A stretch of DNA of 64,000 bases. Origin: Poseidonibacter parvus. Lineage in GTDB: Bacteria; Campylobacterota; Campylobacteria; Campylobacterales; Arcobacteraceae. The notes under the pieces were generated by a model, which saw only the letters and a program-made list of their open reading frames with translations, did no database searches and had not been told where the DNA came from. The stretch lies in contig NZ_CP019070.1 of NCBI RefSeq assembly GCF_001956695.1, positions 992,001-1,056,000 of the forward strand, read 5' to 3'. The position numbers and the translations under genes are program-made. The number at the start of each line of letters is the position of its first letter. Positions within the stretch are counted from its first letter, which is position 1. Positions 1 to 64,000 of the stretch are shown here, piece after piece.

Positions 1-1
1 A

Positions 2-517
2 AAAGAAACTTTAGAGTTTCACTATGGAAAACACCACCAAACTTATGTTAATAAATTAAATGAATTAATTGAAAATACTAAATATGAAAATTTATCATTA
101 AATGAAATAATAAAAACTTCAGAAGGTGGGGTTTTTAATAACGCAGCACAAGTTTCTAACCATGATTTTTTCTGGAATGGTTTAACTCCTAATCAAACAA
201 ATATTCCTTCAAATCTTGAAGATGAGTTAGTTAAAGCTTTTGGAAGTGTTGAAGAATTTAAAAAAGAATTTACGGCAAAAGCAATAGGACAATTTGGTTC
301 AGGTTGGGCTTGGTTGGTTCAAGATGAAAATAAAAACTTAAAAATAATTACAACTTCAAATGCACAAACACCAATTCAAAGTGATTTAAAACCACTATTA
401 GTATGTGATGTTTGGGAACATGCTTATTATATAGATGTAAGAAATGCAAGACCTGCTTATTTAGAAAATTTTTGGAAACTTGTTAATTGGAATTTTGTAG
501 AAAAAAACCTTGATTGA
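2..517 (+). CDS. sodB: Iron superoxide dismutase, C-terminal 171 residues (gene starts upstream of the window)
   Basis: Converts superoxide to oxygen and hydrogen peroxide in the cytoplasm. The reading frame is open from base 2, so the start codon lies before the window. The visible part has HYGKHHQTYV near the beginning, NHDFFW in the middle and DVWEHAYYIDVRNARPAY near the end, which supply the metal ligands (His, His, Asp, His) of the Fe/Mn family. NNAAQVSNH carries the Gln, and TSNAQTP the Ala, that mark the iron type (manganese enzymes have Gly at the first site). The protein ends 25-30 residues after the last ligands, as usual, so the 3' end is intact. A hairpin follows at once. Seen: motifs; known: family chemistry. 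Confidence 0.95.
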   Translation, partial: KETLEFHYGKHHQTYVNKLNELIENTKYENLSLNEIIKTSEGGVFNNAAQVSNHDFFWNGLTPNQTNIPSNLEDELVKAFGSVEEFKKEFTAKAIGQFGSGWAWLVQDENKNLKIITTSNAQTPIQSDLKPLLVCDVWEHAYYIDVRNARPAYLENFWKLVNWNFVEKNLD

Positions 518-519
518 TT

Positions 520-547
520 AATATTTGATTGTAATCAATATTATTTT
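520..547 (+). terminator. Probable terminator after sodB
   Basis: AATATTTGATT and AATCAATATT form a tight hairpin with a 2-base loop, followed by TATTTTG. It lies three bases after the sodB stop codon. The T-run is short, so efficiency is uncertain. Confidence 0.5.
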
Positions 548-596
548 GAAGTAAGTAAGTTATAATCACTGATAATTTATATTATAAGGCTAATTT

Positions 597-1031
597 ATGA
601 AAAAATACTCTTTATTTATTTTATTCTTTATTTTAACTTACTGTTGTAATGCTCAAATGTTTAATGAAAGTGAATCTATTATAAAAGATACAAATACAAA
701 TTTATTATGGGAAGACACAAAGGAAGCTAAGAGTATAAAAAGAACTTTTAAACAAGCTAATGATTATTGTAAAAATTTAGAGCTAGATGGGCATAAGAAT
801 TGGAAAGTACCAGGTTTTATGCCTTTATTTTCACTTGTTGATACAAAAGTTTATAATCCTACTTTATCAAAAAAATTTAAATATTTTGTTTCTGATAATT
901 ACTGGACAAGTAAAACTTTTGGACATGCTACAAGTGGCGAAGCTTTTGTTATAAACTTTCTTTCTGGTGCTTTTAATAGGGAATTGATGGAAGACAAGTT
1001 TTTTGTAAGATGTTACAAAATTTTAAAATAA
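597..1031 (+). CDS. Secreted Lcl/DUF1566-domain protein
   Basis: A 144-residue protein. Residues 1-20 form a signal peptide (KKYSLFILFFILTYCCNAQ); the two cysteines could make it a lipoprotein, but the lipobox is not classical. The rest has the layout of the Lcl C-terminal/DUF1566 domain: LLWEDT, a segment with QANDYCKNLELDGHKNWKVP, a YWTSKT strand and a terminal FFVRCYK. The domain is usually found in surface or secreted proteins and its biochemical role here is unknown. It has its own gap upstream and ends 11 bases before the convergent ureohydrolase gene. Family assignment rests on motif spacing. Confidence 0.75.
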   Translation: MKKYSLFILFFILTYCCNAQMFNESESIIKDTNTNLLWEDTKEAKSIKRTFKQANDYCKNLELDGHKNWKVPGFMPLFSLVDTKVYNPTLSKKFKYFVSDNYWTSKTFGHATSGEAFVINFLSGAFNRELMEDKFFVRCYKILK

Positions 1032-1032
1032 G

Positions 1033-1063
1033 AGAAAATAGATTATTTATATTCTATTTTCTC
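1033..1063. terminator. Bidirectional terminator between convergent genes
   Basis: GAGAAAATAG and CTATTTTCTC form a 10 bp stem with A- and T-rich flanks on both sides. It lies between the stops of the Lcl-domain gene and the ureohydrolase gene and overlaps the last codons of the latter. Confidence 0.55.
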
Positions 1064-2104
1064 ATTAGAAGCTAAAAGTGCTCCACAAAGTTGATATAAA
1101 ATTCTAGCACCTACATTTTCATCCCATCCATTTTTACTAGTTCCAACCTCACATAAATCAAAACCAATAATATTTCTTCCACTTTTGACTATTAAAAATA
1201 TTAGATACTCAAGTTGTGAAAAACTAAGACCACTAGGAACTGGTGTACCTGTATTTGGGCAGTTAATTGGTTCTAGACCATCAATATCAATTGATAAGTA
1301 AACATTATTTGGAAGCTGTTCAATATATGGAGTAAAAACTTCTTTTAAAGATTTTCCATTTGCTAATTCTTCTTTCATTTGTGAGTCATATAAACAAGAA
1401 CCTTTATTTCCATAATCTTTTAATCTATTTGCTTCTTCACTTGAATAATCTCTAATTCCAAATTGAACAAGTTTTGAGATTTTTTTACATTCATTCATTG
1501 CATTATAAAAAATAGAAGCATGAGAATAGGTAAAGCCTTCATAAGCACATCGTAAGTCATGATGAGCATCGACATGAAGTATTCCAAAATCTTCATCTTG
1601 TGTATCATTTAAAGCTTTTATAAGACCAAGTGGTGAAGAGTGATCACCACCTACAACGCCAACAGATTTACCTTTTTTGATTTGTTTGATTGCTTTTTTA
1701 TAAACAGAAGTATTTAAAATATCTGATGCCTCATTTACAAATTTGAGTGCTTTTTTATCTTCATTACCTTTTTCTATGGCATCTATTACTTTAATAGCTT
1801 TTTTTCTAGCTTTATTGCTTAACTCTAATAAATCCTTATCAGTTTCAAGCATAGCAATACCAGCAGTATAAGGTTTAATATAATGGTAGTTTTCTACATC
1901 AAGTTGATGACTTGAAAGTTTAATAGCATCAGGAGCTTTTGCTGTACCTTGTCCATATGACACTGTAGCTTCCCAAGGAACTGGTATTAAAACTAAAGAA
2001 GCTTCTTTGGGATTTAATCTTCCTCCTATAAAACCATCATTTTGAGCAGGTGGTAAGCCTTGTTCTAAAATTTCTATTTCTTCTTCTAATGTTCTGTATG
2101 ACAT
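1043..2104 (-). CDS. speB: Agmatinase/arginase-family ureohydrolase
   Basis: A 353-residue binuclear manganese hydrolase that releases urea from a guanidino substrate; agmatine to putrescine is the likeliest reaction in a bacterium. All metal-binding motifs are present: GGDHSSPLG (residues 152-160), DAHHD (179-183) and SIDIDGLEP (271-279). It is longer than the usual ~300 residues because of an N-terminal extension and a charged insertion near residues 85-145. Substrate cannot be fixed from sequence; guanidinobutyrase, formiminoglutamase or arginase remain possible. It is a single-gene unit on the minus strand, with no polyamine genes next to it. Confidence 0.85.
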   Translation of the reverse strand: MSYRTLEEEIEILEQGLPPAQNDGFIGGRLNPKEASLVLIPVPWEATVSYGQGTAKAPDAIKLSSHQLDVENYHYIKPYTAGIAMLETDKDLLELSNKARKKAIKVIDAIEKGNEDKKALKFVNEASDILNTSVYKKAIKQIKKGKSVGVVGGDHSSPLGLIKALNDTQDEDFGILHVDAHHDLRCAYEGFTYSHASIFYNAMNECKKISKLVQFGIRDYSSEEANRLKDYGNKGSCLYDSQMKEELANGKSLKEVFTPYIEQLPNNVYLSIDIDGLEPINCPNTGTPVPSGLSFSQLEYLIFLIVKSGRNIIGFDLCEVGTSKNGWDENVGARILYQLCGALLASNEKIEYK

Positions 2105-2226
2105 TAATTTTCCTATTTAATAATATGAATAAATTATATGATAAAAAAGTCAATAAAAATGTTAATTTTGATTTATTTAAAAAATTTTGAGTAAAATGAT
2201 TTCAAATATTAAAAAAAGAACTTCTA

Positions 2227-3312
2227 ATGGCAACACAATTAAAATATGTATATACAAAAGAATATATTACAAACCTTGCAATAAAAATCAATGAAATTGA
2301 AAAAAGTTTTGATGTAAATAAGTTTATAAAATCAATTTTTGATTCTACTTGGGATGATTTAGAATTAAAACAAAGAATGAGGCAGATTGCAAATAAGTTA
2401 AATGATACTTTAATTTTTACTTATGAAAAACAACTTGATATTTTAAAAGAAGTTTCAAAAAGCTTTTCATCTTTTGAGGCTATGTTTTTTCAAGATTTTG
2501 TAGAAGTTTATGGACTTGAAGATTTTGATAATTCTATAAAAGCTTTAAAAGTCTTTACAATTGATTCAAGTAGTGAATTTGCTATAAGACAGTTTATTTT
2601 AAAATATGAAGATAAAACTATGAAGGAATTAAAAATATGGGCAAAAAATGAAAATGAACATATTAGAAGACTAGCTTGTGAGGGCTGTCGTCCAAGACTT
2701 CCTTGGGCAGTTTCATTGAGCATTTTTAAGAAAAATCCTGCAAAAGTTTTAGAAATTATTGAAATACTTAAAAATGATAAAAGTGTATATGTTCAAAAAT
2801 CTGTCGCAAATAATTTAAATGATATTTTAAAAGATAATCCATCTTTAGTAATCAAGTTTGTTAAAAATAATCTAGAAAAAACAAAAGAACTAGATTGGAT
2901 TTGTAAACATGCAAGTAGAACCTTACTTAAAAATGGGGATAAAGAGATATTAAAACTTTTTAATTTTGACAAATCTTCACATATAAAAATTAAAGATTTT
3001 ACTTGTGATAATTCTGTAAATATTAATGAAAATCTAAATTTCTCTTTTGAATTAAAAAGCGATGAAAAAATTGGAAATATAAGAGTTGAATATATTATTG
3101 ATTATTTAAAAGTGAACAAAAAACATAATAAAAAGATTTTTATGATAAGCCAAAATGAAATTAAATCTAAATCTAAAAAATTTACAAAAAAACAAAGCTT
3201 TAATAATATGACTACAAGAAAACATTATATTGGAAAGCACTATATTTCAATTTTAATAAATGGTGAAGAAAAAATAAAGAAGGAGTTTGAGTTAAATGAC
3301 ACCAGCAATTAA
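2227..3312 (+). CDS. AlkC-like DNA alkylation repair protein (HEAT repeats plus C-terminal Ig-like domain)
   Basis: A 361-residue protein. Residues ~1-255 are helical and carry the family signature [12 protein letters not shown] (about residues 150-161) of HEAT-repeat DNA glycosylases of the AlkC/AlkD superfamily, which excise alkylated bases such as 3-methyladenine. Residues ~255-361 are predicted beta-rich ([23 protein letters not shown], then [10 protein letters not shown] and [10 protein letters not shown]). This matches AlkC, in which an Ig-like domain is fused to the HEAT domain, so AlkC is preferred over AlkD. The last 17 bases overlap the start of the YbaK-like gene, so the two are probably translated from one mRNA. 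Specificity is inferred. Confidence 0.75.
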
Positions 3313-3763
3313 TTTACTTAAAAAAAATAAATGTGATTTTAAAATACATAAATATGAACATGACCCACTTTGTACAGATTTTGGAAATGAAGCAGTAGAA
3401 AAATTGGGACTTAATGCAAAACAAGTATATAAAACACTATTAGTAGAATTAAGTCCAAAGCAATTGGCAGTTTGCGTAATTCCTGTTGCAAATCAATTAA
3501 GTCTGAAAGATGTTGCTAATGCTTTTGGTGTAAAAAAAGCTATTATGGCAAATAAAGATGAAGCCCAAAAGGTTACGGGTTATTTACTTGGGGGAATTTC
3601 TCCTTTAGGACAGAAAAAAAGACTTAAAACTGTTTTAGATACAAGTTCACAAGAATTTGAAACAATATTTATAAGTGGTGGAAAAAGAGGTTTAGATATT
3701 GAAGTTAAATCAAAAGACTTAATAAAGCTTTTAAATGCAATTAATTTTAAAGTTACTGCATAG
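3296..3763 (+). CDS. ybaK: Cys-tRNA(Pro)/Cys-tRNA(Cys) deacylase, YbaK/EbsC family
   Basis: A 155-residue single-domain editing protein that hydrolyses mischarged aminoacyl-tRNA, normally cysteinyl-tRNA(Pro), in the cytoplasm. Family features: TPAINLLKK at the N-terminus, KQVYKTLL with the catalytic lysine, [18 protein letters not shown], the [14 protein letters not shown] glycine loop, and the [10 protein letters not shown] segment near the end. Length is typical. The start overlaps the preceding alkylation-repair gene by 17 bases in another frame, indicating coupling. A hairpin follows 18 bases after the stop. Confidence 0.9.
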
Positions 3764-3780
3764 TATGAAAAAATAAAGAA

Positions 3781-3807
3781 GTTAAAAGATATTTTTTATC
3801 TTTTAAC
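3781..3807 (+). terminator. Hairpin after the alkC-ybaK unit
   Basis: GTTAAAAGATA and TATCTTTTAAC form an 11 bp stem with a 5-base T loop. No clear T-run follows, so it may be a weak terminator or a 3' stabiliser. Confidence 0.4.
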
Positions 3808-3864
3808 AAAGATTTAACTTTTAAAGAGTAAGATTTTAATATAAAACTATATAAGGATTATATT

Positions 3865-6800
3865 ATGTCAACATCAGATATTCAAGCTATTTGTTCTCAG
3901 TTATTAACACCTGATGATTTAGCAGTTGATGATAAACTTTTTGAACAAGTATTAAAAGAAAAAATAGTTACTAAAATATTAGAAAATAAAAAAACTAAAT
4001 ATATAAAAATATTCTCAAAAGAACAACTTTTTTTATCTCATATAACACCATTACTACATAATATTGGTTTTGAGATTATTGATGAAGTTACATATAATGT
4101 AGCAAATGAAAAAGAACTTATTTATATTTCAAGGTTTAATCTAAATGTAGAAAATTTTGAAAAAATTGAAGAAGCAAAAGAAAATATTGAAGCAATAATT
4201 TCTTATTCTTTAAAAGATTGTAGTGTTAAACACTCAAAAGCTTATAGTTTAGTTTATAAAGAAAACCTAGATTTACGAAAAATAATGCTAATACGTGCTT
4301 TTATAGAATATATAGATCAAGCAGTTTTAACAATAAATTCAGCAACAATACTAAAAACTCTTACAACAAATCATATCTTAGCTTCTATTTTTGTAAAATA
4401 TTTTATTACAAAATTTGAACCAAATATTGAAGATAGAAGTGCTAAATTAGAAGCAATTGAAAATAGTATAAAAGAAGAGATTAAAAATATTCCTCAAATC
4501 ATTGATGATAAAATTTTAAATATAACACTGTTATTTTTAAAATCACTTTTAAGAACAAACTACTTTTTAAATCAAGAAACAATCTCTTTTAAAATAAATA
4601 CAAAAGAGTTTGCTAAAGATTTAAAAGGCCTACAACCAAATATTGAAAACTTTATTTTCCATAGAGATTTTTATGGTGTTCATTTAAGAATGTCAAAGGT
4701 TTCAAGAGGTGGTTTAAGATGGTCTGATAGACATGATGATTATAGACAAGAAGTAAAGTCTTTAATGATTACACAAGAAGGTAAAAACTCTATTATTATT
4801 CCTGATGGATCAAAAGGTGGTTTTGTAATTAACAAAAATCAAGCCGATATTACAAAAGAATATTTTAAAGAAATTTATTCATTATTTATAAATGCAAATT
4901 TAGATTTAGTTGATAATATGATTGATGGAAAAATTGTAAAAAATGATAAAGTAGTTTGTTATGATGAAGATGATGCATATTTTGTAGTTGCTGCTGATAA
5001 AGGAACTGCTGCAATGAGTGATGTTGCAAACTCAATCGCAATAAAACGTAATTACTGGTTAGGGGATGCCTTTGCAAGTGGAGGTTCTAATGGTTTTGGT
5101 CATAAAGATTTAGGTATTACTGCTCGTGGTGCAATTATGTCTTCAAAGAGGTTTTTTATAGAAGAGGGCGTTGATATTTATAAAGATGAAATATCAATAA
5201 TTGGAATTGGCTCTATGAGTGGAGACGTTTTTGGTAATGGAATGATTGAATCAAAAACATTTAAATTATTAGGTGCAATTTCTCATAAAGATATATTTAT
5301 AGATCCAAATCCAGATATAAAAAAATCGTTTATTGAAAGAAAAAGATTATTTGAGTCTAACAGTGGTGGCTGGAAAAGTTATGATAAATCTCTTATTTCA
5401 AAAGGCGGTGGAGTATTTGCAAGAAGTGATAAACAAATACCCGTGAGTGCTGAGATTAAAAAACTTTTAGGAATAGATATTGATGTAATATCAGGTGAAG
5501 AATTATGTAAAAGATTACTAACATTAGATGTTGATATGCTATTTAATGGTGGGGTTGGAACTTATGTAAAAGCAAGTGATGAAAATAATCTTGATATTGG
5601 TGATAAGCAAAATGAAGCAGTGAGGGTTGATGCAAATGAATTAAAAGCAAAAATTGTTTGTGAGGGTGGGAACTTAGGTTTTACTCAAAAATCAAGAATA
5701 GAATATGCTTTAAATGGAGGACGAATTAATCTTGATGCAATTGATAATTCAGCAGGAGTAAATACATCAGATCACGAAGTAAACTTAAAAATATTACTAA
5801 AAAGTATTCAAGAACAAGGTATTTTAAATCAAAAACAATCAGAAGAAACACTTGATTCCCTAAAAGAGCAAGTTGTTCAAATGGTTTTACAAAATAATTA
5901 TGACCAAGCTTTTATTGTTTCTATTGATGAAAGATTTTCAAGAAAATATTTAAATGATTATATACGTTCAATTGAAATTCTAGAAGAAAATATTGAAGCA
6001 TTTAATAGAAGAGATTTTTATATTCCCAAAAATGAAAGTATAAATGAGATAATAGATATAAATGGTTCAATTGTACGACCAGTTTTAGGTTCATTAATTT
6101 CATATAGTAAAATATTTGTAAAAAAAATATTAATAGAATCAAAACTTATTGATGAAGCTTTTGCCTTACAATACTTATATAAATATTTTCCAAAATCTTT
6201 TGTTGGAGCTTATGAGCATGAAATATTAAACCATCCACTAAAAAGAGAAATTATTGCAACAATGATTGCTGATATTATAATTAATCATCAAGGTGTTACA
6301 TTTATTTCTGATTATAAGAAATTAGGAAAAGAGAGATATTTATTAAAAATAAAATCTTATTTAGTTGCAAAACAATTATTTGGAACATATGATATTAGAA
6401 AAAAAATATATTCTCAAGACTATATTATGGATATAGAAGAGCAATATAATCTTGTTAATAAACTAGAATATATATTATATGCAAGTACAAGATGGATGGT
6501 AAAATATCTTAAAAAGAATGAATTAGATTCTGTGCATATTTTAGATTATAAAGATGAATTATTTACATTGTTATCACAGGTACATAGAGAAGATACTAAA
6601 GTTTTAATTAAAGGTGATGAGCAGTTTAATCAGTTTTTTACTGTAATTGATTACTTACGATTTGCAATTGCTGCAATTGTTATTAAACAAGATACTCATC
6701 ACTCTTTTAAAGATGTAATAGTATTGTTCTATTCATTAATTCATGAGTTTAATATTCTTGAAATTATAATAGAATTAAATAAAGTGAAAATTACAAGTGC

Positions 6801-7050
6801 AAGTGATATGACACTTCGAGGTCAAGTATTACAATTTATTGAGTTTATTGTAGTTCACTACACAAAAAAAATACTAGAGTTTCAAAGAGTTGATGAAGAA
6901 CCACAAGATGCTTTTTCAAACTTTATATCAAATGAAAAAGCAATTTTTTATAAAGTAAGAGAGCATTTAGATAATTTTATGGCAAAAGAAAACAAAGATA
7001 TTAAAGAAATAGCGATAACTGTTAATCAATTAATGGTATCATTAATATAA
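3865..7050 (+). CDS. Large NAD-specific glutamate dehydrogenase
   Basis: A 1,061-residue enzyme of the large-subunit NAD-glutamate dehydrogenase class; it deaminates glutamate to 2-oxoglutarate and links amino-acid use to the TCA cycle. Catalytic-domain motifs: RGGLRWSDR (residues 281-289), PDGSKGGF (313-320, with the catalytic Lys), KGTAAMSDVANSIA, GSNGFGHKDLGITARGA, the nucleotide-binding GIGSMSGDVFGNGM, DMLFNGGVGTY, and VCEGGNLGFTQKSRIEYA. It has a reduced N-terminal regulatory region compared with the ~1,600-residue proteobacterial form and a long helical C-terminal region. Ribosome site AAGGATTAT precedes the ATG. Monocistronic. Confidence 0.93.
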   Translation: MSTSDIQAICSQLLTPDDLAVDDKLFEQVLKEKIVTKILENKKTKYIKIFSKEQLFLSHITPLLHNIGFEIIDEVTYNVANEKELIYISRFNLNVENFEKIEEAKENIEAIISYSLKDCSVKHSKAYSLVYKENLDLRKIMLIRAFIEYIDQAVLTINSATILKTLTTNHILASIFVKYFITKFEPNIEDRSAKLEAIENSIKEEIKNIPQIIDDKILNITLLFLKSLLRTNYFLNQETISFKINTKEFAKDLKGLQPNIENFIFHRDFYGVHLRMSKVSRGGLRWSDRHDDYRQEVKSLMITQEGKNSIIIPDGSKGGFVINKNQADITKEYFKEIYSLFINANLDLVDNMIDGKIVKNDKVVCYDEDDAYFVVAADKGTAAMSDVANSIAIKRNYWLGDAFASGGSNGFGHKDLGITARGAIMSSKRFFIEEGVDIYKDEISIIGIGSMSGDVFGNGMIESKTFKLLGAISHKDIFIDPNPDIKKSFIERKRLFESNSGGWKSYDKSLISKGGGVFARSDKQIPVSAEIKKLLGIDIDVISGEELCKRLLTLDVDMLFNGGVGTYVKASDENNLDIGDKQNEAVRVDANELKAKIVCEGGNLGFTQKSRIEYALNGGRINLDAIDNSAGVNTSDHEVNLKILLKSIQEQGILNQKQSEETLDSLKEQVVQMVLQNNYDQAFIVSIDERFSRKYLNDYIRSIEILEENIEAFNRRDFYIPKNESINEIIDINGSIVRPVLGSLISYSKIFVKKILIESKLIDEAFALQYLYKYFPKSFVGAYEHEILNHPLKREIIATMIADIIINHQGVTFISDYKKLGKERYLLKIKSYLVAKQLFGTYDIRKKIYSQDYIMDIEEQYNLVNKLEYILYASTRWMVKYLKKNELDSVHILDYKDELFTLLSQVHREDTKVLIKGDEQFNQFFTVIDYLRFAIAAIVIKQDTHHSFKDVIVLFYSLIHEFNILEIIIELNKVKITSASDMTLRGQVLQFIEFIVVHYTKKILEFQRVDEEPQDAFSNFISNEKAIFYKVREHLDNFMAKENKDIKEIAITVNQLMVSLI

Positions 7051-7112
7051 GATGATATTATAATAGTATATTAAGTTTTAGTAATATATACTTAAAAAAG
7101 AAAGGATAAAAA

Positions 7113-7319
7113 ATGAGTAATTTTAATAATGAACCAACAAACGATAAAATTGAAGATTATAATGGAAAAGAATCACCAGAAAAAAGAAATATTGTTAGAT
7201 TAGTAGTAATTCTGATTTTAATAATAGGAGCTTTTTTTGCTTACTTAAAAACAACATCTTTACCAAGTGATTATATAGGTACTCCTGAAAACCCAGGTAT
7301 TAATACTAGTAAAAATTAA
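7113..7319 (+). CDS. Small single-span membrane protein
   Basis: 68 residues: a charged N-terminal tail (about 27 residues), one hydrophobic segment (VRLVVILILIIGAFFAYLK, about 28-46) and a short polar C-terminus. A good ribosome site (AAAGGATAAAAA) precedes the ATG, and a strong terminator follows the stop. No family recognised; topology suggests the tail is cytoplasmic and the short C-terminus periplasmic. Confidence 0.65.
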   Translation: MSNFNNEPTNDKIEDYNGKESPEKRNIVRLVVILILIIGAFFAYLKTTSLPSDYIGTPENPGINTSKN

Positions 7320-7327
7320 ATCATGTT

Positions 7328-7357
7328 AAAAAAGCAAGTTTTAAACTTGCTTTTTTT
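7328..7357 (+). terminator. Strong rho-independent terminator
   Basis: AAAAAAGCAAGTTT and AAACTTGCTTTTTT form a long stem ending in a run of T, directly after the small membrane protein gene. It marks the end of the core-type region; integrase-led accessory DNA begins shortly after. Confidence 0.85.
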
Positions 7358-7558
7358 AATTAATCTTGTGTATTCATCATCCCCACAATGACTTTTCTAC
7401 TATAAAATCTACATAGCCTATTTTAAGGCTACAAGTCCTATTAAGTAGCATATACAAGTTTTTTAAGTGTTCATCTATTAACCCCTTTTAACTCCGTTAA
7501 AACTATATAAAATCTATTTTAGGGTATAAATAGGGTATAAAAAATAAGGGCACTTCTG

Positions 7559-8701
7559 ATGATAAAAACAAAATACACTGGCGTGTATTATCGAGAGAAC
7601 CAAAATAAAACTAAAACATTTTACATTAAGTACAAGATTAAAGGTAAACAGCAACTTAAAAAGATTGGAACTAGTGCAGAGGGAATAACAGCTGCATATG
7701 CTTCTAAATTAAGAGCAAAAGAAGTTTCTGTTGATAGATTAAAAGATGATGCTCCATTTGCTAGTATTGATAAGAATTTGACTTTTGATGAATCTTTTAA
7801 CTTATACTATGAATACTCAAAATATAATCAAAAAGATTACTATACTAATTTGAAAAGATATAACAAGCATATAAAAGACGAAATAGGGCATATGCCTTTA
7901 GCCAGAATAGATAAAAGAGTAATATCAAATCTAAAAAAAGTTTTTTTAAGTAAGGTAAATGATAGAACTAAAAAACCATATGCCCAAGCAACTATAAATC
8001 ACTTCTTTGATTTAATTAGATCTGTTTTTAATTATATTATTAATGAAAAAAGTTTAAACCTAATAAACCCAGCTAGTAGCAAGTCATTAAAGAGATTGAA
8101 AGTTGATAATAAAAGAGAAAGATATTTAGAGCTTGATGAAATAAAGGTTCTATTTGAAGAAGTTGTAAAAGAGTTTGATAGAAAGTTTCAGCATACAGAT
8201 GTGAAAGTAAAAATATTAAGTTTTTTAATGTTAAGCTTTTCAACTGGCGCTAGACTTGGTTCTGTAACAACAATAAAAAAACAAGATCTAAATTTCAAGC
8301 AAAAAACCATACTGATTAAAAACCATAAAACAGGTAAAACATATACAGGATATATTCATCCTAAATACGAAGACTTTTTATTAAAGAGGTGTAATGACTT
8401 AAAAATAAATGACTATATTGTATCAGGTACTAAAGAAGTTTATAAACAGCCAACTATTAACTATCATCTAAAGCCAATACTTGATAAACTTTTTAATAAA
8501 GGATTAACTTCAAATGATTCACAAAACAGAGCAGTGATACACACTTTCAGACACACATTTGCTTCTCACCTCGCAATAGATGGGACACCACTTTATACTA
8601 TAATGAAATTAATGAATCATGAAGATATAAGTCAAACAATAAGATATGCAAAGTTAAGTTCTGACAATGGATCTGTAAATGTTTTTGGTTTACAGTTCTA
8701 A
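7559..8701 (+). CDS. Phage-type tyrosine integrase
   Basis: A 380-residue tyrosine recombinase. Residues ~1-60 resemble an arm-type DNA-binding domain (TGVYYRENQNKTKTFYIKYK), ~65-170 a core-binding SAM-like domain, and ~180-380 the catalytic domain. The catalytic residues are present: Arg in STGARLGSV, Lys in KNHKTGKTY, HTFRHTFASHL (His-x-x-Arg), the histidine in MNHEDISQT and the Tyr in TIRYAKL. It should drive integration and excision of the neighbouring island. No tRNA or tmRNA gene could be found next to it as an obvious attachment site. The stop overlaps the tail of the convergent small gene by four bases. Confidence 0.92.
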   Translation: MIKTKYTGVYYRENQNKTKTFYIKYKIKGKQQLKKIGTSAEGITAAYASKLRAKEVSVDRLKDDAPFASIDKNLTFDESFNLYYEYSKYNQKDYYTNLKRYNKHIKDEIGHMPLARIDKRVISNLKKVFLSKVNDRTKKPYAQATINHFFDLIRSVFNYIINEKSLNLINPASSKSLKRLKVDNKRERYLELDEIKVLFEEVVKEFDRKFQHTDVKVKILSFLMLSFSTGARLGSVTTIKKQDLNFKQKTILIKNHKTGKTYTGYIHPKYEDFLLKRCNDLKINDYIVSGTKEVYKQPTINYHLKPILDKLFNKGLTSNDSQNRAVIHTFRHTFASHLAIDGTPLYTIMKLMNHEDISQTIRYAKLSSDNGSVNVFGLQF

Positions 8702-8949
8702 ATATCCAGCACTTTTACTTGTTTATTGATTATTTGCTCTGCAATAGTAACTATACTATAAAGTGGTTTACTCCTTTGCTTTCCATTAAGTCTAGTAAAG
8801 GGCAATCCAGTTCCATTGTTTCTTGCATTTTCAAGAGCTTTTTCTGTAAGACCTAAAACTTCTGAAACTTCCTTTGGTTCTAAAGTTAGTTTTCCGTATT
8901 TTGTAAATAGTAAATCTACTTGAAATTTGATTTTGTCTTTATCATTCAT
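8698..8949 (-). CDS. Small excisionase-like helix-turn-helix protein
   Basis: 83 residues. The middle part (LEPKEVSEVLGLTEKALENARNNGTGLPFTRLNGKQRSKPLYSI) has the pattern of MerR/excisionase-type winged helices (AlpA-like, HTH_17): a helix-turn-helix followed by a basic wing. Such proteins commonly sit beside an integrase and act as recombination directionality factors or prophage regulators. It is tail-to-tail with the integrase, overlapping by four bases. Role is inferred from shape and position. Confidence 0.6.
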   Translation of the reverse strand: MNDKDKIKFQVDLLFTKYGKLTLEPKEVSEVLGLTEKALENARNNGTGLPFTRLNGKQRSKPLYSIVTIAEQIINKQVKVLDI

Positions 8950-9730
8950 ATTTCTTCTTTCTTGACATTTATTTTCTTTTTACTTTGATAATTATTGGTA
9001 AGTAAACATTAAAATTGTATAAAGATTTATGTGCAATATAATGCGTATGAAATATACTATACAATTAAATATCCTCTATTGAGTTCCTGAATATGCAATT
9101 ACTATTGCTAAATGTGTTATAGTAACTTTACTTTTTAATAATAGTATACTTCTACTAGTTATAAGTGTTAGTATTTTTCCTTTAACTTTGGAGTTCAACA
9201 CTAATTCTAAAAGTATTTGGCTAACCCCGAATTTAGCTGTTAAAGATACTTTACGTTCATTTGAAGTTTTTTAAATTATCTCATTTTAATAGAATTTTAG
9301 AGTAGCAATTTTATCTTTTAAATTTTATTTAGACTTAGTACATTTTAATATTTTAGAGACTAGGGAAAAGTGTTGGGATATGGGATGTTTTAAATAAAAA
9401 TATCACAATTAATGTAATTGGATTTAGTGTCCCGTTTTATTTGCTTATCAACTCTCCTCTATACCCTTTAAAATAGATGCTCTGTAGAATTTTATAATAC
9501 TTACTTTTATTCTTAGTCCTTGAAAAATCCTTGCTTCGTATGCCATTTAATAAGCTTAATAAAAACTAACATTTTATAATTAGTATCTTACTTTAAGTTA
9601 ATAAATTAATTTTAGTTTTTTTAGTATTACAATATATGACATTTTTAATAAATAATATACATTATTCATCGTTTTCTATCAAGTTTTTTTATATTTACTT
9701 AGCTTACAAAATCATATATACTTGTTCTAT
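8950..9730. other. Gene-poor stretch after the integrase
   Basis: About 780 bases with no convincing gene on either strand. The only short open frames (for example 9448-9546 on the minus strand, 32 codons) lack ribosome sites. A stretch at about 9,110-9,275 (plus) is open for around 55 codons but has no start codon and no recognisable product; it may be a remnant. Base composition is very AT-rich. Confidence 0.5.
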
Positions 9731-9832
9731 AAATATTTAGAGCTTGGCAAGCTACATATCTGCTTGGTAGATTTATCACTTGATAGATTTGCTAAGCTCT
9801 AAGTATTTTATTTAGATGTGTAACTTGCCAAT
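9731..9832. repeat. Nested, mutually exclusive inverted repeats
   Basis: Positions 9731-9750 pair with 9789-9808 over 20 bases with two mismatches (core TTAGAGCTT / AAGCTCTAA). The segment 9745-9760 (TGGCAAGCTACATATC) can instead pair with about 9816-9831 (GATGTGTAACTTGCCA). The two pairings compete for 9745-9750, as in a switching RNA or a folded recombination site. Confidence 0.5.
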
Positions 9833-9942
9833 TTCATAATCTAATTTTAATACAAATCCAAAATATCTTAATTTAAATACAAATTATTGAAGCCACTTAA
9901 GTGTTGGAGAATATTTTTATGTTTAAAAAAAGGAGGTACTCT

Positions 9943-10650
9943 AGCAATTCTTAACATGTTAGTTTGGCGACTACAAGAATTGCTAAAATGATTACTAATC
10001 ATAACAAATATCTAAATAAAAATCAACCTATATTTATTACATTCTCAAAATCTACTTAATTGTTGAGAATAAAGTAATGTCTAAAATAACTAAAAAAAGC
10101 GGTAGAGTATAAGGACTGAACAGTAAGCGAAATCTTGCGATAAAAATTAAAAACTTATACAAGGCAAGTAGCCACTTGTCGTATAGAGGGTAATTCCCTT
10201 TTAGTAAGGTTAGCCAAATAAGAGACCAAATCAGCAAGGTGTGAGGAAGTGTATGTGGTACGATTCACCTTGGAGATGCCCGTTCTACTATTTTAATAGT
10301 AGCAAGGACACTCCTATAGATTTACCAGTTAAGATATAAAATAGAGGTTTTTAAATAAACAAAAATGTTTTACTGGATTTAATTAAATTTGTAGGTTATT
10401 AGATAAGGGGAACCGTCTAGTGTAATTGTGTCGTAGATTAAGAGCTGAACAATAATCTACTAAATGTCGAAGCATAAGTCCTGCAAAAGCCGTGTCATTT
10501 GCAAATTTTTAGACTAACTTGTCCTGTACTATTTTGTTAAATACAAAGTAGTACAAGGGCAAGTTGTCTCCACTCCAGAGCCATTCCCTACCATATCATT
10601 CTTTAGCCCAAGTCGAACAGAAAGATTACCCTAAAAGACAGGAGACAACT
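9943..10650. ncRNA. Candidate large structured noncoding RNA
   Basis: About 700 bases with no supportable gene but dense base-pairing potential. Stems seen: 9943-9952/9975-9984 (AGCAATTCTT); 10041-10048/10063-10070; 10156-10160/10181-10185 enclosing 10165-10169/10174-10178; 10235-10241/10266-10272 (CAAGGTG); 10285-10292/10295-10302 (CTACTATT); 10325-10329/10372-10376; 10433-10440/10453-10460 (GTAGATTA); 10516-10524/10557-10565 enclosing 10526-10537/10543-10554; and a perfect long-range 10 bp stem 10562-10571/10641-10650 (AGTTGTCTCC). GC content also rises above the surroundings. Ornate RNAs of this size (GOLLD, ROOL) occur in mobile DNA, but I cannot assign a known class. Strand is undetermined. 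Confidence 0.55.
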
Positions 10651-10822
10651 GAGACAAAAAAGGTGGAACTATTTATTAATATAAATAATAAATGATTTGA
10701 GCTTTATAATAACTATGATTTTCTCTAGCAAAAATATTTAATACTTTATTCCAAACAGATATTAAATTCTAAAAGAGTGTCATTTCATTAAATAAAACAA
10801 AACAATAAAGGATAGTATACAA

Positions 10823-11206
10823 ATGAAGATTTTTTATAAAAGAACAGATCTTACAGAACTTGAATATAATAATTTACTTAAATGTATAGATTTTGATAAA
10901 TTAAAAGAAGTTGAAAAACAGTATAAAGATTATGAGTTTTTTAAAGGATTTAATATAATAGAAAAATTATATAATCCCAAGAATATAGAATATAGTTCTA
11001 GTAAATCTACGGCAGCATCTAAAGCTACTAAAGCTAGAAGTAAAAAAGTTAAATATAAAATAAATATAGCAATTTAAATACTTCAAACAGAAAAAAAAAC
11101 TATAACTCATTATGCATTAGCTAAAAAATCTGGAGTAAGTTTTAACACTGTGAAAAAACATATATCTGATAATAATTTAGTTTCATTAAATGAAATGAAA
11201 CAGTAA
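10823..11206 (+). pseudogene. Helix-turn-helix gene interrupted by an in-frame stop
   Basis: One frame runs for 127 codons with a single internal TAA at 11075-11077. The first 84 codons include a charged helical part and SKATKARSKKVKYKINIAI; the codons after the stop read TEKKTITHYALAKKSGVSFNTVKKHI, a helix-turn-helix. The two parts together match a common arrangement (basic helix KATKARS..K, then ITHYALAKKSGVS..TVKK) in small DNA-binding proteins of mobile elements. So a single CAA-to-TAA-like change, or another substitution, has probably cut the DNA-binding end off. A good start context (AAAGGATAGTATACAAATG) precedes it. Alternatively the 84-residue protein is functional by itself. Confidence 0.6.
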
Positions 11207-11282
11207 AGAGTATCCTACATATTAAATATATTAATAATCTTTGTTCCATATTTCCTTAATGTTTGTGGAACTTTACAGTTTT

Positions 11283-11360
11283 TACTTTTTGAACACTTTG
11301 TGGAACATCGAAAGCCTGTAATAACTGACTTAGTTCCAAATATAAGAGGTTGTTGACAAC
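11283..11360. repeat. Module-boundary repeat, left copy
   Basis: Shares TACTTTTTGAACA (11283-11295), a TTTGTGGAACAT-like centre and TCCAAATATAAGAGGTTGT (from 11335) with the segment at about 28,946-29,035, in the same order and spacing. The two copies bracket the copper island. The rest of 11207-11457 holds no gene. Confidence 0.6.
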
Positions 11361-11457
11361 GAATGTGAATTTGATATAAATAAGCGATAATAGTATATTT
11401 ATATCAAATTTAACAACATTTAAAATCAATCACATTTTATTAAATGTGATTGATTCT

Positions 11458-14400
11458 TTAATGTGATAAATCACAATCTGCCATTTTCCCTTTTTGTTTT
11501 ATTGCCAAAATATAAAATATTGCAGGTATTATAATTAGTGTTAGAAATGCTGAACTTATCATTCCTCCAATCATTGGAGCAGCAATTCTTTGCATAACTT
11601 CACTACCAACACCATTTATATACATAATAGGAATTAGTCCACCTAAGATTGCAAAAAGAGTCATTAGTTTTGGTCTAAGTCTTAATACAGCACCTTTATA
11701 AATAGCATGAAATATATGAGTTTTATCTGGCTCTATACATTTTTCTTTTAATTCAAGCATTGCTTCATGTAAATAAACTAACATTACAATTGAGGTCTCT
11801 GCAGCAACTCCTAGAAGTGCAAGAAAGCCAACAATAACTGCAATAGAAATATTAAAGTTTAAAAAGTCAAGATAAAATATTCCACCTGTTAAAGCAAAGG
11901 GAAGAGTAAAGAAAATAATCACCGTATATGTTAAATTTCTAAGTGCAAAATATATAAGAATAAATATAATTACAAAGGTTAAAGGAATAATATATGTTAA
12001 TCTTTGCATTGCTGATTCTAAATACTCACTTTGCCCTGCCCATTCAAAGTAGAACCCTTCAGGAAGCTTAATATCCGTTAAAAGTTCTTTTGCTTCATCT
12101 TTATATTGTTTTGCAGAAATACCATTTTTAGGAGTTATATATATAAAGTTTACATTTAAAGCCTTTTCTGATTTTATTACAGAAGGTCCCTCTTCATATT
12201 TTAAATTTGCAAACATTTCTAGAGGTTGAAATCCTAACTTAGTTTTTACTTGAAGATTACGCAAAGTTGTAATATCTTCTCTTTGAGTTGTTTCAAATCT
12301 AAGAGAAATAGGATACCTTTCAAGACCATCTAAAAATGTAGATACTTTTGCTCCGGCAACACCTAATGAAACTGTAGACAATACATCATTTTTTGTAATT
12401 CCAAAACGTGTTAACATTTCTTCTTTAACATCAATATTTAAGTAATAACCAGAGTTAATTTTATCAGTTGATACAGAAAGTGTTTTATCAAACTTCTTTA
12501 ACTTTTGTTCAATTACTCCTGCAGTTTCTTCTAACTTATGATGATCATTTCCATAAAGTTTTATACCAAGAGGCGTTCTAATACCAGTAAGAAGCATATC
12601 AATTCTTCCACGAATAGGATAAGTCCAAGAGTTAATTAACCCTGCTACTTGAAGTTTTCTATCCATCTCTTCCATTAGTTTTTTATAGGTCATTCCTTCA
12701 CGCCATTGATCTTCTGGTTTAAAAGTGATAATAGTTTCAATCATAGCTAAAGGTGCTGGATCTGTAGCTGTATCAGCTCGTCCTGCTTTTCCAAATACAG
12801 TATCAACTTCAGGAAAGGATTTTAATATCTTATCTGTTTTCTGAGTTAACTCACGTGATAAATCTACACCAATTCCATACGGAGTTACTGGCATATACAT
12901 AAAAGTCTGTTCATTCATCATAGGCATAAATTCCCAGTTTTGTTTTTTATAAACTGGATATGCAGCAATTATTGTTCCTATAAAAACAAGAACAATTAAA
13001 TATCTAAATTTAAGTGAAAGTTTTAAAATTGGGGAATAAAGTTTTATAAAGAATTTATTCAATAAATTTTTATCTTCTCTTAATATTTTCCCTCGTATAA
13101 AAAAGACCATAAGAATTGGTACAATTGTAATAGAAAGAAAAGCTCCTGCAATCATAGCAAATGATTTTGTAAATGCTAATGGGGTAAAAAGTCTTCCCTC
13201 TTGACCTGTTAAAGCAAAAATTGGTAAAAAAGATACAACTACTAGAACAAGTGCAAAGAATATTGGACGACCAACTTGTTTTGCTGATTTTATTATAATT
13301 TCTGTTCTTTCTTCATTTGAGATATTTTCTTTTCCTTGAAGATACTTATGGGCATTTTCAACCATAACAATAGTTGCATCAACCATTGCTCCAATTGCAA
13401 TTGCAATTCCTCCAAGGCTCATAATATTTGAACCCATTCCAAATGCTTTCATTAGAAGAAATGTGATTAATACTGTTATTGGTAAAGTAATAATTATAAT
13501 TAAAGCACTTCTAAAATGAAATAAAAATAATCCCGTGATTATCATTACAATAATAGACTCTTCTAAAAGTGTATTTTTTAATGTATCAATTGCTTTATCA
13601 ATAAGAGATGATCTATCATATGTTTCAACAACTTCAACACCTTCGACATTTAGTGTTTTAATTTTCTCTTTTACAGCTTTTATAACTGCATATGGATTCT
13701 CTCCATACCTTACAACTACAATACCACCTACAGTATCACCTTCACCATTTAAATCAGCCATACCACGTCTATTAGAAGATGTAATATTAACATCAGCAAT
13801 ATCTTTTATTTTAAGAGGAATTGAGTTGTTTGTTTTTATTGTAATATTTTCAATATCAACTACTGATTTTAGATATCCTTTAGCTTGAACCATATGTTCA
13901 AAGCCATTTTCTAAAATAATTCTACCACCCTTTTCATCATTATTTTTTGTAAGTGCTTTTTTTACTTCTTGAATACTTAAATTGTATTGAACTAATTTAT
14001 CCTGGTTTAGTGTAATTTCATAGTTTTTAATAAAACCACCAATTGAAGCAATTTCACTTACTCCATCAACTCCAAGTAAGGCATATTTATAATAATAGTC
14101 TTGCAAAGTTCTTAGCTCGTCAAGTGATTTTGTATCAGATTTTAAGGCATATTCATAAGCCCAACCAACACCTGTTGCATCTGGTCCAATTGCAACATTT
14201 ACACCTTGAGGAAAAGTTCCCTGTAATTGTGATAATTGTTCTAGAATTCTATTTCTTGAATCGTATAAATCTGTCCCATCTTTAAATATAATATATATTA
14301 AAGCATTTTGAAATGAACTCATCGCCCTTACAGTATCAATATTTGGCAAAGACATTAAATTTGAGATTAAAGGATAAGATACTTGTTCCTCAATTGTTTT

Positions 14401-14574
14401 TGGACTCTGCCCTGCCCATTTAACCTGAACAATCACTTGTGGTGGTGATAAATCTGGAAGTGCATCAAGACTCGTATTTTTTACTGCCCAAAAAGATGCT
14501 ACTGTTAAAACTATTACCGAAAATAGAATTAAAAATTTATTTTTAATACTATATGAGATTACACTTTCTACCAT
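11458..14574 (-). CDS. cusA: CusA/CzcA-type heavy-metal RND efflux pump
   Basis: A 1,038-residue inner-membrane proton antiporter that drives a tripartite efflux pump. It has the family's two halves, each with a large periplasmic loop, and 12 membrane segments. The fourth segment reads GGIAIAIGAMVDATIVMVENAHK, with the proton-relay Asp and the ENAHK form seen in monovalent-metal (copper/silver) pumps. The periplasmic loop is rich in methionine (EFMPMMNEQTFMYMPVTPYG), fitting a Cu(I)/Ag(I) path. It is the last gene of a minus-strand operon (FixH-like, cusC, cusB, cusA), nine bases after cusB. Metal choice is inferred from motifs and from the island's other copper genes. Confidence 0.9.
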   Translation of the reverse strand: MVESVISYSIKNKFLILFSVIVLTVASFWAVKNTSLDALPDLSPPQVIVQVKWAGQSPKTIEEQVSYPLISNLMSLPNIDTVRAMSSFQNALIYIIFKDGTDLYDSRNRILEQLSQLQGTFPQGVNVAIGPDATGVGWAYEYALKSDTKSLDELRTLQDYYYKYALLGVDGVSEIASIGGFIKNYEITLNQDKLVQYNLSIQEVKKALTKNNDEKGGRIILENGFEHMVQAKGYLKSVVDIENITIKTNNSIPLKIKDIADVNITSSNRRGMADLNGEGDTVGGIVVVRYGENPYAVIKAVKEKIKTLNVEGVEVVETYDRSSLIDKAIDTLKNTLLEESIIVMIITGLFLFHFRSALIIIITLPITVLITFLLMKAFGMGSNIMSLGGIAIAIGAMVDATIVMVENAHKYLQGKENISNEERTEIIIKSAKQVGRPIFFALVLVVVSFLPIFALTGQEGRLFTPLAFTKSFAMIAGAFLSITIVPILMVFFIRGKILREDKNLLNKFFIKLYSPILKLSLKFRYLIVLVFIGTIIAAYPVYKKQNWEFMPMMNEQTFMYMPVTPYGIGVDLSRELTQKTDKILKSFPEVDTVFGKAGRADTATDPAPLAMIETIITFKPEDQWREGMTYKKLMEEMDRKLQVAGLINSWTYPIRGRIDMLLTGIRTPLGIKLYGNDHHKLEETAGVIEQKLKKFDKTLSVSTDKINSGYYLNIDVKEEMLTRFGITKNDVLSTVSLGVAGAKVSTFLDGLERYPISLRFETTQREDITTLRNLQVKTKLGFQPLEMFANLKYEEGPSVIKSEKALNVNFIYITPKNGISAKQYKDEAKELLTDIKLPEGFYFEWAGQSEYLESAMQRLTYIIPLTFVIIFILIYFALRNLTYTVIIFFTLPFALTGGIFYLDFLNFNISIAVIVGFLALLGVAAETSIVMLVYLHEAMLELKEKCIEPDKTHIFHAIYKGAVLRLRPKLMTLFAILGGLIPIMYINGVGSEVMQRIAAPMIGGMISSAFLTLIIIPAIFYILAIKQKGKMADCDLSH

Positions 14575-14583
14575 AATCTTATC

Positions 14584-15585
14584 CTACCAATCATCGTCAT
14601 CTGAACTATAAAGTCCATTTGTGATTGCATCAGAGTCAAGTAAGAATAGAGCATTATTTATTACTTCTTGTCCATCTTCTAAGCCTTTTAAAACTTCATA
14701 TTTATTTGATGAGATTCTTTTTGCTGTTACTTCTATAGGCTCAATCTCAGTTTTTGATAATTTTTGAAAAACATAATGTTTATCTCCTTTACTTAAAACA
14801 GCAGTTTTAGGTAAAGTCAACATTTCTTTTGAAACTTTTTTAAGTGCAACCTTTGCAAACATATTTGGATAAAGTTTTAAATCTTTATTAGGTATTACAA
14901 ACCTAACATCAATACTTTTTGTTTTTAAATCAACTGTTGGATAAATCATATCTACAGTAGAATCAATTGGAGTAGCTATTCCATCAATATAAATTTTAGC
15001 TTTCATATCTTTTTTTATAAAATCTAAATCTTTTTGATAAACAGAAGCTATAAACCAAAGCTCATCTAAAGAGGCTAGTTGAAGTAAAAGTTTTCCTTTT
15101 TTTGCAAAACTTCCTTGATTTATATTTTTTTGTAAAACAATAGAATTTGTAGGAGAATAAAAAGGAATATTTTTTATTGTCTTTCTTGAATTTCTAATTT
15201 TTTTAATTGTTGAAGAGTTTATATCTAAAGATTTTAGTTTTTCTATATTTGAATTAACTAGTGATTTATTAAATCTTTTTGCAATTTGAAGTTCTTGTTG
15301 GATTGAAGAAACTTCATCTGAATAAATTGTAAAAAGTGGATTTCCTTTTTTTATAGTTTTAAATTGTTCGTTTGCATACAATTTTGTAATATATCCATCA
15401 AATCTTGTAACAATATCATAAATTTTTGTTTCATTTAGAGCTGTAGTTCCATAGAAACTTTTTACTTCTCCTATTTGCTCTTTTTTAACTTTTGTAAGCT
15501 TTGTGTTAAAAACCTGTGATACTTCAAGAATTTGAGCATTTAATAATGTTATTCCAAAAAAGAGTAGACTTAATATTAGTTTCAT
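14584..15585 (-). CDS. cusB: CusB-type periplasmic adaptor of the RND pump
   Basis: A 333-residue membrane-fusion protein joining the inner-membrane pump to the outer-membrane channel. Residues 1-17 are a signal peptide (KLILSLLFFGITLLNAQ). The family's barrel-sandwich, alpha-hairpin and beta-barrel layout can be followed (FDGYITKLYANEQFKTIKKGNPLFTIYS; IPFYSPTNSIVLQKNINQGSF; ELWFIASVYQKDLDFIK; LYPNMFAKVAL). It is shorter than E. coli CusB (~400 residues) and has no N-terminal Met-rich metal-binding extension. Its start overlaps the end of cusC by four bases (ATGA type). It ends with a run of acidic residues (SSDDDDW). Confidence 0.88.
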   Translation of the reverse strand: MKLILSLLFFGITLLNAQILEVSQVFNTKLTKVKKEQIGEVKSFYGTTALNETKIYDIVTRFDGYITKLYANEQFKTIKKGNPLFTIYSDEVSSIQQELQIAKRFNKSLVNSNIEKLKSLDINSSTIKKIRNSRKTIKNIPFYSPTNSIVLQKNINQGSFAKKGKLLLQLASLDELWFIASVYQKDLDFIKKDMKAKIYIDGIATPIDSTVDMIYPTVDLKTKSIDVRFVIPNKDLKLYPNMFAKVALKKVSKEMLTLPKTAVLSKGDKHYVFQKLSKTEIEPIEVTAKRISSNKYEVLKGLEDGQEVINNALFLLDSDAITNGLYSSDDDDW

Positions 15586-16796
15586 TTTATTTCCTTAGTA
15601 AAATATATTGATTTAGATAATGCAGTAAAATATTTTTGTTTTTCATCCACTACTTTTAATTCATATTTTATGATTTCATTCAAATTATTTATTAGTGCTT
15701 TTGAATCCATATTTTTATATGAAGAAAAACTATTATAATTTTCTATAATCTTTTGAAGTTGATTGAATTTTGGTAAAATATCTTTTTTTATTATGTTATA
15801 TGTAATATGTGCATCATCCATATTTTGTTGAAATGTTTTTATTTTATTTTCAAAAGTTAATTTCATATCTTTAAACTTATGACTTATTTCCATAGCTTTA
15901 AATTTTGCTTTTCTTGATTTTATATCTTCACTTCCTCTTACAGATAAAGGAATGGCAAAAGATATATTTACATAATCTTCATATTTACTATCTCTTTGAA
16001 AGTATGCTAAATTCACTTTTATATCAGAGTTCTTTTTCTCTTTTTCTAAAGTTGAGATATTATCAAATTTTTTAGATACTTGTAATATAGATAAAAGTTT
16101 TGGATGGGTTTCTGTATTTTCATTAAGTTTTATATTTTTTAATTTATTATCAAACTCAATATTTTCTTGCTTTGAATAAGTTATTTGTTCAAGTTTTAGA
16201 TTAAGTGTGTTTATCATTGTTTGTAAATTTTGTGATTTTAAATTTAACTCTTGATTCATTATTTGAGTTTTTAAAATTTGTGCTTGATTTGCTTTATTAT
16301 ATTTGTATAATTCTTTTAATAGTTTTTCTAGTTTTTTAGTATTTGATTTATATTTTTCAAATAGTTTTAATCTTTCTTCAAGTAGTTTAATATTATAAAT
16401 GTATTCATAAATTTTTGATTTTAACTGTAATTTTTTATCTTCAACTTCATATTTTGAAATTTGATAGTCATCTTGTGCAATTTTCTTTTCAATTTTTAAT
16501 TTATCTCCAATAGGAATAACTTGAGAGATACCTATAAATTGAGCTTGCATTGGCTCTATATCTCTTGCTGTAATATCATTTAATTGTATGTCAGTTGCTC
16601 CAAAAGATAGAGTTGGATTTTTCCACTTTGTAGATAATTCAATTTGTTCTTGTGCAATATTAATTGAACTTTCTAATGCTTTGATACTATAATTTTGGTT
16701 TATTGTTTCTACTACTACATCATCTATGCTTTTTGCATACATAGATGATATAGTTAATACTAATAAACCACTATAAATAAATGATTTTTTTAACAT
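15582..16796 (-). CDS. cusC: TolC-family outer-membrane channel of the Cus pump
   Basis: A 404-residue outer-membrane efflux protein with signal peptide (residues 1-21, LKKSFIYSGLLVLTISSMYAK). Long helical segments with heptad-like repeats, and two internal halves (WKNPTLSFGATDIQ near residue 57; VNLAYFQRDSKYEDYVNISFAIPLS near 250), match the duplicated TolC/OEP fold. It provides the exit duct for CusBA. It starts 10 bases after the FixH-like gene and overlaps cusB by four bases, so it is co-transcribed. Confidence 0.88.
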   Translation of the reverse strand: MLKKSFIYSGLLVLTISSMYAKSIDDVVVETINQNYSIKALESSINIAQEQIELSTKWKNPTLSFGATDIQLNDITARDIEPMQAQFIGISQVIPIGDKLKIEKKIAQDDYQISKYEVEDKKLQLKSKIYEYIYNIKLLEERLKLFEKYKSNTKKLEKLLKELYKYNKANQAQILKTQIMNQELNLKSQNLQTMINTLNLKLEQITYSKQENIEFDNKLKNIKLNENTETHPKLLSILQVSKKFDNISTLEKEKKNSDIKVNLAYFQRDSKYEDYVNISFAIPLSVRGSEDIKSRKAKFKAMEISHKFKDMKLTFENKIKTFQQNMDDAHITYNIIKKDILPKFNQLQKIIENYNSFSSYKNMDSKALINNLNEIIKYELKVVDEKQKYFTALSKSIYFTKEIK

Positions 16797-16806
16797 ATTA
16801 TTTCTT

Positions 16807-17190
16807 TTATAAGTTTACACTTGATCTGATTTTATGAACTTCACCATCTGCAGTTTTAAACATTAAATGAAATTGCCAAGTACCACCCATAGCAAAATTA
16901 ATTGACATTTTATATTTACCATCAACTAATTTACCTTTATCCTTATATTCCATATATGGCATACCAGGCATCTCCGGCATAAAGAATTTTGCTTTTACTT
17001 TTACATCAGTAACAACTTTTCCATCTTTTGTTACAGTAACAAACATAACATTATCACCAACAACCAAAGTTTTTTCAGATGAAAAATTTACGTCATATCC
17101 ACCTTTACTACCATTTAAATTAATTGGTTCTGCATTTAGAAGACCTATTGTTAACGCTAAAATTGAAATCACTTTTAAAAATAACTTCAT
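16807..17190 (-). CDS. FixH/YtkA-like periplasmic metal-binding protein
   Basis: 127 residues with a signal peptide (KLFLKVISILALTIGLLNA) and a beta-sandwich body. The segment FFMPEMPGMPYME plus AMGGTWQFHLMFKTADGE is typical of FixH/YtkA-like domains that often precede CusCBA-type pumps; the four methionines in MPEMPGMPYM are plausible Cu(I) ligands. It is the first gene of the cus operon, with a strong ribosome site (AAAAAGGAGTAAAAATG). A copy of the copper-island motif lies 45 bases upstream. Probably a periplasmic metal carrier for the pump (inference). Confidence 0.75.
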   Translation of the reverse strand: MKLFLKVISILALTIGLLNAEPINLNGSKGGYDVNFSSEKTLVVGDNVMFVTVTKDGKVVTDVKVKAKFFMPEMPGMPYMEYKDKGKLVDGKYKMSINFAMGGTWQFHLMFKTADGEVHKIRSSVNL

Positions 17191-17234
17191 TTTTACTCCT
17201 TTTTATAAATTTGAAAGGAGTTTACTTATCTAAT

Positions 17235-17253
17235 GAGGAAGGAATGTGGAAAG
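17235..17253. promoter_or_regulatory. Copper-island motif, copy 1 (upstream of the cus operon)
   Basis: GAGGAAGGAATGTGGAAAG on the plus strand, i.e. TTTCCACATTCCTTCCTC read toward the cus operon. The same 18-19 bases recur at 20620, 23219 and 28844. Direct GGAA half-sites spaced about 11 bases suit an OmpR-type regulator. Confidence 0.65.
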
Positions 17254-17261
17254 ATAATACT

Positions 17262-18431
17262 TTATGTAGTTTTGAAGTAAAAACTAAAAGTTGTACCTTC
17301 GTTTAGTTTAGAATCAATGTTATATTTAATATCATATTTTAGACAAATATTTTGAACAATATTCAAACCTATTCCAAAACCACCTTGCTCTTTTGTTGCT
17401 CTATAGTATCTATTAAATATATCTTTTATTTTTTTTTCTTCAATTCCTATACCTGTATCTGTAACAATTAAAGTATTATTTTTTAGCTCTATTTTAACTT
17501 TTCCATGAGCTTTATTATATTTAATAGCATTTGAAACAATATTATTAAATAGCCTTATAAAATCATTTTCTATAATCTTAAAGTCAACTTCTTCAATTTC
17601 ACATGAGAGTTCAATTTTCTTTTTTTCAGATAAAACCTCAAAGTATTTTAATTGATTAGGAATAGTTTGATTCAATAAAATAATAGGTAATTCTTTAATT
17701 TCTTCTTGATCCTCTAAAAAGACATATGTTAAGTCTTTATATATCTCAGAGACTCTATGTGCTGCAAGTTGGATTCTTTGAACTTGTTTTTTAGTAAGTT
17801 CATTTGATTCTGAGGACATTAAAATTGCACTTATAGGTGTATTTAACTCATGAGTTGTATCTTTGATGAAGTTATTTAATTTTTTTCTTTCATCTTTTAT
17901 TGGTTTTAAAAATAGTTTAGCTAGAAAAAAACCCATAAGTGATATTATTGAGTAAATTACTAAAAATAAGACTAGTATATCTACTTTGAGTTTTTTTAAA
18001 GTTTTAAAAAATAGGTTTTCTTCAATTGCAATATAATGAACACCTAAATGTCCATAAGTTGAATTATTAACTAATATGAAATGTTGATCATGTTGTATTA
18101 TTTCTTTATTAAAATCTATCTTATCATCAAAATTACCAACTATTTTCTTTTTATCTTTGTCAAAAAAAGAGATTTTATAAATATCTGTTTTTAAAAATTG
18201 CTTTAAATCTAGAGTATTTCCATTCATATGTGTAGATATAATTTGTGAAGAGATATTAGAAACTACATTTTGCATTTTCGTTTTTGCCAAATCAAAATAT
18301 AATTTTTTTTCATTTTGATAATATAATAAAGCAATAATAGTCATTAATATAAAAGACCCACCAAGATATAATCCAAAAAATCTTATAAATGTTCTTTTTT
18401 CACTTTGTGTTAAATTAATTTCAGTCTCCAA
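17262..18431 (-). CDS. Sensor histidine kinase of the copper island
   Basis: 389 residues. Two membrane segments (about 18-38 and 151-172) flank a ~110-residue periplasmic sensor rich in His and Met (STHMNG, IIQHDQHF, GHLGVHY), suggesting metal sensing. The HisKA motif DTTHELNTPIS places the phospho-His at residue 194; the ATPase domain has NNIVSNAIKYN, DTGIGIEEKKI and GFGIGLNIVQNI. The start codon is TTG. It lies between the cus operon and a porin gene, both on the same strand. Two response regulators are nearby and either or both could be partners. Confidence 0.88.
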   Translation of the reverse strand: METEINLTQSEKRTFIRFFGLYLGGSFILMTIIALLYYQNEKKLYFDLAKTKMQNVVSNISSQIISTHMNGNTLDLKQFLKTDIYKISFFDKDKKKIVGNFDDKIDFNKEIIQHDQHFILVNNSTYGHLGVHYIAIEENLFFKTLKKLKVDILVLFLVIYSIISLMGFFLAKLFLKPIKDERKKLNNFIKDTTHELNTPISAILMSSESNELTKKQVQRIQLAAHRVSEIYKDLTYVFLEDQEEIKELPIILLNQTIPNQLKYFEVLSEKKKIELSCEIEEVDFKIIENDFIRLFNNIVSNAIKYNKAHGKVKIELKNNTLIVTDTGIGIEEKKIKDIFNRYYRATKEQGGFGIGLNIVQNICLKYDIKYNIDSKLNEGTTFSFYFKTT

Positions 18432-18509
18432 AATTCAATTTTCTCTGATTATATCATAAATATTTTTTTAAAAGAAAGGACTTTTTTATAGCCCTTTTCT
18501 TTTATTTTA

Positions 18510-19694
18510 TTAATAAGAGTAAATAAGTCTCGTTCTTAAATCTGTTGCATCACTATTTGCTGCCTCATAATCAAGAATCGAATAGTCTAATTGAACTTTT
18601 AAATTTTTATTAAAAGTATATTGAAGGTTTAATGTTACTTCATCTAAATCTGCATTAGCAGTAGGTTGGTCAAACTGAGAATATCTTAATTTAGTTTTTA
18701 ATTTATCAAAAGTATACCCAGCACCTATTTGCCAAGAATCTGTTCCTGCTTTAAATGCATTTGCTCCTGCTGTTTTTGTAGTTGCAGTATATTGTGCATA
18801 TGCTCCCTGTCCTAAACCTCTTACAACATCTCCATCATCATCTGTAGACGTATATCCAGCAAAAAGATTTATATCTTGGATTTTTGCTCCTATCTTTAAA
18901 CCATACATTGAAGAATCTTGTGAAGTTGATGCATCATAATTTGTATCATAATATTGTGCGGCTACATATGCTGGCCCAAAATTATATTTTGCATCTACAT
19001 ATATTAAATCTGCAATATCAACAGCATCAGCATATTGGAACTGAGCAGTTAAATTTGGAATAGATGTATTTTTAATATAAATAGTATTAATACCATCTGT
19101 ACCAATTTTTTCAAACTCACCTGGTCCACCATTTGCACTAGCATTTGTAGATGTAAAAGGTGCAGTTGTTGTAAAATCTGTTCTTTGTTGATATTTAGTA
19201 ACTTTTCCAGCAACAATTGTAGTATTAGGAATATCTGTGTTTGCTAAAAGATAAGCTTCAAAAGACTCTTTGATTAGTCTTGATCCAGAACCTGCTAATA
19301 AAGGTGTTTTAACAAATTGTCTACCACCTTTAAATGTTGTATTATTTAAATTATATTGAAAATATGCTTCTGATAATACAGAACCTTGTGCATCCATTGT
19401 AGATTTTGTAACTGAACTATCATCATCTATTGAAGTAACATGTGATGTTTGAAATGTTCCACCTAATTTGATTCCTTTATAAGAATCTGTAACATAATTA
19501 AAACTTCCTCCATTTGCCCATATTGAACTATCCTTTTTTGAGGGTGAATCAAAAGTTTGTGCATAATAAAATGATTTTAACTCTCCTTTAAACTTACCAT
19601 TAGTAAATGCCTCAGAGATTGACTCTGCTGCAAACAAAGATGAACTACTAATTGCTATAGAAGCAATTAAACTAATTTTTGCGAATTTTTTCAT
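18510..19694 (-). CDS. Outer-membrane porin (OprD/major-porin type)
   Basis: About 394 residues from the ATG at 19694, chosen because a signal peptide (KKFAKISLIASIAISSSSLFA) and ribosome site (AAAGGAAAAAAT) follow and precede it; a longer frame upstream is open but implausible. The mature part is a series of amphipathic beta strands with Asp/Asn/Thr-rich turns (FYYAQTFDS, YFQYNLNNTTFKGGRQF, YVAAQYYDTNYDAS) and ends in RTRLIYSY with a terminal aromatic, as in Campylobacterota porins. It has a promoter with three 11-base repeats, so it is probably metal-regulated. Substrate unknown. Confidence 0.8.
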   Translation of the reverse strand: MKKFAKISLIASIAISSSSLFAAESISEAFTNGKFKGELKSFYYAQTFDSPSKKDSSIWANGGSFNYVTDSYKGIKLGGTFQTSHVTSIDDDSSVTKSTMDAQGSVLSEAYFQYNLNNTTFKGGRQFVKTPLLAGSGSRLIKESFEAYLLANTDIPNTTIVAGKVTKYQQRTDFTTTAPFTSTNASANGGPGEFEKIGTDGINTIYIKNTSIPNLTAQFQYADAVDIADLIYVDAKYNFGPAYVAAQYYDTNYDASTSQDSSMYGLKIGAKIQDINLFAGYTSTDDDGDVVRGLGQGAYAQYTATTKTAGANAFKAGTDSWQIGAGYTFDKLKTKLRYSQFDQPTANADLDEVTLNLQYTFNKNLKVQLDYSILDYEAANSDATDLRTRLIYSY

Positions 19695-19750
19695 ATTTTT
19701 TCCTTTATGTGTTTTCCATTTATGGAATAAACTAAAGAACTTTAACAAAC

Positions 19751-19785
19751 TAAAATGTAGTGAAAATGTAGTGAAAATGTAGTTG
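19751..19785. promoter_or_regulatory. Triple direct repeat operator between porin and regulator genes
   Basis: Three adjacent copies of AAAATGTAGTG (the last ends AGTTG), with 11-base spacing, sit in the divergent region between the porin gene and the first response regulator. Phased direct repeats are typical of OmpR/PhoB-type regulators. The sequence differs from the GGAAGGAATRTGGAA motif, so it may belong to the other regulator. Confidence 0.6.
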
Positions 19786-19853
19786 TTTACATATTGCTTC
19801 CATATTAAGAAGTTAGAATCCAAATGAATTTATATCTAATAAAAGGAGTTGTC

Positions 19854-20519
19854 TTGAAAATATTACTATTAGAAGATGACATAATATTTTCAGAAATAAT
19901 AGAAGAGTATTTGAATTTTTTAGCGTATAGTGTTGAAACAGTTTTTGATTTAGAATCTGCAGAAGAATTACTGTATAACAATAAATATGATCTTTTAATT
20001 CTTGACATAAACATCCCAGGGGGAAATGGATTAGATTTATTAGAAAATTTTAGAAGCCTTGGATTTAAAACCCCTTCAATAATAATCACTTCATTTACAA
20101 ATATAAATGAAATAGAAAGAGCGTATAATGTTGGTTGTGATGATTATCTAAAAAAACCTTTTGAACTTAAAGAGCTTAAAGCAAGAATTAATTATCTTGA
20201 AAATATTCATAAAATAAATTTTAAAGGACAAATAAAAATTGATAAAGACTTGATATTTGATTCATATAATATGAATATAAGAAAAAAAGATATTACAGTT
20301 AGAATTGCAAAAAAAGAAGCTGAAATTCTTAGATTTTTTTTATTAAATAAAAATAGAGTCATCTCAATCGATGAGTTAATTATTAATATATGGGAATATG
20401 GTGAAGAACCTTCAATAGCTACTATTAGAACATATATTAAAAATATAAGAAAAGTTCTAGAGAAAAATCTTATTGAAACAATAAAAAATGTAGGTTACAA
20501 ATTTAACACTACATATTAA
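19854..20519 (+). CDS. OmpR-family response regulator 1
   Basis: 221 residues from a TTG start (19854), chosen because AAAAGGAG lies five bases before it and translation begins KILLLEDD, the normal N-terminus of a receiver; an ATG 30 bases earlier has no ribosome site. Receiver domain: acidic pair at 8-9, phosphorylated Asp51 (LLILDINIPG), Thr/Ser near ITSF, Lys in KKPF. C-terminal winged helix: EAEILRFFLLNKNRVISIDELI...TIRTYIKNIRKVL...KNVGYKFN. It is divergent from the porin gene and likely binds the triple repeat between them. Confidence 0.88.
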   Translation: MKILLLEDDIIFSEIIEEYLNFLAYSVETVFDLESAEELLYNNKYDLLILDINIPGGNGLDLLENFRSLGFKTPSIIITSFTNINEIERAYNVGCDDYLKKPFELKELKARINYLENIHKINFKGQIKIDKDLIFDSYNMNIRKKDITVRIAKKEAEILRFFLLNKNRVISIDELIINIWEYGEEPSIATIRTYIKNIRKVLEKNLIETIKNVGYKFNTTY

Positions 20520-20619
20520 ATACATTTTAAACAGATACACTTCTTTTGTCGAAGTAAAAACTCTCCTAGGGTTTCGAAATTAATAAAGCGCGAACTTTAC
20601 TTTAAAATACTTCGACATG

Positions 20620-20637
20620 TTTCCACATTCTTTCCTC
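20620..20637. promoter_or_regulatory. Copper-island motif, copy 2 (upstream of the SHOCT-cytochrome-regulator operon)
   Basis: TTTCCACATTCTTTCCTC, in the direction of the downstream genes and differing from copy 1 by one base. It lies about 43 bases before the start of the SHOCT gene. Confidence 0.65.
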
Positions 20638-20679
20638 ACTAGCTAAATATAATTTCTCATAAAAAAGAAAGGGCAACTT

Positions 20680-20892
20680 ATGTTTGAATATATGAATATG
20701 AATATGACTATGTTTCATGGAATAGGAATGTTAATCTTTTGGATTATTGTTTTCTTTTTAATTTTTTCAATTTTTTCAAAAGATAAAGAAAATTCAAGAG
20801 AAACACCTTTAGATATTTTAAAAAAAAGGTTAGCTAAAGGTGAGATATCAAGAGAAGAGTATTCTAAGTTGAAAGACTCTTTATTAAATTAA
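20680..20892 (+). CDS. Small membrane SHOCT protein with Met-rich N-terminus
   Basis: 70 residues: a Met/His-rich start (FEYMNMNMTMFHGIGM), one membrane span (LIFWIIVFFLIFSIF) and a C-terminal SHOCT motif (PLDILKKRLAKGEISREEYSKLKDSL). SHOCT domains are short oligomerisation modules; their function in copper islands is not established. Ribosome site AAAGGGCAACTT. First gene of an operon with a cytochrome c and a response regulator. Confidence 0.75.
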   Translation: MFEYMNMNMTMFHGIGMLIFWIIVFFLIFSIFSKDKENSRETPLDILKKRLAKGEISREEYSKLKDSLLN

Positions 20893-20904
20893 AAGGTAAG
20901 TATT

Positions 20905-21348
20905 ATGAAAAATTATTTAATACCAATAGGCCTATTAGTTTTGGGTATTACTATTTATAGCTTTGACTTTAATAAAGATAAAGTTGATGGAAGATGGTAT
21001 TCAAAAGAACAAGTTTCTTTAGGGAAAGAAGTATTCTTAAAAAACTGTGCTTCTTGTCATGGAGAAAAAGCTGAGAAGACTGTTGAGTGGAGAAAAACAT
21101 TAGCAGATGGTTCATATCCTCCTCCACCTTTAAATGACAAAGCGCATGCATGGCATCATCCCAAATGGCAACTTATGCAAATAATAGATAATGGCGGAGC
21201 TGCATATGGTGGTAAAATGCCTGGATTTAAGGATACACTTACAAATACTGAAAAAGAAGCAACAATAGCTTATTTTCAGACTTTTTGGGGTGATGAATTT
21301 TATAACCTTTGGAAAGATAAAAGAAAAGGACTTGAGGATAAAAAATGA
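20905..21348 (+). CDS. Membrane-anchored monoheme cytochrome c
   Basis: 147 residues with an N-terminal signal-anchor (NYLIPIGLLVLGITIYSF), heme-binding CASCH followed by GEKAEKTVEW, and a MPGF segment supplying the likely axial Met. WHHPKWQLMQIIDNGG resembles class I cytochromes found next to copper-resistance genes. Acts in the periplasm as an electron carrier; the partner is unknown, the multicopper oxidase of the island being one option. The stop overlaps the ATG of the second regulator (ATGA). Confidence 0.85.
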   Translation: MKNYLIPIGLLVLGITIYSFDFNKDKVDGRWYSKEQVSLGKEVFLKNCASCHGEKAEKTVEWRKTLADGSYPPPPLNDKAHAWHHPKWQLMQIIDNGGAAYGGKMPGFKDTLTNTEKEATIAYFQTFWGDEFYNLWKDKRKGLEDKK

Positions 21349-22004
21349 AAGTATTATTACTAGAAGATGATGAGTTACTAAATGAAATAATTGAAGAGTA
21401 TTTAATATCATTAAACTATAGTGTTGTTACAATTTATGACGGACAAGAAGCTTTAGAACGTATCTATGAGGAGTCTTTTCAACTTCTTCTATTAGATGTA
21501 AATGTTCCATCATTGACTGGATTCGATTTATTAAGAACACTAAAAGAAAATAAGATAGATATCCCAACTATTTTTATTACATCTTTATATACAGCAAGAG
21601 ATGTAGAAGATGGTTTTAATGCAGGGGCTGATGACTATATTAAAAAACCTTTTCAATTAAGTGAATTAAAAGTGAGACTAAATAATATCAAAAGATTAAG
21701 AAATATAGATGCAGCAGGAATAGTTAAAATAAATGAAAACATAGAATATAATTTTGATTCTAAATTAATAACTGTTGATGAAAAAACATATACTCTTTCA
21801 AAAATAGAATCAAAAGTTTTAGAATTTTTTATTAAAAATAAAGATAAAGCTATTTCAATAGAAGAGATATCTTTAAACAATTGGGTATATGATGAAATGC
21901 CAACTGCAACTACTATTAGAACATATATTAAAAATTTAAGAAAGATGTTAGGGAAAGATATGATTATTACAATAAAAGGTATTGGTTATAAACTAAACAC
22001 CTAA
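21345..22004 (+). CDS. OmpR-family response regulator 2
   Basis: 219 residues, starting KVLLLEDDELLNEIIEEYL. Phospho-acceptor Asp51 (LLLLDVNVPS), conserved Thr/Ser in FITSLY and Lys in IKKPF. Winged-helix part: SKIESKVLEFFIKNKDKAISIEEI...TIRTYIKNLRKMLGKDMIITIKGIGYKLNT. It is clearly a paralogue of regulator 1 with the same length and ending. Overlaps the cytochrome gene by four bases and is thus co-transcribed with a unit that has a copper-island motif upstream, so it may regulate itself. No kinase gene accompanies it. Confidence 0.88.
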   Translation: MKVLLLEDDELLNEIIEEYLISLNYSVVTIYDGQEALERIYEESFQLLLLDVNVPSLTGFDLLRTLKENKIDIPTIFITSLYTARDVEDGFNAGADDYIKKPFQLSELKVRLNNIKRLRNIDAAGIVKINENIEYNFDSKLITVDEKTYTLSKIESKVLEFFIKNKDKAISIEEISLNNWVYDEMPTATTIRTYIKNLRKMLGKDMIITIKGIGYKLNT

Positions 22005-22209
22005 AAAACAACTATAAAGAATAAGTTTTTAACAACTTAAAGGCTTTTTCTTTTAATTAATACTTACAAAAAGCTCCTTATTCAGATAAAACATCTAAAT
22101 AAACTATACAAAAAATGATGTAAATAATTCTATCAAGTGTTTAGAATTAGATATCAAAAATATAATTATCAAAAATCTTGTTTTATTAAAAAAGTGGGAG
22201 AAAGACTAC

Positions 22210-22246
22210 TTTATAAACATGATGAATTATTCATCATATTTATAAA
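22210..22246. terminator. Long hairpin between regulator 2 and the minus-strand SHOCT gene
   Basis: TTTATAAACATGATGAA and TTCATCATATTTATAAA pair over 17 bases with one mismatch and a 3-base loop. It lies eight bases from the minus-strand SHOCT stop. Neither side has a long T-run, so it may be a weak terminator or an mRNA-end stabiliser. Confidence 0.45.
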
Positions 22247-22253
22247 AGAGAAA

Positions 22254-22442
22254 CTATAAAACTTTTTTTAGTTTGTTGAATTCATCAATAGTTATATCCC
22301 CTGTAGCTAATCGATTTTCTAAAATACTCCGTACACTCTCTTTTTTACTATCAAATAAATAAAAAGTAGTCATTATTAGTATGAACCAACCAAACATCAT
22401 TATCCAATGATGCATTTCATATGAATTAATATAATCTAACAT
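22254..22442 (-). CDS. Second small membrane SHOCT protein
   Basis: 62 residues: LDYINSYEMHHWIMMFG (His/Met-rich start), a membrane span (WFILIMTTFYLF) and SHOCT-like VRSILENRLATGDITIDEFNKLKKVL. It has the same three-part build as the 70-residue SHOCT protein at 20680. Ribosome site AAGGATATATT. Its promoter region is one of two nearly identical copies in this locus. Confidence 0.7.
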   Translation of the reverse strand: MLDYINSYEMHHWIMMFGWFILIMTTFYLFDSKKESVRSILENRLATGDITIDEFNKLKKVL

Positions 22443-22487
22443 AATATATCCTTTGTTTTTTGTTATGTTGTATTATAAAACTTTTAT

Positions 22488-22527
22488 ATGGAGTGTATAT
22501 CCAATATATGGGGAGTGTATGTGGAAT
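22488..22527. promoter_or_regulatory. Degenerate copper-island motif in the duplicated promoter
   Basis: TATGGGGAGTGTATGTGGAA resembles TGTGGAAGGAATATGGAA when aligned on the GGA half-sites, and an extra TATGGAGTG lies upstream. The second copy is at about 23,040-23,080. Weaker match than the four main sites. Confidence 0.4.
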
Positions 22528-22568
22528 TTTATAAGCTTAATTTTTTAATTAAATTTAATTTCTGGCAT

Positions 22569-22603
22569 AAAAAAACCTCCAAGATTAATTATCTTGAAGG
22601 TTT
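22569..22603 (-). terminator. Terminator of the YPLEDNDTPDY-repeat gene
   Basis: AACCTCCAAGAT and ATCTTGAAGGTTT form a stem with a run of A on the low-coordinate side, i.e. a T-run on the minus strand. It lies about 25 bases after the stop at 22630. The same hairpin recurs at about 23,122-23,157. Confidence 0.7.
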
Positions 22604-22629
22604 AAAAAAGAAGAAGGAGAGAGATTATT

Positions 22630-22995
22630 TTAACAACTTTTTCTTGGCCCATCAACATCCTCTTCTGGGAAAAGAGCACATACTGTTTCAGCATTTATTG
22701 AAGATTTTGCTGCTGTATATACTACTGAAGATTGGTTATCTTGAACTCTATCCAACAAATAATCTGGTGTATCATTATCCTCTAATGGGTATAAAGCTAA
22801 TAATGTATCTTTTGATACTGAGGCTTTTGCTAATTTATTAGTTACCTTTGAATCAATGTCATGATTATTACTTAAAATATAATCTGGAGTATCATTATCC
22901 TCTAGTGGGTATAAAGCACTAATTGTATCACTCGCCATTAATGAACTACTTGCCATTAAACCTAAACCTAAAACTATTTGTGTTAACCTTTTCAT
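22630..22995 (-). CDS. Secreted acidic protein with three YPLEDNDTPDY-like repeats
   Basis: 121 residues. Signal peptide at 1-22 (KRLTQIVLGLGLMASSSLMAS). The mature part has three imperfect repeats of ~35 residues: ISALYPLEDNDTPDYIL, LLALYPLEDNDTPDYLL and VCALFPEEDVDGPRKSC. Each begins with a helix-like Ala/Ser/Lys stretch and contains an acidic E-D-N-D cluster suited to binding cations. Cysteines occur only in the last repeat. No family recognised. Position in the copper island, and a regulated-looking promoter, suggest a periplasmic metal-related role (inference). Confidence 0.75.
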   Translation of the reverse strand: MKRLTQIVLGLGLMASSSLMASDTISALYPLEDNDTPDYILSNNHDIDSKVTNKLAKASVSKDTLLALYPLEDNDTPDYLLDRVQDNQSSVVYTAAKSSINAETVCALFPEEDVDGPRKSC

Positions 22996-23168
22996 AATAT
23001 ATCCTTTGTTTTTTGTTATGTTGTATTATAAAACTTTTATATGGAGTGAATATGCAATATATGGGGAGTGTATGTGGAATTTTATAATCTTATTTTTTTA
23101 ATATAAATTAAAATATAGGCATAAAAAAACCTCCAAGATTCTTATCTTGAAGGTTTTAAAAAGGAGAG
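22995..23168. repeat. Duplicated promoter-terminator block, copy 2
   Basis: Partner of the 22441-22612 block. It starts at the initiation codon of the repeat-protein gene and ends with a second copy of the AACCTCC hairpin, although no gene now ends there, implying that one copy of a tandemly duplicated gene was lost. Confidence 0.75.
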
Positions 23169-23218
23169 ATGAAATAAATCATCTCTAAATGAAAAATTAT
23201 ATGATTATACTGGTCCTA

Positions 23219-23238
23219 TGTGGAAGGAATATGGAAAA
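23219..23238. promoter_or_regulatory. Copper-island motif, copy 3
   Basis: TGTGGAAGGAATATGGAAAA, identical to the copy at 28844. It lies just after the end of the copA gene and about 225 bases before the repeat-protein gene, beyond a terminator-like hairpin; it may be a leftover of the deleted gene's promoter. Confidence 0.6.
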
Positions 23239-23242
23239 ATAT

Positions 23243-25423
23243 TTATAATCTTTTAACTTTAAGTCTTAATGAATTTAAAACAACAGTTACAGAGCTAAAA
23301 CTCATTGCAATTCCTGCATACATAGGACTAAGCATTACTCCAAAGAAAGGAAATAATACTCCAGCTGCAAGTGGTATTCCTAGAATATTATAAGCAAAAG
23401 CCCAAAATAGATTTTGTTTAACTATTCTCATACTCTCAACTGATAAGTTAATACTTTTTATTACAGATTTTAGTTCATTATTTATAAGTACTATATCACC
23501 TGCATCTTTACTAATATCTGATCCTGAATTTAATGTTATTCCTATATCTGCTTGCTTTATAGAAGGTGCATCATTTATACCATCCCCTATAAACATTACC
23601 TTTGATTCTTTTTGTAATTCTTTTATAACATCATATTTTTCAGTTGGAATCACTTGGGCATATACTTTTTCAATATTTAATTCCTGAGCAACTTTTGAGG
23701 CAGTAATTTTATTATCACCTGTTAATAAAATAGGTGTAATATTCATCTTTTTTAGATTCTCAATAACTTCTTTTGCATCTTCTTTTATCTCGTCTTCTAA
23801 AGAAAAAGAACCAATAGTTTTTTTACCAATGGATACTAATATTAACCCATTTGATTTTTCAAGCTCTTTTTCATAGAAATCTAAATGTTCTGCTAAAATT
23901 GTAATATTATTATCTTCTAAAAGTTTTTTATTTCCTAGTATAAACTCTTGTTCTTCAAATATAGCCTTTATTCCATGGCCTGGAATTATCTCTACTTTAT
24001 CTATTTGTTCATTACAAGTAATTTTTTGATTTTCTACGAATGAAACAATCGCTTTTGAAATAGGATGTTCACTTAAGTTTTCAATATAGCCTATAGTTTT
24101 AAAATATTTCTTTTCTATATCAGTTTTAGTAACTTTTATATTTCCTTTAGTAAGAGTTCCAGTTTTATCAAATACTGCGTATTTGATATCTTTTATCTGC
24201 TCAAGAATTTCTGGGTTTTTAATTAATATTCCCTCTTTTGCCCCACGGCTTACTGAACTTACTATTGCAATTGGAGTAGCTAAACCTAAAGCACAAGGAC
24301 AAGAGATAATTAGAACACTAATACTTGCAATAATTGCATTTTGAAAATCTCCAATAACAATTCCCCACACTAAAAAAGTAAGTATAGAAATAATAATTAC
24401 AGTTGGAACAAAAATATTTGCTATTTTATCTGCAAACCTACTTATTGGTATTTGTTTACTTTGTGCAGATTTTAAAAGAGTGATAATTTTAGAAAGAGTG
24501 GTGTCACTTGACTCTTTTAAAACCTTTATCGTAATCACTCCATTTGTGTTTAAAGTTCCAGATAAAACTTCATCATTAGTTTTTTTAAATAGAGGTAGAG
24601 ATTCTCCTGTAATCATTGAGGTATCTATATCCGCATTTCCATCTATTATAACTCCATCAGCGGGTATCTTTTCTCCTGTTTTTACTAAAACTTTATTTCC
24701 TATTTTTAATAAATTAGCTTGAATAATTTCAATTGAATTATCTTCTTTAACTAGATTTGCATTTTGAGGAGCTAAAGATATTAGTTTCTTTAAAAAATCA
24801 CCTGCTTTTTGTTTTGAATTCTCTTCTAAATATCTTCCTAAAAGCATAAAAGTAATAATAACTGCTGCCCCGTCAAAATACATAAATCTTAAATTTTCAG
24901 GAAATAAAAATGGAAAAAATAGAACTGTACTAGAGTAAAAATATGCAGCACTAGTACCTAAAGCTACTAAAACATTCATATCATAGTTTTTATTTATAAT
25001 AGCCTTAAAGGCTAAGTTATAAAATCTAGCACCACAATAGAATTGAACAATTGAAGCTAAGATAAAGATTGCATAAGTTTTTATTGAGATATCCAAAAGA
25101 TTAGAAAAAGCAAAAATAAAAATAGTTATAGCAAGAGTCATAGATATAAAAAAAAGTTTTTTTATTTTAGCAAAAGTTTTTTTCTCTTGTTCTTCTAAAT
25201 GTTTTATATCTTCTTCTACTTTATATCCTAGTTTTTCAATGTTTTGAATAAGTTTGTCTTTAGAGTATAGTTGTTTATCAATTTCAAATAAACCTTCATG
25301 GGCTGCAAAACTAACTTTTGTATTAATAATACCTTTTTGCTTATTTAAGAACTTCTCAATTCCATTTGAACAATTAACACAAGTCATTCCTGAAATATTC
25401 AGGTTTATTTTTTCAGTTGACAT
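23243..25423 (-). CDS. copA: Copper-exporting P1B-type ATPase
   Basis: 726 residues. One N-terminal heavy-metal domain with GMTCVNCS (Cys15, Cys18), then the P1B membrane layout, the CPCALGLATP metal-path motif in segment 6, TGES actuator motif, DKTGTLTKG phosphorylation site, SEHPISKAI (the HP motif) and GDGINDAPSIKQADIG. The CPC plus C-terminal membrane residues (N..LG..., MSFSSVTVVLNSLRLK) indicate the Cu(I) subgroup. Exports cytoplasmic Cu(I) to the periplasm. It is third in a minus-strand operon: chaperone, ArsR repressor, copA, with spacings of one base. Confidence 0.94.
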   Translation of the reverse strand: MSTEKINLNISGMTCVNCSNGIEKFLNKQKGIINTKVSFAAHEGLFEIDKQLYSKDKLIQNIEKLGYKVEEDIKHLEEQEKKTFAKIKKLFFISMTLAITIFIFAFSNLLDISIKTYAIFILASIVQFYCGARFYNLAFKAIINKNYDMNVLVALGTSAAYFYSSTVLFFPFLFPENLRFMYFDGAAVIITFMLLGRYLEENSKQKAGDFLKKLISLAPQNANLVKEDNSIEIIQANLLKIGNKVLVKTGEKIPADGVIIDGNADIDTSMITGESLPLFKKTNDEVLSGTLNTNGVITIKVLKESSDTTLSKIITLLKSAQSKQIPISRFADKIANIFVPTVIIISILTFLVWGIVIGDFQNAIIASISVLIISCPCALGLATPIAIVSSVSRGAKEGILIKNPEILEQIKDIKYAVFDKTGTLTKGNIKVTKTDIEKKYFKTIGYIENLSEHPISKAIVSFVENQKITCNEQIDKVEIIPGHGIKAIFEEQEFILGNKKLLEDNNITILAEHLDFYEKELEKSNGLILVSIGKKTIGSFSLEDEIKEDAKEVIENLKKMNITPILLTGDNKITASKVAQELNIEKVYAQVIPTEKYDVIKELQKESKVMFIGDGINDAPSIKQADIGITLNSGSDISKDAGDIVLINNELKSVIKSINLSVESMRIVKQNLFWAFAYNILGIPLAAGVLFPFFGVMLSPMYAGIAMSFSSVTVVLNSLRLKVKRL

Positions 25424-25424
25424 T

Positions 25425-25781
25425 TTAAACTTCTTTCTCTTTTAATAATAGGGTTAATATCTCCCTTACATACTCATCTTTTATATAATAAAATGACATT
25501 TTTTTCTCTTTATTAAAATCTACAATTCCATATTTTCTTAGAGCTTTAAGTTGATGAGAAACATGAGATTGAGGTAGATTTAAAACATTAACCATCTCCC
25601 CGACACAAATTTCATAATCCATTAGAGCATACAGAATTTTAAGTCTTGTTGGATCACTCATTGCTTTTGTTACATTAGATATGTTTTTAAGTAAATCATC
25701 ATTTGGCAAAGCTTCTTTTATATCAGTAATAAAACTTACGCCTTCACAACAAGAACGGATTAGTTTTGTTTGATTTTCCAT
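25425..25781 (-). CDS. ArsR/SmtB-family metal-responsive repressor of the copA operon
   Basis: 118 residues. Winged helix-turn-helix: DPTRLKILYALMDYEICVGEMVNVLNLPQSHVSHQLKALRKYGIVDFNKEKKMSFYYI. The ICVGEM segment carries one Cys of the alpha3 metal site, and SCCEG near residues 10-14 offers an N-terminal Cys pair. The family releases DNA on metal binding. A 20-base palindrome in front of the operon is the probable operator. Metal is not determined; copper is the contextual guess, zinc or cadmium possible. Confidence 0.85.
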   Translation of the reverse strand: MENQTKLIRSCCEGVSFITDIKEALPNDDLLKNISNVTKAMSDPTRLKILYALMDYEICVGEMVNVLNLPQSHVSHQLKALRKYGIVDFNKEKKMSFYYIKDEYVREILTLLLKEKEV

Positions 25782-25782
25782 T

Positions 25783-25989
25783 TTAGTCTTCTATAATGTT
25801 AAATCCAAGCTCTTCCATCTCTTTTTTAAATTCAGATTCTTGAACTTCATTTGTTATTTCAACCATAACTTCTTTTGGACTTGTTTCTAAATTAACTTCA
25901 ATTTCTCCAAATGACTCTTCAAGTGAAACTTTTATTAAGTTTGCACAGCTTCCACAAGCTATATTTTGAGCTTTAAATGTTTTTTTCAT
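25783..25989 (-). CDS. copZ: Copper chaperone, CopZ-like heavy-metal-associated domain
   Basis: 68 residues, one ferredoxin-like HMA domain. The metal site is NIACGSCANLI (CxxC at 12-15), where the usual GMTC is replaced by NIAC. Strand and helix pattern (VMVEITNEVQESEFKKEMEELGFNIIED) fits. Carries Cu(I) in the cytoplasm to CopA. First gene of the operon, ribosome site AAAAGGAACTATT, directly downstream of a palindromic operator. Confidence 0.85.
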   Translation of the reverse strand: MKKTFKAQNIACGSCANLIKVSLEESFGEIEVNLETSPKEVMVEITNEVQESEFKKEMEELGFNIIED

Positions 25990-26002
25990 AATAGTTCCTT
26001 TT

Positions 26003-26022
26003 ATATGATAAATTTATCATAT
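26003..26022. promoter_or_regulatory. Palindromic operator of the copZ-arsR-copA operon
   Basis: ATATGATAAATTTATCATAT is a perfect 20-base palindrome; a further half-site ATCATAT follows at about 26,032. It lies 14 bases upstream of the copZ start. Such symmetrical AT-rich sites are the usual targets of ArsR/SmtB repressors. Confidence 0.75.
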
Positions 26023-26064
26023 GAATATATTATCATATAAAAGAAGGGTTTGTCAAGTTTTTAT

Positions 26065-26625
26065 TTACTTCTCTCCTAATAGTTCTATTGCATTTTTAGT
26101 CCATTCAATCATAGATTCTTTATCTTTTTTAGATAGTTTGGAATCCCAATGAGCTACTATATATCTAAGTGGAGGCATTCCACCTTTTTGTCCTATTTTA
26201 TTTAAGCTTTTTAAATCATTTATTGGTGTTTCATGGGATATAAAAAGAAAGTCTTTACTAAAATCAATATGCTTTTTAGCCTCTTTTATATCTTTATCTA
26301 TCATATTTTTTACCCCTGGAATTTTATAGTAGAAAGGATAGTTTGTAGTACTGGAATGACAATTAAAACATTTTGCTTCAAATATAGGTTTTATATTTTC
26401 AAGATACTCTTCATTTATCTTTTTATATTTATTTTGAAGTACTGTCTCTTTTTCTTTTAAGGCTTTTTTTATTTCTAAACTTTTTTCCGAATTATCATTT
26501 ACCGATGGTTCTTTTTTTTGAACTACTTTTTTTTCATTATTATCATGTTTTTCAGTTCCATGTGAAAATCCTGATATTGCAAATATACTTAAAAGAAGTG
26601 TTGATAATAATAATTTTGTTTTCAT
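26065..26625 (-). CDS. Secreted heme-binding-domain protein (CxxCH)
   Basis: 186 residues with a signal peptide (KTKLLLSTLLLSIFAISGFSHG). A charged coiled-coil-like linker (residues 25-75) leads to a Haem_bd-type domain: FEAKCFNCHSSTTNYPFYYKIPGVKNMIDKDIKEAKKHIDFS, with CFNCH for covalent heme, and GGMPPLRY providing a possible axial Met. It probably transfers electrons in the periplasm. It is the last gene of a minus-strand unit after the multicopper oxidase, 12 bases apart. Confidence 0.8.
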   Translation of the reverse strand: MKTKLLLSTLLLSIFAISGFSHGTEKHDNNEKKVVQKKEPSVNDNSEKSLEIKKALKEKETVLQNKYKKINEEYLENIKPIFEAKCFNCHSSTTNYPFYYKIPGVKNMIDKDIKEAKKHIDFSKDFLFISHETPINDLKSLNKIGQKGGMPPLRYIVAHWDSKLSKKDKESMIEWTKNAIELLGEK

Positions 26626-26637
26626 AACGAGCTCCTT

Positions 26638-28050
26638 TTATTTTTTAACTATAAATTGTCCCATCATACCTGCATCTTCATGTTCTAATATATGACAGTG
26701 ATACATATATGGGTATTTTTTTGTTGATTCATATTCAAACTTGACCGCAATATTTACAGTTTCATTGCTAAGTAATAATACAGTATCTTTAAGTCCTGAC
26801 TCATTTAGGTATGGTTTATTCCCATTTCTTGATATGATTTTAAAACTACATCCGTGTATATGAAATGGATGTGGCATTCTTTGTGGGTTTTTTATTCTCC
26901 AAATTTCAGTCTTTCCAAGTGGTACAATTTCATCGATTCTTTTCATATCCATTTGTTTACCATTTATTGCAAGCCATCCTGGTCTTATATTTAATTCAAA
27001 TTCTCTAACATTTGCTTCTATTATATTTTTGTATTCATTAATAGTAGTGAGTTTTTTTGGAATTTCATATTTTTGTGCTTTCTCATCTTTTACAAAAATT
27101 TTAAGAAGAGGTTTCCCTCCTAACTCATCTCCAAATAGTATCCCTTTTCCAGCAAGATCTGATAAATCAACTAATATCTCTGCTCTCTCCCCTGGACTTA
27201 AAAGTAAAGTTGTCATTTTTACTGGTTTTGGTAAAAAACTTGAATCACCAGCTATTTGATAAAATGCTCTTTTATCATTAAACATAAATCTATAAATTCT
27301 TGCATTAGAACCATTTAATATTCTAAATCTTATAGTTTTTGCAGATACTTTAACATATGGGTCAACGATACCATTAATAAGTGAAAAATTTCCAGTAACT
27401 CCCATCATTGTATCATGCATTGATTGTTTATATAAAAATTGACCTTGAGTATCAAAACGTCTATCTTGAACTACTAAAGGAATATCATCAATACCATAGT
27501 TTTTTGGAATATCTAAATTTAAAGAATCTTCATCATCAATTATAAACAGACCTGATATTCCTTTGAAAACTTGTTCTCCTGTTTTTTCATGAGTATGTGG
27601 ATGGTACCAACACATTGATGATCTTTGATTTATTTGAAATTGAGTAGTCCAGGTATCATTTGGATGAATTGACCTATTTGGACCTCCATCATTTTTCCCA
27701 GGAACTTTTAGTCCATGCCAATGAATAACAGTCTCTTCTTTTAAAGAGTTTTTTACATTCATTTTTAAAGTGTCATTTTTATTGACTCTAATAGTTGGTC
27801 CTAAAAAATCTATATTTACTCCATAGGTTTTTGTTTTTGAACCATTTAGAAACTCAACTATTCCTTCTTGTACATTTAAATTATATTCTTTAGTTCCATC
27901 TTTTAATAGTTTAGGTTTTAAGATTGGTGGAATTGCAAGAGGTTTTGAAAAACTTGGAAAAACCGAAATCTTTTGTTTTGTATTATCTGCGTTTAAAAAT
28001 GTACTCCAAGAAGTAATTAGTCCTAGTTTTACAAAGTCTCTTCTTTTCAT
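26638..28050 (-). CDS. Multicopper oxidase (CueO/CopA type)
   Basis: About 470 residues from the ATG at 28050 (a TTG six bases earlier is possible). The N-terminus KRRDFVKLGL is a Tat signal, so the protein is exported folded. All four copper-binding motifs are seen: HWHGLKVPG, CWYHPHTHEKTGEQVFKG, HPFHIHGCSF and YHCHILEHEDAGMMG, the last with the Type 1 copper Cys-His pair and Met. It probably oxidises Cu(I) to Cu(II) in the periplasm. No long Met-rich insertion as in E. coli CueO. It sits in an operon with cytochrome c, DUF411 and heme-binding genes. Confidence 0.92.
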   Translation of the reverse strand: MKRRDFVKLGLITSWSTFLNADNTKQKISVFPSFSKPLAIPPILKPKLLKDGTKEYNLNVQEGIVEFLNGSKTKTYGVNIDFLGPTIRVNKNDTLKMNVKNSLKEETVIHWHGLKVPGKNDGGPNRSIHPNDTWTTQFQINQRSSMCWYHPHTHEKTGEQVFKGISGLFIIDDEDSLNLDIPKNYGIDDIPLVVQDRRFDTQGQFLYKQSMHDTMMGVTGNFSLINGIVDPYVKVSAKTIRFRILNGSNARIYRFMFNDKRAFYQIAGDSSFLPKPVKMTTLLLSPGERAEILVDLSDLAGKGILFGDELGGKPLLKIFVKDEKAQKYEIPKKLTTINEYKNIIEANVREFELNIRPGWLAINGKQMDMKRIDEIVPLGKTEIWRIKNPQRMPHPFHIHGCSFKIISRNGNKPYLNESGLKDTVLLLSNETVNIAVKFEYESTKKYPYMYHCHILEHEDAGMMGQFIVKK

Positions 28051-28065
28051 TTGCAATTTCTCTAT

Positions 28066-28497
28066 TTAATGTTTTTCATAAATTTCTGTTGTTCCATCTT
28101 TTTTAATAGCTAAAATATTATAAGGATCTTTTTTATTTCCCATTTCCATTCCTGGACTTCCAACTACCATTCCAGGAACTGTGAGTCCTTTTACATCTTT
28201 TGGTTTATCAGTAAGTAATCTTTTTATAGCAGAGTAATCTACATGCCCCTCAATAACATAGCCATCAATTAAGGCTGTATGACAAGATGAAGTCCCTGCT
28301 GTAATTCCATTTTGTTGTTTGATATCATTAATATCATTTTTTACAATAGTATTTATTTTAAAGCCTTCTTTCTTCATAGCCTTAACCCACTCTCCACAAC
28401 AACCACAATAAGGTGTTTTATAAACAGTCATCTCTTTTGCCATTTGAGCATAACTTAAAGTTGCCGCAACAAGTGTTAAAAATAGTGTTTTCTTCAT
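28066..28497 (-). CDS. DUF411 periplasmic metal-binding protein
   Basis: 143 residues with a signal peptide (KKTLFLTLVAATLSYAQ). DUF411 signature: VYKTPYCGCCGEWVKAMKKEGF, with CGCC, a later SSCHTALIDGYVIEGHV (Cys-His), and GLTVPGMVVGSPGMEMG, a Met-rich loop. Members occur in copper and silver resistance loci and are thought to bind metal in the periplasm. Located between the cytochrome and multicopper oxidase genes. Confidence 0.85.
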   Translation of the reverse strand: MKKTLFLTLVAATLSYAQMAKEMTVYKTPYCGCCGEWVKAMKKEGFKINTIVKNDINDIKQQNGITAGTSSCHTALIDGYVIEGHVDYSAIKRLLTDKPKDVKGLTVPGMVVGSPGMEMGNKKDPYNILAIKKDGTTEIYEKH

Positions 28498-28507
28498 TTT
28501 ATTCCTT

Positions 28508-28801
28508 TTATAAGTTTTTAATATAATTTACTAAAATAGATATTTTATCATCAGGTATATTTTTCATTTGTTGTTTCATTATTGGACCATAACCATAAAT
28601 ATCAATAGTTCCTTTTTTATACTCTTTTAATTTAATGTTTAAAGTATTAATATCCATATCTTTTATTGCAGGTACAAGGTCAACATATGTTTTTTCTGCA
28701 TTGATTCCATGACAAAACTTACATGAGTTATATAATACAGGCCCTTCTTCCATAGAAAAAAGAGATGAAACAAAAAATAAAGAAAATATATAAAACTTCA
28801 T
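28508..28801 (-). CDS. Small class I cytochrome c
   Basis: 97 residues: signal peptide (KFYIFSLFFVSSLFS), heme site CKFCHGINAEKTYV, and GYGPIMKQQMKNIPDDKISILVNYIKNL with candidate axial Met residues. The size fits a minimal periplasmic cytochrome. First gene of the minus-strand operon cytochrome - DUF411 - multicopper oxidase - heme-binding protein. A copper-island motif lies 43 bases upstream, so the operon is probably controlled by the two-component system. Confidence 0.85.
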   Translation of the reverse strand: MKFYIFSLFFVSSLFSMEEGPVLYNSCKFCHGINAEKTYVDLVPAIKDMDINTLNIKLKEYKKGTIDIYGYGPIMKQQMKNIPDDKISILVNYIKNL

Positions 28802-28843
28802 AAGCTACCTTATATTTTAAATTGATGAATTATGACATTTATG

Positions 28844-28863
28844 TGTGGAAGGAATATGGAAAA
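28844..28863. promoter_or_regulatory. Copper-island motif, copy 4 (upstream of the multicopper oxidase operon)
   Basis: TGTGGAAGGAATATGGAAAA, the same orientation relative to the downstream minus-strand genes as copy 1 and 43 bases from the cytochrome start. Confidence 0.65.
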
Positions 28864-28916
28864 CTATTTACTAATAATTACTTTTTATTTTTTAAGAATA
28901 AAAAATTGATACAAAG

Positions 28917-29036
28917 ATGAGTTTTAAAATTAGTTCAACAACCTGTACTTTTTGAACAAGTTCCAAATTTCAACTCTTTTTGGAACATTCTATTTTTTAG
29001 TAAAAACTGCTCCAAATGTAAGAGGTTGTAGAACAG
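28917..29036. repeat. Module-boundary repeat, complete copy with inverted ends
   Basis: Begins ATGAGTTTTAAAATTAG then TTCAACAACCTGTAC, ends AAGAGGTTGTAGAACAG. The outer ends GTTCAACAACCT and AGGTTGTAGAAC are inverted repeats (11 of 12). Inside, GTTCCAAA (from 28960) pairs with TTTGGAAC (to about 28986). So it can fold as a nested hairpin. It shares its left 32 bases with 30861 and 31658, and its inner and right parts with 11283-11360. Confidence 0.65.
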
Positions 29037-29140
29037 TAATTTAAATCAAATAATAGCTGTAACTTGGAAAATAAACATACGAATTTATATTTAAAATTCT
29101 TATATTAAATATATATATAAAGAAAAACCAACTAATGACC

Positions 29141-29485
29141 TTAATCTAAAAATGATGACAATTTTTTGATATATTGTGAAGAAATATAATAATTAATCAT
29201 AAGTCCTTCTCTCTTAGAAAAAAGTATCCCTGCATCTTTTAACTTTCTTAAATGTTGAGATACAGGAGATTGTTTCATACATAATATATCACTAATATCA
29301 CAAACACATAATCTTTCATATTTTAAGAGAAGATAGACAATTTTTAATCTAACTTCACTTCCTAACAATGAAAAGAGTTTCTCTTTTTCTGAAAACATAT
29401 CCTGTTTTAAAATTAATTGTTGTTTTTCATAATCAATTTTATCTTTATCAACTGTTATTCTTAGACAAGTAGTATCATTTTTCAA
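29141..29485 (-). CDS. ArsR-family repressor of the permease module
   Basis: 114 residues. LLGSEVRLKIVYLLLKYERLCVCDISDILCMKQSPVSQHLRKLKDAGILFSKREGLMINYYI is a winged helix-turn-helix with the LCVCD metal-binding box of ArsR/SmtB proteins; another Cys (LCMKQ) is two turns on. It follows the permease gene by two bases on the same strand, so the repressor is encoded downstream of the transporter it probably controls. Inducer could be arsenic, zinc, copper or another thiophilic ion. Confidence 0.85.
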   Translation of the reverse strand: MKNDTTCLRITVDKDKIDYEKQQLILKQDMFSEKEKLFSLLGSEVRLKIVYLLLKYERLCVCDISDILCMKQSPVSQHLRKLKDAGILFSKREGLMINYYISSQYIKKLSSFLD

Positions 29486-29487
29486 TC

Positions 29488-30750
29488 TTATTCCTTCTCT
29501 CTAAACATATTCTTTTGTGGTATATGATTACTAAACTTAGGCTTTGATGTCAAATCAATATTTTTATTTAAATTAGTAGTAAATTTCTTCTCTTCTATGT
29601 TATCAGGTTTCTTGAATGTAGTATTAATATTATTACTTAATTTATTTGGAGAAAGACTATTGTTTACTGAGAATGTATTATTCTTAGGAGCAATAGAACT
29701 ATCACTGCTATTAGTATAACTATTTACTTTTTTATTGAACCTATCTTTTAGTAAGTGATAGAATATTAATAACATCATTGCAACAGAAGATAAAATATTA
29801 AAAATACTTACATCATCATTATCCATAGTAATTGTTAATAGACTAAGCTCTTTAAAAAATGTATCATATAGATATCCAAAGAAGAAAGCCAATATAGCTA
29901 TTACCACTAAGTATATAATTAAAGATGTTCTTCCCAACATTTTATAAACAACACTCATTGTAACTGCACTTGTAGCAGGTCCAGCAGTTAAGAATATAAA
30001 TACAGCACCTGGTGACATACCTTGTAACATAAATGCAGCAGCAATAGGAAGTGAAGCAGTTGCACAAGTATATAAAGGCATAGCAAATAACATAACTACT
30101 ATATAAGTTAAGAATTGATTTTCAAATAGGATTTCTGTATATTCTTTTGGTGTAAATGTAACAAATACTGAACCTAAAATTAAACCAATTAGAAGTGCTT
30201 TCGCCATATCATTAAATAATGTACCATAACCATATTTAAAAACATTTTTAAATAAAAACTTCTTTTTTACACTTGGAGTATCACAATTTGAAGAACAACC
30301 ACAAGAAGATTCAGAAGCTTCTACTTTTATATTGTCATCTTTTTGAACAAAGTTTTGAACAAGTCCTACTGTAATTGCAATTATAATTGAAGATATAATT
30401 CTAAATGTTGTAAATACAAAACCAAATAATGAGTATGTAGCTAATATTGAATCAACACCAGTAATTGGAGTTGATATTAAAAAACTTTGAACAGCACCCT
30501 TACTTGCTCCTTCTTTCCTTAATCCTTGTGCTAATGGGATAACAGAACAAGAACAAACAGGTAAAGGTATCCCAAACAATGTTGCTTTTACAACGGCACT
30601 TGTAGAATCTTTTCCTAAATGTGATGAAACAAAATTGTCTGGTATTAATTGTTTTAAAATACCTGCAAAAAATAAACCTAAAATTATATAAATTGACATT
30701 GCATTTAATAAAATTATAAAATTGTCTAAAAAACTTGATAATAGTTCCAT
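29488..30750 (-). CDS. SO_0444-type metal efflux permease
   Basis: 420 residues, about nine membrane segments. The hallmarks of the SO_0444 Cu/Zn efflux and related ArsP-like permeases are present: GIPLPVCSCSVIPLAQGLRKEGASKGA, FLISTPITGVDSI, and a cytoplasmic loop with ESSCGCSSNCD. The long C-terminal tail (about residues 345-420), rich in Asn, Ser and Lys, is unusual and looks disordered. Paired with an ArsR repressor. Could alternatively move organoarsenicals. Confidence 0.82.
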   Translation of the reverse strand: MELLSSFLDNFIILLNAMSIYIILGLFFAGILKQLIPDNFVSSHLGKDSTSAVVKATLFGIPLPVCSCSVIPLAQGLRKEGASKGAVQSFLISTPITGVDSILATYSLFGFVFTTFRIISSIIIAITVGLVQNFVQKDDNIKVEASESSCGCSSNCDTPSVKKKFLFKNVFKYGYGTLFNDMAKALLIGLILGSVFVTFTPKEYTEILFENQFLTYIVVMLFAMPLYTCATASLPIAAAFMLQGMSPGAVFIFLTAGPATSAVTMSVVYKMLGRTSLIIYLVVIAILAFFFGYLYDTFFKELSLLTITMDNDDVSIFNILSSVAMMLLIFYHLLKDRFNKKVNSYTNSSDSSIAPKNNTFSVNNSLSPNKLSNNINTTFKKPDNIEEKKFTTNLNKNIDLTSKPKFSNHIPQKNMFREKE

Positions 30751-30860
30751 AATAATTCCTTTTAGAATATGTGATAGTATATTAGCATATTCTAATATAG
30801 ATATTAATTATACACACTAAAAGTGCTCTTGTTTTTTATAATATGCACTAACCCAGAAAT

Positions 30861-30893
30861 ATGAGTTATAAAAATAAGTTCAACAACCTGTAG
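30861..30893. repeat. Module-boundary repeat, copy between permease and MOSC modules
   Basis: ATGAGTTATAAAAATAAG followed by TTCAACAACCTGTAG. It matches 31658-31690 at 30 of 33 bases and 28917-28948 over most of its length. A hairpin follows: TAGAGACTGT (30891-30900) with ACAGTCTATA. Confidence 0.7.
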
Positions 30894-30987
30894 AGACTGT
30901 GAACTATTATATAATTTAAATGTCGGCTACTGACGAAAACTCTAAACAGTCTATATTAGAACGAATATCTAATTTTGTTAGAGGTAA

Positions 30988-31455
30988 CTAAATTTCTAGT
31001 TGTGAAGTCATATCAATACTTCCACCTTTGATAATTTGAGCTCTTAATCCTGCTTTATGAATCATTTTAGTTAATACTTGTTTATTGTCTAGTTTTTCTG
31101 AAAGATATTTACAAGGTTCACATAGTCTTATCCCTTTTAAAACTACATTTCCTATTTGAAACTCTTTATCTACTAAAGAATTTAAATCACAATTTGATAC
31201 AACAATATTTCTTCTAAGATCTTCATCTGTTATATTTTCATTAAACTTATCATTAAATTCATTTATCTTTTCTATCTCAATTAAAGTTACATCTCTGTCA
31301 GGCTCAATTTTACCTTTGTTTGAAAATGTTCCTTCTTGATTATAATATCTATCTCCATAAATACCTTTTCCTTCTTCTAGAATTATTTGATTTACTTTTT
31401 GCATAGAACTTTTAGTATCTTGGGATATAAGAAGATTTACTATTTTACCTGACAT
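30988..31455 (-). CDS. MOSC-domain protein
   Basis: 155 residues matching a stand-alone MOSC domain: GIYGDRYYNQEGTF near the start, PDRDVTLIEIEKI, RRNIVVSNCDLNSLVDKEFQIGNVVLKGIRLCEPCKYL with the conserved cysteine, and HKAGLRAQIIKGGSI. MOSC proteins are sulfur carriers for molybdenum-cofactor-dependent reactions or detoxification of N-hydroxylated compounds. No molybdenum genes are nearby; it stands alone as a minus-strand module between two boundary repeats. Confidence 0.85.
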   Translation of the reverse strand: MSGKIVNLLISQDTKSSMQKVNQIILEEGKGIYGDRYYNQEGTFSNKGKIEPDRDVTLIEIEKINEFNDKFNENITDEDLRRNIVVSNCDLNSLVDKEFQIGNVVLKGIRLCEPCKYLSEKLDNKQVLTKMIHKAGLRAQIIKGGSIDMTSQLEI

Positions 31456-31657
31456 GGTTATCCTTTTTATAATTTTTTATTTGTATATAATTTATTTATT
31501 ACTTTATCAAAGTATTTCAAAAAGAAGAGTTATTTGAGGATATATTTATTATCTTTTTGCAAGACTAAGTTTTAGAAATAGTATAAATAGCCATATTAAA
31601 TATGTTTAAAAATATTTAATGAAACTGATCTATCAATAGAAAATAGAACAAAAAATA

Positions 31658-31690
31658 ATGAGTTATAAATACAAGCTCAACAACCTGTAG
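31658..31690. repeat. Module-boundary repeat, copy beyond the partition genes
   Basis: ATGAGTTATAAATACAAG followed by CTCAACAACCTGTAG. It lies about 100 bases beyond the 3' end of the parA-like/parG-like pair. The remainder of 31456-31787 shows nothing else. Confidence 0.7.
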
Positions 31691-31787
31691 ATTTTGGAGT
31701 TATCTTAAAAGTCATTTTGATACAACTATTGAAGTATTGTAATATTTTATGCAATTGGATAGTAGAAATTAATTCTAAAGAATTTCT

Positions 31788-32060
31788 CTATTTTGGCATG
31801 TTTTTTAATAATGTCATCCTCATCCAGGCAGAAGTAGTAATATTAACACCTACTTCTGTTGACATTTTAGAAGCTTGCTCTTCAATCCATTCTTTTTCTT
31901 TTTTGTTTAATGCTACTGGAATAGCTGTATTTCTAACTTCATTCACAGCCTTTTTAGGTCTTCCCATTGATTTCTTTTTTACTATCTTTTTTTCATCTAA
32001 AACTTTTTCACCAGTTTGAATTTTAGAAGTATTTTGTTTTAATTTATCTGCATATCCCAT
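31788..32060 (-). CDS. ParG-like partition partner (ribbon-helix-helix)
   Basis: 90 residues: a basic, flexible N-terminal half (KLKQNTSKIQTGEKVLDEKKIVKKKSMGRPKK) and a C-terminal RNTAIPVALNKKEKEWIEEQASKMSTEVGVNITTSAWMRMTLL, which fits a ribbon-helix-helix DNA-binding fold. This architecture matches ParG-type centromere-binding proteins. It lies one base downstream of a small ParA-like gene, as in ParFG cassettes. Confidence 0.65.
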   Translation of the reverse strand: MGYADKLKQNTSKIQTGEKVLDEKKIVKKKSMGRPKKAVNEVRNTAIPVALNKKEKEWIEEQASKMSTEVGVNITTSAWMRMTLLKNMPK

Positions 32061-32061
32061 A

Positions 32062-32658
32062 TTAATCCTTCAAAGCTTTTTCAAGTTGATTCATATCTTC
32101 AATAGCATTTCTATAGATATGTCTTTTAAATCTATTTGTACCTGCTTTTGTTTCAATATACTCACAGTCAAATAAACTATCTTCTAAAACAGAAGATTCT
32201 CTTACAAATAAAATTGTTGCTTTTATGTCTTTATATGATTTATTTATCTCTTCAAGTAGATACTCTTTTAATTCTATTGCTTTATTATTGTTCTTTGTTC
32301 TATTAATTACAATAACAACATTTTTATTTATTTCATATACATCTTTTAATGTAGCAATTGTTGCTTGCACATCTACAATAGATGTCAAAGTAGGAATTAT
32401 AACTTTATCAGACTGCTTAATAATATTGTTAATTCTAGGATCTTTAAATCCACCAAAATCATAAACAATATTATCATCAAATGGTATTTCTTCATATTCT
32501 TCACTAGAAACTAAAAAGCCTTTTTCTTCAGGCATTAAATTGTGTGCAGAGGAGTGAGAATCGTTAGTTACATATGTGTAATCTAGCATTTGTGAAATTT
32601 GAACTGATAGTGTTGTTTTTCCAACACCACCTTTTATACTATAAACTACGATTGACAA
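32062..32658 (-). CDS. Small ParA/ParF-type partition ATPase
   Basis: 198 residues. Deviant Walker A KGGVGKTTLSVQ at residues 8-19, Walker B-like VIIPTL, and a nucleotide-contact VIVINRTKNN. The size and absence of an N-terminal DNA-binding domain place it in the type Ib (ParF/MipZ-like) group used to segregate plasmids and some integrative elements. A perfect palindrome lies just upstream. Its presence in what otherwise looks like chromosomal sequence suggests a plasmid- or ICE-derived segment. Confidence 0.8.
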   Translation of the reverse strand: MSIVVYSIKGGVGKTTLSVQISQMLDYTYVTNDSHSSAHNLMPEEKGFLVSSEEYEEIPFDDNIVYDFGGFKDPRINNIIKQSDKVIIPTLTSIVDVQATIATLKDVYEINKNVVIVINRTKNNNKAIELKEYLLEEINKSYKDIKATILFVRESSVLEDSLFDCEYIETKAGTNRFKRHIYRNAIEDMNQLEKALKD

Positions 32659-32679
32659 AATTGGATCCTTTAATTGTAT

Positions 32680-32699
32680 ATACTTTTATATAAAAGTAT
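32680..32699. promoter_or_regulatory. Palindrome upstream of the partition genes
   Basis: ATACTTTTATATAAAAGTAT is a perfect 20-base palindrome 21 bases upstream of the ParA-like start; repeated TATATA-rich half-sites continue to about 32,780. It could be the operator and partition site. Confidence 0.6.
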
Positions 32700-32807
32700 T
32701 ATAACTAATATAATATTAATATAACTTATATAGAACTATATAATAGTTTTATATATTTCTATATATAAATATAACAATTATAAAGTAGATCACAATAGAT
32801 TGTGTTG

Positions 32808-34112
32808 TTAAGAAACTTGATAATTAATATTAAGCTCACTCCCATACCTAATAATATCTACACCATATTTATCTCTGATTTTAAGTAATTTTTCATTTAA
32901 AGCTTTAAATTTTTTGTCTTTTTCATAATCTATTAAAGAAAAAGTCTTTTGATTATGTGCATTAGAAAAGTTTGAAGCTGAAATTGCTATATAGTGTATT
33001 TTATGAGTAAGATGATTATCTAACTTTTTAATCATATCTTTTGAAAGATCTATTAAAAACTTTTCATTAAAAAGTCTATTATGACTAATGGATTGAGAGT
33101 TTTTTGTTCCATATTCATATCTTATTTTAAAGTAATAACTAGTAGGATTTAATGCTAGTTTAGCAATAGTAAAACTTAAATATCTAGCAAGTATTAAAAC
33201 TCTTCTATATAATTCATCTCTATTTATTATTGCTTTAAAGTTTCTACTTATTCCAATACCTCTTCTATCACTATAAGCAATTACTCTTTCATTATCAGTA
33301 CCACAGATTCTTTTATATAATTGAACTCCTGTTTTACCATATGAATATAATAAACTAGGTTTTACTCTTAACTCTCCTAATGTTTTAATTCTATGTATTT
33401 CAAGTTTTTTTGATATTGCACGTCCAACACCTGGAAAGTCATTTACATCAATATTATTTGTATATTCATATACTCGGTCTTGTCTTAATGCTAAAGCACC
33501 ATAAGGTTTTGCTTCATCTGTTAATAGTTTGGCTATCCATTTACTTTTGCTTGCACCAATTGTAATAGGTAAATCAAACTTAGCCATAATATCATCTCTT
33601 AACTCTTCAATAAACCCTTGTGTATCTTCATCTTTAATCCAACCATTTAAATCTCCAAAGAATTCATCTATTGAATATTGTTCTAATACTGGTATTTTAA
33701 ACTCTAAGTATTTTTTTAATTTTTGAGATAACTCTTGATAAAATAGATGATCACTTTTTATAATTAATAAATTAGGACACATATATAAAGCCTCTTTTAA
33801 AGGTGTTCCTGTTTTTATTCCATATTTCTTAGCTTCATAAGATTTTGCAATAACAATACCATGTATATTTCCTTCTTCGTCAATATATTCATCCTTCCAA
33901 GCTCCAAGAACATTATCATGCTGCTTATTCTTAAACTCTAAGACACTATTAAAAGCTCCCGTATCTCCAAGCATAACACCATCTTTTTTTATATTGGAAA
34001 AAATTCTATTGTCACTTCCTTTTACTACTACAACATTTTTACCTTTTAAAAAAGGATATCTTGTTCTTTCAGCACTCACAAAATAACAATCTAAATCTAA
34101 ATGTATGTTCAT
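32808..34112 (-). CDS. Y-family translesion DNA polymerase (UmuC/DinB-like)
   Basis: 434 residues. Catalytic carboxylates: HLDLDCYFVSAER (residues 4-16) and QYSIDEFFGDL (about 145-155). Later segments fit the thumb with a helix-hairpin-helix (DFPGVGRAISKKLEIHRIKTLGEL) and the little finger. It is longer than typical DinB because of an insertion (SDNRIFSNIKKDGVMLGDTGAFNSVLEF) between fingers motifs. Ribosome site AAGGTGTAATATAA. Divergent from an S24 repressor across an 82-base region, like umuDC-type SOS cassettes on plasmids. Confidence 0.88.
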   Translation of the reverse strand: MNIHLDLDCYFVSAERTRYPFLKGKNVVVVKGSDNRIFSNIKKDGVMLGDTGAFNSVLEFKNKQHDNVLGAWKDEYIDEEGNIHGIVIAKSYEAKKYGIKTGTPLKEALYMCPNLLIIKSDHLFYQELSQKLKKYLEFKIPVLEQYSIDEFFGDLNGWIKDEDTQGFIEELRDDIMAKFDLPITIGASKSKWIAKLLTDEAKPYGALALRQDRVYEYTNNIDVNDFPGVGRAISKKLEIHRIKTLGELRVKPSLLYSYGKTGVQLYKRICGTDNERVIAYSDRRGIGISRNFKAIINRDELYRRVLILARYLSFTIAKLALNPTSYYFKIRYEYGTKNSQSISHNRLFNEKFLIDLSKDMIKKLDNHLTHKIHYIAISASNFSNAHNQKTFSLIDYEKDKKFKALNEKLLKIRDKYGVDIIRYGSELNINYQVS

Positions 34113-34137
34113 TTATATTACACCTTGTAATCTTTTT

Positions 34138-34157
34138 ACATAATGTATTACATATGT
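34138..34157. promoter_or_regulatory. Operator candidate between polymerase and S24 repressor
   Basis: ACATAATGTATTACATATGT contains the inverted repeat ATGTA-T-TACAT (34143-34153) in the divergent promoter region. Likely the S24 repressor's binding site. Confidence 0.5.
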
Positions 34158-34194
34158 GATATTATTCAAAATAAATTAACATATAGGTCAATAA

Positions 34195-34866
34195 ATGATA
34201 AGTAGCGATTTTAATGCTGTAATGAATAAAATTAGAATACATATAGAACAAACGCAAGATAATAAAGATAAAAAAGTTTATGATGCAGATATAGCAAAAG
34301 CTTTAGATATCTCAAAAGAACACTATTGTAGATCTAAGAAAGAAAGTAAAATACCTTTACAAGCTATTATAAATTTTTGTGCAAAAGAGAATATTGTAAT
34401 TAACTATATATTATTTGATCAAATGCCTGATTCTCTAAATCAAATTACAGATAAGATTATTAATATTAAATATTTTAAAAATATAAATACTAGTGCAGGT
34501 GGGGGCGCTATTAATGAGAAAGAAAACTTTGAGTACTTAGGCTTAGATAAAGATGTTGTAGAGCAACTAGGTGGTAAAGAAGCTATTAAAAACATTGAAG
34601 CTTTAAATGTAACAGGTGAATCAATGGAACCTTTAATAAAAGATGGTTCAATTATATTTATAGATAAATCTAAAACAATTCCTTCATTTCGAAATAACGA
34701 TATCTATGTAGTTAATACACAAAATGGAGTAGTAGTTAAAAAAGTAATTTTTTTGCCAAAATATAATAAGCTTCAATTGCTATCGTGTAATCCCTTATTC
34801 TTACCAGAACTTCATGATTGTGATGATGTTGAAGTACTTGGAAAAGTTGTAGGAACAAGTGAGTGA
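34195..34866 (+). CDS. S24-family (LexA/CI/UmuD-like) repressor-protease
   Basis: 223 residues. N-terminal HTH: KVYDADIAKALDISKEHYCRSKKESKIPLQAIINF (about 27-61). C-terminal S24 peptidase: VTGESMEPLIKDGS with nucleophile Ser143, and NGVVVKKVIF with general-base Lys182/183. A possible autocleavage site Ala101-Gly102 (NTSAGGGA) lies at the expected distance before the serine. So it can act as a RecA-responsive repressor of the divergent polymerase gene. Confidence 0.88.
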   Translation: MISSDFNAVMNKIRIHIEQTQDNKDKKVYDADIAKALDISKEHYCRSKKESKIPLQAIINFCAKENIVINYILFDQMPDSLNQITDKIINIKYFKNINTSAGGGAINEKENFEYLGLDKDVVEQLGGKEAIKNIEALNVTGESMEPLIKDGSIIFIDKSKTIPSFRNNDIYVVNTQNGVVVKKVIFLPKYNKLQLLSCNPLFLPELHDCDDVEVLGKVVGTSE

Positions 34867-34947
34867 ATTAATTCATTAATATTTTTAAAATTTTAAGTTA
34901 TAATTGTTGATAATAAACTTAATGATATAGCTTATAAAGGAAATAAT

Positions 34948-35034
34948 ATGCAAGACATTTTTCATGTTTTAATTCTTGGAACATTGTCTTTTGGGTCATT
35001 ATCTTTAGCTTATAAATTACCTAAAAAAAATTAA
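34948..35034 (+). CDS. Possible 28-residue membrane peptide
   Basis: ATG with a ribosome site (ATAAAGGAAATAAT) opens a 28-codon frame: QDIFHVLILGTLSFGSLSLAY then KLPKKN. One hydrophobic segment with a basic end suggests a small membrane peptide. It lies in the 380-base gap before the restriction genes; otherwise that gap shows only AT-rich promoter-like sequence. Small size keeps confidence low. Confidence 0.35.
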   Translation: MQDIFHVLILGTLSFGSLSLAYKLPKKN

Positions 35035-35245
35035 ACATATTTTTATTCTATTTAACCCTTCTATTTACTATTTTCTTTGGGGTTTGTAATTCATATTATT
35101 AATTTTGTTACATATCTAGAACTAGTAAAAAATCATTTCATAAAAATAATATTTTTATATTACTTTTAATATCTTAGAAGTCTAAATCAAGTATAATAAA
35201 AATCAAATCAAAAAATTATTTACAAAATCCAAGGAACAAATAAAT

Positions 35246-36808
35246 ATGGGTGAAGAACAAAAAAAAGCGTTAGAACAACAACTATGGAATATAGCAAATG
35301 AACTTAGAGGTAAGATGGATGCTGATGAGTTTAGAGATTATATTTTAGGATTCATATTTTATAAATACCTATCTGAAAAAATTGAAGATTTTGCAAATGA
35401 ATTATTAGAAGAAGATAAAATTGAATATACAACAATTGATGAATCAACAGAAGATGGAAAAGAACTTCTTGAAGGAATCAAAGAAGATTGTATAGAACAA
35501 CTTGGATATTTTTTAAAACCGAATGACTTATTTAAAGCAATGGCTAAAAAAGGTAATTTAGATAAAGACAATTTCATATTAGAAGAATTAACACAAGTTC
35601 TTAGACATATAGAACAATCTACTATGGGTCATGAAAGTGAAGATGACTTTGAACACTTATTTGAAGACTTAGATTTAACTTCTACAAAACTTGGAAAAAC
35701 AGAAGAACAAAAAAATACACTTATCTCAAAAGTATTAGCACACTTAAATAAAATTGATTTCCAATTAAAAAACCATGATAGAGATGTATTAGGTGATGCT
35801 TATGAGTATTTAATCGCTCAATTTGCTAGTGGAGCAGGAAAGAAAGCAGGAGAGTTCTATACACCTCAAGAAGTTTCTAAAATCCTTGCTAAAATTGTAA
35901 CAAATAAAAAAAGTAGACTAAAATCTGTATATGACCCAACATGTGGTTCTGGATCACTACTTCTAAGAGTTGCAAAAGAAGTTGAAGATGTATCAAACTT
36001 CTATGGACAAGAATTAAATAGAACTACTTATAACTTAGCAAGAATGAATATGATTATGCATGATGTGCATTATAGAAAGTTTGATATTAAACAAGAAGAT
36101 ACTCTTGAAAATCCTCAACATACAGAAAATAGATTTGAAGCAATAGTAGCTAATCCTCCTTTTTCAGCTCAATGGTCAGCAAATCCATTACACATGACTG
36201 ATGATAGATTTTCTCAATATGGAAAACTTGCACCTAAATCAAAAGCAGACTTTGCATTTGTTCAACATATGATTTATCATCTTGATGATAATGGAACAAT
36301 GGCTATTGTATTACCTCATGGTGTATTATTTAGAGGAGCAGCAGAAGGACATATTAGAAAATATTTAATAGAAGATAGAAACTATTTAGATGCAGTTATT
36401 GGACTTCCTTCAAATATATTTTATGGTACTTCTATTCCTACTTGTATTTTAGTATTTAAAAAGTGTAGAGAAGATAGTGAAAATGTATTATTTATAGATG
36501 CCTCAAACCATTTTGAAAAAGCTAAGAATCAAAACTATCTAAGAGCACAAGATATTGAAAAAATTGTATCTACTTATAGAAATAGAATCGTTGAAGATAA
36601 GTATTCTTATTTAGCTTCGATAAATGAAGTGAAAGAAAATGACTATAACTTAAACATTCCAAGATATGTAGATACCTTTGAAGAGGAAGAAGTAATTGAT
36701 TTAGACAAAGTTTCAAGTGAATTAAAAGCTCTTGAAATTGATATGAAATCAACAGATGAAACTATTGCATCATTTTGTAGAGAACTTAATATCTCTACAC
36801 CATTTTAG
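35246..36808 (+). CDS. hsdM: Type I restriction-modification methyltransferase subunit
   Basis: 520 residues. N-terminal HsdM helical domain (LEQQLWNIANELRGKMDADEFRDYILGFIFYKYLSE), then the N6-adenine methylase: DPTCGSGSLLLR (motif I, Asp230) and ANPPFSAQW (motif IV, Asn303). Methylates the host's recognition sites with HsdS. Ribosome site AAGGAACAAATAAAT. First gene of the hsd operon, eight bases from hsdS. Confidence 0.95.
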   Translation: MGEEQKKALEQQLWNIANELRGKMDADEFRDYILGFIFYKYLSEKIEDFANELLEEDKIEYTTIDESTEDGKELLEGIKEDCIEQLGYFLKPNDLFKAMAKKGNLDKDNFILEELTQVLRHIEQSTMGHESEDDFEHLFEDLDLTSTKLGKTEEQKNTLISKVLAHLNKIDFQLKNHDRDVLGDAYEYLIAQFASGAGKKAGEFYTPQEVSKILAKIVTNKKSRLKSVYDPTCGSGSLLLRVAKEVEDVSNFYGQELNRTTYNLARMNMIMHDVHYRKFDIKQEDTLENPQHTENRFEAIVANPPFSAQWSANPLHMTDDRFSQYGKLAPKSKADFAFVQHMIYHLDDNGTMAIVLPHGVLFRGAAEGHIRKYLIEDRNYLDAVIGLPSNIFYGTSIPTCILVFKKCREDSENVLFIDASNHFEKAKNQNYLRAQDIEKIVSTYRNRIVEDKYSYLASINEVKENDYNLNIPRYVDTFEEEEVIDLDKVSSELKALEIDMKSTDETIASFCRELNISTPF

Positions 36809-36816
36809 GGTTTGTT

Positions 36817-38013
36817 GTGAGTAATATACCTAAGTTGAGATTTAGTGAATTTAATGGGGAATGGGAATCTAAATATTTAAATGAAGTTTCTAAGATTAAT
36901 CCAAAAACAAAAGAACTGCCATATGAATTTGTTTATATTGATTTGGAAAGTGTTAAAAAAGGATTATTGGTTAAATCTAATAGAATATTAAAAATTGAAG
37001 CACCAAGTAGAGCACAAAGGTTATTGTCAATAGATGATATTTTATTTCAAACTGTTAGACCTTATCAAAAAAACAATTATTTTTTTAATATTACGGGTGA
37101 TTACGTTGCTTCAACTGGATATGCTCAAATTAGAGCTAATGAATCAGCATCTTTTTTATATCAAAAGTTTCATACTCAAAAGTTTGTAAATAAAGTTTTA
37201 TTAAGATGTACGGGTACAAGTTACCCTGCTATTAATTCTACAGATTTATCAAAAGTGAAGATTTCAATACCTGAAAAACAAGAGCAGGAAAAAATAGCTT
37301 CTTTTCTAACATCAGTTGATACAAAAATAGAACAACTAACAAAAAAAGAATCATTGCTTCAAGAATATAAAAAAGGTGTGATGCAAAAGATATTTAATCA
37401 AGAGATTAGATTTAAAGATAATGAGGGGAGTGAGTTTTGTGATTGGGAAGAGAAAAGTTTTGGAGAAGTATTTAAGAGAATTACAACAAAAAATAAAGAA
37501 GACAATCAAAATATCTTAACTATTTCTGCACAACAAGGGTTAATTAATCAAGAGAAATATTTTAATAAATCAGTTTCTGCAAAAGATGTGACAGGATATT
37601 ATATACTTAAAAATGGGGACTTTGCTTATAATAAAAGTTATTCAAAGGGTTACCCTATGGGTGCAATAAAAAAATTAAATAATTATGATAAAGGTGTTGT
37701 TTCAACATTGTATATTTGTTTTAGAACAAATATTGAAAATGATTCAAATTTTTATGAAAAGTATTTTGATAGTGGCTTTTTAAATAGGGAACTACATAAA
37801 ATTGCACAAGAGGGAGCAAGAAACCATGGACTACTCAATATGAGTGTAGTTGAATTCTTTAGTGATATAAAAATTCCTGTCCCATCTATTGAAGAACAAA
37901 TAAAAATTGCAAACTTTTTATCATCAATAGATAAAAAAATTGAAAATGCAAAAGATGAAGTAGAAAAAACAAAACAATTTAATAAAGCATTACTTCAACA
38001 AATGTTTGTGTAA
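36817..38013 (+). CDS. hsdS: Type I restriction-modification specificity subunit
   Basis: 398 residues from a GTG start. Two target-recognition domains (about 1-150 and 205-345), each followed by a conserved helical spacer: PEKQEQEKIASFLTSVDTKIEQLTKKESLLQEYKKG and PSIEEQIKIANFLSSIDKKIENAKDEVEKTKQFN. The two domains together define a bipartite DNA target that cannot be read from sequence. Overlap of frames with the next gene's upstream extension is spurious; the Shedu-like gene starts 14 bases after this stop. Confidence 0.93.
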   Translation: MSNIPKLRFSEFNGEWESKYLNEVSKINPKTKELPYEFVYIDLESVKKGLLVKSNRILKIEAPSRAQRLLSIDDILFQTVRPYQKNNYFFNITGDYVASTGYAQIRANESASFLYQKFHTQKFVNKVLLRCTGTSYPAINSTDLSKVKISIPEKQEQEKIASFLTSVDTKIEQLTKKESLLQEYKKGVMQKIFNQEIRFKDNEGSEFCDWEEKSFGEVFKRITTKNKEDNQNILTISAQQGLINQEKYFNKSVSAKDVTGYYILKNGDFAYNKSYSKGYPMGAIKKLNNYDKGVVSTLYICFRTNIENDSNFYEKYFDSGFLNRELHKIAQEGARNHGLLNMSVVEFFSDIKIPVPSIEEQIKIANFLSSIDKKIENAKDEVEKTKQFNKALLQQMFV

Positions 38014-38026
38014 AAGGATTTATAAA

Positions 38027-39079
38027 ATGGCAAATTACATTAATGTTAAGCCAGTTAAAAATGGTTTTTCTAATACAAATATTATTACCCTAAAAAAAAC
38101 AAGTCAAACTGAAATAAAGATTCAGGCATTCCATATCCCAAATCCAAAAGATGATGGAAAGATACACCATTATGCAATTGAATTATCTATTTGGAAAAAA
38201 AATAAGCAAACAAAAGAGTATGAACCTTATTTAAATGAAGATATTGAACATATGTATTCAACAACTAAAAGTATTAAAATACAAGAGAAGGATGTATTAG
38301 ATAAATTATTGAAATTTTTGATTTCTCAGGATGCATTAATAGGTAAAAGAATTGAGAAAGAAATAATCTTAGCTGATAAAGAAGAGTTTATTGAAATAAA
38401 TAAAATTAAAGATCAATTATCTAAAAATGAATTAACCATTAGTGACTTAAATAGTCTAGATACTATTATAAATATAAAAAAATTTACAGCTTCTAGAAAT
38501 TCATTAATAAAATTAATAGAGTATCTAAATGATAAAAATACAAACTTTTTAAATAATGCTAAGAATGACCCTTTGACTAATATTTATACTGCTAATCAAA
38601 AAGAAAAGTTCTTTCAAAATTGGATTGAATCTAACTTATGGGTATTTGGAACATCTTATATTAGAAAGCTTGATAAAACTAAATTATCTTTTAATAGTGA
38701 CAGTGATATTGTTATGGAAACTTTAGATGGGTTTTATGAATTAATAGAAATTAAATTACCATCTGTTGTTTTATTTAAGTTTGATGATAGTCATAATAGC
38801 TATTACCCATCACCTGCTTTATCTTCAGCAATAGGTCAGGTTTTAAAGTATTTACAGGATGTAGCTGAATATAAACATCAAATAGAGAAGGTTAATAAAA
38901 CAACAATTTTGTTTCCAAAGGCAAAATTGATTATTGGAATAGAACCAACAGAAGATGGAGAAAAAGAAGCATTAAGACGATTTAATTCATCATTGAATAA
39001 TATAGAAATATTAACTTATGATAACTTGATTAAAAATGCAGGAACATTAATTGAGATTTATAAAAGTAAAGTGATTTAA
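38027..39079 (+). CDS. sduA: Shedu-type (DUF4263) nuclease, antiphage
   Basis: About 350 residues from the ATG at 38027 (AAAAGGATTTATAAA ribosome site). The C-terminal DUF4263 domain has a PD-(D/E)xK-like core: FGTSYIRKL, NSDSDIVMETLDGFYELIEIKLP (Asp ... Glu-x-Lys), then SPALSSAIGQVLKYLQ and KAKLIIGIEPTEDG, EALRRFNSSLNNIEILTYD. Shedu proteins are single-gene antiphage nucleases. The N-terminal ~180 residues are divergent and probably sense the trigger. Placed between hsdS and hsdR with one base to hsdR, so it is co-expressed with the type I system. Confidence 0.82.
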   Translation: MANYINVKPVKNGFSNTNIITLKKTSQTEIKIQAFHIPNPKDDGKIHHYAIELSIWKKNKQTKEYEPYLNEDIEHMYSTTKSIKIQEKDVLDKLLKFLISQDALIGKRIEKEIILADKEEFIEINKIKDQLSKNELTISDLNSLDTIINIKKFTASRNSLIKLIEYLNDKNTNFLNNAKNDPLTNIYTANQKEKFFQNWIESNLWVFGTSYIRKLDKTKLSFNSDSDIVMETLDGFYELIEIKLPSVVLFKFDDSHNSYYPSPALSSAIGQVLKYLQDVAEYKHQIEKVNKTTILFPKAKLIIGIEPTEDGEKEALRRFNSSLNNIEILTYDNLIKNAGTLIEIYKSKVI

Positions 39080-39080
39080 A

Positions 39081-41909
39081 ATGAGCAAACAAAGTGAAGC
39101 AATCCTAGAAGAAAATCTAATAAAACAACTCGTAGCAAACCAATACGAAAGAGTTGCAATCAAAGATGATAAAGCATTAGAATCAAACCTAAAATCACAA
39201 CTTGAAAAACATAATAAAACTACTATTACAGAAACAGAATTTAAAAGAATCCTAAATCATTTAAATAAAGGAAATATTTTTGAAAAAGCAAAGATTCTAA
39301 GAGATAAGTTTGTTCTTCCTTGTGATGATGGCACTACAAAATATATTGAGTTTTTAGATTCTGAGCATTGGTGCCAAAATCTTTTTCAAGTAACTTCACA
39401 AGTAACAGTAGATGGAAAATATAAGAATAGATATGATGTAACTATACTTATAAATGGTTTGCCACTTTGTCAAATTGAATTAAAAAGAAGAGGATTAGAG
39501 TTAAAAGAAGCTTTCAACCAAACTCTTAGATATAAAAGACATTCTCATAGTGCCAATAATGCTTTATTTAATTATATTCAACTGTTTGTTATTTCAAATG
39601 GTGTTAATTCAAAATATTATGCAAATAGTAAATTAGAATCAATGAATTTTAAACAAACATTCTTTTGGGCTGATAAAGACAATAAGAATATAACAAACCT
39701 TGATGAATTTACAGATAGTTTTTTAGAGCGATGTCATTTATCAAAAATGATATGTAAATATATTGTTCTTGCTGAAGTTCCAAAGATACTTATGGTGCTT
39801 AGACCTTACCAGTTTTGGGCAGTTGAAGCTATTATTGAAAGAGTTAGAGATACAAATAAAAATGGATATATTTGGCATACAACAGGAAGTGGAAAAACTT
39901 TAACATCTTTTAAAACAGCTCAAATATTGATGAAACTGCCAAATGTTTATAAAGTAGTGTTTGTTGTAGATAGAAAAGACTTAGATTATCAAACAACAAA
40001 AGAGTTTAATAGTTTTTCTGATGGTTCAGTTGATGGAACAGATAATACAAAAGCATTAGTAAAACAATTTTCTGATGAAACTAGATTAATAGTAACTACT
40101 ATTCAAAAACTTAATACTGCAATTTCGAAAAAACAATATCTAGCACAAATGGAAAAAATAAAAGATAAGAATATTGTATTTATCTTTGATGAGTGCCATA
40201 GAAGTCAATTTGGAGAAACACATTTAAATATAACAAAGTTCTTTCCTAAAAATCAAATGATAGGTTTTACAGGTACTCCAATATTTGTAGATAATGCAAC
40301 TGGAAATAAACTTGGAAAACGAACTACAAAAGAGTTATTTGATGATTGTTTACATAAGTATGTAATTACAGATGCAATTAATGATGATAATGTTCTTAAG
40401 TTTTCAGTTGAGTATATTGGAAAATATAAAGAAAAAGAAGGAAGTGCAACAAATATTGATATAGAAGTTGAATCTATTGATACAAAAGAGCTACTAGAAA
40501 GCCAAGAAAGACTTGAGAAGATAGTTGATTACATTTTAGCTAATCATGGTCGCAAAACTCATTCTAAAGAGTTTACAGCAATGATGACGGTTAGTTCAGT
40601 TGATATGTTAATTAAATATTATGAAGCATTTAAAGCAAAAGAACATAATCTAAAAATCGCAACAATATTTTCATATAGTGCAAATGAAGATGATAAAGAT
40701 GCAAATGGAGTAATAACTCTAGATGATGCAGATGGTTCCTTTGTTGATGAAGAACATATTAATGTTCATTCAAGAGAAAAACTAGATGAGTTTATAAGTG
40801 ATTACAATAAAATGTTTGGGAGTAAATTCTCAACAAAAGACTCTCAAAGCTTCTATAATTATTACAATGATATTTCAAAGAAAGTTAAAAATAAAGAAAT
40901 AGATATTTTACTTGTAGTAAATATGTTCTTAACAGGATTTGATAGTAAAACTTTAAATACTTTGTATGTAGATAAGAATTTAAAATATCATGGTTTAATT
41001 CAAGCATTTAGTAGAACGAATAGAATTTTAAATGAACAAAAATCTCAAGGTAATATAGTTTGTTTCAGAAATCTAAAAAAGAATACTGATGATGCAATTG
41101 CCCTTTTTTCAAACAAAGATGCAAAAGAGATAATTCTAATGGAACCTTATGAGGATTATGTAAGTAGTTTTAATGAAAAGTATGATGTCTTAAAAACTAT
41201 TGTTCCAACTGTTGATAGTGTTAATGATTTAGCAAATGAAGAAGAAAAACTAGAGTTTGTAAAAGCATTTAGAGAATTACTGAGAATTAAAAATATACTT
41301 GGTGGATTTAGTGATTTTAAATGGTCTGATTTAAAAATGAGTGAACAAGAGTTTGAAGACTATATGTCTAAATATCTTGATATGAAACCAACTGTAACTC
41401 CAAATGATGAAAAGGTTTCTATTTTAAATGATGTTGACTTTGAACTGGAATTAATACATAAAGATGAAATTAATGTAACTTATATTTTAAAACTTCTTGC
41501 ACAATATAAAGATTCAGATGATGAAGAGAAAAAAGCAGAACAAAGAACAAATATTACTAATATGTTAAATAACAACCCACAACTTAGAAGTAAAAGAGAA
41601 TTAATTGAAAAGTTTATAAATGAAAATCTTCTAAAAATAGATGATAGTGATGATATTGAAGAAGAGTTTGAAAAGTTCTGGGATGTTGAAAAAGAAAAAG
41701 CTTTTGAAGAACTTTGTGTAGTTGAAAATATTAATAATGATGAAATGAAAAAAGTAATTGATACATACGTTTATGATGGAAGAAAACCTTTGGCAAATGA
41801 TGTTGCACATACTTTAAAAATAAAACCTAAATTTTTAGAAAGAAAAAAAATAGTACCAAGAATACTTGATAAGATTATTGGATTTGTTGATAAGTTTTAC
41901 GAGAGGTAA
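39081..41909 (+). CDS. hsdR: Type I restriction-modification motor and nuclease subunit
   Basis: 942 residues. N-terminal nuclease (RYDVTILINGLPLCQIELKRRG: Asp119, Glu133-x-Lys135), then the SF2 translocase: HTTGSGKTLTS (Walker A, ~267-273), FIFDECHRSQFGETH (DECH box), GFTGTPIF (motif III), LVVNMFLTGFDSK and QAFSRTNR (motif VI). The helical C-terminus binds HsdM/HsdS. It cuts DNA lacking the host methylation after translocation. Confidence 0.94.
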   Translation: MSKQSEAILEENLIKQLVANQYERVAIKDDKALESNLKSQLEKHNKTTITETEFKRILNHLNKGNIFEKAKILRDKFVLPCDDGTTKYIEFLDSEHWCQNLFQVTSQVTVDGKYKNRYDVTILINGLPLCQIELKRRGLELKEAFNQTLRYKRHSHSANNALFNYIQLFVISNGVNSKYYANSKLESMNFKQTFFWADKDNKNITNLDEFTDSFLERCHLSKMICKYIVLAEVPKILMVLRPYQFWAVEAIIERVRDTNKNGYIWHTTGSGKTLTSFKTAQILMKLPNVYKVVFVVDRKDLDYQTTKEFNSFSDGSVDGTDNTKALVKQFSDETRLIVTTIQKLNTAISKKQYLAQMEKIKDKNIVFIFDECHRSQFGETHLNITKFFPKNQMIGFTGTPIFVDNATGNKLGKRTTKELFDDCLHKYVITDAINDDNVLKFSVEYIGKYKEKEGSATNIDIEVESIDTKELLESQERLEKIVDYILANHGRKTHSKEFTAMMTVSSVDMLIKYYEAFKAKEHNLKIATIFSYSANEDDKDANGVITLDDADGSFVDEEHINVHSREKLDEFISDYNKMFGSKFSTKDSQSFYNYYNDISKKVKNKEIDILLVVNMFLTGFDSKTLNTLYVDKNLKYHGLIQAFSRTNRILNEQKSQGNIVCFRNLKKNTDDAIALFSNKDAKEIILMEPYEDYVSSFNEKYDVLKTIVPTVDSVNDLANEEEKLEFVKAFRELLRIKNILGGFSDFKWSDLKMSEQEFEDYMSKYLDMKPTVTPNDEKVSILNDVDFELELIHKDEINVTYILKLLAQYKDSDDEEKKAEQRTNITNMLNNNPQLRSKRELIEKFINENLLKIDDSDDIEEEFEKFWDVEKEKAFEELCVVENINNDEMKKVIDTYVYDGRKPLANDVAHTLKIKPKFLERKKIVPRILDKIIGFVDKFYER

Positions 41910-41923
41910 TAAAAATAGTTACA

Positions 41924-43264
41924 ATGAATAAAAAGAAAGATTTTAACAGTATATTCTGGAAAATATGGGGTGTAAATAATAGAGTTTATGAACCTTTAGA
42001 TGTTTTTAAAATAAAAAGAGATAAACAAAGAGAATCGAAAAAGCATGATAACTTTTTAAATGATGATAAAAAGCTTAGTAATGATGAATTTCAACATCAT
42101 TTAAATCGAGAAGCATATAATTTTTATGATTTATTTACTATTCATTTATTAAATAATACAAAACAAGTAAATTTTTATGTTCATCAATTGAATAACATAA
42201 ATAATAATTACAGATTATTTGAGAAAGTACATTTCGAGAAAGAAAAATTTATAAATTTATTCTCTTTTCAAATTGCATTTATAATTGAAAACATGAATTA
42301 TAATGATATTGACATATCAATGTTTGATAATGCATTAAAAGATAATTCTTTAATGCCTTTTTTTGATAAATTTAGAGAACTTAGAGATCAGAATAATAAA
42401 ATAAAGAAAATGAGTCAAAAAGACTTGGCAACTCAATTATCACATGTAAATTATAATTTAAAAGAAAGATTTGAAAAGAGTGAAATATTCATAGAAGATG
42501 TTACTGCTGAGAAATTTGAATCAGATTTATCAAAATGGAAAAAGAATAAAGAACTACCAACTTTTACTAAAATGCTTGTAATTATAAATACTATTCATAA
42601 AGTGTCTAATGAAGAAAAGATAGGTAAACTTTTTCAACTATTAATTATTAGAGCATTGCTACATATTCAAAAAGAATTCGATATCTCTGAAAGTATAAAA
42701 TTAGAATTAATAGGAAGAATCAATAAATTTAGAGAAGTTATAAAAAAATATTATTCTACTAATGAAGAATCTAAAATTTATGAAGAACAATTGAAATATC
42801 TCATTGATATGCCCGATGAATCAAAAGAACTAACCCTTAAAGAATCTTTACTTCATCTCGGATCTAAATTACCAGAATTTTTAAAACATAATGACAGCGA
42901 TAAACTAATTAATATAAAGATAATGGATAGAGAGCTTATTATCAATAAGTTTAATAAGTGTAAAACAAAAAAAGATTATAGAGTTCTATTATCTGAAATT
43001 ATTGATATCCCAGAGAATTATGCATTTAGCTTGCTTATTAATAATAGTTATGCTTTTATGAGATTTATTGTTTCAGTAAAGATTGAAGAAACAAGACTAT
43101 TTACTAAGCAATTTAAATATCTTGATAGAGTATTTGGAACATTACTTTCTAAGGGAACAAGTGACAATACTTTAACTGAGTTTATTAATCTTCTAAAAGG
43201 CAAAAATGATTTTCTTGAGTGCATGGATATTGTAAGAGATTATTTTAAAAAATGTCAGGTTTAG
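41924..43264 (+). CDS. Unrecognised 446-residue protein at the end of the hsd operon
   Basis: Starts 15 bases after hsdR in the same direction, so it is likely in the same transcript. No signal peptide or membrane span; mostly helical. A segment at about residues 165-215 (MSQKDLATQLSHV ... ESDLSKWKKNKELPTFTKML) resembles a divergent Cro/CI-type helix-turn-helix. Leu/Ile-rich helices follow. No catalytic motif seen. Its place in a defence operon suggests a regulator or an additional defence component (inference only). Confidence 0.6.
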   Translation: MNKKKDFNSIFWKIWGVNNRVYEPLDVFKIKRDKQRESKKHDNFLNDDKKLSNDEFQHHLNREAYNFYDLFTIHLLNNTKQVNFYVHQLNNINNNYRLFEKVHFEKEKFINLFSFQIAFIIENMNYNDIDISMFDNALKDNSLMPFFDKFRELRDQNNKIKKMSQKDLATQLSHVNYNLKERFEKSEIFIEDVTAEKFESDLSKWKKNKELPTFTKMLVIINTIHKVSNEEKIGKLFQLLIIRALLHIQKEFDISESIKLELIGRINKFREVIKKYYSTNEESKIYEEQLKYLIDMPDESKELTLKESLLHLGSKLPEFLKHNDSDKLINIKIMDRELIINKFNKCKTKKDYRVLLSEIIDIPENYAFSLLINNSYAFMRFIVSVKIEETRLFTKQFKYLDRVFGTLLSKGTSDNTLTEFINLLKGKNDFLECMDIVRDYFKKCQV

Positions 43265-43326
43265 GGTAATTTTCTAATAAAAAAAACTTGTATACTTTCC
43301 TTATCTTAATAAATAAAGGAAAGAAA

Positions 43327-43476
43327 ATGGCAAACAATAACCATAAAAACAATCAAAAGAATGACAATAGAGGAACATCTGGAACAAACAATGAATATCA
43401 AAAAATGCTTGATAATAGAAGTAATCAGATGAACATAAATCATCCAGAATATAAAGGAGCAAAAAATGGGAAGTAG
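43327..43476 (+). CDS. Small Asn/Lys-rich hydrophilic protein
   Basis: 49 residues from the ATG at 43327 (ribosome site AAAGGAAAGAAA): ANNNHKNNQKNDNRGTSG, then NEYQKMLDNRSNQMN and a Lys/Gly-rich end. Looks disordered. Overlaps the start of the next tiny frame by 11 bases, so the two are probably translated together. A promoter-like TTGTAT...TATCTTAAT precedes it. Confidence 0.5.
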   Translation: MANNNHKNNQKNDNRGTSGTNNEYQKMLDNRSNQMNINHPEYKGAKNGK

Positions 43477-43549
43477 ACCAGTTAATGCACCATCAACAAC
43501 AGCTAATCCATCTGGTGGTAGAAGAGGTAATAACCCTCCCTCAAAATAG
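43466..43549 (+). CDS. Tiny Pro/Gly/Arg-rich peptide
   Basis: 27 residues (GSRPVNAPSTTANPSGGRRG then NNPPSK) with a strong ribosome site (AAAGGAGCAAAAA) inside the preceding gene. A terminator hairpin overlaps its stop codon. No family recognised. Confidence 0.4.
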   Translation: MGSRPVNAPSTTANPSGGRRGNNPPSK

Positions 43550-43573
43550 AAGCTATTATGCTTCTATTTTATA
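43544..43573 (+). terminator. Terminator after the tiny coupled genes
   Basis: AATAGAAGC and GCTTCTATTTT flank a 6-base loop: a compact hairpin followed by T-rich sequence, directly at the stop of the 27-residue frame. Confidence 0.75.
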
Positions 43574-44251
43574 ACTGTATTTTCGTGATTAGTATTAAAT
43601 ATACTGACTAATTAATGCAAAATAAGAATCAAAAATACAAAAAATCTAATTTTATTAATGACTACTTATATTGAAAAATGAAAAAAAATATTTAAAAGAA
43701 ATCAAAAAAACTGTTTACTCAACTGTTTATTTTTTGTTTATTTTAATGTTTTTTGCTAAATCTTAATTTTTATTATAACCTTTTATATTAGAGCTTTTAT
43801 CAGTTTATTTAGTAAAAATGGAAACCGTAAAAAACAATTACCTCTCTTGATTTTTATCCTTGCACTTCAATAAACAAAACTTCATGTTATAATTTTTCAT
43901 AACTTTATTTTAATACAAAACTAAATTTATAGTTGGAGCTCAGTCTCACTTACGAGTGTTACCACCCATCTTAATCAAAAGAGCATGAAATATTTTTTAT
44001 TACTTTGATTAAAGAAATATTTTGATTAGTAAAAATCAAAGAAGTTTGGCAAGCTTTGATATGCAAGTACAACGAAATAAATATAATAAACTTTTACTCT
44101 TAACAAGTACGTACGAAATGTTAAAAGATTCAAATGCAAGAATTTAAATAAATGCAGATTGACTTAACTTTAAACTGCCTAGGTTAGAGGCTAAAACTAT
44201 CCAAATTAAAATACAATATTGACATAATTATAAAAGCTAAAGAGGAAAATT
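43574..44251. other. Long noncoding, partly structured region before the second recombinase
   Basis: About 680 bases without a gene. The first 300 are simple AT-rich sequence. From about 43,930 there is more structure: TTAATCAAA (43971-43979) pairs with TTTGATTAA (44004-44012), and ATCAAAG (44035-44041) pairs with CTTTGAT (44054-44060) around GTTTGGCAAG. The motif TTGGCAAGCT-like also occurs near 9,745. It may be a recombination site or leader RNA for the downstream recombinase. Confidence 0.4.
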
Positions 44252-45169
44252 TTGAGAGGAAGTGTATATTATCAAAGTTCACAACTTGTTAAACAAATAT
44301 TTCAAGCTGGTCTAAAAAAAGAAGATAAAGTTGACCCTAATCATCCACACTTTCAATTTGTATCATCGTATAAAACTATGGAAAGCTATAGAGCTGTTTG
44401 GAATAACTTTTTTAACTATCTATTAGAACAATGGAGATTAAGAAATTTTGAAAATATAGAAGATTATCATGTAGCTGCATATATGGATTATAAAATAGAA
44501 TACTATCCTTCTAAACAATACTTAGAAAAAATAAGTGCAGCAATTGGAAAGTTAGAAATTGCACTGAAGAACTTTGCAAAGAATATACATAATGAAGATC
44601 GAGAATATGATTTTTCAATTAGACAAACTATATTAGATGAAGCTAGAGATTTAAAATATGTTAGCAATAACTATCATAATCGTGCATATAAAAATCCATT
44701 GAAAGTAATTGAAAATTTAAAAAATCCACAACATAAACTTGCTGCTTCTATTCAGTTTGAAGGTGGTGCAAGAATTGAAGGTATAGCATTAATAAAAAAA
44801 GAACAATTGCATGATATTAAATATGATCCAATTACTAATGAAAAAAAAGGATCCTTATTCACAAAAGAAAAAGGCGGTAAAGAAGGCGAAGTTTTAATAT
44901 CAATTGATACATACTTAAAGCTAGAAATATGTTTGCAGTTTGATAGTACATTTAAAATAAATCGACAGAAATATTACAACGATATAAAACAATCGTGTTT
45001 ACTCAATGGTGAAATTGCTGAAGGAAGTCATGGTTTGCGTTGGAACTTTGCTAAATCTAGAATGTTTGAATATGCTCAAGCAGGATATTCATACCAAGAT
45101 TCACTTCAAGAAGTATCTTATGAAATGAAACACAATCGAGCCTCGATAACAGAACATTATTTATCTTAG
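44252..45169 (+). CDS. Divergent site-specific tyrosine recombinase
   Basis: 305 residues from a TTG start with AGAGGAAAATT before it. N-terminal half is a helical core-binding domain (SYKTMESYRAVWNNFFNYLLEQWRLRNFENI). Catalytic residues can be placed: Arg in EGGARIEGIAL, Lys near KEKGGKEGE, SHGLRWNFAKSRM (His-x-x-Arg), and MKHNRASITEHYL (His and Tyr). It is distinct in sequence from the integrase at 7559 and from the three recombinases at 48-53 kb. Its own element boundaries are not clear. Confidence 0.8.
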   Translation: MRGSVYYQSSQLVKQIFQAGLKKEDKVDPNHPHFQFVSSYKTMESYRAVWNNFFNYLLEQWRLRNFENIEDYHVAAYMDYKIEYYPSKQYLEKISAAIGKLEIALKNFAKNIHNEDREYDFSIRQTILDEARDLKYVSNNYHNRAYKNPLKVIENLKNPQHKLAASIQFEGGARIEGIALIKKEQLHDIKYDPITNEKKGSLFTKEKGGKEGEVLISIDTYLKLEICLQFDSTFKINRQKYYNDIKQSCLLNGEIAEGSHGLRWNFAKSRMFEYAQAGYSYQDSLQEVSYEMKHNRASITEHYLS

Positions 45170-45203
45170 TACAGTTTTATTACCTTTTCTTAGTATAATT
45201 TAT

Positions 45204-45476
45204 TCATTTTGCTAATCGTTTTTCTTTTAATTCTAAATATCTTTCATATCTTTCAAACCCATTTTTAAAATCATTGCTTATAAAGAAATACTCTGTTAAT
45301 AAAAGCCCTAAACTAAGTATAAATATCATAATTGTAGATGAATCATATGAACTTGTGATAACGATAGTTATTGTATCAATAATTAGAATATACATAAGAA
45401 ACTTCTCAAAGAATTTTTCTTTAATTTTGTATAAAAGTATAAAAATTAATCTGTCTAATAATCCTAAAGGTTTCAT
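45204..45476 (-). CDS. Small membrane protein
   Basis: About 90 residues from the ATG at 45476 (ribosome site AAGGAAAGATAAA; a longer upstream frame is not needed). Two hydrophobic segments (FLMYILIIDTITIVITS and IMIFILSLGLLLTEYFF) and a Lys/Glu-rich cytoplasmic C-terminus. Resembles small YrhK/YrhC-type two-span proteins only in shape; no family assigned. Its start lies two bases from the stop of the next upstream gene. Confidence 0.55.
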   Translation of the reverse strand: MKPLGLLDRLIFILLYKIKEKFFEKFLMYILIIDTITIVITSSYDSSTIMIFILSLGLLLTEYFFISNDFKNGFERYERYLELKEKRLAK

Positions 45477-45477
45477 T

Positions 45478-45633
45478 TTATCTTTCCTTAGATAATTCAG
45501 TTTTTGTTTCTGTATCATTACTAATCCAAAATGATGCAAATATTGGAAGAAAGATTAAAAGTAATAATTTCAATACTTTTAATCTTAATTTAAAAGATAG
45601 ATATGAATAGTGTTCTTCTTTTACTTTATTCAT
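45478..45633 (-). CDS. 51-residue single-span membrane protein
   Basis: An ATG at 45633 with a strong ribosome site (AAGGAGTGAGTT) opens a 51-codon frame: NKVKEEHYSYLSFKLRLK, a span (VLKLLLLIFLPIFASFWI) and a polar tail SNDTETKTELSKER. The stop is next to the start of the following small membrane gene, so the three genes 46060-45204 form one operon. Confidence 0.6.
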   Translation of the reverse strand: MNKVKEEHYSYLSFKLRLKVLKLLLLIFLPIFASFWISNDTETKTELSKER

Positions 45634-45643
45634 AACTCACTCC

Positions 45644-46060
45644 TTATTTATTGATTACATATACAGGTTTTGTTTGTGAAAAGAAAGCTAGGGCAATTAA
45701 CAATAGAAAAAATGATATTACTGCTAATGGTACAAATATAATTGTTTGTAGTAATGTAATTCCTACACCAACAAAGAAAGTTGTACGTTTTATATTTAAT
45801 ACTAAAATAAATATAAATAAAGCTGCTGCAATTGACATAAGTAATATTCCATTTAAAATATCACCATCAACTGCTAATGCTTTTAAATACCAACTATTTC
45901 CATAATATGCAATACCTGTAATTACTGCATAAATAAAAAAGAAATCCATTTCTATACATTTAAATTTGTATTTTTTATAAGTCTTGTCATTTATGTAATT
46001 TATAAACATCAATAATAAGTAAGATAAAAGTAGAACTCCGATTACTGTTAAAACTTTCAT
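45644..46060 (-). CDS. Four-span membrane protein
   Basis: 138 residues from the ATG at 46060, chosen because TAGGAGCTATA precedes it; an ATG 21 bases earlier has no ribosome site. Four hydrophobic segments (LTVIGVLLLSYLLLMFI; FFFIYAVITGIAYY; LNGILLMSIAAALFIFILVL; a long VGVGITLLQTIIFVPLAV region). No charged catalytic motif. First gene of a three-gene minus-strand set of small membrane proteins. Function unknown. Confidence 0.6.
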   Translation of the reverse strand: MKVLTVIGVLLLSYLLLMFINYINDKTYKKYKFKCIEMDFFFIYAVITGIAYYGNSWYLKALAVDGDILNGILLMSIAAALFIFILVLNIKRTTFFVGVGITLLQTIIFVPLAVISFFLLLIALAFFSQTKPVYVINK

Positions 46061-46197
46061 TATAGCTCCTAGTGTATCCATATTGGATAAATTTAATAAA
46101 AGTATAACCTAATATAGTACAATTTGTCAAGTACTAATTATCTGTAACAGTTAATTTTATGATATAATACTGCTAATATAGATAAATAAGGATGTTT

Positions 46198-46440
46198 ATG
46201 ACAAAAGGTCAATTTAACTTAAAACTAAAAGATTTAGAACTTTCATTAAATGATTTCTCAAAAATTTCTAATATATCTTATTCAACAATCAATAATTGGG
46301 GTTTTGTTAAAGATAATGGTAAAGCTATAGCAGTTCCAGATTGGGTTGAGTCTTTTTTAGATTATTATGAAAAAGCAAAAAAATATGATTATTTGAAAAA
46401 TGAGATATGTGATGTAATGAATGAATTGGAAAATAAATAA
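46198..46440 (+). CDS. Small helix-turn-helix protein
   Basis: About 80 residues from the second ATG (46198), which has AAGGA at good distance. LKDLELSLNDFSKISNISYSTINNWGFVKDNGKAIAVPDWVESFLDYYE fits the phage-type HTH where a Trp-containing recognition turn is followed by a PDWV motif, then a coiled coil. Probably a regulator of this accessory region. Confidence 0.6.
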   Translation: MTKGQFNLKLKDLELSLNDFSKISNISYSTINNWGFVKDNGKAIAVPDWVESFLDYYEKAKKYDYLKNEICDVMNELENK

Positions 46441-46462
46441 TAGATTTTAAAAAAGTTTTTTG

Positions 46463-46545
46463 ATATAATATCTTAGCAAATCATAAAGGAACAATGAAAA
46501 CTGAGTTTTTACTCTAACATTGCTGTTTTATGATTATCTATCTTG
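46463..46545 (+). ncRNA. Possible small hairpin RNA
   Basis: A TATAAT box (about 46,462) is followed by AAATCATAAA and, 46 bases on, TTTTATGATT, with inner CAATG/CATTG pairing. The only frame inside is seven codons. It could be a small RNA or a leader; evidence is a promoter-like box plus folding only. The rest of 46441-46767 shows nothing else. Confidence 0.3.
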
Positions 46546-46767
46546 TATTAAAGACATAAGTATATGTGCTATTTACAATTATATCTTTAAAACTGCAATA
46601 CTTTTATGTATAATTATCCTTTTAATATCATTTAATCTATTTAAAACCAATAACTATTACTTCATGAAATAAAACAAAATCCTATTTAATTTCAAATTGA
46701 AATATTTTTATGCTACTAAATTTAAAAATGATAGTATTATAAAAATTAAATTGAAAGAGAATATATA

Positions 46768-46968
46768 ATGTTTAATAATCAAACAGAACTTCAAGTAGCT
46801 TGTCCTAGATGTAAAAGTGAAAATATATTTATAGGTAGAAGCTTAGATATCAAAGCAACTGATACTGTTAAGTGTAATGATTGCAGTTACTCTCAATTAG
46901 CTCAAAGATTTAAAGATCAATGGAAGATATTGAATACTAAAAGAACTAAGGAAAAAATATTAAATTAA
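46768..46968 (+). CDS. Small zinc-ribbon protein
   Basis: 66 residues. Two Cys pairs (ACPRCKSENI and VKCNDCSYSQ) form a zinc ribbon; a basic C-terminal tail follows. Its last ten bases overlap the start of the split endA gene. Small zinc ribbons are common in mobile DNA; no more specific role seen. Confidence 0.55.
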   Translation: MFNNQTELQVACPRCKSENIFIGRSLDIKATDTVKCNDCSYSQLAQRFKDQWKILNTKRTKEKILN

Positions 46969-47222
46969 TAATAGCAATTATACTACTTGCATTATGTATT
47001 AATGCAAGTAGTCTTTCAAAATCAAAAAAAATACTTTTAAAGAAAATTTATTTCGATAATCAAATTACTTTCTATTGCTCAAACCCTTATGAAATGAAAA
47101 GAGTTAAAAATAAAGAAAAAGCTTTAATAGTTCAAGATAGTAAATATTACACTCCAAGAAACCCTTATTTCAAATCTGGAAAAGAAAATGATAGAGCAAA
47201 AAGAGTAGAGTGTACATGTTAA
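46959..47222 (+). pseudogene. endA: 5' part of a split endonuclease I gene
   Basis: The frame reads KLIIAIILLALCINASS (signal peptide) then SLSKSKKILLKKIYFDNQITFYCSNPYE, and ends ENDRAKRVECTC at a stop. This is the N-terminal part of an EndA-type secreted nuclease, up to the residue before the catalytic EHV..AH motif. The start codon appears to be ATT (46959) after AAGGAAAAAAT; no ATG or GTG is available. Its missing continuation (GAA CAT GTA ATG CCA GCA CAT, EHVMPAH) is found at 60372, so the gene was interrupted in a TGG (Trp) codon. The last two codons before the stop come from the inserted element. Confidence 0.8.
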
Positions 47223-47265
47223 TTTAATCAAAATGTACAATATCCAATATTTATTTTAATGGACA
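47211..47265. repeat. Left end of the inserted element with TGTACA/TGGACA motifs
   Basis: The junction is at about 47,211. TGTACA (47211), TGTACA (47234-47239) and, inverted, TGGACA (47260-47265) lie within 55 bases. AAAATGTACA pairs with TGGACATTTT (one mismatch). Likely recombinase binding sites. Confidence 0.55.
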
Positions 47266-47304
47266 TTTTGATACAATACAATAAGATTTTAAAAGGATAT
47301 AGCA

Positions 47305-48015
47305 ATGTTAAAATCAATATTACTTTTCTTTCTACTTTTTTCATTTGCTTTTAGTCTTGGCAATGAAAATATATCTAGCTTTTCTAAGTCCAAAAAAATA
47401 CTTAATAAAAAGATTTATAATACAGAAAAACTACGTTATGCATTTTATTCAAGTTGTAAATATAATTATGAAAAATACAAATACGATAGTGGAAAAGAAA
47501 GATGGAAACTCATAGTAAATAAAGAGAGTTGTGGATACATACCGAGAACAAAATCAAATAGAGCTAATTCTATTGAATTTGAACATATAGTTCCTGCTCA
47601 TGCCTTTGTACAATATTTGCCATGTTGGAAAAATGGTGGTAGAAAAAACTGTAGAAAAGTATCTGAACAATTTAGACTAATGGAAGCTGATTTATACAAT
47701 CTTGTTCCAGCAATCGGAGAATTAAATGCAGACAGAAGTAATTTTACTTTTTCAGAACTAGAAGGGGAACCTAGAAAATATGGAAAAGTTGATTTTGAAG
47801 TTGATTTTAAAATAAGAAAAGTAGAACCTAGAAATGAGATTAAAGGACAAATTGCAAGGACATATTTTTATTTTCATAAAACATATAATTTGCCAATTAG
47901 TAAAAAGCAACTACAGCTTTTTAATGCTTGGAACAAACAATATCCAGAGTCAGTCCAAGAGTTGAAGGTTAATAAAATAAAAGAAAAAATTCAGGGGAAT
48001 AAGTTTACATATTAA
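47305..48015 (+). CDS. endA: Intact endonuclease I carried by the element
   Basis: 236 residues with a signal peptide (LKSILLFFLLFSFAFSLG). Catalytic motif EFEHIVPAHAF (His94, His99), then WKNGGRKNCRK, EADLYNLVPAIGELNADRSNF and a basic C-terminus, all as in secreted or periplasmic EndA nucleases that degrade DNA non-specifically. Cysteines C51, C76, C107/C116 could form disulfides. It is just inside the left junction, one base before the first recombinase gene, and is a different sequence from the split host copy (they differ throughout, e.g. EFEHIVPAHAF against EHVMPAHNFG). Confidence 0.9.
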   Translation: MLKSILLFFLLFSFAFSLGNENISSFSKSKKILNKKIYNTEKLRYAFYSSCKYNYEKYKYDSGKERWKLIVNKESCGYIPRTKSNRANSIEFEHIVPAHAFVQYLPCWKNGGRKNCRKVSEQFRLMEADLYNLVPAIGELNADRSNFTFSELEGEPRKYGKVDFEVDFKIRKVEPRNEIKGQIARTYFYFHKTYNLPISKKQLQLFNAWNKQYPESVQELKVNKIKEKIQGNKFTY

Positions 48016-48016
48016 A

Positions 48017-49351
48017 ATGAAAAAAGCCACACTGCCTAAACTAGATATTTATACTCCATTAAAGAACAATAATCAAATTCTTAATGAAGACTACGATATC
48101 GATAACTATTTACATTATCCAATTTTAATAGATGAAGATGGTATTCCGTGGAAGTATGGAAATTTATATCTACTATCAAAGTTAAAGAATTACAAAAAAC
48201 CATCTAGTAAAACATTAGACTCTATTGCTAATGATCTTAAAGATTTTATGTTATGGTGTAAAGAATCTGATATAGATTATTTAAAAGCAAAAAGAAAAAT
48301 TCTAACACCTACTTATAAATATAGAGGCTATTTGCAATCATTGTATGAAAATGAAAAAATATCTTCGTCAACAATTAAAAGAAAAATTGGATCAGTAATA
48401 GGGTTTTATAGATACTTAATCAACGAGCAAAATATAGAATTTAAATTTCCTTTGTGGGAAGAAGGTTTTACTTCAATAACTTATCTTGACAATAAGGGAT
48501 TTAGCCAATCTAAGAAAATCACAACTACAGATATTGCAAAGGTACCACTAGTTCAAAATCAAGAAATTACGAACGAAGAATTTATAAAAGATGGTGGAAA
48601 CCTAAAACCTCTAACAGAAGAGGAGCAAATAACAATTGTAAAAGCTTTATTGCAAATTGATAATAAAGAGATGACTTTAGGCTTTTTAATATCTATGTTT
48701 ACAGGAGCAAGAATAAGTTCAGTATATACATTGAGACTTAAACATTTTAATAAAAATATTGATTCTGAAAGTAAAGATGATATTCCAGTGAAAATTGGTT
48801 TGGTTACAGATTGTGATACAAAAGCTGATAAACAATATTTGCTTTATTTTCCAACATGGTTGTACCAAATGATAAAAATATATATACAATCTCCTAGAAG
48901 TCTTCTTAAAAGAGAGAAAGCAAAACATATATTTGAAGATTATGATAAACAGTATATTTTTTTAAATAATAGGGGAAGACCATATTATGTATCGAAATAT
49001 GATCCATATAAACAAGATTATAGAGATGTCCCAAACGGTAATACGGTAAGGTTATTTATACTAAATACATTACAAAAAGTGTTAAAAAAGGATAATCAAA
49101 ATATCAATTTTTCTTTTCATGATTTAAGAGCTACTTTTGGGATGAATACATTAAATAGATTATTGCCATTAGTTAAAGATGGAGAAATCGATATAAGTTT
49201 TGCACTTCATTATGTTAAAGAACGAATGGGTCATAATAGTCTTATAACAACAGAGAGATATTTGAATTTTCAGAAATTAAATCAAGTAAAACTAAAAATC
49301 CAAAGTGGATTCGAAGAGCAACTAGCAAAGTTAATACTCAATGAATTATAA
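48017..49351 (+). CDS. Tyrosine recombinase 1 of the element
   Basis: 444 residues. Core-binding domain at about 55-155; catalytic domain with all key residues: Arg in FTGARISSVYTL (~230), SFHDLRATFG (His-x-x-Arg, ~375), MGHNSLITTERYLNF (His and Tyr, ~415-425). So it is probably the active strand-exchange enzyme. It begins one base after endA and overlaps recombinase 2 by 11 bases. Size and neighbours fit the first recombinase of Tn554-like or GmtY-like sets (family-level inference). Confidence 0.88.
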   Translation: MKKATLPKLDIYTPLKNNNQILNEDYDIDNYLHYPILIDEDGIPWKYGNLYLLSKLKNYKKPSSKTLDSIANDLKDFMLWCKESDIDYLKAKRKILTPTYKYRGYLQSLYENEKISSSTIKRKIGSVIGFYRYLINEQNIEFKFPLWEEGFTSITYLDNKGFSQSKKITTTDIAKVPLVQNQEITNEEFIKDGGNLKPLTEEEQITIVKALLQIDNKEMTLGFLISMFTGARISSVYTLRLKHFNKNIDSESKDDIPVKIGLVTDCDTKADKQYLLYFPTWLYQMIKIYIQSPRSLLKREKAKHIFEDYDKQYIFLNNRGRPYYVSKYDPYKQDYRDVPNGNTVRLFILNTLQKVLKKDNQNINFSFHDLRATFGMNTLNRLLPLVKDGEIDISFALHYVKERMGHNSLITTERYLNFQKLNQVKLKIQSGFEEQLAKLILNEL

Positions 49352-51212
49352 AAAAATAGAAATAAATTATATTAGTATTGATGAAGTAGAAAAACAATAT
49401 ATTGATAAAAGTCTATTATATGATAGTTTAGGTATAAAACTTAATCGCAATTTTGCAATATGTCAAATTCTTTATCCTCGCTCGATTAAAAAATCAAACT
49501 CAAAATTTGTATTAGTTGAATCTGAAAATTATGATCAAAGAAGATGCAATATATTGAATTATTTAATTGAAAATATTGTAATTAAGAATAGACAACTTGG
49601 TTTAAAACCTGCAACTACAATGAGAAGAATAAAAGAAGTTAAGTACTTTATAGAATATGCTGATAATGCTAATTTAAATTTTATTAATGATATCAATCAA
49701 GCTATAAAAGCTTTTTTAAGATATACTAAATATCTTCAATCATCTATCCAACAAAGTAAATATGCTCAAAGAACAGCAAGTAGATTGCAAAAAGAAGCCA
49801 TAAAGTTACTATCACATTTATTTTGTGTCGAGCCTATAGAAATAAAACAATCAACTACATTGATTCATTCAGGTAATGAAACTAGAACAACAGTGGCAAT
49901 GAATGAATCTGATATTCAATTTTGTTTTAATTTTTATCATGATTTATTTGAAAGTATTTATGGTTTTATCATTAATAATGCTAACTATCCATATAAAGTA
50001 AAAATTGCAAATACTAATTATTGGTTTCTCCCTTATACAAAAGGATTAATTGCAAATGAATCAAAAGCAATGAAGAATAGTGCTTTTAATTGTCAGACAG
50101 GTAAAGTTTTGGCATATGAAGACTTATATCATGAACCATATTTAAATATTGATAAACAAAAAAGAGATGGATATAAAAGAGCAATAAGACTATTCAATCA
50201 ATATTTAAAAAATGCAAATAGCAATAGTTTTACTGATGAGCGTTTAGCTATAGCACAAATAGGAGTTCAAGCCTACTATATTTTGTTTTTGTTTACAACA
50301 GGAATGAATGATTCAACTGCATCTACATTAAAATGGAATGAAGACTATACTGTTCAGAAAGAAATGCAGGATTTTAAAAATATAAAATATCGTGCAGGAA
50401 ATAAAATTGTTGAATTTCAAATTGCTTCAAAATTTTTAAAGCTTTTTAAAAATTTCCTAGATTTAAGAAAATATTTACTTCTAAACAATTTTAAGAGTGA
50501 CTATTTGTTTTTTCAAGGCTATGGTGAAAATTCTTACATTTCTACTACAGCAAAAAGTGGTAACTTGTCATCTTCAATAAATAATCGAATAAGTAAAATA
50601 TTCAATACGGAAAAGTTGAAATTTTTAACATCAAGAACAATAAGATTATATAAAACAAAATATTTAATAAAGCATCATGGAGTAATTCAAGCAGCAAATA
50701 CAGCTCAAGTAAGTGTAGTGACATTACTAAAGCATTATACGGGGGAAAATGAGGAAACTAGTGCAGAGCAAATGACAAAATATTATGATGATTTAAATAA
50801 ATCTGTATTAATGCATTCGCCAAATGATAAAGCAATTACTGCTGGACATTGTTCGTCTTTTACTAATCCTGATAGTGATATGAAATTAAAATCTATAAAT
50901 ATTGATTGTGAAAAAAGTGAAGGTTGTTTATTTTGTAAACATTTTCGATGTCATGCTGATAGTGATGATGTAAGAAAATTATTGAGTCTTCTATATATTA
51001 TTGAAGAAACAAAGAATAAAGCTGATTCAATTGAACATTTCAATTCAATTTACTTAGTTGTTATTGACAGAATTAATTATCTCTTGGAAGAAATCTCTAA
51101 ACACCAAAAGGATTTAGTTGAGAAAATTAGAGAAGAGGTTTTTGAACATGAAATATTATCCTATTATTGGGAAAAAAGATTAGAAATGCTTATAGAAATT
51201 GGAGTGTTATAA
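49341..51212 (+). CDS. Tyrosine-recombinase-like protein 2, catalytically degenerate
   Basis: 623 residues. The recombinase fold is visible, but active-site residues are changed: TTGMNDSTASTLKW in place of the usual TG-A/M-R motif (no Arg), TSRTIRLYKTKYL in place of His-x-x-Arg, and SVVTLLKHYTG for the last motif. A Cys/His-rich C-terminal segment (GHCSSF ... CEKSEGCLFCKHFRCHADSDD) probably binds zinc. Such a large, Cys-rich second recombinase is also seen in TnpB of Tn554-type elements. It may serve an architectural role. Overlaps its upstream neighbour; three bases to the next gene. Confidence 0.75.
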   Translation: MNYKKIEINYISIDEVEKQYIDKSLLYDSLGIKLNRNFAICQILYPRSIKKSNSKFVLVESENYDQRRCNILNYLIENIVIKNRQLGLKPATTMRRIKEVKYFIEYADNANLNFINDINQAIKAFLRYTKYLQSSIQQSKYAQRTASRLQKEAIKLLSHLFCVEPIEIKQSTTLIHSGNETRTTVAMNESDIQFCFNFYHDLFESIYGFIINNANYPYKVKIANTNYWFLPYTKGLIANESKAMKNSAFNCQTGKVLAYEDLYHEPYLNIDKQKRDGYKRAIRLFNQYLKNANSNSFTDERLAIAQIGVQAYYILFLFTTGMNDSTASTLKWNEDYTVQKEMQDFKNIKYRAGNKIVEFQIASKFLKLFKNFLDLRKYLLLNNFKSDYLFFQGYGENSYISTTAKSGNLSSSINNRISKIFNTEKLKFLTSRTIRLYKTKYLIKHHGVIQAANTAQVSVVTLLKHYTGENEETSAEQMTKYYDDLNKSVLMHSPNDKAITAGHCSSFTNPDSDMKLKSINIDCEKSEGCLFCKHFRCHADSDDVRKLLSLLYIIEETKNKADSIEHFNSIYLVVIDRINYLLEEISKHQKDLVEKIREEVFEHEILSYYWEKRLEMLIEIGVL

Positions 51213-51215
51213 ATC

Positions 51216-53126
51216 ATGGTTGAACAGAAAATAATATCTAACTCTACTTATTGGTATGATAAGGTAGGTAAAACACAGGAATTTTCAAAAGTAAATGATT
51301 TAACAATTATTTCAGCAGATAACACTGGAAATACTATTTCCTATTTTTATGATGACATATGGGACTTAAGCTCATATTCCATCAAGTCAACTAGAACAGA
51401 TAGTAAATTAGATTTTAGCCAAATTGAAAAAGCCCTTAGAAAACAAGCAAAAACTATTGCTTATATGATTTTAATGTATGGTAAAAGTCGCTTTGGAAGA
51501 CAACTTGAAGCTAAGACAATTAAAGGACAATATTTTAGAGGGTGTATTGTTCCTATATCAAAATGGCTTACAGAAAAGAATTTAAATTTTACTGACTTTT
51601 TTTCAGATGAGAGTATATTGTTTCAATATGTTAAATATCAAATTTCAATGAAAAAAGATTTTATACACTTGCCAGCTTTTTTTAAATTTTTGTCAAATAC
51701 TTACCATGAAAGTTTCCATTATAAAATAGTAATCAACAAAAAAACAAAAACTTATTTAGATGAAGCAAGAAAAATTAGAGAAAAAAGTAAAAAACAAACT
51801 CCTATTATTCCATCAAGAATATTATCTTATGCAATAGAAGTAAGGTGGAAGCATATTGAATATATTTTTAATCATATTGAGGAAATATCAAATTTTATTG
51901 AGAATTATATGAATCAAAAAGCAGATCATGAAAAACCTCAAAAAAAATTCCTTAATGCTATAAATCTTTATAAACTAGAAAATTTATTCAAAAAATATAA
52001 TATTAATAATCGTGCAGAATTTATCACATTTATAAAGCAAATACAAGCAACTTCTAAAAATTTAATTCATACTTATAGTGGAATGAGAAGTGAAGAGGCT
52101 TATAGTTTAAATATAAATTCTTTTAAGCAAGACGGTTCCACAAGTTTTATAATTGGATTCACAACAAAATTAGATGGAAGACAAAAAGAAACTAGATGGG
52201 TAACTTCAAACAAAATCAAAATGATATTTGAAATTTTTCAGAAAATAAACATTTCAATGCTCAAAAAACATAAAAATTATATAAATTTGAATAATTCTCC
52301 TTTATTTCTTTCTGTTAATTTTTTAAGATTAAATAATATGGAATCATTATCATTAAGTAGTTTAGATGCTAATAATGAGCTATATTTAGATGAAAGTAAA
52401 GTTCTACTAACACCAAAAGATTTGGAAGAATTAGAATCAATTGACCCTTTTAGGAATTGGACAGAAGAAGACAAGTTTCAACTTAATTCTAGATGGCACT
52501 TTGCAACTCATCAGTATAGAAGATCTTTAGCAGTCTATTCAATAAAAAGTGGTCTTGTTAGTATTGGAGCATTGCAAATTCAATTAAAACACTTATTTAG
52601 AGATATGACATTGTATTACTCAAATGGAGCTACGAATAATGTTAGTATTAATAAATTGTATAGTGAAGATTTAATTAAAACACTTAAAGATACTAAACCA
52701 GAAATTAAAATATTAGAATTTATAAAAAACGTAATTTTTAGTGATGAAAAATTATTTGGAAGTTATGGTAAAAAAATAGAGTTAAAAAAATCTTCAATAA
52801 CAAGTAATTATACATCATATATATTAGAAGATAAGCAGAAAACTCTAAAATTATTCCGAAAAGGCGATTTGTATTACAAAGAAACTGCATTAGGTGGATG
52901 TATCTCAGTAGATCCTTGTGATTCTTTTTTAACAAATTCATTTACAGAGTGTTTTTCTTGCGATTGTGGTATTTTAAAAAAGAGTAAAATTGAAAAAGTG
53001 ATTACCAAGGAAAAAAATCTTTTGGCACAATTCAAACATGAATCTATTGAATATAAAACAATTAATATGGAATTAAATCAGTTGAAATCTTTATATCAAA
53101 AAACTAATGGAGAAAATAATGAGTAG
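51216..53126 (+). CDS. Tyrosine recombinase 3 of the element
   Basis: 636 residues. Catalytic signature present: TYSGMRSEEAYSL (Arg), TKLDGRQKETRW, ATHQYRRSLAVY (His-x-x-Arg), LKHLFRDMTLYYSNG (His and Tyr). C-terminus again Cys-rich (LGGCISVDPCDSF ... FTECFSCDCGI), a likely zinc-binding tail as in recombinase 2. Ribosome site TTGGAGTGTTATAAATC. Overlaps the coiled-coil gene's start. Confidence 0.82.
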   Translation: MVEQKIISNSTYWYDKVGKTQEFSKVNDLTIISADNTGNTISYFYDDIWDLSSYSIKSTRTDSKLDFSQIEKALRKQAKTIAYMILMYGKSRFGRQLEAKTIKGQYFRGCIVPISKWLTEKNLNFTDFFSDESILFQYVKYQISMKKDFIHLPAFFKFLSNTYHESFHYKIVINKKTKTYLDEARKIREKSKKQTPIIPSRILSYAIEVRWKHIEYIFNHIEEISNFIENYMNQKADHEKPQKKFLNAINLYKLENLFKKYNINNRAEFITFIKQIQATSKNLIHTYSGMRSEEAYSLNINSFKQDGSTSFIIGFTTKLDGRQKETRWVTSNKIKMIFEIFQKINISMLKKHKNYINLNNSPLFLSVNFLRLNNMESLSLSSLDANNELYLDESKVLLTPKDLEELESIDPFRNWTEEDKFQLNSRWHFATHQYRRSLAVYSIKSGLVSIGALQIQLKHLFRDMTLYYSNGATNNVSINKLYSEDLIKTLKDTKPEIKILEFIKNVIFSDEKLFGSYGKKIELKKSSITSNYTSYILEDKQKTLKLFRKGDLYYKETALGGCISVDPCDSFLTNSFTECFSCDCGILKKSKIEKVITKEKNLLAQFKHESIEYKTINMELNQLKSLYQKTNGENNE

Positions 53127-53496
53127 TGAAACAATAGATGATTACTTTGAAGCATTAGAAAGACTTAAGAATAATGTACCTATACGAATACCAAAAGGTA
53201 GTAAAATTAACAATGATAATGTATCTCTTGAAGCGGGTAGGAAAAAAGGTACAATTAAAAAATCACGACCTGTCTTTGATGAGCTTATTGAGGAAATCAA
53301 AAAAGCCAATGAAAAAGATATCAAGCCTATCCTAGAAGCACAAGACAAGGCAGACAAGTACAAAGAAAAGTTTATTCATTATAAAAAATTACATGAAGAA
53401 TGTTTGAATAGAGAGCTAATGTATTTAGAAAGAATTGATAAATTAGAGCAATTACTCAAAACAAATAGACCTATAAATAGTGAACATTTTAATTAA
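53119..53496 (+). CDS. Small coiled-coil accessory protein of the recombinase set
   Basis: 125 residues from the ATG at 53119, which has GGAG six bases before it (an ATG at 53107 is in frame). RIPKGSKINNDNVSLEAGRKKGTIKKSRPVFDELIEEI looks like an HTH with the EAGRKKGTIK turn, then a long coiled coil (DKADKYKEKFIHYKKLHEECLNRELMYLERIDKLEQLL). Proteins of this build follow the recombinases in Tn554-type (TnpC-like) and related elements and probably bind DNA next to them. Confidence 0.7.
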   Translation: MSSETIDDYFEALERLKNNVPIRIPKGSKINNDNVSLEAGRKKGTIKKSRPVFDELIEEIKKANEKDIKPILEAQDKADKYKEKFIHYKKLHEECLNRELMYLERIDKLEQLLKTNRPINSEHFN

Positions 53497-53524
53497 CTAT
53501 AATAATAATAATTAAGATATATTA

Positions 53525-56500
53525 ATGTATAAAAACAGAGAAAGGCTATTAGGTTTGGAAATAAAAAGAAGTGCAATAACTTATGCTGGATATGAATATC
53601 AAACTTTACAAGGGCTTTTAGTATTAGCTTATTGGTTAGATAATCCTAATGCTTTTAAAAGAGTTTGTTTTGAAGCGGATCAAGATGATATAGCTCAAGG
53701 AATTGATGATATTGTTATTGAGCGTCAAGATAGTAAGATTGACTATATACAGGTAAAATTTACTCCATCCCCTTACAAAGAAGAAAATTCATTTAGTTGG
53801 GATTGGTTACTAAAAAAAACAGGTAAAACAGCTAGGTCAAGATCTATATTAAAAAAAATATTTGATGCCGTAAAAGAAGTTCCACTAGAAAAAAGAGGTG
53901 ATATAACCTTATTAACAAACAAAATTCCAAATCGAGAAATTGAAAATTGTTTGAAAGATGGAAAGATCATATATGATTTTATAGGTCAAACTATACAAAC
54001 AGAGATAAAATCACAACTAGGAAATGAACATTTAGCTCGAACTTTTTTTGAAATACTTGATATTAAAGATACTCAGAAAAATTATCTAGAGTTATCACGA
54101 GAAGTTAGAACTGAATTAGAAAAACATTCTCTTAGTGATGGTATTGATAGATTGATTAATAGAGCTAGAGAATGGGCTAAACTTATAAATTATCCAACAG
54201 AGAATGGTTGGATAGAGTTGCATCATGTAAGAGAAATATTATCATCAAAAAGAGCAAAGCCAATACCTGAGTCATTTACTATCCCTGAAAACTATTGTCT
54301 TCCAGATAAAGAGTTTCATAATTTTCTATTGAACAAGGTTTCTAAATCAACTGGAGAAGTTATATCAATTAGCGGTGAACCAGGAAAAGGGAAAAGTACT
54401 TATTTAAGCTATTTATTTAATGAACTAGAAAGATTAGATATCCCAGTAATTCGTCATCATTATTTTTTACCAATTGATGATGGAACTCATGATAGATTAA
54501 GTTTTAATGTAATTGCTGAATCATTAATATTTCAGATAAAAAATGATTATAAGGAAGTTGACTCTATTTTTGATGATCCAGAAAAATTATATGAATCGTT
54601 AAAAAATTGTTCGGAGTATTATAAGAATCAAGAAAAACCATTTGTATTAATTATTGATGGTTTAGATCATGTATGGAGAGATAATCATAGAGATAAAAAA
54701 CCTCTTGATTATCTATTTAGAGAAATTCTTCCACTTCCTGATAACTTAGTTTTAATAGTAGGAACACAGCCTGTAGATGATGCATTACTACCTGATATTC
54801 TTCTTGAATATTCTCCTAAAAAAAGTTGGTTTAATTTACCTTCTATGTCAGCAGAATCCATATATGAATATTTAAATAGCCAAATTGCTTTTAATAGACT
54901 TTATATGAATTGTAGTAATGATATGATTGCAGAAGAAACTAAATCTATTTCAATTAAGCTATTTGAAATTACATTAGGCTATCCACTGCATGTAATTTAC
55001 TCCTGTGAATATATTGCAAATAGTGGTAATCCATTATCTATTTATGAAATAGATAAATTACCTCCTTGTGATGATAATAATATTGAAAGCTACTATACTA
55101 GATTATGGCGTAATTTAACACATAGTCAAAAAGATATACTTCATTTGTGTGCAGGTTTTTCTTTTATTTGGCCAAGAGATGCTTTTTCTGAGATTTTTGG
55201 TCAACCTAATAGTTATTCCAATTTAAATGCTGTTTCGCATCTTTTATATGAAGCTAAATCTGGAGTAAGACCATTTCATGAAAGTTTGATAGTCTTTGTT
55301 AGAAAGCAAACGGATCATATTGATAGAATTTTAGGTTTAGGTGATAGTGTATGTACTTGGCTTGATACTCAAGCTCCAGAGTATTTAAAAGAAAGTTGGC
55401 TATGGCTTTGTCAATCAAAAAGTGGAAATGCTCAGCCTTTAAGAGATGGTCTTTCAAGAGACTGGGTTATTGAAAGGTTATCAGAAGGATATAATGAAAA
55501 GCAACTAATACAATTATTTTCTAATGCTGAATCTATTGCTTTTAATGAGTTGAATTATTCTGAAGCATATAAGCATAGAGCACTAAAAATACGATTAATT
55601 AATGGTCCAGAGTTTCAAACTTGGAATCTTTCTCTTTTAAAAATATTATCTTTTAATTTATCCCCTGATTCATTAATTAATTTTGAGCTATCTGTATATC
55701 AAAACAATACTCCTAGAGAACTTGCAGTTTTATCAATTGCATTGTGGAATAGAAATGATTTTAGTAATGCAAAAATGATTGCTAATCAAGCCCTATCAAA
55801 ATATAGATCTCAAAGAAAACTTTATCAAAAAAGAAATAATGATGATGACACCATAGAACTCTTAGTACACGCAGGAGTTCTATCAGATGAATTAAATTAT
55901 GATAATATTTTTACTGAAGGTGTTTTTGAAAATTGGGATGAGTCTCTAATAACTGTCTTTACTAAAGCAGTTATTTATAAAAACGATATATCTCTCTTAA
56001 TTAAAGCTTTTAGTTATCTAATTGAATATAAAAGTGCCTATGAAATTGAATTATCCCTTCTTAAACAAAGTATTCTTGAAGAGTTTGATATTTTCTCTTG
56101 GGAAGAATTTGAATTAAACTATGAGCATCCAATGACAGAGTTTTATAAATTACTAATAGAAGAAGAATTTAATATAACTACTGATAATTTTCATGTGACA
56201 GATGGAAATTTTCCCTATGAATTAATAACATCTGTAAATTATTATGATTGGTTTTTTGAGTTATTAAGAATTAAACTTAGTGCTCAAGGAGATTTTTGTT
56301 GGTTAAATTTTCGGGCTGAAGAAAAACCCAGTGATACTACTTTTTTCTTAAATGAACTTACTGAATTGGCTAGTCTTATTGCTAATAACATAATAAATAA
56401 AAATAAAATGGATTTTTCTTCATTTTGTAGTTTATTAGAAACAGTATCTTTTTCTGAAGATATGAACTTTAGAATCAAGAGATCTATAATTTTATTTAAA

Positions 56501-59314
56501 CGTGATTGGATAAAAATTTCTGCAGATTTACATTTATTAATTAATCATACAACTATTAATTCTGATATTTTAAAAGAAGCTATGGATGGAGAGTTTTATT
56601 TGATAGATTGGATTAGGCTTTGGTATACTGACTCTAATTTAAATTTATTAACTGATGAAGCTGCAAATTTATTATTAGAAGAAGATTTAAAAAAACAAGC
56701 AATTGATTTAGAAGAAACAATAGAGCGTGGAAATAGAAATCTTGAATTAGCAAATATTGCTTTTAGACATAGTAATAACACTCTATTCAAAAAATGTATT
56801 TATCTATGTTGGGATTATGTGATTGGTTATGGGCACCACAAAGATACAACTATCTTTCATTTATTAGATTCTATAGAACATTTATCAAATAAATGTCCAA
56901 AAGAATCATTAACTTTTTTGAAAAGAATAGCCCCAATAATATTTAATATCTCTGATTTTACAGATGGAGATGAAACAAGACATGCAAAAAGTGATTTGAC
57001 AAAGTTATTAGCCAAGGTAAACTCTTCCATTTTAGTTTCAAAATATAAAAATGAAGTTGATGATGGAGAGTGGTATCATGCAGATGAAACCTTATCTGAA
57101 TTATTAAAAGTATCTAATTTTAATTCAATTACAACAAAAAGATTTTGTTTAACTGGTTTACCTGACCAATGTCATGAAACAATAATTAATAAAGCTAATA
57201 CAGATAATCCAATAGCTGTAGAATTAATAGAAGAAATCAATAACTTATTTAATATAAACATATTAGAAGAAAAAGAAACAACTCATAATACTTCTAGCAA
57301 TTCATTATTATCCTCAGAAGTGGAAAACTTAGATCCTTCACTTTATCCTCCTGAAAATGTTTTAGAATTAGATGAACTTATTAAAAATGATTATAAATCA
57401 AAAGACTTTTGGCCAGAGTGGTATACTTTTTGGGTTGAAAATGGGAAAGAACAAGAATTGGTAGAAACACTTCCAGATTTTTTATCTAATGTTATAGATA
57501 AGTTTAATTATAAAGCTTGTTTATATGATAACCTTTTTCATAGTATTAAAAAATTTAAAGGAAAGAAAAAAGCTTTTGAATATTTAATTAATGCACATAT
57601 TTATTCAAGTGGCTGGGAAAAATGGTATAGTTCGGAAGAAGATTCGTTTAATCGATTAGATATTGTTGCAAATATTTACCCTAAAGAAATAGATGGATTT
57701 ATATTAAAAACTACAAAACAAATTGATAAATGGAAATCTTATTCTGAAAACTTGATTATTCCAAGTGATAGACTAGTTTACTTGATGGTAGCTGCTGATA
57801 AAAAAGATGAAGCAGTTGATCTTATAGAATCAATGTTATTCTGCATTGAAAATGATGTAAGAAACCTAAATCTTAAAGAACCTAGCTGGGATTGGAATAT
57901 CACATTAACTGAAGATGAAATATTTATTAACATGTTAACTCCAAGATTAAAATGGCCTGTACCAACTATTAAGCTTTTTGTTTTACAACAATTATCACAA
58001 CTATTATTAGAGAAAACTGTTCTTGTTGAAAATGCTCTAATAAAACTATTACAAGAAACAAAACAAGAATCAGAATATATTGAAATTTTATCGATATTAT
58101 TACTAGCAAAAGATTTTGGATATAAACCTAGTCTTGAGTTTGGTAATTATATTAATGCTAGATCTATACTTTCAGATATGATAATTGATGAACTTAAGCT
58201 TACAAAAAAAGGTAAATATTCAACTAGCTTTACTCCTTATATTATATATTCCGAGGATGATAAAGGATTTAAAAAAGTACAAGGTGGACATGTTCACCTT
58301 ATATACAAAACTCTTTTACAAAAAGAAGAAGATAAAACAGATATACCTTTTGTAGATTATTACCAGTCAGAATGGGTTAGGACTTTTGAATATGCCCCAA
58401 GTAAAAGTGATAATATAGACTATTTCTTCGGTTCAAAAAGGGAAAATACAGCACAATTTTATACAAACACAACACATAGAGGACGTTCTGCATATTTAAG
58501 AACATTAGAAATTGCAAAACAATTTTATGGAATGCCAATAGATTATGCTAAACACCTTGCTATACCAGCCTTGCCAATTGAACCTACATTTAATAAAATG
58601 TTACCTATCAAATCAAATTGGATTGCAAATTGGGTTTATCAAGATGAAGTTAATGAATCTAATTTATTAGATTTTATTAATCAATGTGTAGTAAATTTAC
58701 AAAAGGAAGATAAAAATTTAGAATTAGGTAGTCTTTCTTTCCCTTTTCAAATTGATGAAAATAATTGGCTAGATATCACAATTGTTAAAGCCGTAGTTTG
58801 TCCTGATGAAATTATATCTAATATTATGATAGAAGAAAAAAATAATGCAATTTGCTATGGAGAAAAGCTAGATAGTAAAATTACTTATTTTTGTCATGAG
58901 CTAGAGAAGGGAAAAAGTATTTTTCAACTAACTGGCACAACATATCCTATATCACGATTTGGCCATTTTTATTCAGATTTAGAAACTAGAGGTATTTATA
59001 TACCATTAACCTATGATAAAAACAAAGACGTTATAGCTGAACCAGGTAATGGACAGTTGAATTTCCTACTAGAAGATAATATAATAGGAACAGCAGGTTA
59101 TTGGTATTACAAATGGGAACCTACACATCCTAAAAAGATAATATCATTATGTGGAACTTATACCTTATTATCAAAATCTACCATTACTCAATGGATTAAT
59201 AAAAATTTTAATAAATGGGAACATGTATATATTTGTAAAGTATCTATAATTGAAAGGGATAGGATACATAACCAATACAATACAAGAGAAAAATATTTTA
59301 TTCTAGAGATATAA
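53525..59314 (+). CDS. 1,929-residue DUF4297/Cap4-like nuclease fused to a STAND-type NTPase
   Basis: N-terminal nuclease domain: GYEYQTLQGLLVL, VCFEADQDDIAQGIDDIVIE (Glu50, Asp61/62) and IDYIQVKFT (Gln76-x-Lys78), matching DUF4297/Cap4-type PD-(D/E)xK endonucleases. P-loop GEPGKGKST (284-292), Walker B FVLIIDGLDHVW (373-384), then a sensor-like VLIVGTQPV. The following ~1,500 residues are helical repeats and a C-terminal domain (RTFEYAPSKSDNIDYFFG, HRGRSAYLRTLEIAKQFYG). This layout is that of antiviral STAND proteins (Avs3 has a Cap4 nuclease), but the C-terminal sensor is not one I recognise. It would cut DNA on sensing a phage protein (inference). Cargo of the element; ribosome site weak. 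Confidence 0.75.
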   Translation: MYKNRERLLGLEIKRSAITYAGYEYQTLQGLLVLAYWLDNPNAFKRVCFEADQDDIAQGIDDIVIERQDSKIDYIQVKFTPSPYKEENSFSWDWLLKKTGKTARSRSILKKIFDAVKEVPLEKRGDITLLTNKIPNREIENCLKDGKIIYDFIGQTIQTEIKSQLGNEHLARTFFEILDIKDTQKNYLELSREVRTELEKHSLSDGIDRLINRAREWAKLINYPTENGWIELHHVREILSSKRAKPIPESFTIPENYCLPDKEFHNFLLNKVSKSTGEVISISGEPGKGKSTYLSYLFNELERLDIPVIRHHYFLPIDDGTHDRLSFNVIAESLIFQIKNDYKEVDSIFDDPEKLYESLKNCSEYYKNQEKPFVLIIDGLDHVWRDNHRDKKPLDYLFREILPLPDNLVLIVGTQPVDDALLPDILLEYSPKKSWFNLPSMSAESIYEYLNSQIAFNRLYMNCSNDMIAEETKSISIKLFEITLGYPLHVIYSCEYIANSGNPLSIYEIDKLPPCDDNNIESYYTRLWRNLTHSQKDILHLCAGFSFIWPRDAFSEIFGQPNSYSNLNAVSHLLYEAKSGVRPFHESLIVFVRKQTDHIDRILGLGDSVCTWLDTQAPEYLKESWLWLCQSKSGNAQPLRDGLSRDWVIERLSEGYNEKQLIQLFSNAESIAFNELNYSEAYKHRALKIRLINGPEFQTWNLSLLKILSFNLSPDSLINFELSVYQNNTPRELAVLSIALWNRNDFSNAKMIANQALSKYRSQRKLYQKRNNDDDTIELLVHAGVLSDELNYDNIFTEGVFENWDESLITVFTKAVIYKNDISLLIKAFSYLIEYKSAYEIELSLLKQSILEEFDIFSWEEFELNYEHPMTEFYKLLIEEEFNITTDNFHVTDGNFPYELITSVNYYDWFFELLRIKLSAQGDFCWLNFRAEEKPSDTTFFLNELTELASLIANNIINKNKMDFSSFCSLLETVSFSEDMNFRIKRSIILFKRDWIKISADLHLLINHTTINSDILKEAMDGEFYLIDWIRLWYTDSNLNLLTDEAANLLLEEDLKKQAIDLEETIERGNRNLELANIAFRHSNNTLFKKCIYLCWDYVIGYGHHKDTTIFHLLDSIEHLSNKCPKESLTFLKRIAPIIFNISDFTDGDETRHAKSDLTKLLAKVNSSILVSKYKNEVDDGEWYHADETLSELLKVSNFNSITTKRFCLTGLPDQCHETIINKANTDNPIAVELIEEINNLFNINILEEKETTHNTSSNSLLSSEVENLDPSLYPPENVLELDELIKNDYKSKDFWPEWYTFWVENGKEQELVETLPDFLSNVIDKFNYKACLYDNLFHSIKKFKGKKKAFEYLINAHIYSSGWEKWYSSEEDSFNRLDIVANIYPKEIDGFILKTTKQIDKWKSYSENLIIPSDRLVYLMVAADKKDEAVDLIESMLFCIENDVRNLNLKEPSWDWNITLTEDEIFINMLTPRLKWPVPTIKLFVLQQLSQLLLEKTVLVENALIKLLQETKQESEYIEILSILLLAKDFGYKPSLEFGNYINARSILSDMIIDELKLTKKGKYSTSFTPYIIYSEDDKGFKKVQGGHVHLIYKTLLQKEEDKTDIPFVDYYQSEWVRTFEYAPSKSDNIDYFFGSKRENTAQFYTNTTHRGRSAYLRTLEIAKQFYGMPIDYAKHLAIPALPIEPTFNKMLPIKSNWIANWVYQDEVNESNLLDFINQCVVNLQKEDKNLELGSLSFPFQIDENNWLDITIVKAVVCPDEIISNIMIEEKNNAICYGEKLDSKITYFCHELEKGKSIFQLTGTTYPISRFGHFYSDLETRGIYIPLTYDKNKDVIAEPGNGQLNFLLEDNIIGTAGYWYYKWEPTHPKKIISLCGTYTLLSKSTITQWINKNFNKWEHVYICKVSIIERDRIHNQYNTREKYFILEI

Positions 59315-59334
59315 AAATTTAAAAAGGAACTAAT

Positions 59335-60227
59335 ATGAGATTTGAAGAATAACTATTAAATATAAAAAACAAAGCTTATTTATATACTAAATTTTTAATA
59401 GGGATTGAAGCTCTTTCTTATGAAAAAAGATTAATACCTTTATATTTAGATACTAATCATACCTTTGAAAGAAAATATGATAATACTTTTGCTAATGCAA
59501 TTTATTCTTATGAAGATGAGAATTTGCACATATACCATCTTGAGGTTTTAGAACATGGTATGTATTCAGATGATTATACTGCATCTATAGATAAAATTGA
59601 AAGTGCACTAAAGAATGAAGAAACTTATTTAGAAAATGAGATTAATGAAACAAAAGTTAATCTAAATGATTATAAATTAAATAATCAAGATAAAACTATA
59701 TTGTTTAACTTTGAATTTTTAGGCACTATGGATGATGCCTTCACAATTGATGATTGGGGATATTATATTTATTTAGAACTATTGAAAGATAATTCAGAGA
59801 ATTTTTGGAGCTTTTTACTTATCCAGTCAGAAGAACTAAAAGAAGAAAAGAGATTTGACTTAGCTTTTTTGCTAATATTTTCAGCACTTGAGAATTATTT
59901 AAATTTAAATATAGAATTACTTCAAAACAATTATTATAAAGAATTAAATTTAGAAGGTATGGATTTAAAGTTAAAATATAGTTTTTTACTAAAAGATAAA
60001 TTAGAAGTTAATACAGGTGATAAAGAAGAACATCCATGTAAAGATCTTATAATGAAAAATTTAGTGAATTATATAAGTTTAGAAATAGCGTTGCACACGG
60101 AAAAGAACGTAATATAACTGAGCAAGACTGTGAAGAGTGTTTTGATACATTTATCTTTACATATATTACGATTAATTATAAACCTAAAAACAATCAAGAA
60201 TTATTAAATTACATTAAAAAATATTAA
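59335..60227 (+). pseudogene. Broken HEPN-like partner gene (nonsense plus frameshift)
   Basis: An ATG with a strong ribosome site (AAAAAGGAACTAAT) opens a frame that meets TAA at codon 6 (59350-59352), then runs on in frame to 60117. At about 60,082 the frame shifts: restoring one base (TTAAGAAAT for TTAGAAAT) makes the text read SLRNSVAHGKERNITEQDCEECFDTF...NYIKKY to a stop at 60227. RNSVAH is the R-x4-H motif of HEPN-type RNases or substrate-binding proteins. Without the changes the protein would have ~297 residues, helical. It follows the giant NTPase by 20 bases, so it is probably its inactivated partner. Confidence 0.7.
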
Positions 60228-60246
60228 TTGTTATGAAATATAAATA

Positions 60247-60370
60247 TGGACAATTCTAAATTTGAAATTATTGTATTTACTAGATAAATGGACATGTTTT
60301 AAAATTTTAAAAGTAGGATTTTAATGTATTTTATAGCTTGTCCATTTTTTAAAATATTTTCGTATAATAG
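60247..60370. repeat. Right end of the inserted element with TGGACA/TGTCCA motifs
   Basis: TGGACA at 60247-60252 and 60289-60294 and, inverted, TGTCCA at 60339-60344; AAATGGACA and TGTCCATTT are a perfect 9 bp inverted repeat. The junction to host endA is at about 60,370. Similar to the left end in motif and arrangement. Confidence 0.55.
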
Positions 60371-60809
60371 GGAACATGTAATGCCAGCACATAACTTTGG
60401 TAAGCATTTACCTTGTTGGAATAAAGGTGGTAGAAAAGCTTGTAGAAGAGATAATACCTTTAGCGTAATGGAATCTGATATGCATAATTTAGTACCTTCT
60501 ATAGGTGAAGTAAATGGTGATAGATCTAATTATAGGTTTGCATCTAATAATCCAAGAATAGGGCAGTATGGTAATTGTGAATTTGAAGTAAGTTTTAAAA
60601 CAAAAAGAGCATATCCTAAAAAAGAAATTAGAGGAGATATTGCAAGAATATATTTCTATATGAGTGATAAGTATAATATAAGACTCTCAAAACAAGAACG
60701 AAGACTAATGGAAGTTTGGAATAAACAAGATCCTGTTGATAATTGGGAAAGAATCAAAAATAAAAGAGTTTTTAAATTACAAGGTACTATAAATAAGTTT
60801 ATTAAGTAG
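60371..60809 (+). pseudogene. endA: 3' part of the split endonuclease I gene
   Basis: From 60372 the frame reads EHVMPAHNFGKHLPCW, NKGGRKACRRDN, ESDMHNLVPSIGEVNGDRSNY, a basic linker and a normal end. It carries the catalytic His pair but lacks the signal peptide and N-terminal region, which lie at 46959-47219. The open frame in this window begins at 60324 with element-derived codons (YFIACPFFKIFSYNR); this is not a real EndA start. Confidence 0.85.
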
Positions 60810-60862
60810 TTTATTTATTTAATATATTATAATACTTTAAATTATTTTTAAAGGTTGCAAAT

Positions 60863-61276
60863 ATGCCTACAATAACTATTAAATTAGATCTTTCATCTGA
60901 CTTACAATATCGTATTGATAAAAAACTCAAAAATAAAAAGAAACCTTTAGAAGAATATTTATTAGAACTTATTGAAAATGACTTTGCGCCTATTTTTCAG
61001 TTTGAGCATGAGTATTATTTTAATTCATCATCTAATAAACTTTTCCATAAAGAACAAGAAATTGAATTAACAAAGCTTGAAAAGAAGTTTTTACTATACT
61101 TACTATCTAATCAAGATAAATTTTGCTCAATTGAAGATATAAAAGAAAATGTCTGGGAAGGTAAGAATATGAGTATTTTTACAATGAGAAATATAATAAA
61201 GAATATAAGAGAAAAAACATATTATCAACTAATCAGAAATAAGTCTAATCATGGATATAGGATAATTATCAAGTAA
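60863..61276 (+). CDS. Winged-helix DNA-binding protein with RHH-like N-terminus
   Basis: 137 residues. Residues 1-40 (PTITIKLDLSSDLQYRIDKKLKNKKKPLEEYLLELIE) look like a ribbon-helix-helix or dimerisation segment. Residues 68-137 (IELTKLEKKFLLYLLSNQDKFCSIEDIKENVW, MSIFTMRNIIKNIREK, IRNKSNHGYRIII) match the OmpR/PhoB C-terminal winged helix, without a receiver domain. Role unknown; perhaps a local regulator. Ribosome site AAAGGTTGCAAAT. Confidence 0.7.
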   Translation: MPTITIKLDLSSDLQYRIDKKLKNKKKPLEEYLLELIENDFAPIFQFEHEYYFNSSSNKLFHKEQEIELTKLEKKFLLYLLSNQDKFCSIEDIKENVWEGKNMSIFTMRNIIKNIREKTYYQLIRNKSNHGYRIIIK

Positions 61277-61396
61277 ATTATTATTCTTTCATTTAATGAA
61301 TCAAAGTTCCAAAATTTAAACTTAAAAGACATATAATAAATATATAATTTTATTATCAATTAAATAAATTTAATATCGATATAATTTAGGAGAAGT

Positions 61397-64000
61397 ATGT
61401 TTAATAATGTAATCCGTCCATCTATTCTTGGAAAATTTTTAAATAAATATTCTAAAATAGAGTATGATAATAAATATTTATATCTATTTATTAAGAATAA
61501 ACAAGAAGAAAGTTTTAGTTGGAGAGAAGCAACTGGTTTTGTTAAAATTAATTCTAGCATATTTAGTTCAAGCATAGAATTTACTTTTGATTCAACTCAT
61601 TTGAAAATCGACTTTCTTAGAAAATCTGATTGTAAAAATAGTTTTAATGTTATAAATGAATTTCTTAAAAATATTATAGATGAAAGAATTATTAACAAGA
61701 AGAATATACTTTATAAATATACTCAGTTAGAATATTTAAGAGATTCAAATGTTGTAACGCTAGAAAATGAATTACTTCCATTATTTAACTCATATAATAA
61801 TCAAAGAGAGTACTGGGATAAAAGCCTTTCCATAGAATCATGCAAGTTTCTTAATGGTTATTTAGAATATTTTCCTCTTACTGAACTGTCTATAAAACAA
61901 TTACGTGAAGAGTTTGAATCTAAGACTTTAAATAATAGGTCATCTTTCTATGATAAAATTGAATCAAATCCCCTTACTGAAGAACAACGACTTGCAGTAA
62001 TTAGAGATAATGATAGAAATTTAGTTTTAGCTGCAGCAGGTACAGGTAAAACATCTGTAATGGTAGCTAAAGCTCTTGATATTATTGATAGAGGAATAGC
62101 AGAATCAGAGAATATATTAATTCTTGCATATAATAAAGATGCATCTAAAGAACTACAAGATCGATTAAATTTTAGAGGAAAAGACGTTTTTTCTGATGAT
62201 AATAAAAAACCTCAAATTAAAACATTTCATGCACTAGGTAGAGAGATTCTATTTAATGCAAAAAAATCTGTTAAGATATCTGTCTTTAGTGAAAAACCTG
62301 AAACTCTTGAAAAGTGGATTTCGGAATGGTTTGTAACTAAAATGGAATCTGACGATAAATTTATGGAAAAGTTTATTAACTTAAGTTATCAAGCAATAAA
62401 TCCTTTTGATTTCAAATCAAAAGAAGAATATGATAGCTATATTCGTGATAACGATTATTTAACTCTTCAAGATGAATATGTTAGAGGATATCAAGAACTA
62501 TTGATAGCAAATTGGTTATATCTAAATGGTATAGAATATGAATATGAACCTTCATATGTTTCAAAACAAAGAGTTGAAATTGGGTTTGATTATAGACCTG
62601 ATTTCTTTCTAACTGATTATGATATATATCTTGAACATTTTGGTATTGATAGAGTAGGAAATACGAGAGTAGATATAGATAAAGATAAATACAATTATGA
62701 AATTGAACAAAAAAGAGACCTTCATAATAGTTTTAATACTAAGCTTATTGAAACATATCATTATAATTGGACTGAAAAAAATTTAGAAAGTACTCTTTAC
62801 CAACATGCAGTTGATAATTGTATAACAATTAAAAAACGACCAAAAGATGAAATCTTTGAAAGACTTAATAAAACTGAATTCTTAGTTGATGGGATAAAAC
62901 GATACTTAAAATGTCTTCAAGCAATTAGAGTGGAAAGACTATCGGATACTGATATATACACTCGTTTAGAAGAAGAAAAGATAGTAAATCCTAAAGAGTA
63001 TACAGAACTATTGTCATCTATTCATAGTGCGTATGTAGAAGAACTTAGAATACAAGACTCTATTGATTTTGATGATATGATCATTAGAGCAATTACAGAG
63101 GTTAACAATAAAAACTTTAAACCTAAATGGACTCACATATTAGTAGATGAGTTTCAAGATATTTCTGCTGCAAGAATGGAGTTTTTAAATAGTTTAATTG
63201 AAAATGGTCCTTCTCCAAGATTAACTGTCGTAGGAGATGATTGGCAATCAATATACCGTTTCTCTGGTGGAAAGCTTGAATTGACTACTCAATTTGAATC
63301 ACGCATTGGTTCATGTTCCACAACAATGCTCCAAAAAACATTTAGATATAACAATAGCATCGCATTTACTGCAGGTGAATTTGTTATGCAAAACCCTGAA
63401 CAGTATAAAAAAAATGTAGTTACTCATACCCACGTAAATTCATCCCAAGTATATTTATTAGATAGTCAAGTTTCAAAGGTTGAAAATTTAGAATTAAAAA
63501 CTCTTAGAGTCATAGAAGAAATCATTAAAAATGAACCTAATGCTTCAATCTCTATTATTGCCAGATATAGATATTTATTGAAAAATACAAAAAAAGAAGT
63601 TTCAAAATATCTACCAAAAAAAGAGATAAAGTACTGGACATTTCATGGGTCAAAAGGATTAGAATCAGATTATTGTATTTTAATTGGTTTCTTCCAAGGA
63701 AAAAAAGGATTCCCAAATGAAAATAAAGAAGAATCTGTAGTAGAAGCACTATTACCTTCTTTGGATACATTTGAACACTCAGAAGAAAGAAGATTACTTT
63801 ACGTTGGAATTACTAGAGCAAAAAAGAAGAGCTATTTAATAGCAGACCCTAAAGCAACTTCAGTGTTTATAAATGAACTATTATCACCAAAGTTTAAATT
63901 ACATATTGCATCAAAAAGTTTTAATGAGAAATATAGAGAAATCTTTAAATGTAATGTATGTACAACTGGATACTATAAAATAAGAAAAGGGGAGTATGGC
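61397..64000 (+). CDS. UvrD/helicase IV-like superfamily 1 helicase (3' end beyond the window)
   Basis: 868 residues visible from the ATG at 61397 (ribosome site AGGAGAAGT), open to the window end. Motifs: TEEQRLAVI (Q-motif), AAAGTGKTSVMV (Walker A), TFHALGREIL, HILVDEFQDIS (Walker B), VVGDDWQSIYRFSGG, FHGSKGLESDYCILIG and EERRLLYVGITRAK. The N-terminal ~200 residues match the helicase IV (HelD)-type extension. At the very end CNVC opens a zinc finger (CNVCTTGYYKIRKGEYG). A 3'-5' DNA helicase; could be housekeeping or part of a defence pair. No gene is seen at 61277-61396. Confidence 0.88.
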   Translation, partial: MFNNVIRPSILGKFLNKYSKIEYDNKYLYLFIKNKQEESFSWREATGFVKINSSIFSSSIEFTFDSTHLKIDFLRKSDCKNSFNVINEFLKNIIDERIINKKNILYKYTQLEYLRDSNVVTLENELLPLFNSYNNQREYWDKSLSIESCKFLNGYLEYFPLTELSIKQLREEFESKTLNNRSSFYDKIESNPLTEEQRLAVIRDNDRNLVLAAAGTGKTSVMVAKALDIIDRGIAESENILILAYNKDASKELQDRLNFRGKDVFSDDNKKPQIKTFHALGREILFNAKKSVKISVFSEKPETLEKWISEWFVTKMESDDKFMEKFINLSYQAINPFDFKSKEEYDSYIRDNDYLTLQDEYVRGYQELLIANWLYLNGIEYEYEPSYVSKQRVEIGFDYRPDFFLTDYDIYLEHFGIDRVGNTRVDIDKDKYNYEIEQKRDLHNSFNTKLIETYHYNWTEKNLESTLYQHAVDNCITIKKRPKDEIFERLNKTEFLVDGIKRYLKCLQAIRVERLSDTDIYTRLEEEKIVNPKEYTELLSSIHSAYVEELRIQDSIDFDDMIIRAITEVNNKNFKPKWTHILVDEFQDISAARMEFLNSLIENGPSPRLTVVGDDWQSIYRFSGGKLELTTQFESRIGSCSTTMLQKTFRYNNSIAFTAGEFVMQNPEQYKKNVVTHTHVNSSQVYLLDSQVSKVENLELKTLRVIEEIIKNEPNASISIIARYRYLLKNTKKEVSKYLPKKEIKYWTFHGSKGLESDYCILIGFFQGKKGFPNENKEESVVEALLPSLDTFEHSEERRLLYVGITRAKKKSYLIADPKATSVFINELLSPKFKLHIASKSFNEKYREIFKCNVCTTGYYKIRKGEYG

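Follow-up and report, generated by a model that had tools for sequence, protein, structure and literature searches.

Positions 9731–10666 of the plus strand of the window, the whole stretch of 64,000 nucleotides of Poseidonibacter parvus DNA that was analyzed, probably encode a large structured RNA, which we assign to type A of an RNA family of this order that is not yet catalogued and is carried on integrative elements. Comparison of homologous copies demonstrated conservation of the sequence, two bodies with common 5′ modules, and a recurrent position by integrases and tRNA att sites. The true ends of the RNA and its transcription are inferred, there being no expression data.

The first-pass annotation had placed a folded noncoding segment at 9943–10650. 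A conserved sequence with a conserved fold is indeed present there, but the conserved unit of approximately 930 nt exceeds that segment: the 5′ domain with its pseudoknot had been missed, the start lies approximately 210 bases earlier, and the end is at about 10666. The annotation was right that the segment contains no gene; the sole ORF of at least 50 aa inside it has 61 codons and is on the minus strand. The placement of the unit at 9731–10666 rests on alignment A1, on pair counts, and on a fold z-score of −6.1. All of the parts described next are on the plus strand. A promoter-like site, TTTACT-17-TATACT, was found by scanning at 9694–9722 (G071, for example, has TTTACA-17-TATACT). Because the scan gave 17 promoter-like sites compared with 13.9 in shuffled sequences, such a site alone is not evidence. 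The unit begins with a 5′ stem (helix 1; 9731–9745 with 9794–9808) whose 15 pairs are invariant in the nine type A rows with letters; in type B, 5 of the 15 are compensated. A pseudoknot helix (9746–9761 with 9814–9829), supported by the pairing energies of its own arms, crosses this stem and is followed by a Shine-Dalgarno-like sequence, AAGGAGGT, at 9930–9937. The latter was read by eye, as were similar purine runs in most aligned copies of both types; it does not precede any conserved ORF. A small leader peptide (MFKKRRYSSNS-like, by eye) was dropped as a candidate, its start codon and length not being kept among homologues.

The next element is a hairpin at 9942–9985 with GTTTGGCGAC at 9962–9971 (helix 3, from the alignments), which has no two-sided change in type A and is represented by a different stem in type B. 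The type A core, GAGACCAA...GCCCG (10222–10306), is the part that was modelled for remote searches. The two-part hairpin described at 10516–10565 exists in the sequence, but the alignment consensus retains only its inner part as a hairpin (helix 20, two-sided changes in 7 of 13 pairs), the outer ACTTGT strand pairing with GCAAG at approximately 10302–10306. The long-range stem of 10 bp that had been proposed near the 3′ end was confirmed: 10562–10571 and 10641–10650 are exact complements (AGTTGTCTCC/GGAGACAACT), and this terminal stem (helix 21) is among the helices with the most two-sided changes (5 of its 15 aligned pairs; 81.3% of cells paired). Its strands read differently in G036 and G006, namely GTGTCACC/GGTGACAC, and were misplaced there by the alignment. 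The unit closes with a conserved 3′ tail, GAGACAAAAAAGGTGG (10651–10666), at which conservation ends sharply; the tails of remote type A copies are GAGATAAAAAAGATGG, GAGATTAAAAAGATGG, GAGATAAAGAAGATGG, and GAGACAAAAGGCGG.

Fold energies were compared with those of dinucleotide shuffles. The z-score was −5.3 for 9943–10650 and −6.1 for 9731–10666, and none of 20 shuffles was as good in either case. By part, it was −8.0 for 9731–9850 and −4.7 for 10515–10655 (none of 200 shuffles each), −3.1 for 9925–10000 (1 of 200), and only −0.8 for the core at 10222–10306 (38 of 200). The description of the segment as less AT-rich than its surroundings holds for five 200-base intervals starting at 10100–10500, with a G+C content of 0.315–0.39 compared with 0.185–0.285 in those starting at 9500–10000 and 10600–10800, but it fails for the first 150 bases of the segment, whose G+C content is no higher.

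Covariation in type A was examined in A1, an alignment of 15 rows, using a composite structure of 165 pairs taken mostly from RNAalifold on the same alignment. Thirty-two of these pairs were changed on both sides, compared with 19.3 ± 2.4 in shuffles, and none of 500 shuffles reached 32. In addition, 95.7% of the cells paired, compared with 34–42% when partners were slid by one to three columns; that percentage is favored by this origin of the structure. No two-sided change was seen in 10 of the 21 helices (1, 3, 4, 5, 6, 8, 10, 12, 14, and 16), which rest on conservation or one-sided changes. Two sets of RNAalifold columns, 259–265/944–950 (the GGCGAC loop with the terminal stem) and 223–227/241–245, were excluded as incompatible with the terminal stem or with the GGCGAC hairpin, although they may represent alternative pairings. 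The truncated copy G097b was kept. Because rows were misaligned in the terminal stem (G036 and G006) and in the pseudoknot (G060, G090, and G068), the A1 counts are lowered there.

For type B (alignment A2), 103 of 133 pairs were counted after exclusion of RNAalifold pairs judged weak or conflicting (columns 32–36/91–95, 116–125/140–149, 287–289/988–990, 315–318/557–560, 640–643/705–708, and 917–920/930–933). Two-sided changes were found in 27 of the 103, compared with 13.4 in shuffles, a count that none of 500 shuffles reached; further pair types were not unusually numerous, 88 of 500 shuffles having as many. In the core alignments with remote members, which were fitted to covariance models, 11 of 22 pairs in type A and 13 of 25 in type B had two-sided changes (0 of 500 for both). 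An alignment that misaligned two third-family copies (A6) was replaced by a model-fitted one (A7). In homologues the changes preserve the stems, as the first-pass annotation had asked to be checked, with compensatory change in A1, A2, and both core alignments. These shuffle and slide controls are not equivalent to a phylogeny-aware covariation test.

In the pseudoknot the loop-side arm 9746–9761 pairs with 9814–9829, outside the first stem. Among 16 members with widely differing sequences, arms paired with their own partners at a mean of −23.6 kcal/mol compared with −9.6 kcal/mol across members, and for 13 of the 16 the best-ranked 3′ arm was their own. The arms were chosen by hand and cut around visible complementarity, so that the absolute energies are favored and the cross-member comparison is the test. 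Cells with G-U on the plus strand outnumbered those with A-C by 185 to 33 in A1 and by 112 to 16 in A2; this excess fits the plus strand as the folded molecule and is supportive only, because the structure prediction itself permits G-U. The fold covaries and includes a 5′ pseudoknot.

Homologues were sought in genomes that were species representatives, and the counts are therefore of species, not strains. BLASTN of the unit against 104 genomes of the bacterial family to which the window belongs gave matches in 21, and a type B query (299 relatives) added G062 and G069 of the same family for a total of 23, leaving 81 of the 104 without a match. Short BLAST matches (approximately 25–70 nt) were ignored unless their surroundings proved a longer copy. 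Type A, the type in the window, was present in 14 of the 23 genomes and type B in 9; among named records, the type A core pattern was found in Arcobacter and Aliarcobacter (five records), from which the family is inferred to be Arcobacteraceae. One strain available from a culture collection, Arcobacter cryaerophilus LMG 9065, has a type A core on its contig. Partial copies were also seen, one as a second copy in G097 (L044:8847–9279), where a type A 5′ part is followed by a type IV restriction gene, and one at a second place in G026 (L102), a 3′ piece of type B.

Covariance models of the cores were run on 398 genomes of the order. The type A model (R1) gave matches in 11, three of them outside the family (G209, G290, and G359), and the type B model (R2) in eight, two outside it (G343 and G305). 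Outside the family the models scored the matches only weakly (E 1.6e-5 to 4.5e-4 per genome), and E-values of short-calibrated models are rough. In the flanks, which are absent from the models, all five outside-family copies had a long 5′ hairpin with pseudoknot, and the three of type A had a terminal stem and then a tail. A model including the remote type A members G209, G290, and G359 (R3) found G572 and G513, which had not been used in building it, giving 3 of 220 genomes of the second family; the 5′ pseudoknot, core, terminal stem, and tail are present in both of these held-out copies. In the third family R3 added nothing to the two known copies (2 of 44 genomes). The covariance models thus reach two further families of the order, and the RNA is not confined to one genus. 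Phage and plasmid collections gave no match by distant BLASTN, and viral contigs gave none by exact pattern, a search that would miss diverged copies.

Within the window's family, types A and B have a common 5′ part and unrelated 3′ bodies. Local alignment scores were determined for 12 5′ modules and 9 bodies, with shuffles scoring approximately 15–19. The bodies were alike between families, the window's type A body scoring 35–50 against four remote A bodies and two B bodies scoring 34–49 against two remote B bodies; A and B bodies scored at the shuffle level against each other (14–21), and the remote A pair G209/G290 was also near it (20). The 5′ modules of A and B copies in the window's family scored 75–116, and only 30–45 with the diverged G062. 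In the second family, the module of G209 scored 42 against G343 and 52 against G305, that of G572 was weakly like these two (20 and 25), and that of G513 was not alike (15 and 15), a lack of likeness to its own family that we counted against the main reading. Modules of the window's family and the second family were at the shuffle level (12–18), and the third family's module slightly resembled that of the window's family (18–29). Because module and body scores disagree, modules and bodies have not simply co-evolved; judging by these scores, it is likely that parts were exchanged or that the 5′ part converged locally. In G047 a B body is combined with a type A-like tail at its end, and a basic ORF of 42 codons precedes the body. 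A 72-codon ORF follows the 5′ hairpin in G058, G036, and G006, and G093 has one of 88 codons where the 5′ domain was not recognized. Part of the unit may be translated in copies with an embedded ORF.

The copy in the window lies in an island of approximately 72 kb flanked by direct repeats, 1.0 kb from an integrase. The ORF at 7559–8701 (plus strand) is a tyrosine integrase (PF00589, E 1.4e-18), as the annotation's placement of the RNA beside an integrase requires. It starts 16 bases after the left copy (7517–7542) of a 26-nt direct repeat, TTTTAGGGTATAAATAGGGTATAAAA, whose exact second copy is at G000:C1:1071299. A candidate attL core, TGTATTCATCATCC, is at 7369–7382, and the same 14 nt occur at G000:C1:1071403. 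A similar sequence, gtgttcatcatcc, is present in the uninterrupted site of G006, G003, and G001, and the 14-nt repeat is closer to the uninterrupted site than is the 26-nt repeat; in G006, for example, the homologue of the gene at 7113–7319 directly abuts the flank found at 1071441 in the window's genome. A small ORF at 8698–8949 (minus strand) resembles the excisionase-like HTH protein of the L144 element (phmmer E 2.5e-5) and has no Pfam match.

Other features of the window were recorded. A 1929-aa ORF of the same island (53525–59314) has Cap4-nuclease-like and NACHT/AAA matches and is perhaps a STAND-type antiphage protein. Three consecutive ORFs of 444, 623, and 636 aa occupy 48017–53126; the first has phage-integrase matches and the other two no Pfam match, and the trio may resemble Tn554-type recombinase sets. 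Two ORFs of the Endonuclease_1 family are at 47305–48015 and 60324–60809, the profile match of the second being confined to the later part. At 10823–11200 an 84-codon ORF is followed by more matching sequence and looks interrupted, because the homologue in L032 is a single ORF of 122 codons. A long AT-rich hairpin at 11404–11476 scored as terminator-like on both strands.

The surroundings of the RNA were compared in 31 loci: 15 of type A in the family (one truncated), 5 of remote type A, 9 of type B in the family, and 2 of remote type B. Five integrases taken from the loci themselves were used as queries. An integrase was found within 2.5 kb of the RNA in ten loci (the window, L037, L041, L069, L100, L101, L142, L144, L145, and L146); four more (L034, L038, L039, and L040) bring the number to 14 within 8 kb. 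With 257 PF00589 matches in 30 genomes (8.6 per genome, or about one per 300 kb), we estimate the chance of an integrase within 2.5 kb at 2–3%. The ten loci are not ten independent events, because several are closely related. When the ORFs of at least 80 aa within 5 kb of the 31 copies were clustered, the integrase cluster had the widest occurrence (10 loci), the next clusters being present in six and five; no protein is therefore constant near the RNA. The position beside an integrase noted in the annotation recurs in part of the other loci; no related integrase was found in 17 of the 31 within the stretches read (10–19 kb; 25 kb of the window). The type A element of G290 contains a further long stretch that looks noncoding (L145:2500–3300), flanked by the integrase and the long ORF next to it; it is possibly another structured RNA.

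In 8 of the 31 loci a tRNA gene on the same strand precedes the RNA, whose start lies 210–451 bp past the 3′ end of that gene; the tRNA is for Glu (L040 and L044), Leu (L045, L046, L142, and L151), Gly (L047), or Met (L068). In L143 the RNA lies approximately 270 bases after a 3′ piece of tRNA-Leu. Repeats of the 3′ part of the tRNA were sought at 12 loci with a tRNA. Five elements of 4–8.5 kb carry the RNA between such repeats: L142 (approximately 4.0 kb; 38 nt exact within a longer near-copy), L040 (5.8 kb; 40 nt), L038 (8.5 kb; 21 nt), L145 (8.0 kb; 18 nt), and L146 (6.7 kb; 20 nt). No repeat was found in the examined stretches of L031, L046, L047, L068, and L151; L044 had only short matches (17 and 13 nt), and L045 had one of 13 nt, inside other tRNAs. 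In L031, L038, L040, and L044 the RNA occurs in the carB-greA/tRNA-Glu region with differing downstream neighbors (gene names assigned by eye), and this region is a recurrent insertion spot.

Such an arrangement leaves room for a function of the segment as DNA, in the form of a single-stranded origin, an oriT, or an att-flanking structure in rolling-circle replication or transfer, with any transcript incidental. We regard this as unlikely. The promoter-like and Shine-Dalgarno-like sites are conserved on the same strand, some copies have embedded ORFs of the same sense, and 930 nt or so with many helices is large for an origin; nevertheless, att sites and integrases are close in part of the loci, conservation stops sharply at the 3′ end, and covariation by itself cannot separate RNA from single-stranded DNA.

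The downstream genes bear on a role as a cis-regulatory leader or attenuator, which we hold to be very improbable. Two observations suit a leader: the first downstream ORF of at least 80 aa shares the strand of the RNA in 8 of the 20 type A loci and in 9 of the 11 of type B, and a terminator-like hairpin ends some type B copies. Against it, the other 12 of the 20 type A loci (and 2 of the 11 of type B) have that ORF in convergent orientation, in 11 of the 12 within 80 bp of the RNA end, and no downstream protein family is common to more than a few of the 31 loci. The criterion for a riboswitch or attenuator, a same-strand gene of one family directly downstream, was not fulfilled. The leader reading is weaker for type A than for type B. 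Downstream of type A the genes depend on the locus and encode methyltransferases, a type IV restriction enzyme, a type I specificity-like protein, or AAA proteins. PADLOC models matched 6 of 10 proteins downstream of type A, from 5 of 7 loci; the ten had been preselected for their appearance as defence genes. Relatives of the HTH, excisionase-like, and ParA-like proteins of the G209 element are also found downstream: all three at L036 and L037, the ParA-like protein at L034, the excisionase-like protein at L038, the HTH protein at L151, and the HTH and excisionase-like proteins at L069 of type B.

The sharp boundary at the tail GAGAYAAAAAAGGTGG, with unrelated DNA beyond it, would suit an RNA gene that serves mainly as an integration target, with integrases using its 3′ end for insertion in the way that they use tRNA genes. 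The tail was rejected as an att site, because the 17-nt tail pattern occurs once per genome in the 10 genomes having an exact match (of 104 searched), with no second copy as attR; moreover, the direct repeats that were found lie at other places, some of them in tRNA genes, and the RNA is internal to the element. This reading is already disfavored, and we give it hardly any credence. A relic without function is scarcely credible, and so is an intron-like catalytic RNA from a decayed element, for compensatory changes across families require long selection and no Rfam intron match was found, although partial copies exist in G097 and G026 and the 4-kb element of G343, whose 182-aa ORF without a Pfam match presumably resembles a TrbL-like protein, may be a deleted ICE.

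If 9731–10666 is the gene for a large RNA, as we prefer, the RNA would be transcribed from its own promoter, an inference made without expression data, and would fold into a multidomain particle without a dedicated protein, possibly a homo-oligomer as GOLLD and ROOL are; no data bear on an oligomer or a partner. It would act in trans for the element, for example on host factors or ribosomes, an inference for which there are no phenotype data, and its action would be timed to excision or transfer of the element or to phage encounter. The 5′ module would be the host-adapted part, because it is common to A and B copies in the window's family and different in another family. Working in trans as an RNA particle is inferred and is the weakest step. 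A more far-reaching proposal, which we put forward only tentatively and consider doubtful, is that the RNA together with the integrase is the hallmark of the element family, and that the RNA (as a particle), not a protein, provides a function in transfer, stabilization, or exploitation of a helper, with a host-tuned 5′ pseudoknot and a body in two exchangeable forms. Elements down to approximately 4 kb would then consist of att, the RNA, a little cargo (toxin-antitoxin or defence), the integrase, and a second att.

Covariance searches of Rfam 15 gave no match in the window at the gathering score, and only tRNA in L045–L049 and L142–L146. With E up to 5, there was no match to GOLLD, ROOL, HEARO, or introns in 9000–11500 of the window and none to GOLLD or ROOL in the type B copy L046. 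The weak matches at this threshold were to miRNA and Vibrio IGR families in the segment, and to miRNA, Vibrio IGR, sRNA, and plastid UTR families in the window and L046 together, all far below the cut-offs. The Rfam library includes both GOLLD and ROOL; membership in either is not supported, because neither covariance model was matched, and membership among group I introns, group II introns, or HEARO RNAs was rejected for lack of an Rfam match. According to the first-pass annotation, the segment was a candidate for an ornate RNA, new or so far unplaced, whose location next to an integrase resembles that of GOLLD and ROOL. The absence of any known class at the gathering score, the compensatory changes, and the recurrent association with integrases and tRNA genes support that proposal.

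To our knowledge, few bacterial RNAs of such size and complexity have been described. A further large-RNA family without recognizable relation to GOLLD or ROOL would be an independent case of association with integrases and tRNA attachment sites, situated in integrative elements and in cultivable Arcobacter-type bacteria. Its modular build, with a variable 5′ part and two bodies, predicts which part meets the host and which part works. GOLLD is encoded by phages and prophages, often near tRNA islands, and forms a closed 14-mer RNA nanocage; ROOL forms an ordered, RNA-only nanocage.

A literature search, which did not cover the supplementary data of Stav et al. (2019), found no description of this RNA. 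In the accessible part of that article, 38 intergenic regions of Arcobacter sp. L are reported, most of the novel ones unnamed and confined to the genus (PMC6429828); the RNA family described here, in contrast, spans more than one genus. It is one possible earlier sighting of part of the RNA, an overlap that this part of the article neither establishes nor excludes (PMC6429828). In the portions of two later surveys of the same kind that term look-ups could reach, the searched taxon names were absent (PMC11109978, PMC8632094). Phage ICP1 and its PLE satellites produce abundant noncoding transcripts, of approximately 800 nt in ICP1, according to the available part of another article (PMC7567579). 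Those transcripts are like the present RNA in being noncoding RNAs of mobile elements and differ in belonging to a Vibrio phage and its satellites (PMC7567579).

The closest comparison is with GOLLD and ROOL, whose functions remain open according to the excerpts available of a recent article (PMC12286853). As described there, many GOLLD members exceed 800 nt, have no known function, occur in neighborhoods of mobile DNA and tRNA genes, and consist of one conserved and one less conserved part (PMC12286853). The present RNA shares these features, the tRNA neighborhood in part of the loci, but it has no Rfam match, its 5′ modules differ between families, it has two alternative 3′ bodies, and it occurs in integrative elements with no phage match. 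ROOL, from the same excerpts, is large, is predicted to contain multiple pseudoknots, has no identified protein partner, and is often near tRNA islands (PMC12286853). The present RNA resembles it in large size, pseudoknot, lack of an identified protein partner, and, in part of the loci, tRNA neighborhood, and differs in having neither an Rfam match nor a phage match. As far as the analogy can be taken, the likeness of this RNA to GOLLD and ROOL is one of size, complexity, and setting.
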